This document shows positions 1-64,000 of a stretch of 64,000 nt of DNA, piece after piece. Below the pieces are notes generated by a model, which saw nothing but the letters and a program-made list of their open reading frames with translations, did not search any database and was not told the origin of the DNA. The translations under genes and the position numbers were made by a program. This DNA is from Multifurca ochricompacta (lineage: Eukaryota; Basidiomycota; Agaricomycetes; Russulales; Russulaceae): positions 1 through 64,000 of the forward strand of contig WTXG01000046.1 in NCBI GenBank assembly GCA_022496185.1. Reading direction: 5' to 3'. How positions within the stretch are numbered: the stretch's first letter is position 1; each line of letters starts with the position of its first letter.

Positions 1-2740
1 AAGTGATTTTACATCGGTCTTCTGTAACATTAAGGCATTCTGGAAAATAAAACAGACAAGAAAATAAAGACCTTACATACAGACCGAGGTGGCGAATTCG
101 TCAATAGGAGCTGAAGTCTATACTTGAGAGGCTGGCATAGAGCATAAATTGACAATGCCATATTCCCCACAACAAACGGAAGGGCTGAAAGGTTCAACAG
201 AACCATTATGGAAAAGGCCACCAGTATGCTGCATCATGCTGGTCTTTCCCTTGGTTTCTGGGAATGTGCAGTGCGAACAGCCTGTCACATATACAATAGA
301 ACGCCTATCTGCTCTAATAAGTGGAGGACACCGCTGAGCTTCTGGATGGGGACATTCCAGATGTCTCTACTTTAAAATATTTGGCTGCTTAGCCTACTAT
401 ACTGTCCCAGAGGACAAAAGACGTAAACTGGATCATAAAGCCAGGGAACAGTCTTTGTCGGGTATGCACCCCACTCTAAAGGATATCTTCTTTGGGACAT
501 GCATACTCGATCCTTCGTATTGTCAAGAGATGTGACATTCGATGAAGGGTCCTTCCCATCCAACCTTGCTAAGGACAGCAAGGGAAAGCAAAAGGAAAAA
601 GTTACGCCTTTTGTCTTAGAAATGAGAGGCCTGTCCAGCCTCAACCAGCAATAGCCACAGTTCCTCAGGCTCCTGAAGACAAGGACGCCGAGGTTGAGGA
701 ACAGGAGGTAGTGGAACCTCCTCAAATAAATCCTGAGCCTACCACACCTGAAAATGAACTGACACACATGATCAAACATCTATCAGACACCCCATCCCAA
801 ATCATGGAACCCTCTGAACTCCCCCAGAGAACCCGTGCCAAAAGACAATCTAAAAGAATGTTGGCAAAATTTCCCAACCAGTATTTACTAGGGAAAGTCC
901 ACGCTCTCAGCAACGTGACAGGGCTGTGCAGGAAGATTTAGATCTTGATACTGCCTGTCCCAAACGTTCACGCGCATGAATCCTCGATTTTATAATGAGG
1001 ATAATGCTGAGTTCGTGCAGGGTTCTTCCAGACTTGGGCATATGGAATTGCTAAATGCCGCAGGTGTCTCTATAGAGACCCCCTGACTTTTCAGGAGGCA
1101 ATGGAGTCTGACAATGCCAGTGAATGGCTTGAGGCATGTAGATATGAAATAGATGCCTTAGATAAACTTAATGTGTGGCGCCTTGAGAATCTTCCAAAGG
1201 AAGAAAGGCGTCAAATCAAAATGGGTTTTTAAGCTGAAACCAGATGGACGGTTTCGTGCTAGGCTCGTGGCAAAAGGTTTCACCCAAGTAGAAGGGGTGG
1301 ACTTCGATGAAACATTCTCTCCAGTCGCCAGATTTGAATCTCTTAGATTATTACTAGCGCTAGCTACGCTAGAGGATTGGGAAATCCACCAGATGGATGT
1401 CAAATCGGCATTCCTTCATGGCGATCTGGATGAGGAATTATATGGAGCAACCAGTTGGTTTCGTCGTTGCTGGTCAAGAGTCCAAAGTTTGTAGGCTACA
1501 AAAAGCATTATATGGCCTCAAACAAGCCTCCCGAGCATGGAATCTACATTCCATGCAGTTCTTAATGAACTGGGCTTACTCGGACGTACTCTGATGCAGG
1601 AGTATATGTGTATCATCAAAAGGAGGAGGATGATTCACTTTATGTCATTCTATATGTAGATGACATTACTATACTTGGGTCTTCCAATGATAAGATAACG
1701 TGGCTGAAGTCAGCTCTATCTAATCGATATGAGATGACTGACTTGGGAGAAATCCAGTCATACCTTGGAGTTAATATCACCAGGGATCGTCCTAACAAGA
1801 CACTGGAATTGACCAAGCAGCCTACGTTTTATCTATTATTGAGAAGTTTGGGATGAGGGATTCCAACCGAGTATATACTCCTCTTCCCTCTGGCGCTGAT
1901 GTTCATCTGGTCAAATTTGAAGGCCAGGCATCTACTTCTGAAATAAAGAAGTACCAACAGTTGATGGGGTCTCTGCTATGGGTGCAGATTGGAAGCAGAC
2001 CTGACATCAGTTTTGCTGTGGCGCGCCTTAGTCAATATGCTTCCAATCCCTCTCAAGATCACATGCGACTTGCAAAATATGTCTTAAAGTATTTAATAGT
2101 ACAAAAGACTGCAAGTTGCGTATTCTGGAGGGAATGGGGAGAGTGGCCTTCATGGCTTTGCAGATTCCTCATGGGGAGATCAAGAGGACTGCCGCTCTAC
2201 CTCAGGCTATGTGTTTTCTTGGCAAATGGTGCCATTTCATGGTGTTCCAGAAAGCAGAAAACAGTAGCACAGTCCACCACTGAGGCCGAATATATGAGCC
2301 TCTCTGAGGCTGCAAATCAGGCAGCGTGGTATAGGACTTTTATGGAGGAATTAGGGTATGAGGTATCCTCCCCTATACTACTCCACTGTGACAACAAGGG
2401 TGCCGTGGATTTGGCATTAAACCCAGTCACAGGAAGGCGGTCAAAGCATATACCTATCAAGTACCATGCCATTAGGGGGTACATTGAATCCACACAATTG
2501 AGTTAGTGCGTACCCCCACAGGTGAGATGCTGGCAGATGGCTTCACTAAGCCTCTACCAAGAGCATCGTTGAAACCATGGTCAATGGACTTGGATTTATG
2601 CTGGAATGAGAGAGCTGGAATCTGGAAACTTTGTATACCAGTTTCACTTTCCCACCATGCCATATGAGCACGTTCTCGACCTCGAGAGTGACGCAAGTGG
2701 TGTGTACGAAGTAGATATGTCAAGCATTCAGCTTGCATAA
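1..2740 (+). pseudogene. Ty1/copia retrotransposon pol remnant (integrase end, RT, RNase H)
   Basis: This is the 3' part of a copia-type pol polyprotein; the 5' half lies outside the window. The order is the integrase catalytic-core tail (TDRGGEFVN near 75-105, then MPYSPQQTEG near 152-181), a reverse transcriptase ([20 protein letters not shown] near 1216-1275, catalytic LYVDDI near 1650-1668) and RNase H (AQSTTEAEYMSLSEAANQ near 2268-2322, then LLHCDNKGAVDL). Integrase before RT is the Ty1/copia order and opposite to gypsy. The frame changes several times (for example near 1200, 1450-1500, 1590 and 1850) and stops interrupt it, so it is dead. The copia LTR at 2895-3391 follows in the same orientation. 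Confidence 0.92.
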
Positions 2741-2894
2741 GCGAATCTACAACTCGTATGCAAAACTCACAACCCGCACTTGAGAGTTAGAGAAGTTGGA
2801 TCTCTGGCTGGCGATATGCTCGTTTAATTGTGATGGCAGTGTGCTCATCCAACTCATTTCCCATCCATGACCAGATGCCTTCAGCATGGAGGGA

Positions 2895-3391
2895 TGTTGA
2901 ACACAGGAGATGTTCGGTGATGCTTCAGGCATCAGGTGATTAGATTAGCTACTTTGTAGATTAGATTAGATACCGGAGTTTCGGACTATTTACATTATCT
3001 TTATCACTTTCTTTCTCACATTCCGCAGTAGCTGACTGATGCACCATGTAACATGTGATTCCTGTAGTAGCCAATGGCCTTTCTCCCTCATTTGTTGTTT
3101 GGACTTTGTCCGGCACTTGTGGACTTATTCCCAGTGCACAGACCATCCCTTGGATAGTATATAAGGGTGTCTGTTTCGTCTCTTCCACTTCAGAGTTTCT
3201 TCAATCTCTGAAGTGTAAGTTCTACTATACTCTCTATCATACCTTTGACTAACCATCTCTTGTAGATAACTTGTCTTTCTAGGTCAGTAGAATAGTAATA
3301 GAGTTTCTTCAATCTCTGAAGTATAACTTGTCTTTCTAGCCTAACCGCTAACTCATTACAGTCAGTATGCTGCGCACATGCCTGTTTCACA
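2895..3391 (+). repeat. 3' LTR of the copia element
   Basis: The LTR runs from TGTTGAACAC to CTGTTTCACA (497 bp) and follows the copia pol remnant after a short purine-rich tract. It contains a TATA-like TATATAAGG near 3160. Its extent is fixed by a second, inverted copy at 4019-4520 whose ends are proven by a target-site duplication. The 5' LTR is outside the window, so the target duplication of the full element cannot be checked. A short repeated motif (tttcttcaatctctgaagt) occurs twice inside, near 3194 and 3304. Confidence 0.85.
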
Positions 3392-3921
3392 CCAAAGACT
3401 GAGCTACTCGCTTTTCTAGCTCTTACACCTGCACCAGGCATTACATTAAGTCAAGTCTCCTCCACTGTGGCTTCATCCAGTCAAAGCCAGACCTTGCACA
3501 ATGAAGAACTCATCAACCGTTGAGACAAGGATAATCTTTCACAACAAGTCCTTGGCTCTGCTGTCTGGAAAGATTTTGAAACTGAGTTTGGATACTACAT
3601 CTATCATGACAATCAGTACCAGCCAGTTGAATACAATGAACAAAAACAGGTTTGGTACCATATCCGTTACTCTAGAAGCCATAGTTCCTGGGTCACCACA
3701 GGACCTGCCCCACCAGAGTATGGCTTAGGGCCTTGGAGAGAAAATCCTCCAGCTATCATCACTGACTCAGAAACAGAAGAATACATCAAAGAAAGCAGCG
3801 AAGACACACAAGTCATAGCCACTAGATTTATGGCTCTGACAGTTGCACCTGAGAGTACCATGTTCAGAACATCTGCTTTGGTCTCTCCTCAGATCACACA
3901 ACAAACTTCAGACACCCCAAC
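3392..3921 (+). mobile_element. Truncated chromodomain-gypsy stub (LTR tail, primer site, gag start)
   Basis: Positions 3425-3445 match the last bases of the gypsy-A LTR. They are followed by the same primer-site sequence and the N-terminal part of gag (about 3468-3921), nearly identical to 5044-5500 of element A. The fragment stops abruptly at 3921 where the 5' LTR of A begins. The sequence right of A (12879 onward) does not continue gag, and the 5-bp flanks of A (ccaac and acatc) do not match, so this is not a simple insertion of A into an intact relative. A deletion or an inter-element recombination must have removed the rest. Confidence 0.75.
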
Positions 3922-5022
3922 TGTTACAAACCCCACTGCATCATCTTGTTTCTTTTCATTTCACGTGATGTGCTGTTTGGCCTCATTTGCCCTTTGTTGA
4001 TCACATTTATGACTTTCTTGTGGAACAGGCATGTGTGCAGCATACTGACTGTTAGTGGTTAGCGTGTAAGGCTAGACAAAGAAAGTTACTTCAGATGTTA
4101 GAAGAACTCTATTAACTATACTACTGACCTAGACAAAGAAAGTTCTATGTAGAGAACGTTAGTCTAATTGGTAAAGTAGATAGTATGAAAGGAACTTACA
4201 CTTCAGATGTTAGAAGAACTCTGAAGTGTAGAGGACGAAACAGACACCCTTATATACTCTTCGAAGGATGGTCTGTGCACTGGGAATAAGTCCACAAGTG
4301 CCAGACAGAGTCCAAACAATAAACATGAGGGAGAAAGGCCATTGGCCATTACAGAAATCACATGTTACACAGTGTATCAGTCAGCTACTGCGGAATGTGA
4401 GAAAGAAAGTAATAATGATAATGTAAAAGTCCGAAACTCCGGTATCTAATCTAATCTACAAAGTAGCTAATCTGATTACCTGATGCCTGAAGCATCACCG
4501 AACATCTTCTGTGTTCAACATTTCTTTGTACCTATTTGTCCCTTATCTCTGGACCAGGCTGTGCTTATCTCTGACTCATACCTTACACAAGAACTCTTAC
4601 ATATTTTCCCACCAGAATCACAACTATACTGGATCCATCTACATATATTCTCATCTGGCCCACCCTGACTCCATTCCCTATTCAGTTAGATTATGACTTT
4701 GTTGATACATCGAGTACGTTACTCTGATTTAGACTCCGACCTCTATTATGTATATAAGGCCTGTCTAGATAGCCTGTATGCCTTAGACTCGACTTCTTAA
4801 TCGACTTGGTGCATTGCCTTCTGGGTGATCTCTAAGACCTGACTCCTGAATCGTCTCAGTGCTTCTGGCACTCTTCTGCTCACCAATACTAAGGGATTAG
4901 CTCCTTGGTATTGACTTCTCAACCCAACCTCTGTGTACTTGAAAGACAGTACACACTTGACTTTGTAGTTTTGCTACACAACTTATCACATGTTGTGTTG
5001 AACACCTGCACCAGGTGTTACA
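3922..5022 (+). repeat. 5' LTR of gypsy A, interrupted by a solo copia LTR
   Basis: Runs from TGTTACAAAC to CCAGGTGTTACA. Without the inserted 502-bp copia LTR and its 5-bp duplication it is 594 bp, the same length as the 3' LTR at 12285-12878. A TATA box (TATATAAG) is at 4751-4758. Exactly 34 nt after the first base of the TATA box is AGACTCGACTT (4785-4795), the presumed start of the R region, which is complementary to the primer site just after the LTR. Confidence 0.93.
4019..4520 (-). repeat. Solo copia LTR inserted in the 5' LTR of gypsy A
   Basis: A 502-bp inverted copy of the copia LTR at 2895-3391. It is flanked by the exact duplication TTTCT (4014-4018 and 4521-4525). The 3' LTR of A (near 12379-12388) holds the empty site with a single TTTCT, which proves both boundaries. 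Confidence 0.95.
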
Positions 5023-5036
5023 TTAAGTCAAGTCTC
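5023..5036 (+). other. Self-complementary primer binding site of gypsy A
   Basis: AAGTCAAGTCT at 5025-5035, two bases after the LTR end, is complementary to AGACTCGACTT at 4785-4795 except for one position that looks like a decayed CpG. It does not begin with the TGG expected for a tRNA 3'-end primer site. Tf1/sushi-type elements prime reverse transcription in this way from the 5' end of their own RNA. Confidence 0.65.
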
Positions 5037-5043
5037 CCCCACT

Positions 5044-6571
5044 GTGGCTTCATCCAGTCGAAGCCAGACCTTGCACAACGAAGAACTCATCGACTGTCAA
5101 GATGAGGATAATCTTTCACAACAAGTCCTTGGCTCTGCCATCTGGAAAGATTTTGAAACCGAGTTTGGATACTACATCTATCATGACAATCAGTACCAGC
5201 CAGTTGAATATGATGAACAGAAATGGGTTTGGTACTGTATCTGTTACTCTAGAAGCCACTGTTCCTGGGTTACCACAGGACCTGCCCCACCAGAGTACAG
5301 CTTAGGACCTTGGAGAGAAAATCCTCCAGCTATTGTCACAGATTCAGAGAACAAAGAATACATTGAAGAAAGCAGCAAAGATGCACAGGTCATAGCCATC
5401 AGTTTTACAGCTCCAACAGTTGCACCAGAGAGTACCATGTTCAGAACAACTGCTTTGGACTCTCCCCAGATTACACAGCAAACTTCTGACACTCCAACCC
5501 TCACCTACCCAATCATGTCCACCATTGCCACACAGTTACCCAACCCAGCTCCAGCTGTCCCTACACCAAACCTCCCTCCCCCATCAGGACACCTTACAGG
5601 AGTCCTGCCAACCACATTTACAGGTGATTGTTCTCAGAGCAAAAAGTTCATGCTCAAGTTCGAGACTTTCAAAAACTTCAATCACGATGTCCCACAAATA
5701 GTGAACCCCTTCCAGTGCATCAATCTCTTCCTCTTGCTCATCAGAGGGGACTCCATAGATGACTGGACAATGGAGCAAATAGAATGGCTGAATGACAGAG
5801 TTACAGCTGGAACTAGAACCACAGATGAGGATCTATGGGATATAGTGGCACAAAGATTCAAAGACGCCTTTACAGATGGGCAGGCCAAGCAGAAGGCTGC
5901 CAGAGAATTGAAATCCTTGAAGATGGAGAGAGGGGATTTGGACAGCTATGTGGCCAAATTCCACAACCTGGCCAAACGAGCAGGGTACAATGTAAATGAA
6001 GAGGCAATGCTTGACCTCTTCTCCCAGGGACTACCTAACCCCCTGGTGAAGAATATTATCTAATTTCATCACCCTGAATCATGGAGCCAGTGGACAAACA
6101 CTGCCAGGAGACAGCAACAAGATTATCTGGACTTCCAGACACGCTTCAGTGTAGACACAAAGAAGGGCAAAACCCATGACCAATGGAAGGCAGCATTTGG
6201 GGTGAAACCTACAACCTCACGAGACCCAAATGCCATGGATACATCAGCAGACCATACCAAAGCCTGCACAGTGCTCACCGACAATGAAAAGAAAAACCTC
6301 ATGAAAGAAGGGTGCTGCTTCCACTGCCGGGCCCAAGGACACATGTCACAATTTTGCCCCAAGAAAATGATCCATGCCACTGAAGCTACTGTGGCTACCA
6401 CTACCACAATGCCACCTGCACAAAATTTGCCCATGCCCATCAAAGAAAATCCAGTAACTGCCTCGAAGACAAAAGAACAAAAGGCAGAGGCCATATGGGA
6501 ACACATGATGAACAAAGACAGGCAGTTCGTGCCTTGTTGTTGATAAGGCCTTTGGCCACAAGGATTTTTGA
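5044..6571 (+). pseudogene. gag: gag of gypsy A (broken)
   Basis: Structural polyprotein of the element. It begins with GTG in the same place as in B and C; the frame is open to 6060, where a TAA replaces the glutamine codon seen in C. The rest continues to a CCHC zinc knuckle (CFHC-type: CCFHCRAQGHMSQFC near 6310-6355) that would bind RNA. A small frameshift near 6535-6545 separates the knuckle part from the last residues, which end at the TGA of 6569-6571 just after the frameshift heptamer. Low-complexity proline-rich sequence lies in the first third, as in C. Confidence 0.9.
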
Positions 6572-6600
6572 TTGGCTCACCCCATCGCCTGGGCAAGAGC
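6562..6600 (+). promoter_or_regulatory. Programmed -1 frameshift signal of gypsy A
   Basis: Heptamer GGATTTT (6562-6568) directly before the gag stop TGA, a 6-nt spacer, then a stem-loop (GCTC...GAGC with an inner CCC/GGG, 6575-6600). The loop is 2 nt shorter than in B and C but the stems are kept. Confidence 0.7.
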
Positions 6601-9600
6601 TTCATGTAACTTCTGTGTACACTAGTGTTTCAAGTCTCTAAAAATACCAGTACACTTTGAAACCAAACAGAAGATGGCCAACAATGGATATTGATGACTC
6701 TGGAGCAATGGACAATTTCATCAGTCAATACTCCAGAGGCACTAGGATTGGGGACACAATTACTTCCCCAGGAAAAAAATATTTGGAACATAGATGGGAT
6801 GGCTAACAAAGCTGGAAGATCACACATTGCTGTGACTTGGAAGTACAGGTTGGGAACAGACCAAACAGCTCTGTTCCTCATCACGATCTAGGAGACAAAG
6901 ATATGGTTTGGATACCCATGGCTGGCAGCATTTGAACCAAAATAATTGGGCAGAAGCAACCATGGACAAGAACTTTTACCCAGTCATATTACATCCTGGG
7001 ATACAATTATGCTGCACAACACCCTCTACCATGCCATGTTATGGGATAGCTGTCACCTGGAGTGATGTGGAACCTGTGGATCAGGTGTACTGTTCATCAC
7101 GAAAGCATCGAGCTGGCTCAGGCAGAGCGCAAAAGAATGGAAAAGATTTGAAGAAGTGTCCCCTGAATATCACCACATTGGAAGGTCTTTTCAGGAGGAA
7201 TCACAATGTTTCCCCCCTCTTGACCCTGGGATCATGCCATCAACTTTGTCCAGACACTCCTCAGTCGGTGATTGCAAGATCTATCCATTGTCCCACTGGA
7301 AAAGAAGTGCTCTCTACTTCCTGAGGAACATTAGCAAAAGGATACATACGACCTCTAACTTCCCTATGCCTCACCCTTCTTTTCATTAAAAGAAGGACAG
7401 AAAGCTGACGGTACAGGATATGACAGATTAATGAACTTACAGTGAAAAACAACTACCCGCTTCCTTGATCTCAGAAATCATCAATAAAATGATGAACAAG
7501 GCTCTATTTTCAAAATGATGTCCGTTGGGGTTACAACAATATTCATATCTGAGAAGGCACCAGCCCAAAGCCCCTTCAAGACCAATCAAGGACTCTTCGA
7601 ACCCAACTCATGTTCTTTGGCCTAACAACTGCCTGCAACCTTCAGTCAATGATGAATCATATTTTCCAAGACCTGATCCTACGGAAGAAGTGGTCATATA
7701 TATGGATGACATCCTAGTGGCTACCAGAATGACTTGATCATCATTGCACTCACATTCATGAGGTACTAGCCAAGCATGACCTCTACTTGAAACCAGCCAA
7801 GTGTTCTTTCGAACAAACCAGCATTGAATACCTTGGTGTCATTTTGGAAGGGGGTCAAGTATGCATGGACCCTGTAAAGGTACAAGGAATTTGGGAATGG
7901 TCTATACCCCAGTGTACCAAGGACATCAGATCATTCATTGGTTTCTGCAACTTCTATCAATGATTTGTCAAAGGGTTTTCAGCTATAGCCCAACCCCTAA
8001 ACGACTTATTAAAGAAGGACACACCCTGGCACTGGGATATGCCCCAACAAGAGGCTTTCGACCAGATAAAAACGATCATTAGTTTGGAACCTGTTCTCAT
8101 CCAACCCGATCTGGAAAAGCCATTCGAACTTGAAGTTGATGCCTCTATGTATGCCAATGGAGCCGTTCTCTCACAATGTGATGGTGCAGGGATTCTCCAC
8201 CCTGTCGCATTTTATTCAGAAACCTTTTCATCAGCAGAAAGAAACTATGACATTTGGGACAGAGAATTATTGGCTATCGTAAAAGCACTACAACACTGGT
8301 GACCATACTTGGCTGGATCTCTGCACAAAACCATCATCTATATGGACCACTCCAATCTCCTCTACTGGCAAGAACCTCATAAAATTAGTTGATGGGTAGC
8401 ACGTGAAGTTTGGGAGCTAGAAGAATACAACTTTACACTCAAACACCTCCCAGGAGCTTGTAATGCACACGCGGATGCCCTATCCAGACCAGCTGGTAGT
8501 AATGAAGGAGAAAATGATAACAACAACATTATAGTCTTACCAGAAGATGTCTTTACAAAGACAGCAGTTGTCAGCCTTCATGACATGGACTTGTGGGCCC
8601 AAGTGACACAAAACATGAACCAGGAATTGTGCAAATCCTGGGTAGAACCCACAATTTGAAGATGAAGAATGGGCTCTGGTGGAAAGACAATGATAGACTG
8701 GTTGTCACCAGTGGCAACAACATTAAGAGGGGGGTGATCCATTTTCACCATGACCTTCCCTCTGCAGGACATCCGGGCATCGCCAATACCTACACTCTGG
8801 CCAAACAAGACTACTGGTGGCTGAACATGAAGAAGGATGTAGAGGCATATGTCAAGGGATGTGCAGAATGCCAAGCAAATAAAGTAAACACACACCTGAG
8901 ACCACCAGCACTTTCACCCATCATGCTGATCGTGACAGCTCCTTTCCAAACTATTGCCATGGACTTTATCGTCAAACTACCACAGTCACAAGGGTATGAC
9001 TCAATACTCACTATCACAGACCACAATTGCTCAAAAGCCACCCTTTTTATCCCCTGTAATGAGACAATATTGGCAGAAGGAGTTGCCAAACTCTACCTAA
9101 ACCACATATACCGGCACTATGGACTCCCCCAGAAAATCATTTCTGACTGAGACCCACGATTTGCATCCATGTTTGCTCATGCCCTCTGCAAATGCCTTGA
9201 TATCCAGCAGAACATTTCTATAGCATATCACCCTCAAACAGATGGGCAATCAGAATGAACAAACCAATGGCTGGAACAGTATCTTCGATTCTGGTGCAAT
9301 GAGTGACAAGATGACTGGGCAGAATGGTTGGCGACAGCTGAGTTCGCACACAACAGCTGGCCAAATGGGACAACAAAGGTCTCCCCTTCTCCCTTATTAT
9401 GGGATGGAATCCCTGCACTACTTGGACAGATAAGCCCACAAATGTGCCATCTGTAACGCAGTGTATCGGCCAATGGGAAGAGATACGGGAATCAGCCAAT
9501 AGAAACCTTCAGAAGGCGCAAAAGACCCTGGCCAAGAAGCCCACAAGGTTTACACCCTACCAAGTTGGAGATCAAGTGTGACAGAATTCTCCCTGCGACA

Positions 9601-10539
9601 TTACTAATGACTTGACATCATGTTTCACTGGTGTTTGCTTACTGAGGGCCTAACCCCTCCTTATTCTCCATAGTTCTAGCTTGATCTACTATTAGACATT
9701 ATATCATAGTACTAGATGCTTCTACATAATATGACATAGCTAGCTCCACATGTATTTAAAGACCAACTAGAGTAGAGAGACAGACTAAGTCTGTTCTCTT
9801 GTGTTCAATCCAAGGTGCTTTTGACTTCATTGAACTCTCTCAGTAGAAACCCCACTTGAACTCTCCAAGATGTGACTTGGAGAGCCTTCGACCCCCTTGA
9901 ACTTGTTGCAGGACTGAGCGTCCCTGCTGTCGACTTCAACTCTCACGCACACCCTTTGACTTCGTTGAGGGCTTGAACTGAACTTGCTCTTGCTGTGACC
10001 TTGAATCTTGACTTGTCTTGCTCCCTCTTGTTCAACTTTGACACAGTTCCCGCACCTAACTGTGACATCAAGTCTGGCTGGAAGGACATAACATCCATAC
10101 CTCTCATCCAACGGCAAAACTTGCTCCCAGATGCCATGGTCTGTTCAAGATAGAACAGAAGCTGTCTGATGTTACATACAAACTAACATTACCACCCACA
10201 TGGAAGATCCATCCTGTCTTCCATGCCAACCTTCTAACACCATACAAAGAGACTTCTATTCATGGACAGAATTTCCCCAGACCTCCTCCTGAATTAGTTG
10301 ACAGAGAACTGGAGTGGGAGGTAGAGCATATCGCTGACACTAAATGGAAAGGCTGAGGGCACAATTGGAAGCTTCACTATCTGATCAAATGGAAGGGATT
10401 CCCTGATGCTGACAACTCATGGTAGTCTGCTGTGGATGTCTTTGTGCCCAAGCTTATTGAAGACTTCTATAGATGCCATCCCCAGGCAGATAAAGAGCAG
10501 GCTGCTATACATTCAACAAGACTGCCTTCTTCCCCATGA
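6568..10539 (+). pseudogene. pol: pol of gypsy A (broken; protease, RT, RNase H, integrase, chromodomain)
   Basis: Decayed polyprotein in the -1 frame relative to gag. Recognisable parts are the retropepsin region near 6690 (the DSGA motif reads DDSGAMDN), reverse transcriptase (YMDDILVAT at about 7700-7726), RNase H, integrase zinc-binding domain (HHDLPSAGHPG...CAECQANK, about 8745-8885), the integrase core (AMDFIVKLP near 8957) and a C-terminal chromodomain (WEVEHI...YLIKWKGFPDADNSW, about 10315-10425). Several stops are CGA/CGG to TGA changes (near 8301, 8391, 9148, 9256) and there are frameshifts in the RT. The solo LTR at 9577-10067 splits the integrase C-terminal region. Confidence 0.92.
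9577..10067 (+). repeat. Solo LTR E1 (TGTGAC...GTGACA family)
   Basis: A 491-bp LTR flanked by the exact duplication TCAAG (9572-9576 and 10068-10072). It is an inverted relative of 11260-11759. I take the plus strand as its sense strand because a TATA-like TATTTAAAG (near 9751) is followed about 25 nt later by a short dyad (ACAGACTAAGTCTGT), a plausible start of R. No internal region remains, so this is an LTR-LTR recombination product. Confidence 0.9.
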
Positions 10540-10557
10540 CTGCCCAGAACAACATCC

Positions 10558-12253
10558 ATGTCTCCATCTAGTGTCCACACCTCTGCTGCCATTGATGTGT
10601 TTCCCTTACTTTCTCCTTTGCATCCTCCTTCTCGCCCATTATCTCCTATTGACTATGATGTGGCTGCCAAAGTGGCTGAAGGGATCAGAACCACTGATGT
10701 CAACGAAGATTTTGATTTGCCCAAACACCCTCATCCCAACAACTTGATTGATGTCGACTTTGGTGATGAGGCCCCAGAGTTCCTGTTCTTCCTGAACAAC
10801 CCTGACTCACAGTTTTACTTTCCACTTATGATCCCAACATCTAGGAATGATGGCACCACTGAAGTGGCCAAATACATTTATTACACCAACAAAGGTATGG
10901 ATGTAGCTGGGTGTTTGGAAAAAGGAGGGCCAGTCTACAGGGCCCCAGTGTATCTGGAGGAAAAGAAAGTCAACCGGCTTCACTATGTCTTGGGGCCAGA
11001 ACATCTACAGCATCTTTTGACCCATGACCCTCGTGCCTTCGCCATCAATGAGGTGCTCCGGGACTTACGCATGCCACAACTAACTGCTGAAGTTGCATGG
11101 TTGCACAAATTCCAGGTGCTCAGGGACAACCTAGAAATGCAGCACCACAACTATGAGCGACAAATGGTGAAAATCAACCAAGGGGTTTTTGACATAGAGC
11201 ACCACCTGGTGAACATCAGGACAAGACTGGAGTTAGGGGAGGCATACCAGATCATATCCTGTCACAGTTAGGTGCGGAACTGTGTCGAAGTCAAACAAGA
11301 GTGGGCCTTTCAAGTCAAGACTCAAGGTCACAGCAAGGTCAAGTTCAGTTCAAGCCCACAATGAAGTCAAAGGACACGCACACAAGAATCAAAGTTGATG
11401 GCAGAGACACTCAGTCCTGCAACAAGTTCAAGATGATGAAGGCTCTCCAAGTCGCATCTTGGAGAGTTCAAGTGGGGCTCTAACTGAGAGGATTCAAGGA
11501 TTCCAAAGCACCTTGGATTGAACACAAGAGAACAGACTTAGGTCTGTCTCTCTACTTTACTGTACTTTAAATACAAGTAGTTCTAGCTATGTCATAGTAA
11601 ATAGAAGGTTCTAGGACTATGACATAGTATCTAAATGGTTGTGCAGTAGAACTAGCTAGAACTAAGGAGAATTAGGAGGGGTTAGGCCCTCAGTAAGCAA
11701 AACACCGGTGAAACACAATATCAAGTCATTAGTAACATCGCAGGGAGAATTCTGTCACATATCCGAATGGTATGCCAATATCTTTGCTCAGCCCCTCCCC
11801 CGCTGCTGCCTTGACCTTGCACCCTGACTCAACCCCCACTGCTTCAAAATGCCATGCCTCCATGAAAATCCAGATGGTAAGCTTTGCTGGCACTGTAGCA
11901 GCAAGTACCATCTCAGCTGGTGCTGCCCCACAGCCAAGAAACGATGTCAGCATTGCCAGAGCACCTCGCACTGGAGCTGCCAATGCCTGTTTCAACAGCT
12001 CACACAGGCCCCCACCATCCAGAATCCATTGGGATGGTGTGGCAAATGTCTTTCCCACAACACCAGCCACCAAGAGATCGACTGTCATGTTTACAATGGC
12101 TGCTTTTGCTGTGGGAGATGGGGGCCCTATGGTTTTCTATGAACACACATTTGCCCCACGAATGAAGAAAAGGAGAACTATGATGCTGATCACTATGCCG
12201 TAGCTGACAATTACCTCTCCTTGGTCCATGATGATGATGGTATGCCACTCTAG
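10558..12253 (+). pseudogene. Third ORF of gypsy A (multi-zinc-knuckle protein), interrupted
   Basis: An accessory ORF starting 19 nt after the pol stop, with ATG at 10558. The first part is open for 237 codons and contains the block (Y)TNKGMDVAGC and GPVYRAPVYLEE shared with B and C, then a Leu/Glu/Gln-rich, probably coiled-coil stretch. The solo LTR E2 splits it at 11260. The second part (about 11765-12253) has two C-x2-C-x4-H-x4-C knuckles and two further Cys/His clusters ending in GRWGPYGFL; the latter reaches a TGA where B and C read arginine. The function is unknown. Its conservation with B and C at strong DNA divergence suggests it was once selected. Confidence 0.8.
11260..11759 (-). 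repeat. Solo LTR E2 (TGTGAC...GTGACA family)
   Basis: A 500-bp LTR flanked by the exact duplication TATCC (11255-11259 and 11760-11764), inverted with respect to E1. The minus strand is assigned as sense from the TATA-like box and dyad shared with E1. It splits the third ORF of element A. Confidence 0.9.
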
Positions 12254-12284
12254 CTGGCTCTGCTAGGACTTAGAGAGGGGGTAA

Positions 12285-12878
12285 TGTTACAAACCCTGCT
12301 GTGTCATCTTGTTTCTTTTCATTTCATGTGACATGCTGTTTGGCCTCATTTGCCCTTTGTTGATCATGTTTATGACTTTCTTTGTACCTATTTGTCCCTT
12401 ATCTCTGGACTGGGCTGTGCTTATCTCTGACTCATACCTTACACAAGAACTCTTACATATTTTCCCACCAGAATCGTGACTATACTGGATCCATCTATGT
12501 ATATTCTCATCTGGCCCACCCTGACTCTGTTCCCTATTTGGTTAGATTATGACTTTGTTGATACATTGAGTATGTTACTCCAATTTAGACTCCGACCTCT
12601 ATTACATATATAAGGCCTGTCTAGATAGCCTGTATGCCTTAGACTCGACTTCTTAATCAACTTGGTGCATTGCCTTCTGGGTGATCTCTAAGACCTGACT
12701 CCTGAATCGTCTCAGTGCTTCTGGCACTCTTCTGCTCACTGATACTAAGGGATTAGCTCCTTGGTATTGACTTCTCAACCTGACCTCCATGTACTTGAAA
12801 GACAGTACACACTTGACTTTGTAGTTTTGCTATGCAACTTATCACATGTCGTGCTGAATGCCCACACCAGGTGTTACA
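12285..12878 (+). repeat. 3' LTR of gypsy A, with polypurine tract before it
   Basis: 594 bp, TGTTACAAAC to AGGTGTTACA. The purine-rich tract at about 12270-12284 (cttagagagggggtaa) is the plus-strand primer; the equivalent in B and C is agaagaggggGtga-like. It carries the uninterrupted target (single TTTCT) of the copia LTR inserted in the 5' LTR, so the two LTRs recorded different histories after insertion. Confidence 0.94.
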
Positions 12879-14912
12879 ACATCACTAAACACATGCAAGT
12901 TCTTTACTTGCATTGCACATTTCGGACACTCAGCCCAGTCCATCCTGGTCAAGGAGATACATACTTGGATACAACATGTTCATTTGTGGCTACTCAGGAT
13001 CCCTCAATAATTGCTGATTTATGTTCAGAAGATTAAGTTTATTCTTTATTTACATTATTATTTTATTTCATTTTGTGGAACAGGCATGGCACAGGCTTGT
13101 ACTTTAGATGTACTATATCAGCTACTAGATTAAATGAATGCGTTATCTCGTTATCTCATTTAATGATGTAATTTGATCATATGTCAGATCTTAGATGTAT
13201 ATTCTATGTATCTAATTAATTTGTGAACATGTTTCTGTTGTGTTATCTATGCATGATCACAATCTTGTTGGACCAATGGAAAATCAAAGCCATGATTGTT
13301 AAGTCAACCTTCCTTAATAGGAAGGAGATCAGACCAATATGCTGGTCCATGCAATGCAATGTAGTTGCTGCTCTATGCAGCCTGTAGATACACACAGGCC
13401 TTGTTTCAGTAAAATAAATTGATAATTAGATTATAGAATAGTCTAAAGTAGTCTAGAGTGTATTTTAGATAGTGCCAGACTGGCAGAATTGATCATGTGT
13501 TAATAAAACAGTTGCATCATGATTTTCAAGAGAGTGGATCACTGATAACACTTTTATTTTACATCGCACTGTTGATCTGCTTTGATATTTCATAGGATAA
13601 CACTAGAATATATTTACAGAAACCCTGTAGCATACATCAAATTTAATCTTGTCATTTGTTTGCTACAGATGTATTTTATCATTACATTTCTGCTGATTGT
13701 AACAGGTGAAGCTCCATGTACACTCAGGTAAGAAGGGCAAAAGAGAAAAGGTGACCTAAGTCGTTGGGCATACCGCGGAGGCAAACGTCACGTGTCAAGC
13801 AATGATGGGGAACCTTGCTGCCCACAGTGGTTTGTTCAACCACAACAGCAGTGTTCTGAAACCCAAAGAAGCTGCAGCCCCAAGAGGACAAGATCCAAAG
13901 GATCGAGTCACACAGGGAGGCAGGATACCATTAGCACTATGTATCAAACTCGTGTAGACAGTTACTCACCTGCAGCCCCAAGAGGACAAGATGGGGGCTA
14001 CAGGCTGTTACAGAGGGTCTTATATACATTTCTCAGTGTAACGAGGTAAGCAATGAGTGTAAGCAAGAATCAGCAAGTATCAGTCAGCTGTATTGCTGAC
14101 TGAGCCTTATCTCTGTGATTCGTAAGCTGCTTTACTCTGCTGACTGATCATGCTCCACAGTGTGATGTCATAATGACATCACTGGAGTAGATAACTGATA
14201 TGTAGTCTAGCCCTTAGGTCTGGAACACGTCTATCTACTGATACATGTGGTTCTGTGCTAAAATTGGCCATGGCCCAACCTGGGCCCTTATCTAGAGCTC
14301 CACTTACCTAGAACCTTCTAGGCTGGACTCCTCTTATCTTGATAGCAACTCCACTTGGTCTAGAACCATCTAGACTGTGGGGCCTCTGCTTATTGTGGTA
14401 AACACAATAGAAAGTCGACTTGTAATTCTTGAGTGGCTCTTGTGCTGACTAAGCAGCATGTGACTATTACATGTGACTCGGTCACATGATCCATGTCACG
14501 ACTACATTCCCATGATCACGTGTTGAGACTGCTGGGTAATCTTCCCACAGTCATGTGATCCGAAAGGGAGAAAATAAAAGGAAAAATAAAGTAGAGCCAT
14601 GACACTGATCTTGTCAATGACTGATGACCACTTATACCTGCCAAACCTGCTGTGCAGGTATGGGTTTCTGGCAGGTTGGGAGTTGTAAACCCATACCTGT
14701 ACCCATCAAAACCCACGGTGCTTACCCATGCAGGTATGAAAACCCTTGCTGATCCCTAGCAACTGCAACTGATGGTCTGGTTGCATTTGGTTGGGTTCAG
14801 TCCAGTTTTGGTCATTTTTTTGGTTCAGGCAACCAGACCTTTAAACACTATAATATATGCATTTGTACAAAAGTTCAAAACATGCAGACAGTTTTTTGAG
14901 CCACTGTATATA
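12879..14912. other. Gene-free repeat-rich gap between the two retrotransposon clusters
   Basis: No gene is supported. At 13073 the bases TGTGGAACAGGCATG match the terminal bases of the inverted copia LTR, but the match does not extend, so it may be an LTR relic or chance. A 22-bp sequence (ctgcagccccaagaggacaa...) is repeated directly at about 13871 and 13973. Near 14630-14760, repeats of CCCATACCTG/CAGGTATGGG in both orientations, ending at CTAGGGATCAGCAAGGG when read on the minus strand, resemble subterminal sequence of a hAT-type DNA transposon, but no transposase is visible. Confidence 0.45.
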
Positions 14913-15159
14913 TGTCACAGCCAGGTGCCTGCTGTGTCCAGTTGCATTTTCAGGTCTGAAGGCCCTCAAGATCTGAGCACACTCAAGATTCAAGTTCTAG
15001 TAAAGAAGATCCAGATCAGGTCAACATTTCAAGTGCCCACAATGATATGGAGGGGGCACATGCAGAAAACAAGTCAAAGGCAGCAGCAATAAGCCCTGCT
15101 AAGCTACTGGGAAGAAGACTCCTCAAGCTGCTACTTAGGGAGTTCAAGTGGAGTTCTAT

Positions 15160-15744
15160 TGTTACATCCGGTGCGGGACGTTCCACACGACTTGTGTGAC
15201 AGCGCGATTCGTAGGTTCAGGTAAGAAACCAATAAGGCCTCTTGGAGATGAAGTGGAATGAGTCAAAGTCAAAGGGGCGCTCCCTAAGACGATGTTGAAT
15301 GGAAAAGTACCAGAAGTACTTGAGACAAATGAGTCAGAGATCAAGGGGATGTCCAGAAGACAGGCACCGATGTATTCAATAAGTCAAGTCTGAGGTCTAC
15401 AGTGTAACTACAGCAGACTTATATATGTAACTCAATGGGCGCCTACAAGATAAGGGTACAGAGTCAGGTGGGCCCAAATATACAGAAGCGGACGGCGTAG
15501 AGTCAAGCTTCTGATAGGGTATTAAGTAAGTGTCTGGTCGTAAAGATAAGGCGATAACGAGATAACAAGTCAAACATAAGCAAACGTCGTGTCAACAAGT
15601 ACAAAGTGGGTCACGGGGATGGAAGTAAGGCATGTGATGGATCCCACGATGGAGACGTGATTGAGAAGTGCAAAGTGGGTGGCAGCGAGGGGTCGTCGTT
15701 GGGGAGTAGAAAGAAAACGGGGGCAGACAGTAGAGGTTGTAACA
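15160..15744 (-). repeat. 3' LTR of gypsy B
   Basis: 585 bp. By my alignment it differs from the 5' LTR at 30287-30871 at 14 positions, all transitions, all at positions where one or both copies imply an ancestral CpG. The polypurine tract (read on the minus strand, agaagagggggtga) lies just before it at about 15745-15760. Confidence 0.93.
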
Positions 15745-15775
15745 TCACCCCCTCTTCTGGTTCTAGCAGACCCGG

Positions 15776-17014
15776 CTAGAAACGACTCGTACCGTCATCA
15801 TCCTGTACCAACTCCAAGTAGTCGTCAGCTACATTACGATCATCCATGGTATAGTTCTCCTTGTCCTCATCCTGGGGGCATTGGTGGGTGCGGAGGAATC
15901 CGTAGGGGCCACGTCGACCACATAAGCGGCACTGGTCGTGGACAGGGCAGTCCAACTCGTGGTGTCCTGCATTGTGACGCAAGCACTTGCCACACCATGC
16001 GGATGGGTTGTTGATTGTCAGAGTGACTCCTATGCGGCGGAAGATACAGAACCTGCTCCAGTGCAGGTTGCTACGACAGTGCTGACACCACTTGCGATTG
16101 AGGGGACAGTTCCAGCTGATGTGATACTTACTATCACAGCGCCAGCATGTCTCTCCACAGGGGTTCTCATGCATACGTGGCATCTCGAACCGGTTGGGCA
16201 ACAGCACAGGAGCAGCCCCCAATGATTGTGGGGGCAAGGGTCGGGCATACGTGTCGGCGTACCTTTCGGCAATTGTTTGGTAGGCATCCCCTTTCTCCAA
16301 CCTCTTTCGAATCTCCACCAACTCCTGCTCAATCTGGAACATCCCGTTGGTCAGCCGGGCCATCATCTTCGCGTGTTCTTTGTACTGCTTGTTGAGTGTA
16401 TTGCGTAAGGTTAGATTCTTCCGCAGTCTCATTACCTCAGCTTTGAGATGCGGAAGTCACATGTCAGTCAGTACTTCATCGATGGCAAAGGCTTGCAAAT
16501 CTTCGGCAGCCAGGTGCCCCAGTTGTTCGTCGGTCATGGTGTGGTGCAAGCGGCCGGTGTACCTTTCCTCCAGATATACTGGAGCTCCATAAACGGGACC
16601 GTCCTTCTTCATGCATCCAGCCACGTCCATCCCTCCATTAGTGTAAAAGATATACTTGGCGATTGCGACTGTCCCATCACCCGAGGTGATCTCCAACAGG
16701 TAGTACGTGGAGGAGTTTGGGTTATTAACGAAAAAGGGGAATTCGGGAACTTCATCATCTGACTCCATACCTATCAGGTCATTCGGATGTGGTTCTTCGC
16801 AGTGGTCGAAGTCGTCGTTGGGGTTGGGGGACTGGTTCTTGACTCGGGCTTCGGCAGCCTCGTAATCAATGGGTGAGGAGGGATGTGTAGAAGGGTGAGC
16901 AGAGGGGAAGTTCTCGACAACCACGGTAGTGGCGGTGAAGGCGTCGATGGCAGCGTTGGCAGCGATGAAAGACATAATGGATTCTGTGGTTGTAGGACGT
17001 TGCTGTGGGAGCAT
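15776..17014 (-). pseudogene. Third ORF of gypsy B (four zinc-binding motifs), one stop
   Basis: The best-preserved copy of the accessory ORF. It opens at 17014 (or at the second ATG, 16977) and would encode about 410 residues. One TGA at about 16454-16456 stands where C has CGC. The order is: Ala/Pro/Ser-rich N-terminus; acidic segment; conserved block with AKYIFYTNGGMDVAGCMKK and GPVYGAPVYLEERYTG; heptad-like charged stretch (coiled coil likely); then CWRCDSKYHISWNC and CQHCRSNLHWSRFC, both C-x2-C-x4-H-x4-C zinc knuckles; then CGKCLRHNAGHHELDC and CRLCGRRGPYGFLRTHQC. It follows the pol stop by about 38 nt. There is no signal peptide or membrane segment, so it is not envelope-like. I do not recognise the family; a nucleic-acid-binding accessory protein is an inference. 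Confidence 0.8.
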
Positions 17015-17051
17015 GTACTGGGGAGTTTACTTGGGATCTGGGGCTGTTCTT

Positions 17052-17292
17052 TTAACTATTCTTGGGCGCCTCTGGATGTCGGTCATGGAACTCCGAGATA
17101 AGGGCCGGGGCAAAGATATTCCCAGCGGGCTCCCACGAGTTGTCAGAGTCTGGGAATCCTTTCCACTTGACTAGGTAATGCAGCTTGCGCCCTCGGCCTT
17201 TACGTGAGGAATCTAGAATTCGCTCCACTTCCCACTCCGCTTCTCCATCGATTAATTCAGGGGGGGGTCTCGGGAAGTTTTCCCCATGCAGG
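17052..17292 (-). pseudogene. pol: 3' end of pol of gypsy B (chromodomain)
   Basis: Read on the minus strand this holds the C-terminal chromodomain of the integrase (EWEVERI, YLVKWKGFPDSDNSWEP). It is separated from the rest of pol (25521-28765) by element C. Chromodomains at this position direct integration to heterochromatin in chromoviruses. The stop is at 17052-17054. Confidence 0.88.
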
Positions 17293-17886
17293 TGTTACGA
17301 CCAGGGCCTAGCACCCCACTTTTCTTCACTCTCCCTAATGAGGACCCTTCCCTTCCGCCCACCCTCCACTTCTTGATCACATCCCGGTCCTGGGATCCCT
17401 CACGTGCTTTACTTCCATCCCCGTGACCGTTGATTGTCTATGTTGACCTGTTGCTTACCTCTGTTATGGATTCCCTTATCACTTATCTCCTTATCTCTAA
17501 GACCGGACACTTACTTAATACCCTATCAGAAGCCAGGCTTTACGCCATCCGCTTTCGTATATTTGGGCCCACATGACTCCTTGATATCTTATCTTTAGAC
17601 GCTCATTCGATTACGTATATAAGTCCGCTGTAACTACATTGTAGACTTTAGACTTGACTTATTGAATACATCAGTGCTTGTCTTCTGGACTTCCCCTTGA
17701 ACGCCTTGAACTCGATCGTCTCACAAGGTACTTCTGGTACTCCCCGCTTAACATCGTCTCAGAGTGCAGCCTCTTTGACTTTGACTCCTCCCGTATAAAC
17801 TCCAAGAAGCCTTATTGGTTTCTTATCTGACAACGAACGAACGCTGTCACACAAGTCGTGTGGAACGTCCCGCACCGGACGTAACA
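17293..17886 (+). repeat. 5' LTR of gypsy C
   Basis: 594 bp, TGTTACGACC to CCGGACGTAACA. TATA box TATATAAG at 17616-17623; presumed R start AGACTTGACTT at 17650-17660, again 34 nt from the first base of the TATA box. There is no ATG between the presumed RNA start and the end of the LTR. Confidence 0.95.
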
Positions 17887-17900
17887 TCAAGTCGAGTCTC
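17887..17900 (+). other. Self-complementary primer binding site of gypsy C
   Basis: AAGTCGAGTCT at 17889-17899, two bases after the LTR, pairs with AGACTTGACTT at 17650-17660 over 11 nt with one G-U pair. The non-tRNA start (TCAAG) supports Tf1/sushi-type self-priming. Confidence 0.7.
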
Positions 17901-17908
17901 TACCCAGC

Positions 17909-19426
17909 GTGGCTTCGTCCAGCCGAAGCCAGACCCTGTTCAGAGAAGAACTCATCAAATGCAGAGACGAGAATAATCTTTCACAACAGACACTTGGCTC
18001 TGCCGTCTGGAAAGACTTTGAAACCGAGTTTGGATACTACGTCTATCACGACGGAAGATACCAACCGGTAGAGTACGACGAAGAAAGGAGAGTTTGGTAT
18101 CGTATCCAATACTCGGATAGCAGACACTCGTGGGTTACTACCGCTCCCGCTCCACCAGAATTCGGTCTCGGACCGTGGAGAGAGAACCCGCCTGCGATCA
18201 TCACCGACTCAGAACCAGAAGAATACGTCGAAGAAAATAGTGAAGACGCACCAGTATTAGCATTGCCTACACCCCTGGTTGCACTGGCAGTTGTCACGAC
18301 CAGAGCACCTGCTTTGACAACTCCTCAGATCTCGATACAATCCTCCGACACCATCATCCCATTCCGACAAAACATGTCAACCATCGCTGCCCAGCTCCCT
18401 GACCCCGCTCCTCCTCCCCCTCCTCCACCTCCTGTTGTCCCAAACATCCCTCCACCATCAGGACGTCTCTCGGGAATCCTACCCCAGACCTTCATGGGAG
18501 ATCGTTCCCAAAGTAAAAAGTTTATGCTGGAGTTCACCACGTTCAAGAACTTCAACCACAATGTCGCCCAAATCGTCAACCCTTTTCAGCGCGCCAACCT
18601 CTTCCTCTCGCTCATCAGAGGTGACACAGTTGACGACTGGACGATGGAGCAGCTCGAATGGTTAAACGAGCAGGTAGAAAGTGGACGCCGTACTACCAGT
18701 GAAGGCCTCTGGGAGACCATAGCCCAGAGATTCAAAGATGCCTTCACTGATGGACAGGCGAAGCAGAAAGCAGCCAGGGAATTGAAAGCCCTGTGGATGG
18801 AAAAGGGAGAGCTTGATGCCTATGTAGCAAAGTTCCAGAGCCTGGCAAACCGAGCGGGTTATGATACAGATGAAGAGGCAACCTTGGACCTCTTTTCCCA
18901 AGGGCTGCCAAACCCACTTGTCAAAAACATTATTCAGTTCCATCACCCTCATGATTGGGACGAATGGGTTGATGCTGCTCGACGACAGCAGCAGGACTAC
19001 CTCGACTTCCAAACGCGGTTTGGAGTCAACACCAAAAAGGGAAAGACCAGAGAACAGTGGAAAGCAGCGTTTGGGGTCAAACCAGCGCATGCCACGCAGA
19101 GGGATCCTAATGCAATGGATACCTCGGCAGATAGAGCCAGGGCAAGAGCAATGCTCACAGAAGACAAACGGCAGACGCTGATGAAAGAAGGACGGTGTTT
19201 CCGCTGCAAAGGACAGGGGCATATGTCCCAGGACTGTCCGAAGAAGGGGGTACGAGTCACAGCGGCAAATACTACACCCACCACCCCCGTCAACAACAAC
19301 CCACCAGCCATAGACAAACAAACCAAAGAAGAAAAAGCCCAGGACATATGGGCAAACATGATGAAGGAGAGTGAGGAAGTGCGAGCCATTCTTGTTGAGA
19401 AGGCATTTGCAAAGAAGGATTTTTGA
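17909..19426 (+). CDS. gag: Gag polyprotein of gypsy C (intact frame)
   Basis: A 505-codon open frame beginning at GTG (context AGC-GTG-G, purine at -3 and G at +4) and ending at TGA 19424-19426. In B and C the frame upstream of this GTG reaches the TAA of the LTR end without any ATG, so either GTG or a near-cognate codon is used, or a spliced leader supplies the AUG; the first in-frame ATG is only at 18373. The protein has a charged N-terminal part, a proline-rich linker (PAPPPPPPPPVVPNIPPPSG, about residues 165-185), a retrotransposon-gag capsid-like region (QSKKFMLEF to LVKNIIQFHHP) and one CCHC knuckle (CFRCKGQGHMSQDC). It would assemble the particle and package RNA. Confidence 0.92.
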   Translation: MASSSRSQTLFREELIKCRDENNLSQQTLGSAVWKDFETEFGYYVYHDGRYQPVEYDEERRVWYRIQYSDSRHSWVTTAPAPPEFGLGPWRENPPAIITDSEPEEYVEENSEDAPVLALPTPLVALAVVTTRAPALTTPQISIQSSDTIIPFRQNMSTIAAQLPDPAPPPPPPPPVVPNIPPPSGRLSGILPQTFMGDRSQSKKFMLEFTTFKNFNHNVAQIVNPFQRANLFLSLIRGDTVDDWTMEQLEWLNEQVESGRRTTSEGLWETIAQRFKDAFTDGQAKQKAARELKALWMEKGELDAYVAKFQSLANRAGYDTDEEATLDLFSQGLPNPLVKNIIQFHHPHDWDEWVDAARRQQQDYLDFQTRFGVNTKKGKTREQWKAAFGVKPAHATQRDPNAMDTSADRARARAMLTEDKRQTLMKEGRCFRCKGQGHMSQDCPKKGVRVTAANTTPTTPVNNNPPAIDKQTKEEKAQDIWANMMKESEEVRAILVEKAFAKKDF

Positions 19427-19457
19427 TAGGCTCTACCCCGTCGGCCTGGGCAAGAGC
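19417..19457 (+). promoter_or_regulatory. Programmed -1 frameshift signal of gypsy C
   Basis: The gag frame ends G-GAT-TTT-TGA. The heptamer GGATTTT (19417-19423) fits X-XXY-YYZ-like slipping and equals the heptamer I know from red clover necrotic mosaic virus. A one-base backward slip continues as TTG-ATA-GGC, which is the pol frame. After a 6-nt spacer a stem-loop follows (19430-19457): GCTCT pairs with AGAGC, with an inner CCC/GGG pair. Confidence 0.78.
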
Positions 19458-22400
19458 ACTCCATGTTACCTCTGTGTATACTAGTCGCTTCAAATCGTTG
19501 AAAATACCAGTTCATTTCGAGACTACACAGAGAACGGCCGACCGAGACATCTTAGTGGACTCTGGAGCCACAGATAACTTTATCAGTCCAAGAATGATCA
19601 AAGTCTTGGGACTGGGGATGCAGGCTCTTCCCCAAGAGAAAAATATCTGGAATATTGATGGGACTGCCAATCGTGTTGGAAAGATCACACATTATACTGA
19701 CCTAAACGTCCAAGTCGGAGAAACAACAAAAGTCATCCGCTTCCTAGTCACCAACTTAGGGGATGAAGATCTTATTCTGGGATATCCATGGCTTGCTGCA
19801 TTCGAACCCAGAATCAATTGGGCCAATGCGACGATGGACAAAGACTCCTACCCCACCATCATCACATCGATCGGCTATGATTATGCGATCAGACACCAGA
19901 TGGTTGTAGACACAAATGAGGAAGACCCAGGTCGCTGTTACACCACCAAGGCTTCAGAATTGGCCCAGAAGGCGACGCAAGGGCAGAAAGAAAAAACTTA
20001 TAGCGATGTAGTACCGCGAGTCTATCACCGACACTGGAGGGTATTCTCGGAAGAAGAGTCACAGCGATTTCCACCTTCCCGACCCTGGGATCACGCCATA
20101 GACCTACTCCCTAACGCGCCGGCAGCAATCGACTGTAAAATCTATCCATTGTCCCAGTCTGAACAGGTGGCGTTGACAGAGTTCCTTGAAGAACATTTGG
20201 CCAAAGGGTACATCCGCCCGTCTAAGTCACAGTACGCGTCACCCTTCTTCTTTATCAAAAAGAAGGATGGGAAGCTGTGACCGGTCCAGGATTATCGACG
20301 GATTAACGCTTATACCATGAAAAATGCCTACCCCCTGCCACTCATCTCCGAACTCATAGACACTATGAGGGATAAGTCCCTCTTCTCGAAAATGGACGTG
20401 CGATGGGGGTATAACAACGTCAGGATCAAGGAAGGTGACCAGTGTAAAGCGGCATTTAAAACAAATCAGGGATTATTCGAACCAAATGTCATGTTCTTTG
20501 GCCTCATGAACTCACTGGCAACATTTCAAGCCATGATGAACCACATCTTCCAGGATCTCATCCTCACTGGAGAAGTAGTGGTTTACATGGACGATATCTT
20601 GGTGGCCACCCCAGACAATCTAGATCACCACCGAGATCGCGTACATCAGGTACTCGACATACTCCAGGAACACAATTTGTACCTCAAGCCCGCCAAGTGC
20701 TCCTTTGAGCAGCAAAGTGTTGAGTACCTGGGGGTCATCTTAGAAGGAGGACAAGTGTGCATGGATCCCATTAAAGTACAGGGAATTCGGGAATGGCCAG
20801 TTCCGACCTGTGTCAAGGATGTCCGGTCGTTCATTGGATTCTGTAACTTCTACCGACGCTTTGTCAAAGGATTCTCAGGCATCGCACGACCGTTAAACGA
20901 TCTATTGAAAAAGGACGTGCCATGGCATTGGGACGTAACACAACAACAAGCGTTTGAACGGATCAGGGATTTAGTCAGCTCAGAACCGGTACTCATTCAA
21001 CCAGATCTAAGTCGCCCCTTCGAATTGGAAGTGGACGCCTCTCACTTTGCAAATGGAGCTGTGTTATATCAGAGAGATGCCACAATGATACTCCACCCAG
21101 TGGCATACTACTCCGAGACCTTCTCCCCAGCCGAACGAAATTATGACATCTGGGATAGGGAACTCTTAGCCATAGTCAAGGCATTACGGCATTGGCGACC
21201 TTACCTGGCCGGGACTCCACATCAGACCATTATCCACACCAACCATTCCAACCTGTTGTATTGGAAAGAGCCCCATAAAATCAGTCGGCGTGTCACAGCC
21301 AGGTCTCTGCTGTGTCTAGGATCGTTCAAGTCAAGCCCCTTCAAGATATGGAGTGCCTGCAAGGTCAAGACTGTCAAGGACAAGTTGGTTCAAGGGGTCA
21401 GGGTGAACCACAAGAGCCAGGATCAAGGATCAAGGTCAAGGCTATCAAGAGCAAGTCAATTCAAGGTGTCAAAGCGAACCACAGAGGGCCGCGGTTAGGA
21501 TTCAAGGCCCACACAAGATAAGAAGGGCACGCGTGCAAGAAGCGAGTCGAAGCAGTGGCAATAGGCCCTGCTGGAGGTTCTGGGGTGAAGGCTTCCTAAG
21601 TTGCAGCTTAGGAAGTTCAAGGGGATTCTGGTGAAGAACAGTAGACCTGTATTAGATACAAGAGAACAGACTTAAGGTCTGTCTCTCCAATATGTCCTGC
21701 TTAAATACATGTACTCTAGTGTCTTGTAAGTAAAGTAGAAGATTCAATATAGTAGTAAATGTCCATGTGAATCTCCAGTGGAGATTGAGACAGGAAATAT
21801 AAGTGGTGTTGCACCCACTCCAGAAGCGAATGAGTGTCAATCCCAATCAGTCTAAGAAGTCCGAAAATCAGATAAAGCAAGATCATCAGCTCCAGTCACA
21901 TGACTCGGAGCGAGAAGTCGAAACGTTGAAACAAAAGTCGAACGCGCGCGGCTCGAAAAACCGTCACAAAACGTCACACGCGCGTCGCAGGTTGTCACAT
22001 CGACAATAAGCGTCACACGGCGTGTTGCACAGGAGGTCCTGGAGCTAGAGGAATACAACTTCACCTTGAAACACATCGCTGGCAGCCAAAATGCCAGAGC
22101 CAATGCGCTGTCGCGCAGACCAGATATGCATACAGGCGAGGACGACAACAACGACATCACTGTCCTTCCTGAGGAGGTGTTTGCAAAGACCACTGTCGTT
22201 AGTCTCCATGATATGGACCTGTGGGCCCAAGTCTCACAGAATATGAACCCCTCACTCTGCCGCTCATGGGCTGATGCACACAACTTGAAAGAAGTCAACG
22301 GTTTGTGGTGGAAAGACGGAGATCGACTCGTTGTCACCGGTGGCGACAACATTAAGAGGGGGTGATCCATTTTCACCACGACCTTCCCTCTGCCGGCCAC

Positions 22401-23630
22401 CCTGGCATCGCAAACACTTATGCTCTTGCCAAACGTGACTACTGGTGGCCCAACATGAAAAAGGACGTCGAGAGTTATGTGCAGGGGTGCGCAGCGTGTC
22501 AAGCAAACAAGGTGAACACCCACCCGAAAACCCCACCAATACACCCCATCGTGCCCATTGCATCGACTCCCTTCCAGACCATTGCAATGGACTTTATTGT
22601 CAAACTACCCAAATCACAAGGCTTCGACACCATCCTTACGATCACTGACCACGACTGCTCCAAGGCGGCCTTGTTTATCCCTTGCAACGAAACCATCATG
22701 GCTGAAGGGGTGGCGAGACTATATCTGAACCATGTATACTGTCACTATGGACTCCCCAGAAAGATCATATCCGACCGAGACACCAGATTCACATCAGCAT
22801 TCGCCAAAGCCCTGTGTAAGACATTAGACATAACACAGAACATCTCGACGGCTTACCACCCCCAAACGGACAGGCAATCCAAACAAACAAACCAATGGTT
22901 AGAACAGTATCTGCGGTTCTGGTGCAACAGCAGACAGGACGACTGGACAGAATGGCTCTCAACCACGGAATTTGCTCACAATTCGTGGCCCAACGGAACT
23001 ACGAAAGCCACCCCTTTCTCCCTTATCATGGGCTGGACCCCGCGCACCACATGGACAGATAAGCCCACTAATGTCCCCTCCGTAACCCGACGGATAAGCC
23101 AATGGGAAGAGTTGCGACAATCCGCCAATGAGAACCTGACGAAGGCGCAACAGCTCCTGGCAGCACAGCCAAGCACATTCACACCTTATCAAACCAATGA
23201 CTGGGTCTGGCTTGAAGGAAGGAACATCCACATGTCACATCCCTCGGCCAAGTTAGCGCCCCGACATCACGGACCCTTCCAGATCACCAGGAAGCTGTCG
23301 GACGTATCATATGAACTGCAGTTACCCCCGAAATGGAAGATCCACCCCGTCTTCCACACCAAACTTCTGACTCCATATAAGGAAACCACCATTCACGGGG
23401 AAAACTTCCCAAGGCCTCCACCTGACCTTATCAATGGAGAAGAAGAGTGGGAGGTGGAACGCATTCTCAATTCAAAGCGACAAGGTCAAGGGCGCAAGCT
23501 GTATTACCTTGTCAAGTGGAAGGGATTCCCAGACTCTGACAACTCGTGGGAGCCAGCCGGAGAAATCTTCGCCCCTGCCCTTATCTCGGAGTTTCACATC
23601 CGACACCCAGAAGCGCCCAAGAACGCTTAA
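19423..23630 (+). pseudogene. pol: pol of gypsy C (protease, RT, RNase H, integrase, chromodomain)
   Basis: Polyprotein made by -1 frameshifting from gag. Domains in order: retropepsin (DILVDSGATDNFIS, about 19549-19590); reverse transcriptase with YMDDILVAT (20584-20610); RNase H (ELEVDASHFANGAV, NYDIWDRELLAIVKALRHW); integrase zinc-binding HHCC domain (HFHHDLPSAGHPG...CAACQANK, 22370-22515); integrase core with Asp in AMDFIVKLP and ISDRD; chromodomain (EWEVERI...YLVKWKGFPDSDNSWEP, 23445-23565). Breaks: TGA for CGA at 20278-20280, the solo LTR at 21291-22017 inside RNase H, and a lost G near 22357. The core Glu region reads QTDRQSKQTNQW where B has QTDGQSERTNQW; all three changes are G-to-A at CpG sites and remove conserved residues. 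Confidence 0.93.
21291..22017 (-). repeat. Solo LTR D (TGTGAC family) in the RNase H region of C
   Basis: 727 bp, flanked by the exact duplication CGGCG (21286-21290 and 22018-22022). It shares the dyad ACAGACTTAAGGTCTGT and flanking bases with D'. One end (about 21900-22015) is rich in repeated TGTGAC/GTCACA words. It is the youngest insertion of this nest. Confidence 0.92.
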
Positions 23631-23708
23631 AAGGGGAGCAACCCAGAACCCTGTCGAATTCCCCAGTACCTGCTCCCCCAGCAACGTCCTACCACCATTC
23701 ACTCTATC

Positions 23709-24895
23709 ATGTCTTTCATCACTGCCAACGCTGCCATTGACGCTTTCACCGCCACCAATGTAACCGTCGAAAACTTTCCCTCTGCTCACCCTTCTTCACG
23801 CCCCTCTTTGCCCATCAACTATGAGGCCGCGGCAGCTCGAGTAAAGAATCAATCCCCAACCCGAACGACGACTTTGAACACAGTGAGGAGCCACACCCAA
23901 ACGACCTGTTGGGCATGGAACTAGATGACGAAGTACCCGAGTTTCCATTCATTGCTAACAACCCCAACTCGTCCATGTACTTCCCCCTCAAGATCACCAT
24001 GGCTGATGGGATGACCGCCATCGCCAAGTACATATTCTATACCAATGGAGGGATGGACGTCGCGGGCTGTATGAAGAAGGATGGCCCTGTTTACGGGGCC
24101 CCGGTCTATTTAGAGGAAAGGTATACAGGATGTCTGCACCATACGTTGACCGACGAACAGCTTGGACACCTGGCCGCCGAGGACTCCCGCGCCTTTGCAA
24201 TTGACGAAGTGATGGGTGACATGCGCCTTCCGCATCTCAGAGCCGAAGTCATGAGACTGCGGAAGAATTTAACACTGCGCACGACGCTCAACAAACAGTA
24301 CAAGGAGCACGCGAAGATGATGACCCGACTTACTAACGGGATGTTCCAAGTCGAACAGGAGCTGGTAGAGATTCGGAAGAGATTGGAGATTGGGGATGCG
24401 TACCAGACCATTGCTGAAAGGTATGCTGACACATACGCACGACCGCTCCCCCCACGATCATTGGGGGCTGCCCCCTGACTACTGCCGAATCGGTTTGAGA
24501 TGCCGCGGATGCACGAGAACCCCCGGGGTGAGACATGCTGGCGATGTGATAGCAAGTATCACATTAGCTGGAACTGCCCACTCAACCGCAAATGGTGCCG
24601 TCACTGCCGGAGTACTCTGCACTGGAGCCGCTTCTGCATTTTCCGTCATGTGGGCGTCGCCCCGACGATCGTTAACCCCTCGGGGTGGTGCGGCAAATGT
24701 CTGCGTCACAACGCAGGACATCGCGAACTCGATTGCCCAGTCCACAACTTATGCCGACAATGTGGACGACGCGGCCCGTATGGTTTCTTGCGCACACATC
24801 AATGCGCGGCTGACGACACTTACACCATCGACGATTGAAACCTGGCAGATGATTATGTAGACTTGGTGCAGGACGATGACGGTGCGCATTTCTAG
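23709..24895 (+). pseudogene. Third ORF of gypsy C (four zinc-binding motifs), broken
   Basis: Starts with ATG at 23709, 78 nt after the pol stop and in another frame. Compared with B it has a one-base loss near 23860, a TGA near 24476, and CGA to TGA at about 24836-24838. The conserved block (AKYIFYTNGGMDVAGCMKK; GPVYGAPVYLEERYTG), the charged helical stretch and all four Cys/His motifs (about 24536-24810) are present. It ends with TAG at 24893-24895, 31 nt before the 3' LTR. Function is unknown; the zinc knuckles imply nucleic-acid binding. Confidence 0.8.
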
Positions 24896-24926
24896 CTGGG
24901 TCAGCTTGAACCAGAAGGGAGGGTGA

Positions 24927-25520
24927 TGTTACGACCAGGGCCTAGCACCCCACTTTTCTTCACTCTCCCTAACGAGGACCCTTCCCTTCCGCCTACCCTC
25001 CACTTCTTGATCATGTCCCGGTCCTGGGATCCCTCACATGCTTTACTTCCATCCCCGTGACCGTTGATTGTCTATGTTGACCTGTTGCTTACCTCTGTTA
25101 TGGATTCCCTTATCACTTATCTCCTTATCTCTAAGACCGGACACTTACTTAATACCCTATCAGAAGCCAGGCTTTATGCCATCTGCTTTCGTATATTCGG
25201 GCCCACATGACTCCTTGATATCTTATCTTTAGACGCTCATTCAATTACGTATATAAGTCTGCTGTAACTACATTGTAGACTTTAGACTTGACTTATTGAA
25301 TACATCGGTGCTTGTCTTCTGGACTTCCCCTTGAACGCCTTGAACTCGATCGTCTCACAAAGTACTTCCAGTACTCCCCGCTTAACATCGTCTCAGAGTG
25401 CAGCCTCTTTGACTTTGACTCCTCCCGTATAAACTCCAAGAAGCCTTATTGGTTTCTTATCTGACAACAAACGAACGCTGTCACACAAGTCATGTGGAAC
25501 GTCCCGCACCGGATGTAACA
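24927..25520 (+). repeat. 3' LTR of gypsy C
   Basis: 594 bp. By my alignment it differs from the 5' LTR at 17 positions, all transitions, 15 of them at present or inferred ancestral CpG. A polypurine tract (agaagggagggtga) precedes it at about 24913-24926. Confidence 0.95.
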
Positions 25521-28500
25521 GCAGGGCTGTCTCTCTGTAAGGTGTCAGAAGTCGGGCATGGAAGACTGGGTGAATTCTCCATGTGGATGGAAGTCCGAGT
25601 TCATATGACACATCTGACAGCTTCCTCGTTATCATGAAGGGTCTGTGGCGTCGGGGAGCTAATTTGGCAGTGGGGTGTGACGTGTGAATGTTCTTTCCCT
25701 CCAGCCAGACGAGGTCATTGGTCTGATAAGGCGTGAACTTTGACGGCCTTTTGGATAGGGTTCTTTGCGCCTTGAGCAGGTTTTCATTGGCCGATTTCCT
25801 GATCTCCTCCCATTGGCTGATACGCTGCGCAGCCGACGGGACGTTTGTGGGTTTCTTGGTCCAGTTGGTCCGTGGTGTCCAACCCATGATAAGTGAGAAT
25901 GGAGGGGTCTTGGCAGTCCCGTTGGGCCATGAGTTGTGTGCAAACTCTGCCATTGCTAGCCAGTCAGCCCAGTCGTCCTGTCGCCTGTTGCACCAGAACC
26001 GAAGATACTGTTCTAGCCATTGGTTCGTTCTTTCTGACTGCCCATCAGTCTGTGGATGATAGGCAGTCGAAATATTCTGGGTAATGTCCAAGGTCTTACA
26101 GAGCGCCCTGGCAAAGGTGGAGGTAAAGCGTGGGTCGCGGTCAGAGGTGATCTTTTCGGGGAGGCCATAGTGTCTGTAGACGTGATCCAGGTAAAGTTTG
26201 GCTACGCCTTCCGCTGTGACGGACTCATTACAGGGTATGAACAATGCCGCTTTAGAGCAATCGTGGTCGGTGATGGTCAAGATCGAGTCGAATCCTCTGG
26301 AGATGGGGAGTTTGACTATGAAGTCCATCGCAATGGTCTGGAATGGTAATGAGGCCGTAGGTGTGATCGGGAATGGTGCTGGTGGGTGCGGGTGTGTGTT
26401 TACTTTGTTGGCTTGGCAGTCCGCACATCCCTTCACATAGTTTTCCACATCCTTCTTCATGTCTGGCCACCAGTAATCTCGTTTGGCCAAGGCGTATGTG
26501 TTCGTAATGCCGGGGTGGCCCGCCGAGGGAAGGTCATGGTGGAAATGGATCACCCCCCTCTTAATGTTGTTGCCACCAGTGACAACGAGACGATCCCCGT
26601 CCTTCCACCAAAGGCCATCGATTTTCTTCAGATTATGTGCGTCTGCCCATGACTCACATAATTGTTGGTTCATGTTTTGTGACACTTGAGCCCATAGGTC
26701 CATGTCATGGAGGCTCACGATGGCGGTTTTTGCAAAAACCTCTTCAGGCAGGACCATGACATCATTATTGTCCTCTTCTCCATTGTTCCAATCCGGCCGT
26801 CGTGACAAGGCATCTGCGCGTGCATTGCGGCTTCCTGCGATATGTTTCAACGCGAAGTTATATTCCTCCAGTTCTAGGACTTCGCAGGCAACCCGCCGAC
26901 TAATCTTGTGGGGTTCCTTCCAATATAATAGGTTGGAGTGATCGGTGTGAATAATGGTTTTATGGGGAGTTCCTGCCAGGTACGGTCGCCAATGTCGTAG
27001 TGCTTTTACAATGGCGAGCAGTTCTCTGTCCCAAATATCGTAATTCCGTTCTGCCGGCGAGAATGTTTCTGAGTAAAAGGCAACTGGGTGAAGTAATCCT
27101 GCCACATCCTGTTGGTTTAGTATGGCTCCATTTGCAAAGCGCGATGCATCTACTTCAAGTTCAAAGGGCTTTTCCAGATCTGGCTGCAGAAGAACTGGTT
27201 CTGAGCCTACAATGTCTCGGATCTGTTCGAAGGCTTGTTGTTGTTCGTTTCCCCAGTGCCAAGGTGTATCCTTTTTTAACAGCCCGTTCAATGGTTGGGC
27301 CATACCTGAGAATCCTCGTACAAATCGTCGGTAGAAGTTGCAGAACCCGATGAAGGATTGCACATCCTTGATACATGTGGGTATGGGCCATTCCCGAATC
27401 CCTTGCACCTTTACTGGATCCATCCGAACCCGTCCTCCTTCCAGGATAACCCCCAAGTATTCTATGCTCCGTTGTTCAAATGAGCATTTTGCCGGTTTGA
27501 GGTATAGATCGTGCTCATGCAAAATGTCCAACACTTGATGAACACGCTGTCAGTGATGGGCCAAATCGTCTGTTGTAGCCACGAGGATATCATCCATGTA
27601 CACCACTACTTCGCCTGTGAGGATAAGGTCACGGAAAATATGGTTCATCATAGATTGGAAGGTGGCAGGCGAGTTGGTAAGACCGAAGAACATGACGTTT
27701 GGCTCGAAGAGTCCCTGGTTGGTTTTGAACGCCGCTTTGCACTGATCTCCTTCTTTAATCCTGATGTTATTGTACCCCCACCAGACATCCATTTTGGAGA
27801 ATAGGGACTTGTCCCTCATGGTATCAATGAGTTCGGAGATGAGGGGAAGAGGATAAGCGTTCTTTATGGTATGGGCATTTATCCGTCGGTAGTCTTGGAC
27901 GGGTCGAAGTTTCCCATCTTTCTTTTTGATGAAGAAGAAAGGTGATGCGTATGGTGACTTTGACGGGCGAATATATCCTTTCGCAAGGTGTTCTTCAAGA
28001 AACGCTGTGAGTGCCTCCTGCTCTTTCTGGGACAATGGATGGATTTTGCAGTCGATGGCAGACGGGGTGTCAGGTGTGAATTCAATGGCGTGATCCCAAG
28101 GTCGCGTTGGCGGGAAACATTGTGATTCCTCTTCTGAGAACACTTTCCAATGTCGGTGATAAACCTCCGGCACTACTTCCTCGAAGTTTTTCTCTGTATG
28201 CCCTTCTGCTGCCTTTTGGGCCAGTTCTGATGCTTTCGTAACATAGCAGCGTCCCACATCCTCCCCTCTGTCTCCGGTACCTTTGTGTGTCGGATAGCAT
28301 AGTCGTACCCTAATGATGTGATGAGAACTGGGTAGTAGTCCTTGTCCATGGTTGCGTCGCTCCAATTGATTTTTGGCTCGAATGCAGCCAACCATGGGTA
28401 TCCTAGGATTAGATCTTCGCTTCCCAAATTGGTGACAAGGAAGCGAATTGCCTTTGTCCTTTCCCCCACTTGGACATTAAGGTCGGTGTAGTGGGTAATC

Positions 28501-28765
28501 CTTCCGGCTTTATTGGCCATTCCATCTATATTCCAGATGTTCTTTTCCTGGGGGAGTTCCAGCATCCCCAAGCCCATGGTCCTCGCCATTCGTGGGCTGA
28601 TAAAGTTATCAGTGGCTCCTGAGTCAATCAGGATGTCACGGTCAGCCATCCTCTGTGTAGTCTCGAAATGTACTGGTATTTTAATGACTTGAAGCAACTA
28701 GTATACACAGAGGTTACATGTAATGCTCATGCCCAGGCCGACGGGGTAGAGCCAATCAAAAATCC
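25521..28765 (-). pseudogene. pol: 5' and central pol of gypsy B
   Basis: Read on the minus strand from the frameshift heptamer at 28765. It holds retropepsin (DILIDSGATDNFIS), RT (YMDDILVAT near 27600), RNase H (ELEVDASRFANGAI), the integrase zinc-binding domain and the integrase core with intact AMDFIVKLP, TSDRD and HPQTDGQSERTNQW. The long part 27534-25521 is a continuous frame of about 670 codons. A frameshift lies near 28260-28280 and a CGA to TGA stop at about 27548. The frame is cut at 25521 by element C and resumes at 17292. Confidence 0.93.
28725..28765 (-). promoter_or_regulatory. Programmed -1 frameshift signal of gypsy B
   Basis: On the minus strand: GGATTTT (28765-28759), gag stop TGA, spacer TGATTG, stem-loop 28752-28725 with GCTC...GAGC and inner CCC/GGG. 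Same geometry as in A and C. Confidence 0.75.
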
Positions 28766-30267
28766 TTTTTGGCAAAAGCCTTCTCTACCAAGATGGCCCG
28801 CACTTCCTCGCTTTCCTTCATCATGTTCGCCCATATTTCTTGCACCTTTTCTTCTTTCGTTGGCGTCTTCTTCTCACAGTAGGTGGGTTGTTGCGGATGG
28901 GCGTGACCATAGCTTCCGCCACTCGTGCCCCTTTCTTTGGGCATTCCCTTGACATATGGCCCAGTGCTTTGCAGCGAAAGCACCTCCCTTCCTTCATTAA
29001 TGTCTGCCTTTCGTCTTCCGTCAGTGCAACCCGCGCTCTGGTTCTGTCAGCTGAGGTATCCATTGCATTGGATCCCTCTGGGAGCATGGGCAGGTTGACC
29101 CCGAAGGCAGCCTTCCACTGGTCTCGAGTTTTCCCCTTCTTGGTATCGACTCCAAAGCATGTCTGGAAGTCGAGATAATCTTGCTGCTGTCGTCAGGCAG
29201 CATCAACCCACGCATCCCAGTCCTGGGGGTGGTGGAACTGGATGATGTTTTTGACCAGTGGGTTAGGCAACCCTTGTGAGAAGAGGTCCAATGTTGCCTC
29301 TTCATCCATGTCATACCCAGCCCTGTTAGCCAGGCTTCTGAATTTAGCCACATAGGCGTCCAATTCCCCTTTTTCCATTTTAAGGGATTTCAATTCTCGG
29401 GCAGCCTTCTGCTTGGCCTGTCCATCGGTAAATGCATCCTTGAATCTCTGGGCGATGGTTTCCCAAAGAACTTCATTAGTGGTGCGACGACCACCTTCGA
29501 CTTGTTCATTCAGCCACTCCAGCTGCTCCATTGTCCAGTCATCTACCGCGTCTCCTTGTATCAAAGATAGGAAAAGGTTGGCGCGTTGGAAGGGGTTAAT
29601 GATCTGGGGGACATCGTGGTTGAAGTTTTTGAACGTCGTAAACTCCAACATAAACTTCTTGCTCTGGGAGCGGTCCCCTGTGAAGGTCTGGGGTAGTACT
29701 CCTGACAGTCGTCCTGAGGGTGGGGGTATATTAGGCGGCATCATGACTGGTGGTGGTGGCGGAGGTGGAGGGGCTGGGTCTGGGAGTTGGGTGGCGATGG
29801 TGGACATTCTTTGTTTTGACGTGGTGACGGTGCTGGTGGACTGTGTAGATATCTGGGAGTTGTCAAAGCAGGGGCTCTGAACGTGACAACTGCTGGTGCA
29901 ACTGGGGTTGTAGTCGACGCTAATACCAGTGCTTCTTCGCTATGTTCTTCTACGTACTCTTCTGGTTCAGAGTCCGTGACAATGGCCGGGGGATTTTCTC
30001 TCCATGGTCCTAATCCGATTCAGGTGGGGCGGGCCCTGTAGTGACCCAAGAGTGTCGGCTATCCGAATATCGGATACGATACCAAACCCTCTTCTCGTCG
30101 TCGTATTCTACCAGTTGGTATCTTCCGTCGTGATAGACGTAGTATCCAAACTCAGATTCAAAGTCTTTCCAGGCGGCAGAACCAAGTGTCTGCTGCAAAA
30201 GGTTATTCTCGTCTCTTCATTCGATGAGCTCTTCTTTAAACAAGGTCTGACTGCGGCTGGAAGCCAC
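28756..30267 (-). pseudogene. gag: gag of gypsy B (broken)
   Basis: Starts at the conserved GTG (30267-30265) and ends with TGA at 28758-28756. A TGA about 15 codons from the start and further small breaks (near 29880-29900 and near 29190) interrupt it. The proline-rich linker, capsid-like region (QSKKFMLEFTTFKNFNHD) and CCHC knuckle (CFRCKALGHMSREC) are clear. Same role as in C. Confidence 0.9.
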
Positions 30268-30272
30268 GATGA

Positions 30273-30286
30273 GAGACTTGACTTGA
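30273..30286 (-). other. Self-complementary primer binding site of gypsy B
   Basis: On the minus strand AAGTCAAGTCT (30284-30274) is a perfect 11-nt complement of AGACTTGACTT (30518-30508) in its own 5' LTR, which begins 34 nt after the first base of TATATAAG (30552-30545). Confidence 0.75.
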
Positions 30287-30871
30287 TGTTACGTCTGGTG
30301 CGGGACGTTCCACACGACTTGTGTGACAGCGCGATTCGTAGGTTCAGGTAAGAAACCAATAAGGCCTCTTGGAGATGAAGTGGAATGAGTCAAAGTCAAA
30401 GGGGCGCTCCCTAAGACGATGTTGAACAGAAAAGTACCAGAAGTACTTGAGACAAATGAGTCAGAGATCAAGGGGATGTCCAGAAGACAGGCACCGATGT
30501 ATTCAATAAGTCAAGTCTGAGGTCTACAGTGTAACTACAGTGGACTTATATATGTAACTCAATGGGCGCCTACAAGATAAGGGTACGGAGTCAGGTGGGC
30601 CCAAATATACGGAAGCGGACAGCGTAGAGTCGAGCTTCTGATAGGGTATTAAGTAAGTGTCCGGTCGTAAAGATAAGGCGATAACGAGATAACAAGTCAA
30701 ACATAAGCAAACGTCGTGTCAACAAGTACAAAGCGGGTCACGGGGATGGAAGTAAGGCATGTGATGGATCCCACGATGGAGACATGATTGAGAAGTGCAA
30801 AGTGGGTGGCAGCGAGGGGTCGTCGTTGGGGAGTAGAAAGAAAACGGGGGCAGACGGTAGAGGTTGTAACA
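30287..30871 (-). repeat. 5' LTR of gypsy B
   Basis: 585 bp, ends fixed by the TCTAT target duplication. TATA box at 30552-30545 on the minus strand. There is no ATG between the presumed R start and the LTR end. Confidence 0.94.
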
Positions 30872-31309
30872 TCTATGAAGTTGAATGCACCTGTATTAGA
30901 TACAAGAGAACAGACTTAAGGTCTGTCTCTGTGATCTAAGTAGTTTAAATACAGTTTTGAGAAGTCAAATCAAAGAGAGGCACATCAGAAGATCTAAGCT
31001 AATCAGAAGGTTCTGATAGGTATCCCCAGTAGTCATAGATTCCAGGGGTTAGGCCCTGGAGTGAGATAGAATAGGATAAGAGTAAACAAGAGGGGTTGCA
31101 CCCTCAATAAAGAAAATATAGTAGAACAATCATATCCAGAGATCAGAGCACATGTGACACTTGTCATGACTGTGTCACGAACCGTTACAAGTCATCACAC
31201 AACTGTTACAATATACATAGGAGGCACAACAATAAGTCAGGAAAGGAAATGACAAGTCTTAAAGAACTGCAAAAGAAATACTTCTGGGGTCATAGCATGT
31301 CCAAGGCCC

Positions 31310-34300
31310 TCACTTTTTGGAAGTATGGTCCATCTTAGACAAGACTTTATCCAAGTATTCCTCATCCAACCCTTGCCATATTGTGTTTTTTGCTTGCTTA
31401 TGCATGGTAAGTGCTTGCCCAAACATGTGCTTTGCATCTTTAAGTTGTGACCTCTCCATGTATACTCTACCCAGACCATGTAAAGCATTTCCCTGACCCA
31501 GGACCATATTGGCAACCTTATAACATTCCAAGGCCTGCTGGTATGAGACTTCAGCCTCATCTAGTTTCCTCAACTGTAGATATATGCCTCCAAGTCCATT
31601 GTTGTCATTTCCCTGACCCAGGACATCATTGGCAATTTTGTGAAACTCCAAGGCCTTTTTATATGAGATTTCAGCCTCATCTAGCTTCCTTAGTTGTACA
31701 TATGTCTCTCCAAGTCTTCTGTGATCATTGCCCTGACCCAGTGCATTGTTGGCAATCCTGTGACATTCTAAGGCCATTTTAAATGAGGATTCAGCTTCAT
31801 CTGGCTTCTCCAGTTCTAGATATGTCTCTCCAAGTCCTTTGTAATCATTCCCTTGCCTCAAGGCACTGTCAGCAATCTTGTGAAGTTCCAATGCCTTCTT
31901 ATATGAAGCTTCAGCCTCAGCTGGCTTCCCCTTTCTTAAATATATGTTTCCAAGTCCATTGTGATCATTTCCCTGACCCCATGCATCATTTGCAATCTGG
32001 TGAAGTTTTAAGGCTTTTTGATATGATGCTTCTGCCTCATCTAGTGCTCCATCCCATAGATAAAGCTCACTAAGATCTGTTAATACTGCTGCATGCAGGG
32101 CACTGTTCTTATCTGAACTTGATGAACACATCATTTCTGCTTCTTGCATCTTTTGTTTTGCTTGTGCAGAGTCACTGGCATAAAAGCACAGTTTTCCCCA
32201 TCTCTGAAGACACTGTATCAATAATGATGTGGTACCCTGCCTTTCTTGCAAAAATCCAACAGTTTGGCTTATCAATCTGTCTGAATGGTCTCCTATGCTG
32301 ACATGGAAAAGGGTGAATGTAATTATGGAGTCAACTAGTCTTGAATGATCCATATAGTTTGACTTCAAAAGATGGAATAGCATGGCCTTTGTGTTATTCA
32401 CTTCAAGTGCCATCTCAGCATGCTTCTGGGCCTGTGCTCTATATGATTCTGAAGATGCCAGGTTGATGTAGAATTCCTGGAGTGATTTTATATGGTTTTC
32501 TGATATGAAATTTTGATGATTACAAAAGTGACGAGTGATTGGATGAGTTTGATATTTCTCTCCAATCACATTTATAAGACTGCACTGCTGCAGGATACGC
32601 AAGCAGGATAGAAGATCCATATCAACAAGAATCTCCTGAAATATTTCCAACTGCTTTGTATGTATCCCATCTGGTAGCATGCTGAGAATCCCAAGTAGAT
32701 CCTTGGCAGATGGATTGGCTTTCATGCTGCCACTTTCAATGGATAGTTGGATGGAGTATTCAAGATTTGATAGCTTATGGCTCTGACCCATTTGGATAAA
32801 TTTGGTCTGCTTTAAATGCCACTCTTTTAACAATATTGAAGGTGATGTTGCCTGGGAAAGATGTGCTAACAGGGTAACAGCAAGAGGAACATAATCCACA
32901 GCCTTGATGAGTTCCTCTGCAGCATCATCATAGTCATCTCCTATTTCCTTCCATATTTCTTTAGCAGCATCCTGGCTAAGAGTCTTCAATGGAGCCAATG
33001 TAGGCTTTGTCCACTGAGTCTGGGCCGGCCGAATCGTACCTCGCATAGTGATAAGAAGAGTGACACAATGGATCCCTGCAATCCTGGAAAGTAGCTTCTC
33101 GACAGAATGTCTTATGTCACCAGCCTGGTCCCAAGGTGACTCAAAATTGTCAAGACAGATGATGTTATCCTTTGAACATAATTTAGCATGAATATGAGAC
33201 CAGGAAGCATTTGAGCCTCCATCCAAGACACCACCAAGTGTCTTTGCGAGTTCAACTAGGAGAGCACCTGATGAGGAGACTGATTCGCAAGCAACAAAGT
33301 ATCGAGCATCCCCGAAGTGTTCTTGAACTTGAGGGTGAGTGAGAACTGCACTTGCAAGGGTTGTCTTGCCATAACCACCATGCCCGAGGATTGCAATGCG
33401 GGCAGGACGAGATCCGACGCCAGTGAAAATCATGTGAAGGATCTCAGCAAGCTCGGCATCACGGCCAAAGAAAATTGCGGGTGCAGATGGCTCCTGGGGT
33501 TTGGAGCTTGGGGATTGTCAGTCGGCAGCGCAACATGAGTATCAACAAGATATGCCTACGTGATGATATCAGGGACTCCAGATGGGCCCGCATGGAGGAC
33601 CTGTCAATTTTGTAAGATGATATCACTACAACCTTTTATCAGCCGCACGCATACCTGGCGCGCTTCAACCAGTGCAAAACGCACATCCAAAACCAACTCG
33701 GCCTGGTGCCAATGAGTTGGGTGAGTGACAGGGAGGATGAAACTAGGACCAACCTGGAAAGTCTGAAGTATATTCGATAGCTCCCCATCATATTGCTTGA
33801 CTTTCCGTAGCAAATCCTTGCGCAGGAGAACCTTTTCAACACGTCCTACCTCCGTGTTTCGCCTAAGTGCGCTTTCAATCCCACGTAGTTCACTTATGTA
33901 TGATCAGTTAGTGATGGAGCACCATGAATATAGGACGCACGACTGAATGGACCGAAGGATTGAGCGAAGACCGGGAGGGAGATCCTTTTCCTCAAGGTTA
34001 TATTTCTGGCAGGACTCTCCGACATTTACGACTAGACTGGCAACTCTGCCAAGTTTGCGCATTACAATATCCCATTCTTCTTTGTGCTGCTTTACTTCCT
34101 GTCAAAACAAACAAAGTTTTCAACATGAAGCATAACCTAGAGTGTGGTTAGATGCTCACATCCCGCATGGTGAGAACTTGGAGTAGAAGACCTGCAACTG
34201 GGGAGATGTAAGGGATTTTTCCCGCCAAAGAGCTTGCCTCCTTCAAAGCTGCGAGAGATGTCTCGATCGCGCTCATCGCGACCCCACCACCTTCACCGAT

Positions 34301-34467
34301 TGGCTCCGATGAGGTGGGGTTGGGGCCGGCAGCTGTAGAAGGAGGGCAGATTGAGAGCCACCATGCAAGCAGTAAGACGAAAGCTCACAAACTGATTGGT
34401 CGCTTCTAGATGACGCATGAAATATCCTACGGAGGGTTTTCCTGAATGAAACCGATTCTGATTGCAT
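31310..34467 (-). CDS. NB-ARC/TPR NLR-like protein
   Basis: Predicted STAND ATPase of the fungal NLR class, thought to act in non-self recognition or programmed cell death. Model: exons 34467-34389, 34332-34160, 34098-33941, 33892-33754, 33702-33655, 33600-33560 and 33506-31310; the sum is 945 codons (944 residues) with all phases consistent. The N-terminal domain holds LKEASSLAGKIPYISPVAG, typical of mushroom NLRs. NB-ARC follows: FFGRDAELAEI, P-loop GHGGYGKTT (about 254-262), Walker B IICLDNFE (about 328-335), TMRG, and GLPL-like YVPLAV. Six tetratricopeptide repeats of 40 residues end the protein. The 51-nt intron 33703-33753 has no stop and could be retained. A downstream ATG at 33433 gives the long exon alone but lacks the N-terminus. 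The gene end is only 100 bp from the transposon nest. Confidence 0.85.
31480..32075 (-). repeat. 120-bp coding repeats (TPR array)
   Basis: The TPR-coding part of the NLR repeats with an exact 120-bp period: the sequence tccctgacccag or a close variant recurs at 31489, 31609, 31729, 31849 and 31969. The near-identity of the units at DNA level suggests recent unequal exchange or gene conversion, as described for fungal NLR repeat domains. Confidence 0.85.
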
Positions 34468-35823
34468 GATTTGATCCTGAACTGAAAAAGTAGATGTTTG
34501 TTTATGGTTGAATACGGAAACGAAGGCAAGTGTCGTCTTGGTGGATGCGGCTGTTAGCCCCAATTGCTCAGTTGTGGGAATGTCAACACGCGACGCGGGC
34601 TTTGCCGACCGCACCAACCGACTTCCAGTCAGCGCCTAGTTCGATTTTTCGACAACTCAGCTCCCTTCGAAACCTTTACCTTGAGCATCCCATTCACCTG
34701 TTAATTTAGAAAGTCATCGTGATGACTGTTGCCCGACGAGTCCGTGGTGGGCGATACTCGCTATCTGCTTGATATTGCAATATCCACATGAGGTTGCAAA
34801 CTGTAAAATTCCATGCAACAATAAAATCGTATACTTTAACCGAGTTGAGCATGTGTAAGTTGACTATTCCCAGACCCAAGACCCAAATTACCCATCTTAG
34901 CGTACTCAGGGTTCCCCCTTTCTCCGCTCACTGGTTATGTCGTAAGAAAGTATACCGAGGTTGGATAAATGAATGTGAGGGTATCGTTTTTCAGTAACTC
35001 TCGTCCTGGGCTGACTGTCGCGGTGAGCTGGTGGTCTACTTCGCATGCCATTCGTAATCTGCAAGCGGTCATGGTCACAAGTTTCGGCGGGGAGTTTGAG
35101 GCGATCAAGCAGGCAACCGCGTTTTTGCAACCCAGCCCATTCCCTTTACTATGCAAGACAGTCCTCCACATTGTCAGTTAACACCGACAACTCAGAGTCA
35201 AGTTGTCCACCTTGTTGCGCGATGACGTTTGGAATATGGGCAAGTTGCGTAAGCCTTTAGCCTCGCTGACTTGTCAGCTGTTAGAATCGCCGCCGTAATA
35301 TCAATAATGAACATCATCGCTATTTCTACCCTTCACATGGAGCTGGAATGTTGTTCGAATGTTGTTCGAATCAAGACAATCAGGTGTCCAATTAATTGAT
35401 TAGCCCTCCTCACATCGCCGCGGCTTGAGCGGGTTTCGTTCGACATGTGCGTAAATGTACGGTTTTTGCCGCTATTAGTACACTTCACGACCAGATGGAA
35501 GCCGCCGGATCCATTAATTATGGGGACTTGGCAACAAGCACTACAATCGTCATCATCAAGAGTATAACCACTCGCATTTGTGGCATATTATGTAACCCAG
35601 GCAGTTGCCGCACAACTCCTTTGGGGTTGGTGCTACAACATGCAGAACCATGGGGCGCCCATCTTCTAAGCAAAATATTTTCTCAGACATGGTAAGTCTC
35701 ACACCACAGGCGTGAACACATGGGGGGGTACCCTGACAGTCGCTCGGAACTGGGTTGGAAATACTGAGGCCAAAACCTGGAAGTTCGGAAAGTTCCAATA
35801 GACCGAGCGCCTCAACGGCGAGC
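34468..35823. other. Intergenic region upstream of the NLR gene
   Basis: No gene supported. It should contain the NLR promoter next to 34467. A short tandem duplication (aatgttgttcg twice, near 35345-35365) is visible. The left limit of the long inverted-repeat arm may extend into this region, but its partner is cut by the window end. Confidence 0.4.
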
Positions 35824-37193
35824 CCTTGTGTACCTATTTTGGCCTTGAAACAAGCAAGGCAGAAAATTACCCCCGATTGGTGGTGTTGAGAAACGTATGG
35901 ACGTTCATACATCATTTATCCTTGAGAGTTTCGTCTAGCGGAAGAGTGGGCTTCCATTCATTCAGGGTGTCATTCCTTCCTCTCTTCCTCCGAATACCAA
36001 TGGTCACCACCGGATCTCACAAACACACATACGCAGACCGGGGTGTTCACAGCTATGGAGTATTCTCTTCTTCGTCCAAGATTCCAACTTGAAGTGACGA
36101 TTGCCTTAGGTTTTCCAGAGTTTGACTGTACAGTACGGACATCCTACGCAGTCTCCATCTCCGTTCGTTCGGGGGCCCTTGTGCAGTCATTTAAAAAACA
36201 ACTTCTTGCCTACCCACATACTTTTTTTCGGGTTACATTTTCTCGCTTTGTTCTGCTTACGATTACGACCATCCCAAACAGGCACAGGCTAAATTACCCG
36301 GCACTGCGACTTCCGGCGTTCTCTACACCCGCGTCATGATTTCATCCCCCTCGTCCTCGTGCAATCTTGTGGAGGTTTGCGCTCAATATTACACCCGTCT
36401 TTGTCTTCGTCCCTCATAGGCCTTGTGGAGGCATCGTCGTGGAGCGAAGCATCACACTATATCTTAGATTTTTCTTCTTCTATTCCCGCCCTGCCATTTC
36501 GCGTACTGACTGCATGTAAGAGCAGACTTCAGCTCTATTTGGCCCTGGGTCAGAAGTAGAGATCCTGGTAACAGTACGCGATACACTGGGACAGCGGCGG
36601 TCGCGACTTGCCGTGTAACACCGCCCTTCCATATGGTATGAATATCGTTAGATAAATATTGAATACATGCGTACTATTTGGATTGCTCATAGCTCGATGT
36701 GCCAACATTAATCAAGAGTTTGCGTTTGTGGTAAGCGAATGCTAGTGCTTGTGGCTAGGCATGGAATTGTCCTAAAGATTACATTTCTCAGGTGGGGAAG
36801 GGGGGTTTTGACTTACATTCAAGCAGCATTGAATAAAAGCCAACGCATTGAAATTATCCTCGACTCTTGGTTGGAAGAAAGACATTAATATTCGAGCGGG
36901 GACTGGCCACCCGGCCACTGACTGGATGACTTGGAAGCCTCCTCCTAGAGTGCCAATATAAACGGGCATTGGTTTAAAATCGATACAACTTCTCAGTTAT
37001 TTATTCAGCTCTCCACATGCTTTTCAGTGCTACCACGAGTGGGAGGGACGCTGACTAGCTACGTTATCATCAACCATCGCCCCATTATACACGCATCGAT
37101 GAGCCATTGATATCTATATGATCGTTTCTTGTTTCTGAGTCCCTCATCGCCCTGTACAACTAGTTACACAAAGCTCAAAATTATTGTAGTTCA
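35824..37193 (+). repeat. Left arm of a long inverted repeat
   Basis: Matches the reverse complement of 62635-64000 along its whole length with, by eye, roughly 90 percent identity and small indels. The match ends at gtagttca (37193), after which the two copies differ. The other end may lie further left because the partner runs off the window. Short frames on both strands look like by-products. A TATA-like AATATAAACG lies near 36955. It could be a long solo LTR or another dispersed element; no target duplication was found. Confidence 0.7.
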
Positions 37194-37399
37194 TGAGACC
37201 ACAACGACACGTGACCACACGCGTCAACTTCCATCTCTCATCTCTCATCTCTCTTCTTTAAGGTTCAAGTTTGCGCGACACGACGCATCCTCGCCAGGCT
37301 TTTGGGGTCAGATAATCTCACCCGCGCTCCAGGGACCATCCGATTGCGCCCGAGTGTCTAAGGTCATCTATCAAGGGTCAACCGTGAGTGATTCCTGCA

Positions 37400-39825
37400 T
37401 TCCACCCTCGACACGTTCTCCTTGTCTCACAATATACCTAAACCCAGCACTCCACCTAACTCGAAAGACCCTCACCCATGGAAAACGCTGTCTGAAACAA
37501 CCTCGTTGAAGAGAAATATTTCAGGAAGTCAAGCACACACCTCTATACCCCAACCAAAGGCCTCGACACGCTATAAAGATATAACATTTGATTCTTGCGA
37601 GAAATTTGTTGGACCCATGCCGGTAAACAAATTCTTAAAAGGATTTGTTCCCGAGGCACACGAAAAACGACCAACAAACAAAATAATATTTGCCCATTCC
37701 AAACTGTCTCGGAGAATGAGAATGATTTTTGCAAGTTTCTCTACTGTCTGATACATAGATGCTTCCACGCTTACGCGTGACATAGATTCAGGCAGTCGAA
37801 GCATCAGGACTTTGTCCTGGTCTAAAATTTGACAATACCACCTCTTCCCAGGATGTCCCATACCGTTTGAAACTCGATATATTTCTTTATTCGGGTTCTT
37901 CGAGTCGCTCTGACAGGCGTGATACAACTACTGAGGATACAAAGCCATTGCCGTCGACTTTTTGATCGAGAACAAGACCAAGAGTGACGGTATATTCCGG
38001 GACCTTAAAAGTATGTGGAAAGAGGACAAGACGGATGGAGATGACTTGGAGAGTCACGTACGATGGACAAAAAATGTTTATCAAATCTGTGGCCAGTTGA
38101 TCGCCTATGCCTCCGCACTTCACCGCTCTCAATTTCGCGTCTTTTCGTTTTTTGTCTATCTTTTTGGTGAAAATGGCCGCCTCCTTCAATGTAATCGCAG
38201 CGGAGTTATATACACAAAACCATTCCACTGGGCTACCCTTGCTTGAATTCTTCCAGAGATATAACTTCCTATCGGAGGTCGACCGCGGCTATGACACGAC
38301 TGTTACCCCCGTATCTGATGAGGCAGATGTGGCACTTTCCAAACTGAAGACATACCAACGGTTGGAGAAGGTTAAGAAGAGTGAGCTTCACAAGTTTCTT
38401 GTTCGTGACGACGATAACGCCGCCACAACCGCCGACGGGGAGCTCAGGTATTACATCACACCAAATGCTGTATGGTACACAGAGGCGCTTTTTGGCCGTT
38501 CAACATTTGGGTACATCGCACATAACGCCAAAAGCACAGACCTGGCCTACCCCTCAAATATTTCTGGCAAACAGACCTTTCAAAGGGAAGGGGACGTTTA
38601 TCGCGAACTGCACGACGCGCGAGTACCAAACATACCAAGGATGGGTTTCGCTGGCGACGTCCCTCTATCACCTGAACATGTCAAGATCTCATCATTTGCT
38701 GTACAGAGGACAGGGACGCAAGACTATGTGAAAGGGACTGAGGGGGAACACGACTGGTGTCCTGGTCAACCGCGTGTGATCGTATGTTCATTACCGGCTC
38801 GTTTTGGAGAAACTCGGGAAGACTCTAAATATGTTCAGGTCTACAGGGCAGCTGTGTGGAGTGATGCCATTGTAGGTAAGTGACGTTGTTTCCTGCGGGT
38901 GCTATATATGCTAAATAGTCGGCACAGCTCACTCGGTGGCATACGAGAAGGCTGGACTCTTGCATCGGGACGTGAGCGCGGGAAACATTCTCATAACCGA
39001 GGATGGTTCGGGGATGTTGATCGATTGGGACCTGTCAGTAAAAGTATACAATGAGGTCGAGGAACAGCCAAGACAATATTCATGAACAGTATGTTATCTG
39101 TCAAAAATTTCTTGTGCGTTATGAGCTTATCTGGATTGCATTCAGGGAACATGGCAGTTCATATCGATAGCGCGTTTACGAGAACCTCAGTTCACTCCGC
39201 ATGAGCTCTCAGGCGGCCTGGAGTCATTCTTTTGGATGCTCTTATATGAGATTTCGAGATACAGGAATGTCAGGAAGGTGGATCTCAAAACATATGCAAG
39301 GCGTGTTCGACCAGTATATGGAGATAGGTCGCGACAGTCCTGTCATAGGTGGTGATAGCAAGCTTGACTGCTCACTGGGTCACGCCTTGCTCCTGAAGAA
39401 ATTGTCGAATATTTGCTTACGACTGGTGAAAGGCTTGTCAACACCCCTGCTTGGAGATCATCGAAGAACTACGGTCACTTTTCCACGACTATTACCTTCA
39501 TTTGAAACCACTATTCAACTTCCTCCCACTGAGGTCATCAGAAATTGAAGACAGGCGGAAGAACGACCCACGAGTCAAAAATGCTCGGGAAAAGCTTCTT
39601 TCTTCCGAGGTCGTACTATCCATCATTAGGAAGCATCTTGCGTCTGAATGGGACACCGACGATGACGGTAGCATGGAAAACGCGGGGATCGTTCTTGATA
39701 CAGTAGGTAGCAGGAATCAGTGGAAGTGCAAGGCGGAAGATAGTGGAGCGAAGGAAATGTTCAACCAGATGCGTAAAGGGAGAATGCCAATTGGTTCCAG
39801 AGCCGCCGTGGAGGTTCATCAGTAA
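37400..39825 (+). pseudogene. FunK1-type protein kinase, frameshifted
   Basis: A fungal-specific FunK1 kinase, a family expanded in mushrooms. Segments in order: KFVGPMPVNKFLKGFVPEAH (near 37600-37660), IENKTKSDGIFRDLKSMWKE (near 37965-38025), YITPNAVWYTEALFGRSTFG, the catalytic loop [12 protein letters not shown] (near 38962-38997) and the metal-binding MLIDWDLS (near 39015-39038), GTWQFISIARLREPQFTPHE (near 39148-39207), and a C-terminal tail ending at 39825. A normal intron lies at 38876-38927. The frame changes near 37690, 37950, 38237, 39300 and 39440; the one near 38237 is a single extra base in otherwise well-matched sequence. I therefore call it a pseudogene, although sequencing errors cannot be excluded. 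The start codon was not identified. Confidence 0.82.
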
Positions 39826-42274
39826 GACACTGTACACCAAATCGTCGTAGAAATTGGTTTTTAGTTTTACATTAATATATCATCAGTTGACACTTGGTCA
39901 AGAATACAGGTAAATGGTGTAAAAGAATGCTCACGAATTGATGAAAACTCGCAGCCAACACACTCTCACAACCACTGCCCTCCGACGCCTGGCACAACCC
40001 TATACCATGAACTCTTGCTTGACGCTGAGAAACGTCTTCATAAGCACTGGACTTTTTGGCCCTGTCATCACTAAATCAGCTGCTGTTACACCCATCATTC
40101 TTTTCCCTGGATTCCCCGCTGTCCCCCCTAATTACACCCGGTGTATATAACGAGTACTAGTAGACACTAGGCAACTCGAGCCTTAGACCCGAGCTCTTGT
40201 AGAACTCGTTACTCGATTGAATCTGTGCTCTCCATTTTCCCTTGGTTGTCCCGCCAGGCGACTGAATCATTGAACATTTCCCTCAAAACCCCCGAACCCG
40301 ATTCTCCGCTCGCACACGATACGACCTACCGACCGTAACAGCCGCAGTACTTCTGTGTATTTCTTTCCTTCTTTCATGATCTCTTAAAAAAAGCCTTTTT
40401 CAACAAAATTTGAGCTTTACAGGCGTAGTTAGAAAGCCCTTTGAGTCCGTCCTAACTAACCCCTATCACCTTTTCTTCCCCTCCTGCCCTCAACTCATCT
40501 ACGCTCGATCAGGTCTTATCACATGATTATAGCCTTTGTATCTCCTCCCTCCCTTAGAGCAAAGGCAGGTGGTGTTGAGTCGCCCAGCTTGTATCATCGA
40601 GAAAACTATGAGAATAAATAATATCAAGAAGGCTGTTGAAAGCAAAAGTCAGAATGCATGTCGCGGATAGAGGATCTACATACATAATACGGAGCTGGCG
40701 CGTGCGGTGGCTTCCCGGAGGACCTTCATTGCATGTATAATCTAGCGCGCTTGCGAATACTTTCGGTTGGAAGCATGATGGCAGTGTTGCCCTGTCTTGT
40801 CGCGTATATATATGGACCCGATCGGGTAGAGTTCGTCGCCGGTGGTGATGGTGGTCTATCATGCCCTCTCTCGGAGGGGGGGCTTCAAGTTACTAGCTGC
40901 CAATTACCCGGAGCCCTACACTGGCACTAGTACACTTTTCAGATATCCATTCAGTAGGGTGGGCTGGGAGTTTTGGGGATTGTTTGATTTCGGCGATAGC
41001 GCATTCGCCGACGGTACTAACCTCCATTCCATTGCAGCTGCTTTGATGAAGAGATAGGTCAACCTCAGGCCTTCCTTGATAGCTATAGCTCGGGACGTTC
41101 GTGGAACAGGGTGACTGGAGTGCTATCTACGTGGCTGTACCTGTACCCATGCATGTATGGTCAAGCAAAGCACCCACGGCGCTATAATAAAATCGATATC
41201 GGGTCCCTTATTGGACGGCGCTTGGAGGGAAGATTGATTGATTGCGCATTGTCATTATGTGGTGCATGTGCATGATTGACGCTTGCGCTTGTGGAGACAA
41301 TACGCCGTCGCTTCACTCACGGCCCCTCGGATCGGATATATTATATATATGTACTGCTGGGAGCAACTACTAGCCTAGTATATACACACACTAGATCCGG
41401 TTGTAGACTCAAGACCGAGTACATGGTCTTATCAACATTTTGTTCAAGGGCGAATGCGAATAAGAGTGTATCATAACCACTATAACTACCGGGGTGTCGG
41501 GCTGTCGGGCTGTCGGGTGTGACATCACTTCGTTCACTAGATGTAGTTAATGATGTTAGTACATTCCCCTCCCACTGTCAGATGTCAACGTCGATACTGC
41601 GCCGTACGTCGCTCGACGCTTGACAGTGCGCAACACCTGTCCCACGGTACAAAACAAAAGTCGAGCCTGACACAACTCAAAATATAGGCGTAATTCCCAT
41701 GACGCACAATAGTGTCTGGCGGTTGGTAACACTGTTGTACAATTATCTTGGTGTTGAGCGATACGAGAAAAGAGTGTTCGGAACACTGAAGCCAGACCAA
41801 GAGAGTGTATTTGATGGGAGGCATGCTGCGATACCAATCACAACATGACCATGAGTGTCGTTACAGCGTTTATCCCCTCGGCAAAGCAGGATGCCGATGG
41901 ATTGACACATGCGCATGAGCGAGTTGATGAATACTTGGTAACCATTTCCGCGGGGACGGCGGGGGGGGGGCTTTAGAATAGTGAACCAGAGCCTCTCTGG
42001 TCGTGAGGGCAGAAAAAACAAAATCGACATTGTCAGAAAAATACAGTAAGAGAGGAGAGAAGAGAGTTGAGAAGAGAGGAGAAGAGGAGGGAGGAGGAGG
42101 AGGAGGAGGAGGAGAGAGGGAACGGGTGTTGCCGTCAAGTCAAGATTTAGACTGACCAAAAGTCAAAGTCAAAGTCAAAGCAAAGTCGAGGGGAAGCGTC
42201 ACTTGCCGCTTCACTCTACTCTACCACCCCTTCTTATTCCTTTTTGACCATCTTTTTTGGTGGTCATATCTCTC
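39826..42274. other. Intergenic region with low-complexity tracts
   Basis: No gene supported in about 2.4 kb. It contains a GGA/GAA-rich purine tract at about 42055-42120 and a short tandem array of AAAGTC words at about 42158-42185, just upstream of the Msb1-type gene; both may belong to its promoter. Confidence 0.4.
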
Positions 42275-45200
42275 ATGCCCAGTCTATTCTCCCGATCTCG
42301 TACACCTTCTACCCCTCAAAAGTCACACAAAGCCCATACCGAATTTTCAGACGAATTCGGTCGTGTAACAAGTCATGGCTCTGCGAGGGGCTCCCTTACC
42401 GTCCCTGGAAAGAAGGATAAGCATGCCGAAAAGACTCGCACTCGCACCTTGAGCACCCCAAAGGGTAAAGCCCCAGGTCTCATCGTTCACGATGACGAGC
42501 CTGTCATACCCGACGGTAGTTTTTTCCCTCTCAACCTTGACCCCCCACCACACAGCGGTGACCATGGACCTCCATCGGAGTCAGAACGGGGTGCGTACCT
42601 ATATCTCCATCACTCTTTTCCTCTAAGCGCCCTCTATTGTGGCCGGTACTTCCCCGTCCTCTGGGTTTCCACTTTTTTTTTGTCTTTGAGAAGGGTAAGG
42701 CAGGTGATGGAGATCACTGGTGACGCCAAGGGCTGTGCGCACAACGTCGCGTGTCCTTCGCGCCCACCCGGGAGCTCCCCCTCCTCGCGTTTTGATTCTC
42801 TTTGCCAACTAGCAACTTACCTTGCTAACAATGACGATCACAGGACCTCGCGACCGTGAGCAAGACTATGGTTACCTCTCCTATCAACGCCATCTCGTCC
42901 TCGGCCTCGACGAGGTCGACCGTCTCGTCCGCACCGTCACCGAGGAACTTGGAACACGTGGTCTCACCATCCCTTTCCTCTTCTCCTCCCTGGCTCTCGA
43001 CGTCAATTCCTCCGGCGTTCGTCGACTCGTGCAAGCTTTCCTTCGTACCTGTGTCTCCTTCCCTGCGCCGGACGCAGACCACACATGGCGCGAGGAAGCC
43101 CGCTTTGCCGCTCCTCCAGAGCTTGCCATGTTTCTCCGTTGGGGGCTTGCTCATGTTTTGCGTGTTTCTGGGGGTACCGCCGTTCGTGGCCTTATCTCTT
43201 GGGACATGTACGTCGAATGGAGTGAAGCCGAAGTGGGTGAGCAACAACCTTTTCTGGTCTGCTTTTTCCTGCACCGAAATGTTGATTCCCCGTTATAGTA
43301 CAAGACTATCCCGCCACTCACTTCGAAACACTCATCGCACCCATGCAGCAGCCTCTTCCCTCAATCGTTGTCAACGTTCTCTCACTCCTTGCTCGCCTAA
43401 CAGCCCATTCCTCATCCTCAGGCCACACTCCCCCAACCCTCTCCCCTCTTTTTGGACCGCTCATTTTTGGTCTTGGCCCCGCGGCGTTACCCTTCCATCA
43501 CACGTACCTTCAATACCTTCGTGCTACCAACGCAATGGAGCATGTCTTACTCGCCTTTGTTCGCTGGCAAGATGCGCCAAGCAACGAGTCTTCGGGTTCC
43601 TTTGGTGGCGGACCCGGTAGTGCTGCATCCCTTGGCGTACCGACCCGCCTCAAAGATTGGATTCGCGGCTATCCGGCCATGCTCCCAGAACCAGCCACAC
43701 GCTCAAAGAAGCAGGATAGGCTTCAACCCCGCCGCGGTGCCCGCACCGTGCGCGTCGTCAGTGTGAGGCGGAACGTTCGGATGTATACGCCCGATCTCGT
43801 TAAGACCGCTTCAAGCTGGGCCAATCGCCCCCCGAGCGGAATAACCCATACCCCGAATCCCTTTGCCCAATCTCGCGATTGGGAACGTGTCGCCCCATCT
43901 ACACTCAAGCTGACTCCGCGCTACGCGGACAGTTTCAAGAAGCGTATGGATCTACCGCCTAATTTCCACCCCCATACTGGCATCGCCTCATCTAATGCAT
44001 CCATCTCTTCCTCCACCACCATATCCACGCTTGGGGATAGCCCCACCGATTACTTTGGTCTCGGCAAACCTGCCCTGGGAGGTGAGGAGCGTTTCCGCAG
44101 TTTGACAGAACTTAAATGGGGTGAATTCGAAGCAATGGGCTTCGGAGGAACGGAATCGAGTGAGAGGAAACTCCAGTTTGACCTCACCGAAAGCGCGCGG
44201 ACGGTACGTCATATTTGCTGCCATGTCATGTGGCCTCACGCTTTCCATACACGCACTAACTCACCCGCGCTGCATTCCAGTCTCGAGCGGCAAAGCGAGC
44301 GACGCTGACCTGGACGGACTTCTCCGCCAGTGGCTTCTCGCGTACGGATGCACCGCTCAGCGCGACGCTTCAATTCAGCTCTCCTCTCGTAAACTCAATT
44401 TCGTCTTGGCCGGAACAGCAGGCCGATATCACCCGCAAATTGAAGAAGACACAGAAGGCTCTCCCTCCGTTTGGGTGGGACACAGAGCCGGTGATGGGCA
44501 CGGAAACCATCATCGAGGAAGCATTCGTTGACGTGTTCTGTGATCTCATCTATGGAGGTGGCTGGATGGACATAGAGCGGGAGGAAATTGACCGAGAATG
44601 CAATTGGGCACTGGTGAGCATCAGCATCCGGAAGATTGTTTGACCGTCTTCCCCGCTCCTTATACCTTCCACCCCACGCCCACAGATCGAGTTCAAGTCA
44701 CTCCCGATTTCCAGATCATCTGTATCTGGAGGTTCGGACCCGCGCACTTCCTCTACCGTTTTCCTCTTTGAGGAGTTTGTGCCGCTCGAATACCGCCAAC
44801 AGCTCTCCGCAGGTGTTCAGAGTAAGAGAACGCTCGCTTCGTTCTTCTCACCCGGAAAGACAAAGCAATGGAAGCAAGCCACGACTCTCAATGGGCGTCC
44901 TTATGTCGTCGGCCATGTTCCTAGGAGCCTGAACTCTCGCGAGGTTGAATTTGAAGGTTTCCTTCGCGGCAATAACAGTTCCACGAAACTTATCTCACTG
45001 GGTCGTGATGGACCCGTAAAGCGAGATGTGATCCCCACTGAAACTAAACCTCCGTCGACGCCTGTTGCCGCTCCATCTCCTTCTTTACTGACCCCAGTAC
45101 CGAAGCGTTCTCCCCCTCGCGCAGAGCAGGTCTCTTCCCCTCTGCTCGTACCCCCGCAAGAGGAAACCACTATTCGTCCAACAACACCATCAGCTTTACC

Positions 45201-46410
45201 TTCTACCCCGGCGAGCACAAACAAACGGCGCTTCCGCCTTCCTACTGGTCTGCCGCTCACCCCGAACTCGCGCACGTCTGGCTTGACACCCTCTGAGGCA
45301 GAAGACGTCGACTTTGAGACGCGCCTGGCAAGTTACAGCGACGACGAGCTGAATAGTATCAACGCAAGCACGCGTCAACTGACGAAACAGGAGCGTCGTC
45401 GTTCAAAGGACGATGCGTGGGTTGACATTTTAGTTGCCAGTCACACCCGGCGTGCCGGTAATCAAGACGCGGAGATTCGCCGGCCCGGTGGTCCGCGAGC
45501 ACGGAACACTAGTCGTCCAGATCCGGAAGTTGCCAGTCAGCAAGTTGCCCAGGTGCTTGCAGGCATTCGCGGTCCTTCGCCTCCATTCGATGGAGATAGC
45601 GAGGCTGACATTGAGCCGATGAAAGTGCCTCACCGTTCAAAGATGGACAGCCATGGGGCCGCACTGGAAGTAACCCATACACCCGCGATCCCAGAAAGTG
45701 AAGGTCAAACAGAGCCGGAGGAAGTTCCAGAGGAGGACGCACCACGTCGACAACGACGATTAGGCTATTTTGACTTGCATCCAGAACGCCGCCCGTTGCG
45801 CTCGGATTCGGACGAGGTTTTCCTTGAACCGGTGCTTGAACCAGTGCTCGCTCGTGGTCCGGCGGAGAGTGGGAATGAACCCCCGCGTCTAAGTGACGTC
45901 TCGGAAAGTGTTTATTCTGAAACGACACCACCCGCCTCGCCGAGGCCCTATCACCGTCCCACTGAGATTGACATCACCGAAGTGGCTCCTGATTCTGTCA
46001 CCCCCACCTCGCCGACACTGACGTACTCTCCACGCGATCTACAGCGCCAACAGGAGGTGCGCGACCGATTATCGGGAAAGCCTGGTCCCAAGACAAGCGC
46101 GCTTATTGAGATGTATCGTGAGAAGGAGCGTCAGGCTACGGGTCGAAGTTCGCCTCTTGGTTCGCGTGTCGCGCAGCAGCAGCAACAACAACAACAACAA
46201 CCAGAGGAACGTTCATTACAGGCAGTGAAAGAAACTTTACCGTCACTACCAGAGCCATCGCCTTCTCCTACCACACCTACACCAGAGGAAAGTGGCACTC
46301 AGCTCATAGAGCCTCTGAGTTTCGACCTTGAACAAGGGCGGAATAGTCCATATCGATATGTGCACGGTGCGCCATTGCACAATGTAGTTGAGGAGGAAGA
46401 AGAGGAATGA
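42275..46410 (+). CDS. Msb1/Mug8-type morphogenesis protein
   Basis: Large protein of the Msb1/Mug8 family (RhoGAP-like fold), linked in yeasts to polarity and cell-wall morphogenesis. Model: exons 42275-42590, 42844-43236, 43299-44203, 44281-44613 and 44686-46410; the sum is 1,224 codons (1,223 residues) and all junction phases agree. The conserved domain covers about residues 110-720: YGYLSYQRHLVLGLDEVDRL, SSLALDVNSSGVRRLVQAFL, TPPTLSPLFGPLIFGLGPAA and YLRATNAMEHVLLAFVRWQD are characteristic. The C-terminal 400 residues are low-complexity, Pro/Ser/Thr/Glu-rich, with a glutamine run from a CAG/CAA tract near 46174-46203. The first intron (253 nt) is long for this locus and could hide a further exon; an upstream in-frame ATG at 42257 is also possible. 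Confidence 0.85.
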
Positions 46411-47978
46411 AGGTGGGAGGGGGAAAAAAAAAACAAGAAACAAGAAAGCGCCCTGCCTTCTTCGCTCGCGGAAACGTTTTTACGACAATGACATGAACAT
46501 GGAAACATGTCAATCAAACAAAGCGAAAGTCAAATCCATTTTTGCTTTTTGCTTTTTGCTTTCCTTTTCTCTCTAACTTTCTCTCCTTTTTTTCTTTTGC
46601 CAACATCGGCATCCTATGAAATTTCCTCTCCCTATCCCGCGCCCTGTGTGCTTCACCTACACCTGTTTGATATTCTTTACCGTATTTTTTCATCGAACCA
46701 TTATCCGTACTACACACTCCTTGAACCCGAAACGCACATATATATATACATACACCCCAACCTTCCTCCTTTCTTTTTTTTCATTCCCTCGAAATACCCG
46801 ACGCCGGCGCGTGAAAGTTAGTTACCAAGCCAACAAATGACTTTCCACTTTTCCAAAGCCCTTTCCTTTACTCTCTCTTTTTTTTCTTACTCTTTTCTCT
46901 TATTCTCGCCTTTCCTTCACATACTGGTATTTTCTCTGCTACTTGCTTGCTCGGTGCATGCCGCAGGTCCTATTGCTTGGTGCTTGACATGGTTCTGCTA
47001 TCACCTCTCTCTATTTTTTTTTTTCTTTTTTCTTCTTACCTTTATATGCCAAAATTCTATTAGTCCTGAAAAAATGAGAGAAAGGAAGGAAAGAAAGAAA
47101 GAAGTTTTATCTTCTTCTCGCCTCTGATTAAAGGAATAGTAAATAAAAAGAATGAATGCTTACTTTGTGCCTGTACCTACCCCGCGGAACGGGAGTTGAA
47201 TGGGGGTGTGGGGGGGGGGCCGCGGGGATCACACTCACGGATCACACTCAAACTGCCTGCTGCCAGCTGGCTCGTAGTTAGGGGCTTCACTTTCCATCAC
47301 GAGGGCAGTTTTCTCATTGCCGGAGAGTCCATCATCATCATCATCGGTGTTGTCTGTATCCATCCATATTTCCATATAGATAGCCGGGCCCAAAAGTACT
47401 TGGTTTTTGATAAGAACTCGTCCCTTTTTTTGGAATTGATGTAGGGTATGGAATGGTAGTGTAGTGTAGTGTTAGTAAACGATTATGAATGAATGGTACT
47501 GGAAACAAACACTTCTGTGCGCGGGGGAACAGGTGATAAAATATATTAGCTGCACTGCACTGCACTGAACCGGGCATACTCCTACTCCTACTCCTACTCT
47601 ATTACATTCTCTGCCAGAGAGAGGTATGCATGGTGGACCTGGCGGTGTTTTATTCTTTTTTTTTTAGTTTTGGAGGAGAAGGATATTCGACAGGCGTCAC
47701 AGTTCTGTCACAACGGCGGCGGCAATGAATGAACAGGGTCGCAGGCAGAAATAGAAGAGAAGGTCTTCTGTCCGTCTCTTCTACTCTCTTCTCTTCTCTA
47801 TCTTCACGTACACCCACCCCCTTACCCCCCCCTGCCAGCACAATCGTCCAAACTAGACAACTAACATTACATTTTCATTGCCTGCCTTTTCGTTTCCCTT
47901 TCGTTCCGACGATACCATTCATTATTATTATTAATCGAACAACAACAACAACAACGGAAACCAGTATTGAATTAGAAA
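46411..47978. other. Intergenic region: 3' flank of Msb1-type gene and cyclophilin promoter
   Basis: T-rich and CT-rich sequence, a G-run near 47205-47220, and a short (ctcctA)n-like tandem near 47578-47600. Open frames here are low-complexity and not supported as genes. The CT-rich stretch before 47979 fits a fungal promoter. Confidence 0.45.
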
Positions 47979-48970
47979 ATGGCATCCTTCCTACGCCGTT
48001 TCACGACTTCTGCTTCGGCAGCTAAAACGCCTCTGTGAGTGGTAGTAGCGATGGTGGTGGTGGTGGTCGGGTGATTGTTGACCCCCACCATTTTCTCTTC
48101 GGTCTCTTCCTTAATTGACTGACTGACTGATGCGTTGTCATCGGTAGGGCAAACGTATTCGTGCGTGTCATCATCTTCATCATCTAATGTTCCACCTCCG
48201 CTGACACGCACATACACACACACACACAAAAAAAAAGTTCAACGTCGCCATCAACTCGAAACCGGCCGGACGAATCGTGTTTCGCTTGTTTGACGACGCG
48301 GTGCCTCGCACGGCCCAAAACTTTCGCGAGCTCGCGACGGGACAACATGGTTTCGGCTATGCGGAAAGCTCTTTCCATCGGATTATCCCCAACGTATGTG
48401 TTTGTTGTCCCCTCCCCCTTCCAGCGAGCTTGGATAGCCGAGATTGCGGTTGTTATTCATCTTTGCGAAACGCGACGCGACGCGATGCGACACCTATGCA
48501 CTTACTCATATGTAATCGTAGTTCATGTTGCAAGGTGGCGATTTTACGCGACATAACGGGACTGGCGGTCGTTCAATCTACGGTGAACGTTTCAATGGTG
48601 CGTGTGTGCCGCGTGATTAATTATTAGAAGTGAGGTCTCACGCGTCCGGGTGCTGTAGATGAGAACTTCAAGTTGAAGCACACTAAGCCTGGACTGTTAT
48701 CGATGGCTAACGCAGGTCCGAACACGAATGGTTCCCAGGTAAGAAGTCTGCCTGCTTGATGTACGGTCGTACATGGACCCCTTTCACTTATCCACGTGAC
48801 AGTTTTTTATCACGACCGTGGTTACATCATGGCTCGACGGAAAACACGTTGTCTTTGGGGAGGTCGTTGAAGGGATGGAAGTCGTAAAAGCTATTGAAGG
48901 AGTTGGGTCTGAATCTGGTACACCGAAACAGAAAGTGGTTATTACGTCCTCAGGCGTAGTGTCACCCTAA
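47979..48970 (+). CDS. Mitochondrial cyclophilin (peptidyl-prolyl cis-trans isomerase)
   Basis: Catalyses proline cis-trans isomerisation. Exons 47979-48034, 48148-48160, 48238-48393, 48522-48597, 48659-48738 and 48803-48970; the sum is 183 codons (182 residues). Residues 1-18 ([18 protein letters not shown]) are basic and hydroxylated without acids, a mitochondrial presequence. The cyclophilin core is complete: [37 protein letters not shown] and [12 protein letters not shown] hold the catalytic Arg/Phe/Gln and the cyclosporin-contact Trp. Exon 2 is only 13 nt, encoding the end of a Leu and ANVF. The second intron ends in CA repeats plus an A-run rather than a pyrimidine tract. Confidence 0.93.
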
Positions 48971-49788
48971 AATAAGTTCCGGGGAAAACGTGTCATCCTC
49001 TTTGGCGTTGTGGTTGTGGCACATGCTCCCATCTTATACATACATCCATACGACACGTTATCTGAGTTTCGAGGATGGGGGAACATTGGAAGAAGAACCT
49101 TGTTTGTTTGGGATAAGTAAGTGTCAAACAATTCGCTTCGCCCACGAACTCGAACTCTGGGTCATAATTATTCACTTCACTCAAGGCTAGAAAGTGGATG
49201 CGATTTGTCGGCCATTCGGCCATGGGCCATTGGGGAAGTGTTCGCCGCATTTGAGATAACCCGCCTTGGTGGTTCTGTGTGGGGTCATGTGAAATTAAAT
49301 ACAAGAATACTAGGAACGCAAGCACACTAGCTCTGGCAACTGACGCCAGGTGCTAGTACTATAAGGATGGCTCATACATAGTCAGAACGGCGGAAAAGCT
49401 CGGAGCCAGTTGATCCAATTAAATAACAAAATTAAAGTTGCCCTGACCGAGGTGTCGGTGACCAATGACGAGTCAATCGGTTTTGACCTTTCTTTGACTG
49501 ACCTCTTGACCACCACCAGATTAGATCCGACGAGTTCTTAGTGAGTGGGAAGTAATGGGATGGGAAATGGAGGGGAACGAGGGGGAATGGGGAATAGGAT
49601 AGGAAGAATTAATTATCATTATCATTTCATTTCATTTTCTGTCCACCCGTCGCTAACTATCCCACTCTCATTTCCCCCCCCGCCCTTCAAAAAGCCAGAA
49701 CTTATACTTATATAAACTTAGCCACGCTCTCACTTCCCCTCCTCCTCATCCGATCCTACCACACCTAGCATTTTTTTAAATTTCTCTC
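48971..49788. other. Intergenic region with promoter of the FAD monooxygenase
   Basis: No gene seen. A TATA box candidate (cttatataaact) lies near 49708-49719, about 75 nt before the ATG at 49789, and CT-rich sequence follows. Confidence 0.5.
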
Positions 49789-51642
<1,854 letters not shown>

Positions 51643-52079
51643 GTGCGGCAGCCTCACCCCCCCCCCCCCCAGCACGGCGCGCCGTGGACTGCTTGGCAGG
51701 GTCGGGTATTCGGGAGCCGAGAGTTGGGATATTCTACTGCTCACCCTCTCACCCTTACCGACCTCGCCCCATCCTTCGAGTTCTGCCTGTGATTCATTAT
51801 ATGCATACCTCACTGATCGTGTAATAAGTTTTGTAATTTGTTTTTCTTGTACTTTTCGTACCTTTCCCCCACCTTTCATGATAATCGATGATTTGACGAC
51901 TTGTTTTTGTTCTTCTTAATTTTACTCCATCTGTAATCTGTTCTCTCCCTAGCGTGTACACGTGCATATGTAGCATATGTACGAAATGAGAAAAAGGCAA
52001 TGAAAATGGAATGTTTTTCAAATGATGATGCTCTATTTACTTTTTTTGTACCTTTAACACAACACTCTTTCAAACAGAC
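51643..52079. other. Intergenic region between the monooxygenase and methyltransferase genes
   Basis: Contains a C-run at 51658-51670 and T-rich sequence; no gene seen. A pyrimidine-rich stretch precedes the next ATG. Confidence 0.4.
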
Positions 52080-53594
52080 ATGTCGTCAAGTGTGGAAGGC
52101 GATGATGGAAATCTCTCGTTAGACTCCATCTTCATTGTAAATTTTTTCTTCATAAAAAGGTCTTATTAATACCTAAAAATAAAACAGGAACCTCCCCGTC
52201 CTCCATCACCCGAACCGACCATCGCGGTGTATCACAACGTCAACATCACATTTCAAACAACAATAACAGGAACAGAAGACGTCAAAAATCCGAATTTAGA
52301 TTTGGATTTAGGTCATTCACGACAACAATCATCTACGCATTGGAAGACAATCGTTGTACGACTCATAGGAAGTCATCCACTATGGGGTCACTACCTGTAC
52401 GTTGTCTTTTTACGTCTTTTTTTTCGTATCTCGTTTGGGGGTTGGTGATGGGAGGGAAGAGAAATGTACCTGCCCCCCCCCCCCCCTTTCCCCTTCCTAA
52501 GAACAAGAAGGAAAAAAAAAGAACTGACTTCTGTGGGGGGTTTTTTTTTTTTGCGCCACGCCACAACGTGTCTAGTTGGAACGCCTCACGATCGTTGGCA
52601 ACATATCTTCAACGCGCGCCTGAATTGTACGATGGTCGTACCGTCCTCGAATTGGGAGCTGGAGGTGGTCTGCCTAGTTTAGTCGTTGCGAAGTGTGGTG
52701 CTCGTAAGGTACCTACCTATCTACTCGTTAACCCCCTTCTCTCTTCACATTCCCTTCCCTTGCCCCTGCTAATTTGGCAACGTCTATTAATTTTTTGGAT
52801 TTTATTTTTTTTAGGTGGTACTCACGGATTACCCCGATAAAGCCCTCGTCGATAATATGATTCATAACGTTGAGCGGAACGTCGAGCCTGAACGAAGAGA
52901 CTCGATTCATGTTCTTGGGTATATATGGGGACGTCCTGTCGAACCTCTTCTTCTGGCAGCAGGGGAACTCGTGAAAGATACGGATACGGTCACGCCGGGA
53001 TCTGAATCAGGATTAGGATCAGGATCAGGATCAGGCGCAGGCGCAGGCGGCGGATTCGATTTGATCCTCCTCTCGGATCTCATCTTTAATCATTCGCAGG
53101 TACGTTCTTCTTTTCCCCCCCTCCACCTCCACCTCCACCTCCACCTCCACCTCCATTCCCCTACGGGGTGGGATGAAATATATTATTGATATAATAACGA
53201 CGCCCAATCGTCTTTGGGGGGTTTTTTTTATTTTTTTTATTTATAAATATAATATGTAATAATAATAAATACAATCATTATATAGCATCGCGCGCTGCTC
53301 ACGACTTGCGAGGGCGCCATCGCTCCAGATGGATGCGTACTCGTGTTTTACACCCACCACAGACCTCACCTGGCCCAACGCGATATGGAATTTTTCGAGC
53401 TGGCCAATGAGACGGGATGGAAATGCGAAAAAGTGTGGACGGAACGGTTCCCGGTACGATTTGGATCCTCACAAACCCTCCCCCAGTAATTAATTCATTC
53501 ATTTAAGCCTATGTTTCCGGAAGATTCGGGTGAGGAAGAGATACGGTCCACTGTGCATGGGTGGAAGGTCACGCGAGGAAGGGACGTAGTTTAA
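52080..53594 (+). CDS. EFM7: EFM7/NNT1-type protein N-methyltransferase
   Basis: Class I SAM-dependent methyltransferase resembling yeast Efm7 (Nnt1), which methylates the N-terminus and adjacent lysine of translation elongation factor 1A. Exons 52080-52136, 52188-52396, 52576-52708, 52815-53099, 53286-53453 and 53508-53594; the sum is 313 codons (312 residues). SAM motif I reads VLELGAGGGLPSL; then VLTDYPDKALVDNM, YIWGRP, DLILLSDLIFNHS, FYTHHRP, MEFFELANETGW and PMFPEDSGEEEIRSTVHGWK, all collinear with Efm7. A Gly/Ser/Ala-rich insert (about residues 190-210), encoded by a GGATCA/GGCGCA repeat at 53008-53055, separates motifs and is probably a disordered loop. Intron 4 contains a (CCTCCA)n run at about 53117-53156. 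Confidence 0.9.
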
Positions 53595-53781
53595 TGTGTG
53601 AGTATGAGTAGAGAGTAGAATTTATCCCCAGCGGATACAAGGCACGTGATTAGTAGGTTACCGTGACCTCCCGATGCGATGGGTGCTTTGGTGCTTTGGA
53701 GAACTGTACGACGAACGACAAACTATTCATATCACACACGGCTCTCACTTCTCCACCTTCTTCCTCTCCCTCTCGTCTCTA

Positions 53782-54768
53782 ATGGCTTCTAGCGTCGTAT
53801 TGCGTCAATCTCTAGCAGCAACCAAACGTCCCCTCTTTCCCCTCCAACTCGGTACGTTCCCCTCTTCACTCCCTTCCCCTCATTTCCCTCCTCTCAATCG
53901 GACTTTTATCAAAACAAACGAAACACTCATAATCACATTCAAAAACATACCCGCACCGCATCATACACAACATACACATACACACACACAGCGCAGCGTG
54001 CAACTTCCAACTTTGCCTATGTTCCTGGTGGTCGTACGTCTTTTCTCTCTTTTTCTTTCCCAGAATTTATGATGTGGTTTCAAAAAAAAAAATTCTTTTT
54101 TTTTTCTATTAAATCCTCTACCCATTTTCTCCCCTTTTCTTTCACGGTGGGCCGTGCGTTGTGTGGTCAGCGATCTACAAGGGTACGGTGAACGATCCGA
54201 CCACCTTCCCACCTCCATCCAAATCACACGGTTCGCACCATTGGTCTTTCGAGCGTCTCCTCTCAGCGGGGCTCGTCCCGCTCACGGCAGCTGCCTTCGT
54301 ATCCTCTGGTTCTCCCACACCGCTCATTGACGGTCTGCTCGGCCTCAGCCTCATCGTACATAGCCATATCGGGGTGCGCCCTTTCCCTCCTCCTCCCCCC
54401 CCTCTTCCCCCCTCGCCCTTCCCCAGATTTTGAACTTACGCCTTTTTCTTTTTAATTAAACAAAACACACACACACACACACACAAAGTTTGACGCCCTT
54501 TTGGTGGATTACGTTCACAAGCGCAAGTTCCCCAAGTTGGGTCCACTGCTCTCTTGGACTTTGCGCGCGACGACGCTCGCCGTCGGCGTTGGCGTGTATC
54601 AATTCAACACGAATGATGTCGGTACGTGTTTGTGTGTTTCCATACATACACCCGTGCAAATGGCACGTTTTCCCCTTCTTTTATACATTGGCTGATCCTC
54701 TCTCTCTATCTCTTTCGCATTGTCATACAGGTCTGACAGAACTCATCCGTCGCGTCTGGACTGCTTAG
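53782..54768 (+). CDS. SDH4: Succinate dehydrogenase membrane anchor subunit 4 (CybS)
   Basis: Membrane anchor of respiratory complex II in the inner mitochondrial membrane; helps bind haem b and ubiquinone. Exons 53782-53851, 53992-54033, 54171-54373, 54489-54621 and 54731-54768; the sum is 162 codons (161 residues). The N-terminus (MASSVVLRQSLAATKRPLF) is a mitochondrial presequence. Family blocks: GTVNDPTTFPPPSKSHGSHH, WSFERLLSAGLVPLTAAAF, LIVHSHIGFDALLVDYVHKR with the haem-ligand His and the quinone-site Asp-Tyr, and a final helix TTLAVGVGVYQF. Three transmembrane segments are expected. Four introns in a gene this short, with a 42-nt second exon, is a high density. Confidence 0.92.
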
Positions 54769-55291
54769 GTTGAAAGGCGAGGAAAGGTTTTCTCCCTATC
54801 TCATTGGCGTGTACTAGAACCTCAGTTACCAACAACACAAAGTTTTGGTTTTGGTTATTGTTCTGAAATTTAAAAAAATGAAAATGAGAATGAACAATTG
54901 TCAAATTTCTCATTGTGCATATGAATAAAAGCCTCAGTAGTTTGTCATGAATCAATCATCACATATCATATTATTGACTGGTACCATATTAACTAGTATG
55001 GGGGTGCGTATGGTAGTACAAGAAGACATCATATACAGCTACATATCACATGCCTTTCGCGCTTTCATCATATCTTTGCAGTTTTCAACCTTCCCTGGGG
55101 ACCCGTTATTCATACAGTAATTAGAGTTTTTGTAAGTGGAAAAAAAAAAATAAAGGTCATTCTTTGTCGTCAATAATTTGGTCTGCAATGTGCACCCAAG
55201 AGCGTTCGAGCTTGGGATAGCCCACAACCCCTAATTGATTTTGTGGGGAAGCTCTGAGCGGCCCGGTGAGGGGTGAAGAGGGATTAGGGAC
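54769..55291. other. Intergenic region downstream of SDH4
   Basis: AT-rich 3' flank (polyadenylation-like AATAAA at about 54923). Short frames on both strands look random. Confidence 0.4.
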
Positions 55292-55502
55292 TTATGCAAT
55301 GCCAGCACCTAACGGCAGCACGGACGCTTCACCGACCAAGACAGAGAAAAAAAAAAAATCAATAAAATAACAACAACAGGACCTATTCAACGTCGAGAGG
55401 ATACTCACAAAGATGTGTGAGCACACGCTCCAGTAGTTGTGGTGCGGACAAGAGCATCGTGATCTCGGCTAGGACTTGAAGGATGAAAGAGTAGAGAACC
55501 AT
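55292..55502 (-). CDS. Possible hydrophobic micropeptide (36-42 residues)
   Basis: A minus-strand ATG at 55502 in good context (ATCATGG), preceded by CT-rich and CAA-rich promoter/leader-like sequence, starts MVLYSFILQVLAEITMLLSA, a likely membrane helix. A consensus donor (GTGAGT) follows at 55408. Two acceptors keep the frame: 55309 (36 residues, ends CAGIA) or one after the strong T/CT tract near 55327 (42 residues, ends LGAGIA). Both stop at TAA 55294-55292. I do not recognise the family; small subunits of ER or mitochondrial complexes have this size and shape. Confidence 0.4.
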
Positions 55503-56599
55503 GATGGATGGTATATGATGACAATGATGACGGTAACGTGTCGTGATGAGGAAGAGTCCTGGCGTCAGTTTGGGCCGATAGTTTGTTTGTTTGATTGAAG
55601 TTGAGGGTTTTTGTTTGGGATTTGAGAACGATGGGGGGGGGAAAGAGAAAGAAAGATTGATGTGTATTTGTTGGTTGAATATAATGGTTTATGTGTTTTT
55701 TTTGGTATCACCTGGCTAGGGGCTGGCTAGGGTTCGCTCTTGGCCCAATCCAACTTGAAGTCAAAACGGAGTTGGGGTGGTGCCCTACAGAGATTTCTTC
55801 TTCCTCGGTCTTGAGTTGTCTGGGCCCGGAGTCTTACTTCCAAGATGACTTGACTTGGTCATTCAATGGACCGTATATGGAATTGCCGCAGGGGTATTGA
55901 ATTGTATGATGTAATTTAATATATCATGAATCATCGTCAGCAACTTAACAAACTCCGAGATCCGAATCCGAAGTTCGCCGTACTTTGGCTCTCCACTCCG
56001 AAATTCATTCACATTCATTCATTCGCCTTCCTTGCGACGGGCTTTTGCTTTTGTTTCATCCATCCATCAAGCGGAAGGTATTCCTTCCCAAAAAAAAAAA
56101 AAAATCGTGTAACTTGTTTTTAAATACATGTCGCGGGCGGTTGTACGTACACAAAATGCTCCCACGGGACTTTTCTTTTTGTCTTCGAAATCGAGTGAGG
56201 GTGGGCGGTGTGATGCGCGGAATTCCGAACACCGACCCGACTTTTCTTATAATGCTGATGACTTGACTTTGGGGCCGAAGGTGAAAAGACAAAGTGCGTG
56301 CTCCCCGGGGGAGGGGAGGGGGGGTTGAATTCACGGCTCAAAGATATCAGAGTGAGATCATCGCACGTTGCCTTTGAATGAAAAACAATATATACAGTTA
56401 AAAGGGATGATATATTTTTAAAAAAAGGGATGCGTTCCTTGCTCTCTCTCGGGTGATGGTTGAAAATGCTTACAGTCCTTGGTCCTGATTGACCCGTCCG
56501 TGAAATGAATGAACGGAATTAAATGAACGGAATGCAGCATTGTGGAACGTTTAATGTGACTTCTAACTCTGTCGTTAACAAGAGGTAGTACTTTTGTGG
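55503..56599. other. Intergenic region between the micropeptide candidate and tRNA-Thr
   Basis: The part next to 55502 looks like a promoter. The rest holds poly-A and G runs (56093-56104, 56308-56325) and no supported gene. Confidence 0.4.
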
Positions 56600-56700
56600 G
56601 CCTGCTTAGCTCAGTGGTAGAGCGCGTCACTTGTACGTCTAAGTGATAAATTCACATGATCTGCATGACGAGGTCAGTCGTTCAAACCGGCTAGTTGGCA
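56600..56700 (+). tRNA. tRNA-Thr (anticodon UGU) with a 29-nt intron
   Basis: Acceptor GCCTGCT pairs with AGTTGGC (one U-U mismatch, one G-U), D-arm GCTC AGTGGTA GAGC, anticodon stem CGTCA/TGACG, loop CTTGTAA giving anticodon TGT, T-arm AGTCG TTCAAAC CGGCT, discriminator A. The intron 56636-56664 lies between positions 37 and 38, the canonical place. A-box (TAGCTCAGTGGTAGAGC) and B-box are internal; a T-rich terminator follows at once. The mismatch in the acceptor stem leaves open that it is a weak or decaying copy. Confidence 0.82.
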
Positions 56701-57203
56701 TTTTATTTTATTTCCTTTTATTTATTATTTTTATTGTCGTCAGTCACTGATCAGGATCTACCTTCATCCGACTTTGATGATATCATGCTGCTTTGTTCTA
56801 TAAATCGGAGCATCAAAGATCACAGCCGAATTAACTGCGGGGCGTGGTGCTGTTAGTGATCTCACATCATACAATACGTTCGTTCATCCTGCACGGTTAG
56901 GATAGCTACAATGGATGTTGATGTGCCTCTTTACAATAATACCCATACGTACGATCGATTCTTGTTTGTTTGATCTCTGTTTATCCAATGCGGTAAAATT
57001 CCTGCGCACTCGGGTGTGTAGGTTGAAGGGTATAAAGTAAAAAGAAAAGCAATATGACTTTTGACGGTGTCTTTTATCTACAATACAAATTGCATCAGAG
57101 ATCAGAGATTATGCTAACATATACAGTGTTTGTGCAACCGCCGATCGACTTTGAATCCCCCAACCAACCACGACGGCTACACCCCCCCATCCCCCCAGGG
57201 CAA
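56701..57203. other. Intergenic region between tRNA-Thr and the LRR gene
   Basis: Starts with the T-rich Pol III terminator region; otherwise no gene seen. Confidence 0.4.
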
Positions 57204-58934
57204 TTATGATGCTTGTGGTCCAGTATTGGAACAAGGAACGGCCACCGCTGGAACGTTAACCTCGTCACCCAAAAAGTTCAGACAACCGGCTCCACAACCA
57301 CGCCACAAGACGGGTACCCCACCGGTCGTCTCGCCAACCCGCAGGCCAGCGAGTTCGGTCACCCAGGTATATCGTTCCTCAGCGGGCACGACGAATGGCG
57401 GGCCAATGCGCGCCCATGACCAAGCTGCTCCAACAATAACAGAGTCTGCACAACGATGTTTCGGGGACGGACAGCGCCCAAAGCTCTTATGCTCCTGAGT
57501 AGCAGAGGTAGAGGCAGAGGTAGTAAATGCGACTGCATCTCCAGGTCCACGGCTAGCGCGAAACACACGCTCCCTTTCCCGTTGGGGCTTGGGCAGTTTA
57601 GAAGAAGAGAAAATGCCTGCGCTTGCGCTCGACGTCGTCGCGCGCGAAAAGGCGTGTCGGCGTGGGGCGGACACCGCGCCGGGTGCGACGCGTGCAAAGA
57701 GCGCTGCGTCGGCTGGGGTAAGCGTCCCATCCTGGAGAGGGAGTTGGAAACGATCCTCCAGAGTTGTGGGCTGTTGCGCGCGCGTGACTGTGTTAACCAT
57801 CGCTGCCGGCATCAGTGCCGTTAAGCGCTGTTGGTTGTTCGCTGAGGAAGGCGTGAGGAGGTACCGAAGGACGACTTCGCGCAGCGGTGGCACGCGAAAC
57901 TGCGCTCGTGTCGAGCCATCCACTACTTTGGGGGTGTCTCGCGTGGTGGGGTTGGCCGGGTCTGGGTACCATGGATTTGTGTGGATGTTGAGATTTGTGA
58001 GAGTCATGGTGGTCATTTCAGCGGGGAGAAAACGTAAATTGTTGTTGACCACATCGAGGTCCTTGAGTGCATGTAATTGCGCGATTTCTGGAGGAAGGCA
58101 CTCGAGGCTGTTATTCCCTGCCCTCAGGGAATCAGTACATCCCAACCAACAAAGGGAGGAGGAGGATGGAAAGCGACCACGCACTGAGAGAGAGCACTGT
58201 GAGATTACTCAAGCTGAAAAACTCCAGAGGAAGGGTTCTGATCTCATTATTTGCAAGAAAGATCATGAGACCCTGAGATCGGGTCCGGGCGGGGACGATG
58301 GGATGTGCGAAGAATGACCTGTGTGAAGACGAGAACACGGCTGGGGGAGCCGTCTGTACACGCTTGAAAGGACGCTGAGCTGGTTCGGAGACGACGCCGA
58401 GGCTGTTGAGTTCCACAATAGATGGAGGCACAAAGGTAAGGCCTGCGTCTCTAAGTGCCCGGTGAATGCTCGCACGACTTTTGTACGACAAGGATGGAAT
58501 CAAACGTACTTCCAGGTAAATTCACTATCGCCCATGTCGACTGCTCGTGTGATCTTCTCTTCCCATAACGTCGCCTCGTCTGGAGGCTCTACCTCAAAAT
58601 CTGACATCAAGAAATTATCCTCTTCGTCAAATAAAATTTCAAGCGTCTTCGTGCGATCCGCCGAGAACGAGATATTGGACCTATATTCCCAGGCGGCAGG
58701 GGCAGGTGACGAGTTGGAGTAGCGAAGCTCGTTAGAAGGATGTGTCGTAGCGTGTGTGGAGCCAGCAAAAGGATGGCTTATCCCCAGTGGCGTGGTTGGA
58801 CGGTCCAAATCAAGGGGCTGCAGGGATGGAGAGGCGAGAGGGGACGAATCCATGAAGGAAGAAGCGGTCGGAGAGCCTCCTGGAGAAGACGAGGGCGACA
58901 TGTATGCGCGGTCCTCTGGGCTGATGAAAGACAT
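57204..58934 (-). CDS. Leucine-rich-repeat protein with conserved Cys-containing C-terminus
   Basis: Begins MSFISPEDRAYMSPSS at 58934, with a long Ser/Pro-rich disordered N-terminus and an acidic FDEEDNFLMSDFEVEPPDE segment. Leucine-rich repeats follow: LANNEIRTLPLEFFSLSNLT, NNSLECLPPEIAQLHALKDL, NNNLRFLPAEM. The C-terminus has a Pro/Ser-rich stretch and a conserved-looking end (EERYTWVTELAGLRVGE, then VPVLWRGCGAGCLNFLG). The intron 58184-58123 is clear and restores the repeat frame. A first intron lies between about 58520 and 58440 but its borders are uncertain: GTACGT...AAAAG gives only 35 nt, while a GTGAAT donor with a TTAGAG acceptor gives NAGLTFVPPS. Such LRR proteins usually scaffold signalling; no enzymatic motif is visible. 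Confidence 0.78.
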
Positions 58935-59583
58935 TTTTTGATTTTAATTTGTGAATACAGAGGTTGTTGAAGGCCTCACTGTCGAGGTACGTTGGAGGAT
59001 GTCGATGGTGTTAGGATTAGGGTGTACCTACATACTTGAGTACTTGAGTACATAATTAGAGACTTCTTTCATTCAACGAACGATGACACGAAGACCATCA
59101 AAGTATCACGGGACCGTGGTCGCGTTAATCACGTGCATGGACATGACTAAACTATGACTGACCCCCAACGCCCACTCACCCTTAGTGCTAGTGTTCTGTT
59201 CTTCTTTTTTCCTTTCCTTCAATGGTGGTGGTGGATACAACTCTCTCGCTGCGCTGTCGCAATATTTCTACTAATGCCTCTAAGGAGAAATGTCCGGATT
59301 ATGATACCTCCGTTTGTTACTAGTACTGGCGCTGGGATTATGGCTCCAGACTGATCTCGAGCTTGTGCGAGCGGTCCGGATGCACCAAGGACAATTCTCG
59401 CCCGTTCCATAGCCGATTGAAACGCTCTAGCCGCAGCTCTCTATGCCAATGATCAATGTGGATCAGAACGACGCTATTGCCAAGTGTGAGAAACGCACAT
59501 ACATACATATATATATATATGCTATGGTTGCACAAACATTGGCCTGAAGATCTTCACCGGTTTTTTGCTGCACGTTCACAGTG
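58935..59583. other. Divergent promoter region between the LRR and COX genes
   Basis: The two genes are transcribed away from each other. Contains a (TA)n stretch at about 59503-59520 and tandem TACTTGAG words near 59032-59048. No gene seen. Confidence 0.45.
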
Positions 59584-59952
59584 ATGAACAGTCTTATGGC
59601 TCGCCGCCCGACTCAGTCTCTTCAGAGATTCGGGCCACTTCATCGTAAAGTGCAAAGAGCACTCATTCACAGTGGTTCTGGGAGCAAACCATATTCTGTA
59701 CTATCGTTCTTTCCAAGATTACAATGTCGAAAAGCTGACGTCTTTTTCCCCTAACAAACAAAAAAGGGCATCCCCTTCAAATATGACAATAAGAGCACTC
59801 TCAGACTGAAATTCGTCCTTTTCTTTGGCGGTGGACTCGCCCTTCCCTTCGTCGCTTCGTGGTGGCAGCTGTGAGTCTTCGCACTCTTGTCAAGACCATT
59901 GTTCACTGATCGGGCACACGCTTGTAGTCGGAAAGGAGCAGGCAGTGGGTGA
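59584..59952 (+). CDS. Cytochrome c oxidase small subunit (COX7C / yeast COX8 type)
   Basis: Small single-helix subunit of complex IV. Exons 59584-59649, 59767-59870 and 59928-59952; the sum is 65 codons (64 residues). After a basic presequence (MNSLMARRPTQSLQRFG) the mature part reads IPFKYDNKSTLRLKFVLFFG, then GLALPFVASWWQL, followed by RKGAGSG, collinear with yeast Cox8 (PF, NK, FFG, LPF and WWQL with a Lys/Gly tail). The last intron starts exactly where an unspliced reading would stop after WWQL; splicing recovers the family's charged tail. The first donor is GTGCAA; a GTAAAG three codons earlier would break the frame. Confidence 0.85.
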
Positions 59953-61122
59953 TAGGAAATTCAAAAATGTACATTTCAGCGGGAGGATCTCGGGTACTTA
60001 TAAGCTCTCGAAAACACAACAGCGTGACACCAATACCGTATCTACAGACTTGGAATACCCGGCCCTCTAGATAACATATTTTCCAAAATACAGCACGCTT
60101 GACCGGGGATGTGATGGGAAGAGATCAAAGATTGGGCTCGACACAAATTGGATCAATTGGAAGCACGTGAGGGGTCATACCGAACCCAATTTCCCAACCC
60201 AATCATTACTTTCTTCTCTTATCTTCCTTGGCATCCCAGCATTGAAAAGACGTGCTACCAGGTGTTACCTTTGGCCGTGTTTAAGAGGTACGCAACGCTG
60301 AGGCCGTGGGTTTTCCCCGCCCCTAAAGTGAGTGTTTCCACCGTGAGATTCGTTTACTGCACCGCGCGATTCGGGATTGAGTGACGCGAGGATTTTTCTC
60401 GTGCCTTTCCGCCTCGACGTGCAGAGCCTCAAGCTCCACCCCAGCGTGTCTTGTGTATGGATGCACATGAGTTTGATCAACATTTTTGTGTGACAAGCCT
60501 TTCAGATATGGCACTGCACAGCACCACGCCCGACGTGCCGTTGTTCTCGATCTCCTCAGGAGGGCGCATTTTTGTTGTGGCAATGCGCGCAAAGGGAACC
60601 TCGAGGTCGCCCAGAGTGCCGTTGGTGTGCCACTTTGCTTCATGCTACCTACCGACGATAAAAGTACCCCTAAATTCTTAGGATGACGCATATTATGTAC
60701 GTGTCAAATTTTCAAAACCTCCCCACAATCCTCAAGCGAAACCCCGACTCGACCGAGGCGGAAAAAAGGTGCTCCACGAGACGCTTTCTCTCATGCACCA
60801 GTGTAGAAACGCAGCTGAGGTTAGATAAGCGCTACCTAAACGTAGCAAGATAATTCAGTTGTGAATGGTCAAAACTGTATATTAATTAGTCTTTACTTAA
60901 ATGTAGCAAGATAACTACGCGAGTAATGTTAGCTATACGCACGGTAAAGATAATCTAAGTAAATACTCACTTCAGTTGTGAATGATCAAAATTGAAGTGT
61001 ACAACACAGAAATAATGTCATAAAGAGCGTGCTGTGCTATGGTCATGAGGATTGTATCTTTAATCATAACAAACGAGTGGAATGTCAGTAAGTATATTAT
61101 AATGTCCCCTTAAGTCCGTCTA
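59953..61122. other. Intergenic region with imperfect direct repeats
   Basis: No gene supported; frames at 60148-60690 resemble nothing known to me. Near-identical words recur: ttcagttgtgaatg(g/a)tcaaaa at about 60857 and 60972, and taaa(c/t)gtagcaagataa at about 60837 and 60898. Confidence 0.4.
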
Positions 61123-62579
61123 GCACCGGCAACTCCGGTCACCTCTGATCCCAGTACTGAAGAAGAAGGTTTCGCGACTTCGGATGCGTTGTTGGGTGAT
61201 GTGATAGTCGAGTTCGAGCTCGAGGGATTGGAATCACGAAGGGTGGTTAGTTGTATTCCGTATAAACCCTATAATCAATCATGATGGCTCTAGGCGGAGT
61301 CCGACTGCGAGATTTCGCATGATCTGGGGAGAACTAAAGCGGTTTTACTATTATTGTATTCTATTCATATCGTCAAGTCATACTTTCTGAAGTTGAGGCC
61401 CATACCTCGATCTCAACAGTTTTCAGGTTGGCTGAACATCCACACCTTCCCGCCAGCGGGCCAATCTCACCGCACGCTCCTTCTGCATCCGTTCTCTCTC
61501 CTCCTCCTCTTTTTGCAAGTATCTTCTAAGCTCTTCGCTCCATATCGGATCGTCGTGTGCCAACATCATGAGCTGATCTAGCATAGTAGCATCGGGGCCC
61601 TCTGCATCCTCATCGACACCTTCGAGAACCAGGAGACCGTGGGATGACTTGACAGAGAATTGCTCTAGCCCCGCCCCAGCTGCCTCCTCTCCCCCCCTAT
61701 CACTGATAATGGTTGGGGAGCTGTTTGTTGACATTACTCCGGAAGCCGCCTGTCCTCCCCCGTCTCTAGTTCGTCGATGTTGAGGGTTGGAGCTTCCTTG
61801 TTCATCTCTGCTCCCACCATTGGAAGGCGGATGGTCGCCATGACTGTGGGTGTTTGTGCTCTGTGTAAACGAGCGCAAGGTTTCTCGGTAATGTTCGATG
61901 CGATACAATACCGAGGCAGGCATGATGAGAGGGGGGGTCAGTTGTTTAAACTGGATTCAATAGCAATCAAAAAAACAGCCAATGATCAAACGAACGACTT
62001 ACCGGCCTTGACGTAGGCATAATGAACCGCCTAGGATTGACAAGAAGAAACGAATCTCTAGAGTTTCTCCAGGTTCCGAAATTAAGCCGTGCTCCAAAAG
62101 CATCAGGCGTGGGGTGACGAAATGACAAAGGTGGAAGTGGAAGAAGTGATGCTTTGGCGGCATCGGTCAGTCTATTGTAGGTGGGAAGAGCTCCACCGCT
62201 CCTTGTGAAGGAAACTACAGGGTAGACCTCAAGTACGTAAGATCCATCCGACAGGATTTCTATTTGACGGATGGATGCGAAGTGCTGAGGGGATGTTCCA
62301 TTTGAAGTGGGTGGGAGACCCGTTCCAACGGCAGTCGCTTCGTCGTCAACATGTCCCTCTACCTGAATGCGTCCGGGAATCCTGACAAGAACGCACTCGC
62401 CGAGCGCAAAGTTAGCTCCGCCATCCAGCGAAAGAGCGGGTGCCAGATCATGATATACTAATCGCATAGATTGGCCCAGAACATTGCTCACCATCAGTTG
62501 GTGTTGAGCTGGAAAGGATCAGGGGTAAGCCAGACCGGATCAGCCAGACCGGATCAGAGGTGACCGGAGTTGCCGGTGC
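61123..62579. repeat. Exact 29-bp inverted repeat flanking one gene
   Basis: Positions 61123-61151 and 62551-62579 are perfect reverse complements over 29 bases (starting GCACCGGCAACTCCGG). They enclose the gene at 61423-62494. Neither end shows a matching target duplication (left flank gtcta, right flank aaagt), and the match stops sharply on both sides. A second short direct repeat (cagaccggatcag) stands beside the right copy at about 62531 and 62545. Confidence 0.8.
61423..62494 (-). CDS. Two-exon protein of unknown function
   Basis: Exons 62494-62003 and 61950-61423, intron 61951-62002 with GTAAGT donor; the frame is continuous for 340 codons (339 residues from the ATG at 62494). The N-terminal half is globular in composition (MRLVYHDLAPALSLDGGANF, CVLVRIPGRIQVEGHVDDE, SDGSYVLEVYPVVSF). 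The C-terminal half is disordered and ends in a charged helix (EELRRYLQKEEEERERMQKE). An acceptor-like ttccag lies 16 nt before the ATG, and the frame is open through it, so an upstream exon may be missing. I do not recognise the family. Confidence 0.6.
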
Positions 62580-62634
62580 AAAGTGGACGTGGACATTGTA
62601 ATAAACTTACTTCTCAGGGTTATAAGGCAATGTA

Positions 62635-64000
62635 TGAACTACAATAATTTTGAGCTTTGTTGTAAAAACTCGTAACTAGTTGTACAGGGCGATGAGGGAC
62701 TTAGAAACAAGAAACGATCACATAGATATCAATGGCTCATTGATGCGTGTATAATGGGGCGATGAGTCAGCGTCCCTCCCACTCCGAGTCGTGGTAGCAC
62801 TGAAAAGCATGTGAAGAGCTGAATAAATAACTGAGAGGTTGTATCGATTTCAAACCAATGCCCGTTTATATTGGCACTCTAGGAGGAGGCTTCCAGGTCA
62901 TCCAGTCAGTGGTGGCCAGTCCCCGCTCGAATGTTAATGTCTTTCTTCCAACCAAGAATCGAGAATGATTTCAATGCGTTGGCTTTTATTCAATGCTGCT
63001 TGAATGTAAGTCAAAACCCCCCTTCCCCACCTGAGAAATGTAATCTTTAGGACAACTCCATGCCTAGCCACAGGCACAAGCATTCGCTTACCGCAAATGC
63101 AAATCCTGATTAATGATGGCACATCGAGCTATGAGCTATCCAAATAGTACGCATGTATTCAATATTTATCTAACGATACTCATACCATATGGAAGGGCGG
63201 TGTTACGCGGCAAGTCGCGACCGCCGATGTCCCAGTGTATCGCGTACTGTTACCAGGATCTCTACTTCTGACGCTGGGCCAAATAGAGCTGAAGTCCGCT
63301 CTTACATGCAGTCAGTACGCGACATGGCAGGGCGGAAATAGAAGGAGAAAAATCTATGAAACAGTGTAATGCTTCGCTCCACGACGGTGCTTCCACAAGG
63401 CCTATGAGGGACGAAGACAAAGACGGGTGTAATATTGAGCGCAAACCTCCACAAGATTGCACGAGGACGAGGGGGATGAAATCATGACGCGAGTGTAGAG
63501 AACGCTGGATGTCGCAGTGCCGGGTAATTTGGCCTGTGCCTGTTTTGGATGGTCGTAATCGTAAGCAGAACAAAGCGAGAAAATGTGACCTGAAAAAAAG
63601 GTCAAGTCAAGTATGTGGGTAGGAAAGAAGTTGTTTTTTAAATGACTGCACAAGTGCCCCCGAACGAACGGAGATGGAGACTGCGTAGGATGTCCGTACT
63701 GTACGGTCAAACTCTGGAAAACCTAAGTAAGGCAATCGTCACTTATCTTGGAATCTTGGACGAAGAAGAGAAGACACGGTCTGCGTATGTGTGTTTGTGA
63801 GATCCGGTGGTGACCATTGGTATTCGGAGGAAGGGAGGAAGTAATGACAGCCTGAATGAATGGAAGCCCACTCTTCCGCTAGATGAAACTCTCAAGAAAT
63901 GATGTATGAACGTCCATACGTTTCTCAACACCACCAATCGGGGGTAATTTGCTGCCTTGCTTGTTTCAAGGCCAAAATGGGTACACAAGGGCTCGCCGCT
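62635..64000 (-). repeat. Right arm of the long inverted repeat (runs off the window)
   Basis: Reverse complement of 35824-37193. The inner boundary is at 62635 (tgaactac); beyond it the sequences differ. It carries the same TATA-like and C-rich segments as the left arm, so the two are copies of one dispersed repeat in opposite orientation. The outer boundary is not visible. Confidence 0.7.

Follow-up and report, generated by a model that had tools for sequence, protein, structure and literature searches.

Plant LTR retrotransposons can carry additional ORFs in sense orientation between pol and the 3′ LTR, which PMC7264820 describes as env-like, some with transmembrane domains. Retand elements have TRP28 ORFs at the same place, encoding an extra predicted nucleic-acid-binding protein (PMC11963269), and bdelloid rotifer LTR retrotransposons carry family-specific ORF3s downstream of pol that are typically expressed from spliced messages (PMC5408684). 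For fungi, the legend of Fig. 3 in PMC2864245 mentions gypsy elements with an additional ORF of unknown function. Here, we describe ORF3, which is a true third gene in an abundant family of Ty3/gypsy chromoviruses in the genome of Multifurca ochricompacta. ORF3 shares with the plant sense ORFs of PMC7264820 its position, orientation, presence in most copies and possible spliced expression, and differs from their env-like character by its zinc motifs and by having no membrane segment that we could see. As a third ORF after pol, it matches the bdelloid ORF3s, although these are GDSL esterases, DEDDy exonucleases, env-like, coiled-coil or membrane proteins (PMC5408684). The Retand TRP28 ORFs agree with it in location and predicted nucleic-acid binding, but are antisense, found in plants and built on a different domain (PMC11963269), whereas ORF3 is sense. 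With the ORF of PMC2864245 it has in common that both are extra ORFs of fungal gypsy elements, a likeness drawn from the wording of the legend.

The window, the whole stretch of 64,000 nucleotides that was analysed, contains three overlapping chromodomain Ty3/gypsy elements (A, B and C) within its first 31 kb (Table 1). Element A is older and itself interrupted, and at 17288–25525 the complete element C, flanked by a 5-bp target duplication (GCAGG), lies cleanly nested in pol of its opposite-strand relative, element B. Related coding sequence (ORF3) lies between pol and the 3′ LTR in each of the three elements, as a reading made beforehand from the letters alone (the sequence-only reading) had proposed for all three gypsy copies. 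The intervals it gave do contain ORF3 in every case, with the amendment that the copy of element B is on the minus strand, in an element split by element C. All three window copies are broken; open copies are found elsewhere in the genome.

Table 1 Elements, coding regions and junction features in the window
Feature	Positions	Strand	Description
Element A	3922..12878	+	5′ LTR in pieces 3922–4019 and 4521–5022; 3′ LTR 12285–12878; 91–94% identical
Element A ORF3	10558..12253	+	Second subfamily, ~50% aa identity to B; ~500 bp interruption around 11260–11760, plus stops
Element B, split by element C	15160..30873	-	3′ LTR 15160–15746, 5′ LTR 30287–30873, 97.6% identical
Element B ORF3	15776..17014	-	Open pieces 17014–16457 and 16432–15776, single in-frame TGA between; conserved block, long helix, four Cys/His motifs
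Element B pol-ORF3 spacer	17015..17054	-	pol TAA, variable spacer, pyrimidine-rich ..CCCCAGTAC block, then ORF3 start
Element B pol end (chromodomain)	17055..17291	-	Upstream of element B ORF3
Element C	17293..25520	+	LTRs 17293–17886 and 24927–25520, 97.0% identical
Element C gag	17909..19426	+	Retrotrans_gag and one CCHC knuckle, 20.0 vs Pfam cut-off 20.8 bits
Element C pol, integrase and chromodomain part	22362..23630	+	Immediately 5′ of ORF3
Element C ORF3	23709..24895	+	Broken: frameshift near 23850 and two in-frame stops

The carrier is a Ty3/gypsy chromovirus, with protease, reverse transcriptase, RNase H, integrase and a C-terminal chromodomain in order. Specifically, the Pol of element C exposes protease, RVT_1, RT_RNaseH, Integrase_H2C2, SH3_Tf2-1 and Chromo over cut-off, with the integrase core (rve) scoring below its own; the CCHC knuckle of gag (E 0.00069) is itself slightly below the Pfam cut-off. 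The leaders of these elements have two further features. The beginning of R is complementary to the segment directly 3′ of the 5′ LTR (17650–17660 and 17889–17899 in element C). All 11 positions form Watson-Crick pairs in element B; element C and L099, a locus elsewhere in the genome, have 10 such pairs and one G-U, and element A has 10 and one mismatch. This pairing looks like self-priming in place of a tRNA primer, for which self-priming of the Tf1/sushi kind is the comparison. In element C, the reading frame of gag is open from the end of the LTR (17887–18350), and its conserved first ~150 codons contain no ATG, as in L099 and elements A and B; a GTG occupies an identical gag position in 4/4 leaders, so gag may initiate at a non-AUG codon. 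Elsewhere in the window, the ORF translation of 1853–2506 resembles, by eye, a Ty1/copia RNase H end, and an Rfam tRNA match of 46.9 bits falls at 56600–56700, with no ARAGORN call under bacterial settings.

The ORF3 protein consists of ~410 residues, with a pI of about 6 overall and about 9 in the zinc region (two open copies). A conserved block (GMDVAGC / GPVYGAPVYLEE) is located in the N-terminal part, and the C-terminal part is a basic array of four Cys/His motifs, two C-x2-C-x4-H-x4-C followed by C-x2-C-x6-H-x4-C and C-x2-C-x11-H-x-C. The sequence-only reading had singled out four such motifs, two of the first type, and had held that diverged copies keep them; both points are borne out, as all 16 ligands are retained in 30/30 B-like copies and in 18/21 copies of the A-like subfamily, whose protein is about 43–56% identical to the B-like one. 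Motifs 1 and 2 have the C-x2-C-x4-H-x4-C spacing in 30/30 B-like copies, which is the exact spacing of retroviral nucleocapsid (NC), and mean identity is 98.6% at the 16 ligands vs 76.8% at other positions. Motifs 3 and 4 depart from the canonical knuckle and could be protein-binding modules instead. AlphaFold, run on the window pieces with three-row alignments, predicted a helix 69 residues long, with a block mean pLDDT of up to 90, that likely forms a coiled coil, and gave no reliable fold for the N-terminal block (pLDDT about 31–46) or the zinc array (<50). ORF3 occupies the usual place of env, behind pol and ahead of the 3′ LTR, which would suit an envelope-like or movement gene, and so would the possible 3′ splice site upstream described below, as for env. 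Kyte-Doolittle hydropathy in two open copies, in a simple 19-residue scan, peaks at 1.5 and reveals no membrane segment, in agreement with the sequence-only reading, and the protein has a zinc array instead; the sequence largely refutes an envelope-like gene, which we consider highly improbable.

We searched the genome (53.8 Mb in 605 contigs) for further copies. With the C-terminal half of element B ORF3 as query, at least 150 places reached ≥86% identity (the 150 best among 1719 candidates), and the N-terminal half of element A ORF3 found at least 150 places of the second subfamily (best 150 of 1619 candidates); because the best 150 of about 1600–1800 candidates were scored in the whole-genome searches, copy numbers are lower bounds. 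A selection free of ORF3 used the last 80 pol residues as query, and among the best 30 of the 150 listed loci, ORF3 is immediately downstream of the chromodomain in 30/30. Among PF00385 hits, ORF3 was present in 10 of the 12 fetched (of 150 listed), the other two being a host CHD-type helicase recognised by eye (L091) and L099. In the latter, the chromodomain is joined at a short distance to the LTR and gag of another element, as in a nested or recombinant copy. ORF3 qualifies as an additional ORF (aORF) of LTR retrotransposons, a term for extra conserved reading frames that accompany gag and pol in most or all copies. The B-like copies are many old lineages maintained in parallel. In-frame stops of the listed ORF3 copies are nearly all TGA, with TAG or TAA in 4/150 rows of the A query and 0/150 of the B query, an excess expected from C-to-T decay at CGA codons that would be methylation- or RIP-like.

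Selection on ORF3 was measured as dN/dS by Nei-Gojobori counts, requiring a single alignment of >340 residues, which kept 30 B-like rows (29 places, since the window copy of B and L001 are one place) and 21 of 30 A-like copies. The B-like set gives pS 0.576, pN 0.040 and a median dN/dS of 0.034 (421/435 pairs finite), and the A-like set pS 0.586, pN 0.092 and dN/dS 0.077, values in which dN is lowered by the choice of copies for ORF3 similarity; between the subfamilies, pS is 0.836 and saturated. In copies selected by chromodomain (29 of the best 30 of 150 loci, the degenerate L074 being left out), dN/dS is 0.046 for ORF3 (389/406 pairs with dS >0.05) vs 0.079 for the pol end. At matched loci, pol C terminus and ORF3 score 0.078 vs 0.029 in 8 B-like copies and 0.074 vs 0.081 in 20 A-like copies, where ORF3 is overall no tighter than pol. 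ORF3 is thus under purifying selection of a strength similar to that on the pol end. Constraint along the gene is uneven: the first 80 residues have dN/dS 0.054 in B-like and 0.365 in A-like copies, and the conserved block and zinc part 0.034–0.058. Within this one genome, B-like copies differ at more than half of synonymous sites and keep ~90% of residues.

That all three window copies are broken might suggest a chance open frame or passenger DNA rather than a gene. The medians of 0.03–0.08, where the sequence-only reading had named a dN/dS near 1 as the outcome that would count against it, and the invariance of the 16 ligands in all 30 B-like copies contradict this. In 27 of the 30 B-like rows, the other two frames give 2.2 and 2.9, and pairwise differences at codon positions 1, 2 and 3 are 7.0, 3.3 and 35.7%. 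This codon analysis refutes the absence of a gene, to which we assign a negligible probability. Third-position distances of ORF3 and pol are correlated (r 0.58, 0/2000 permutations, 25 loci), which indicates that ORF3 has travelled with its element.

The connection between pol and ORF3 follows two architectures. In the B-like architecture, ORF3 is in a separate frame, and all three phases relative to pol occur (phases 0, 1 and 2 in 21, 25 and 14 of 60 junctions, or 17, 22 and 11 of the 50 distinct ones, some loci having been fetched twice). Pol ends with TAA in 57/60, and about 75 nt (67–85) separate this stop from the MSF start of ORF3. The spacer is variable except for a pyrimidine-rich block ending in YAG(TAC/AAC/TAT) ahead of the start at 50/50 distinct junctions; the YAG is kept even where TAG replaces CAG or no ATG is adjacent. 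Between −49 and −27, the mean majority frequency is 0.934 vs 0.713 at ORF3 third positions, counted in the 54 rows (44 distinct) that have ATG at the MSF start, over a stretch that may in part be coding. A YAG preserved after a run of pyrimidines resembles a splice acceptor, by analogy with retroviral env; a matching 5′ splice donor, judged by eye, was not conserved among four leaders.

In the A-like architecture, the pol frame runs on into ORF3, a feature absent from the sequence-only reading: the linker is in phase in 26/28 junctions and stop-free in 22/28 (L015 and L028 were left out, as the chromodomain was not found there). In 23 linkers of modal length, the three codon positions differ about equally (31, 33 and 38%), which suggests that linker residues matter little. 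The ATG of ORF3 itself is present in 28/28 A-like junctions, an invariance shared with 11/63 other linker sites in the 23 modal-length copies, and an AG is missing from some A-like junctions. Taken together, the YAG and phases of the B-like junctions and the ATG of the A-like ones imply that ORF3 probably starts independently in both subfamilies; the continuing A-like pol frame additionally allows it to be translated within Pol. The proposal of a separate ORF of ~400 codons therefore holds for the B-like subfamily and not for the A-like one, and none of the window copies is continuous.

An HMM search against Pfam, which the sequence-only reading had recommended, and against NCBIfam returned no family over cut-off for ORF3, and PHROGs gave nothing convincing; with no convincing match in these three collections, identity with a known domain was rejected. 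Pfam zf-CCHC stayed below cut-off, with a best E of 0.095 in 1/10 members, and a search of viral contigs found nothing. In the PDB, motifs 1–2 aligned with Lin28 and retroviral nucleocapsid proteins at E-values no better than 0.08, and the helix with the coiled coils of keratin and GCN4 at no better than 0.3, all insignificant. In 5.8 billion proteins, a single-sequence ORF3 search recovered 0 relatives among 2568 candidates, and a control pol query 6803 among 7970. A profile of ten ORF3 sequences recovered two among 5640 candidates, both hypothetical proteins of Multifurca ochricompacta (Russulaceae). The 209-residue protein is 66% identical over 41% of the query and the 155-residue one 69% over 38%; both lack the zinc part. 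Among the open-licence PubMed Central passages and listings covered, none reports a fungal element with a sense ORF of zinc-knuckle type downstream of pol. The ORF3 protein family appears new; the sequence-only reading was right to call a nucleic-acid-binding protein after pol unusual in that respect, and extra ORFs at this place are of a known kind.

These searches also bear on the origin of ORF3. It could be a duplicated NC region of gag, since one of its knuckles is similar to that of gag (BLASTP E 0.067; 23 columns in hhalign), or a captured host gene, since the two Multifurca relatives are known here as protein entries alone, which leaves room for a host source. Against gag, the hhalign probability is 6.7, and outside that one knuckle similarity is limited to short, insignificant stretches; we therefore rejected gag duplication, and the duplicated gag knuckle region that the sequence-only reading had named as a counter-finding was not seen. 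Neither origin is favored by the lack of a Pfam family and by only two relatives among 5.8 billion proteins, and we regard both as improbable.

We propose that ORF3 is an accessory, oligomerising, nucleocapsid-like nucleic-acid-binding protein, made from its own start in the B-like subfamily and also carried by Pol in the A-like one, a reading to which we give a probability of about 0.6. Nucleic-acid binding is likely from the primary structure, as the tandem knuckles bear a weak resemblance to those of Lin28 and retroviral NC. ORF3 has in common with these proteins and Gag nucleocapsid two adjacent C-x2-C-x4-H-x4-C motifs and a basic region. It differs from Gag nucleocapsid in being placed after pol and the chromodomain rather than at the C terminus of Gag, with gag having a single knuckle of its own, and from both nucleocapsid and Lin28 in having four motifs, two with other spacing, plus an extra block and a long helix. 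The protein would oligomerise through this helix, and its knuckles would bind the RNA or cDNA of the element, providing an extra nucleocapsid-like chaperone beside a gag with one knuckle that may act in packaging, reverse transcription or the integration complex. B-like ORF3 would be translated from its own start, plausibly off a spliced subgenomic RNA, given the pyrimidine-rich YAG invariant just upstream; A-like ORF3 may also be delivered as the C-terminal part of Pol.

The main rival to a nucleocapsid-like role is a regulatory or anti-silencing factor acting outside the particle, whose targets would be silencing by the host, export of RNA or element transcription. Its models are Rev/Tat-like factors and the anti-silencing proteins of other transposons. 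Separate B-like expression, the zinc motifs, the coiled coil and strong conservation would all fit such a factor, and in PMC7264820 and PMC11963269 a regulatory function is suspected for additional ORFs of plants. The A-like pol frame entering ORF3, stop-free in most junctions, favors delivery with Pol instead, and two motifs have exactly the retroviral NC spacing, so that we judge a regulatory factor unlikely, though the most serious competitor.

A broader claim, which we put forward tentatively and at slightly less than even odds, is that ORF3 represents a new retrotransposon-encoded nucleic-acid-binding family, a second nucleocapsid-like factor after the chromodomain, so far seen in a mushroom lineage only, and encoded either in its own, possibly spliced, cistron or as a run-on of Pol, with the start codon kept in both. 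What is new here is an apparently undescribed protein family and the comparison of two architectures, additional ORFs of LTR retrotransposons being already known. The function of an extra ORF becomes testable on a single protein with a clear zinc signature, and the separate and pol-fused subfamilies constitute a natural experiment on gene gain, split or fusion in retroelements. Gag and Pol are usually held to be sufficient for LTR-retrotransposition. A third protein in an abundant family, under constraint comparable to that on the end of pol, implies that something besides Gag and Pol is needed in this host.
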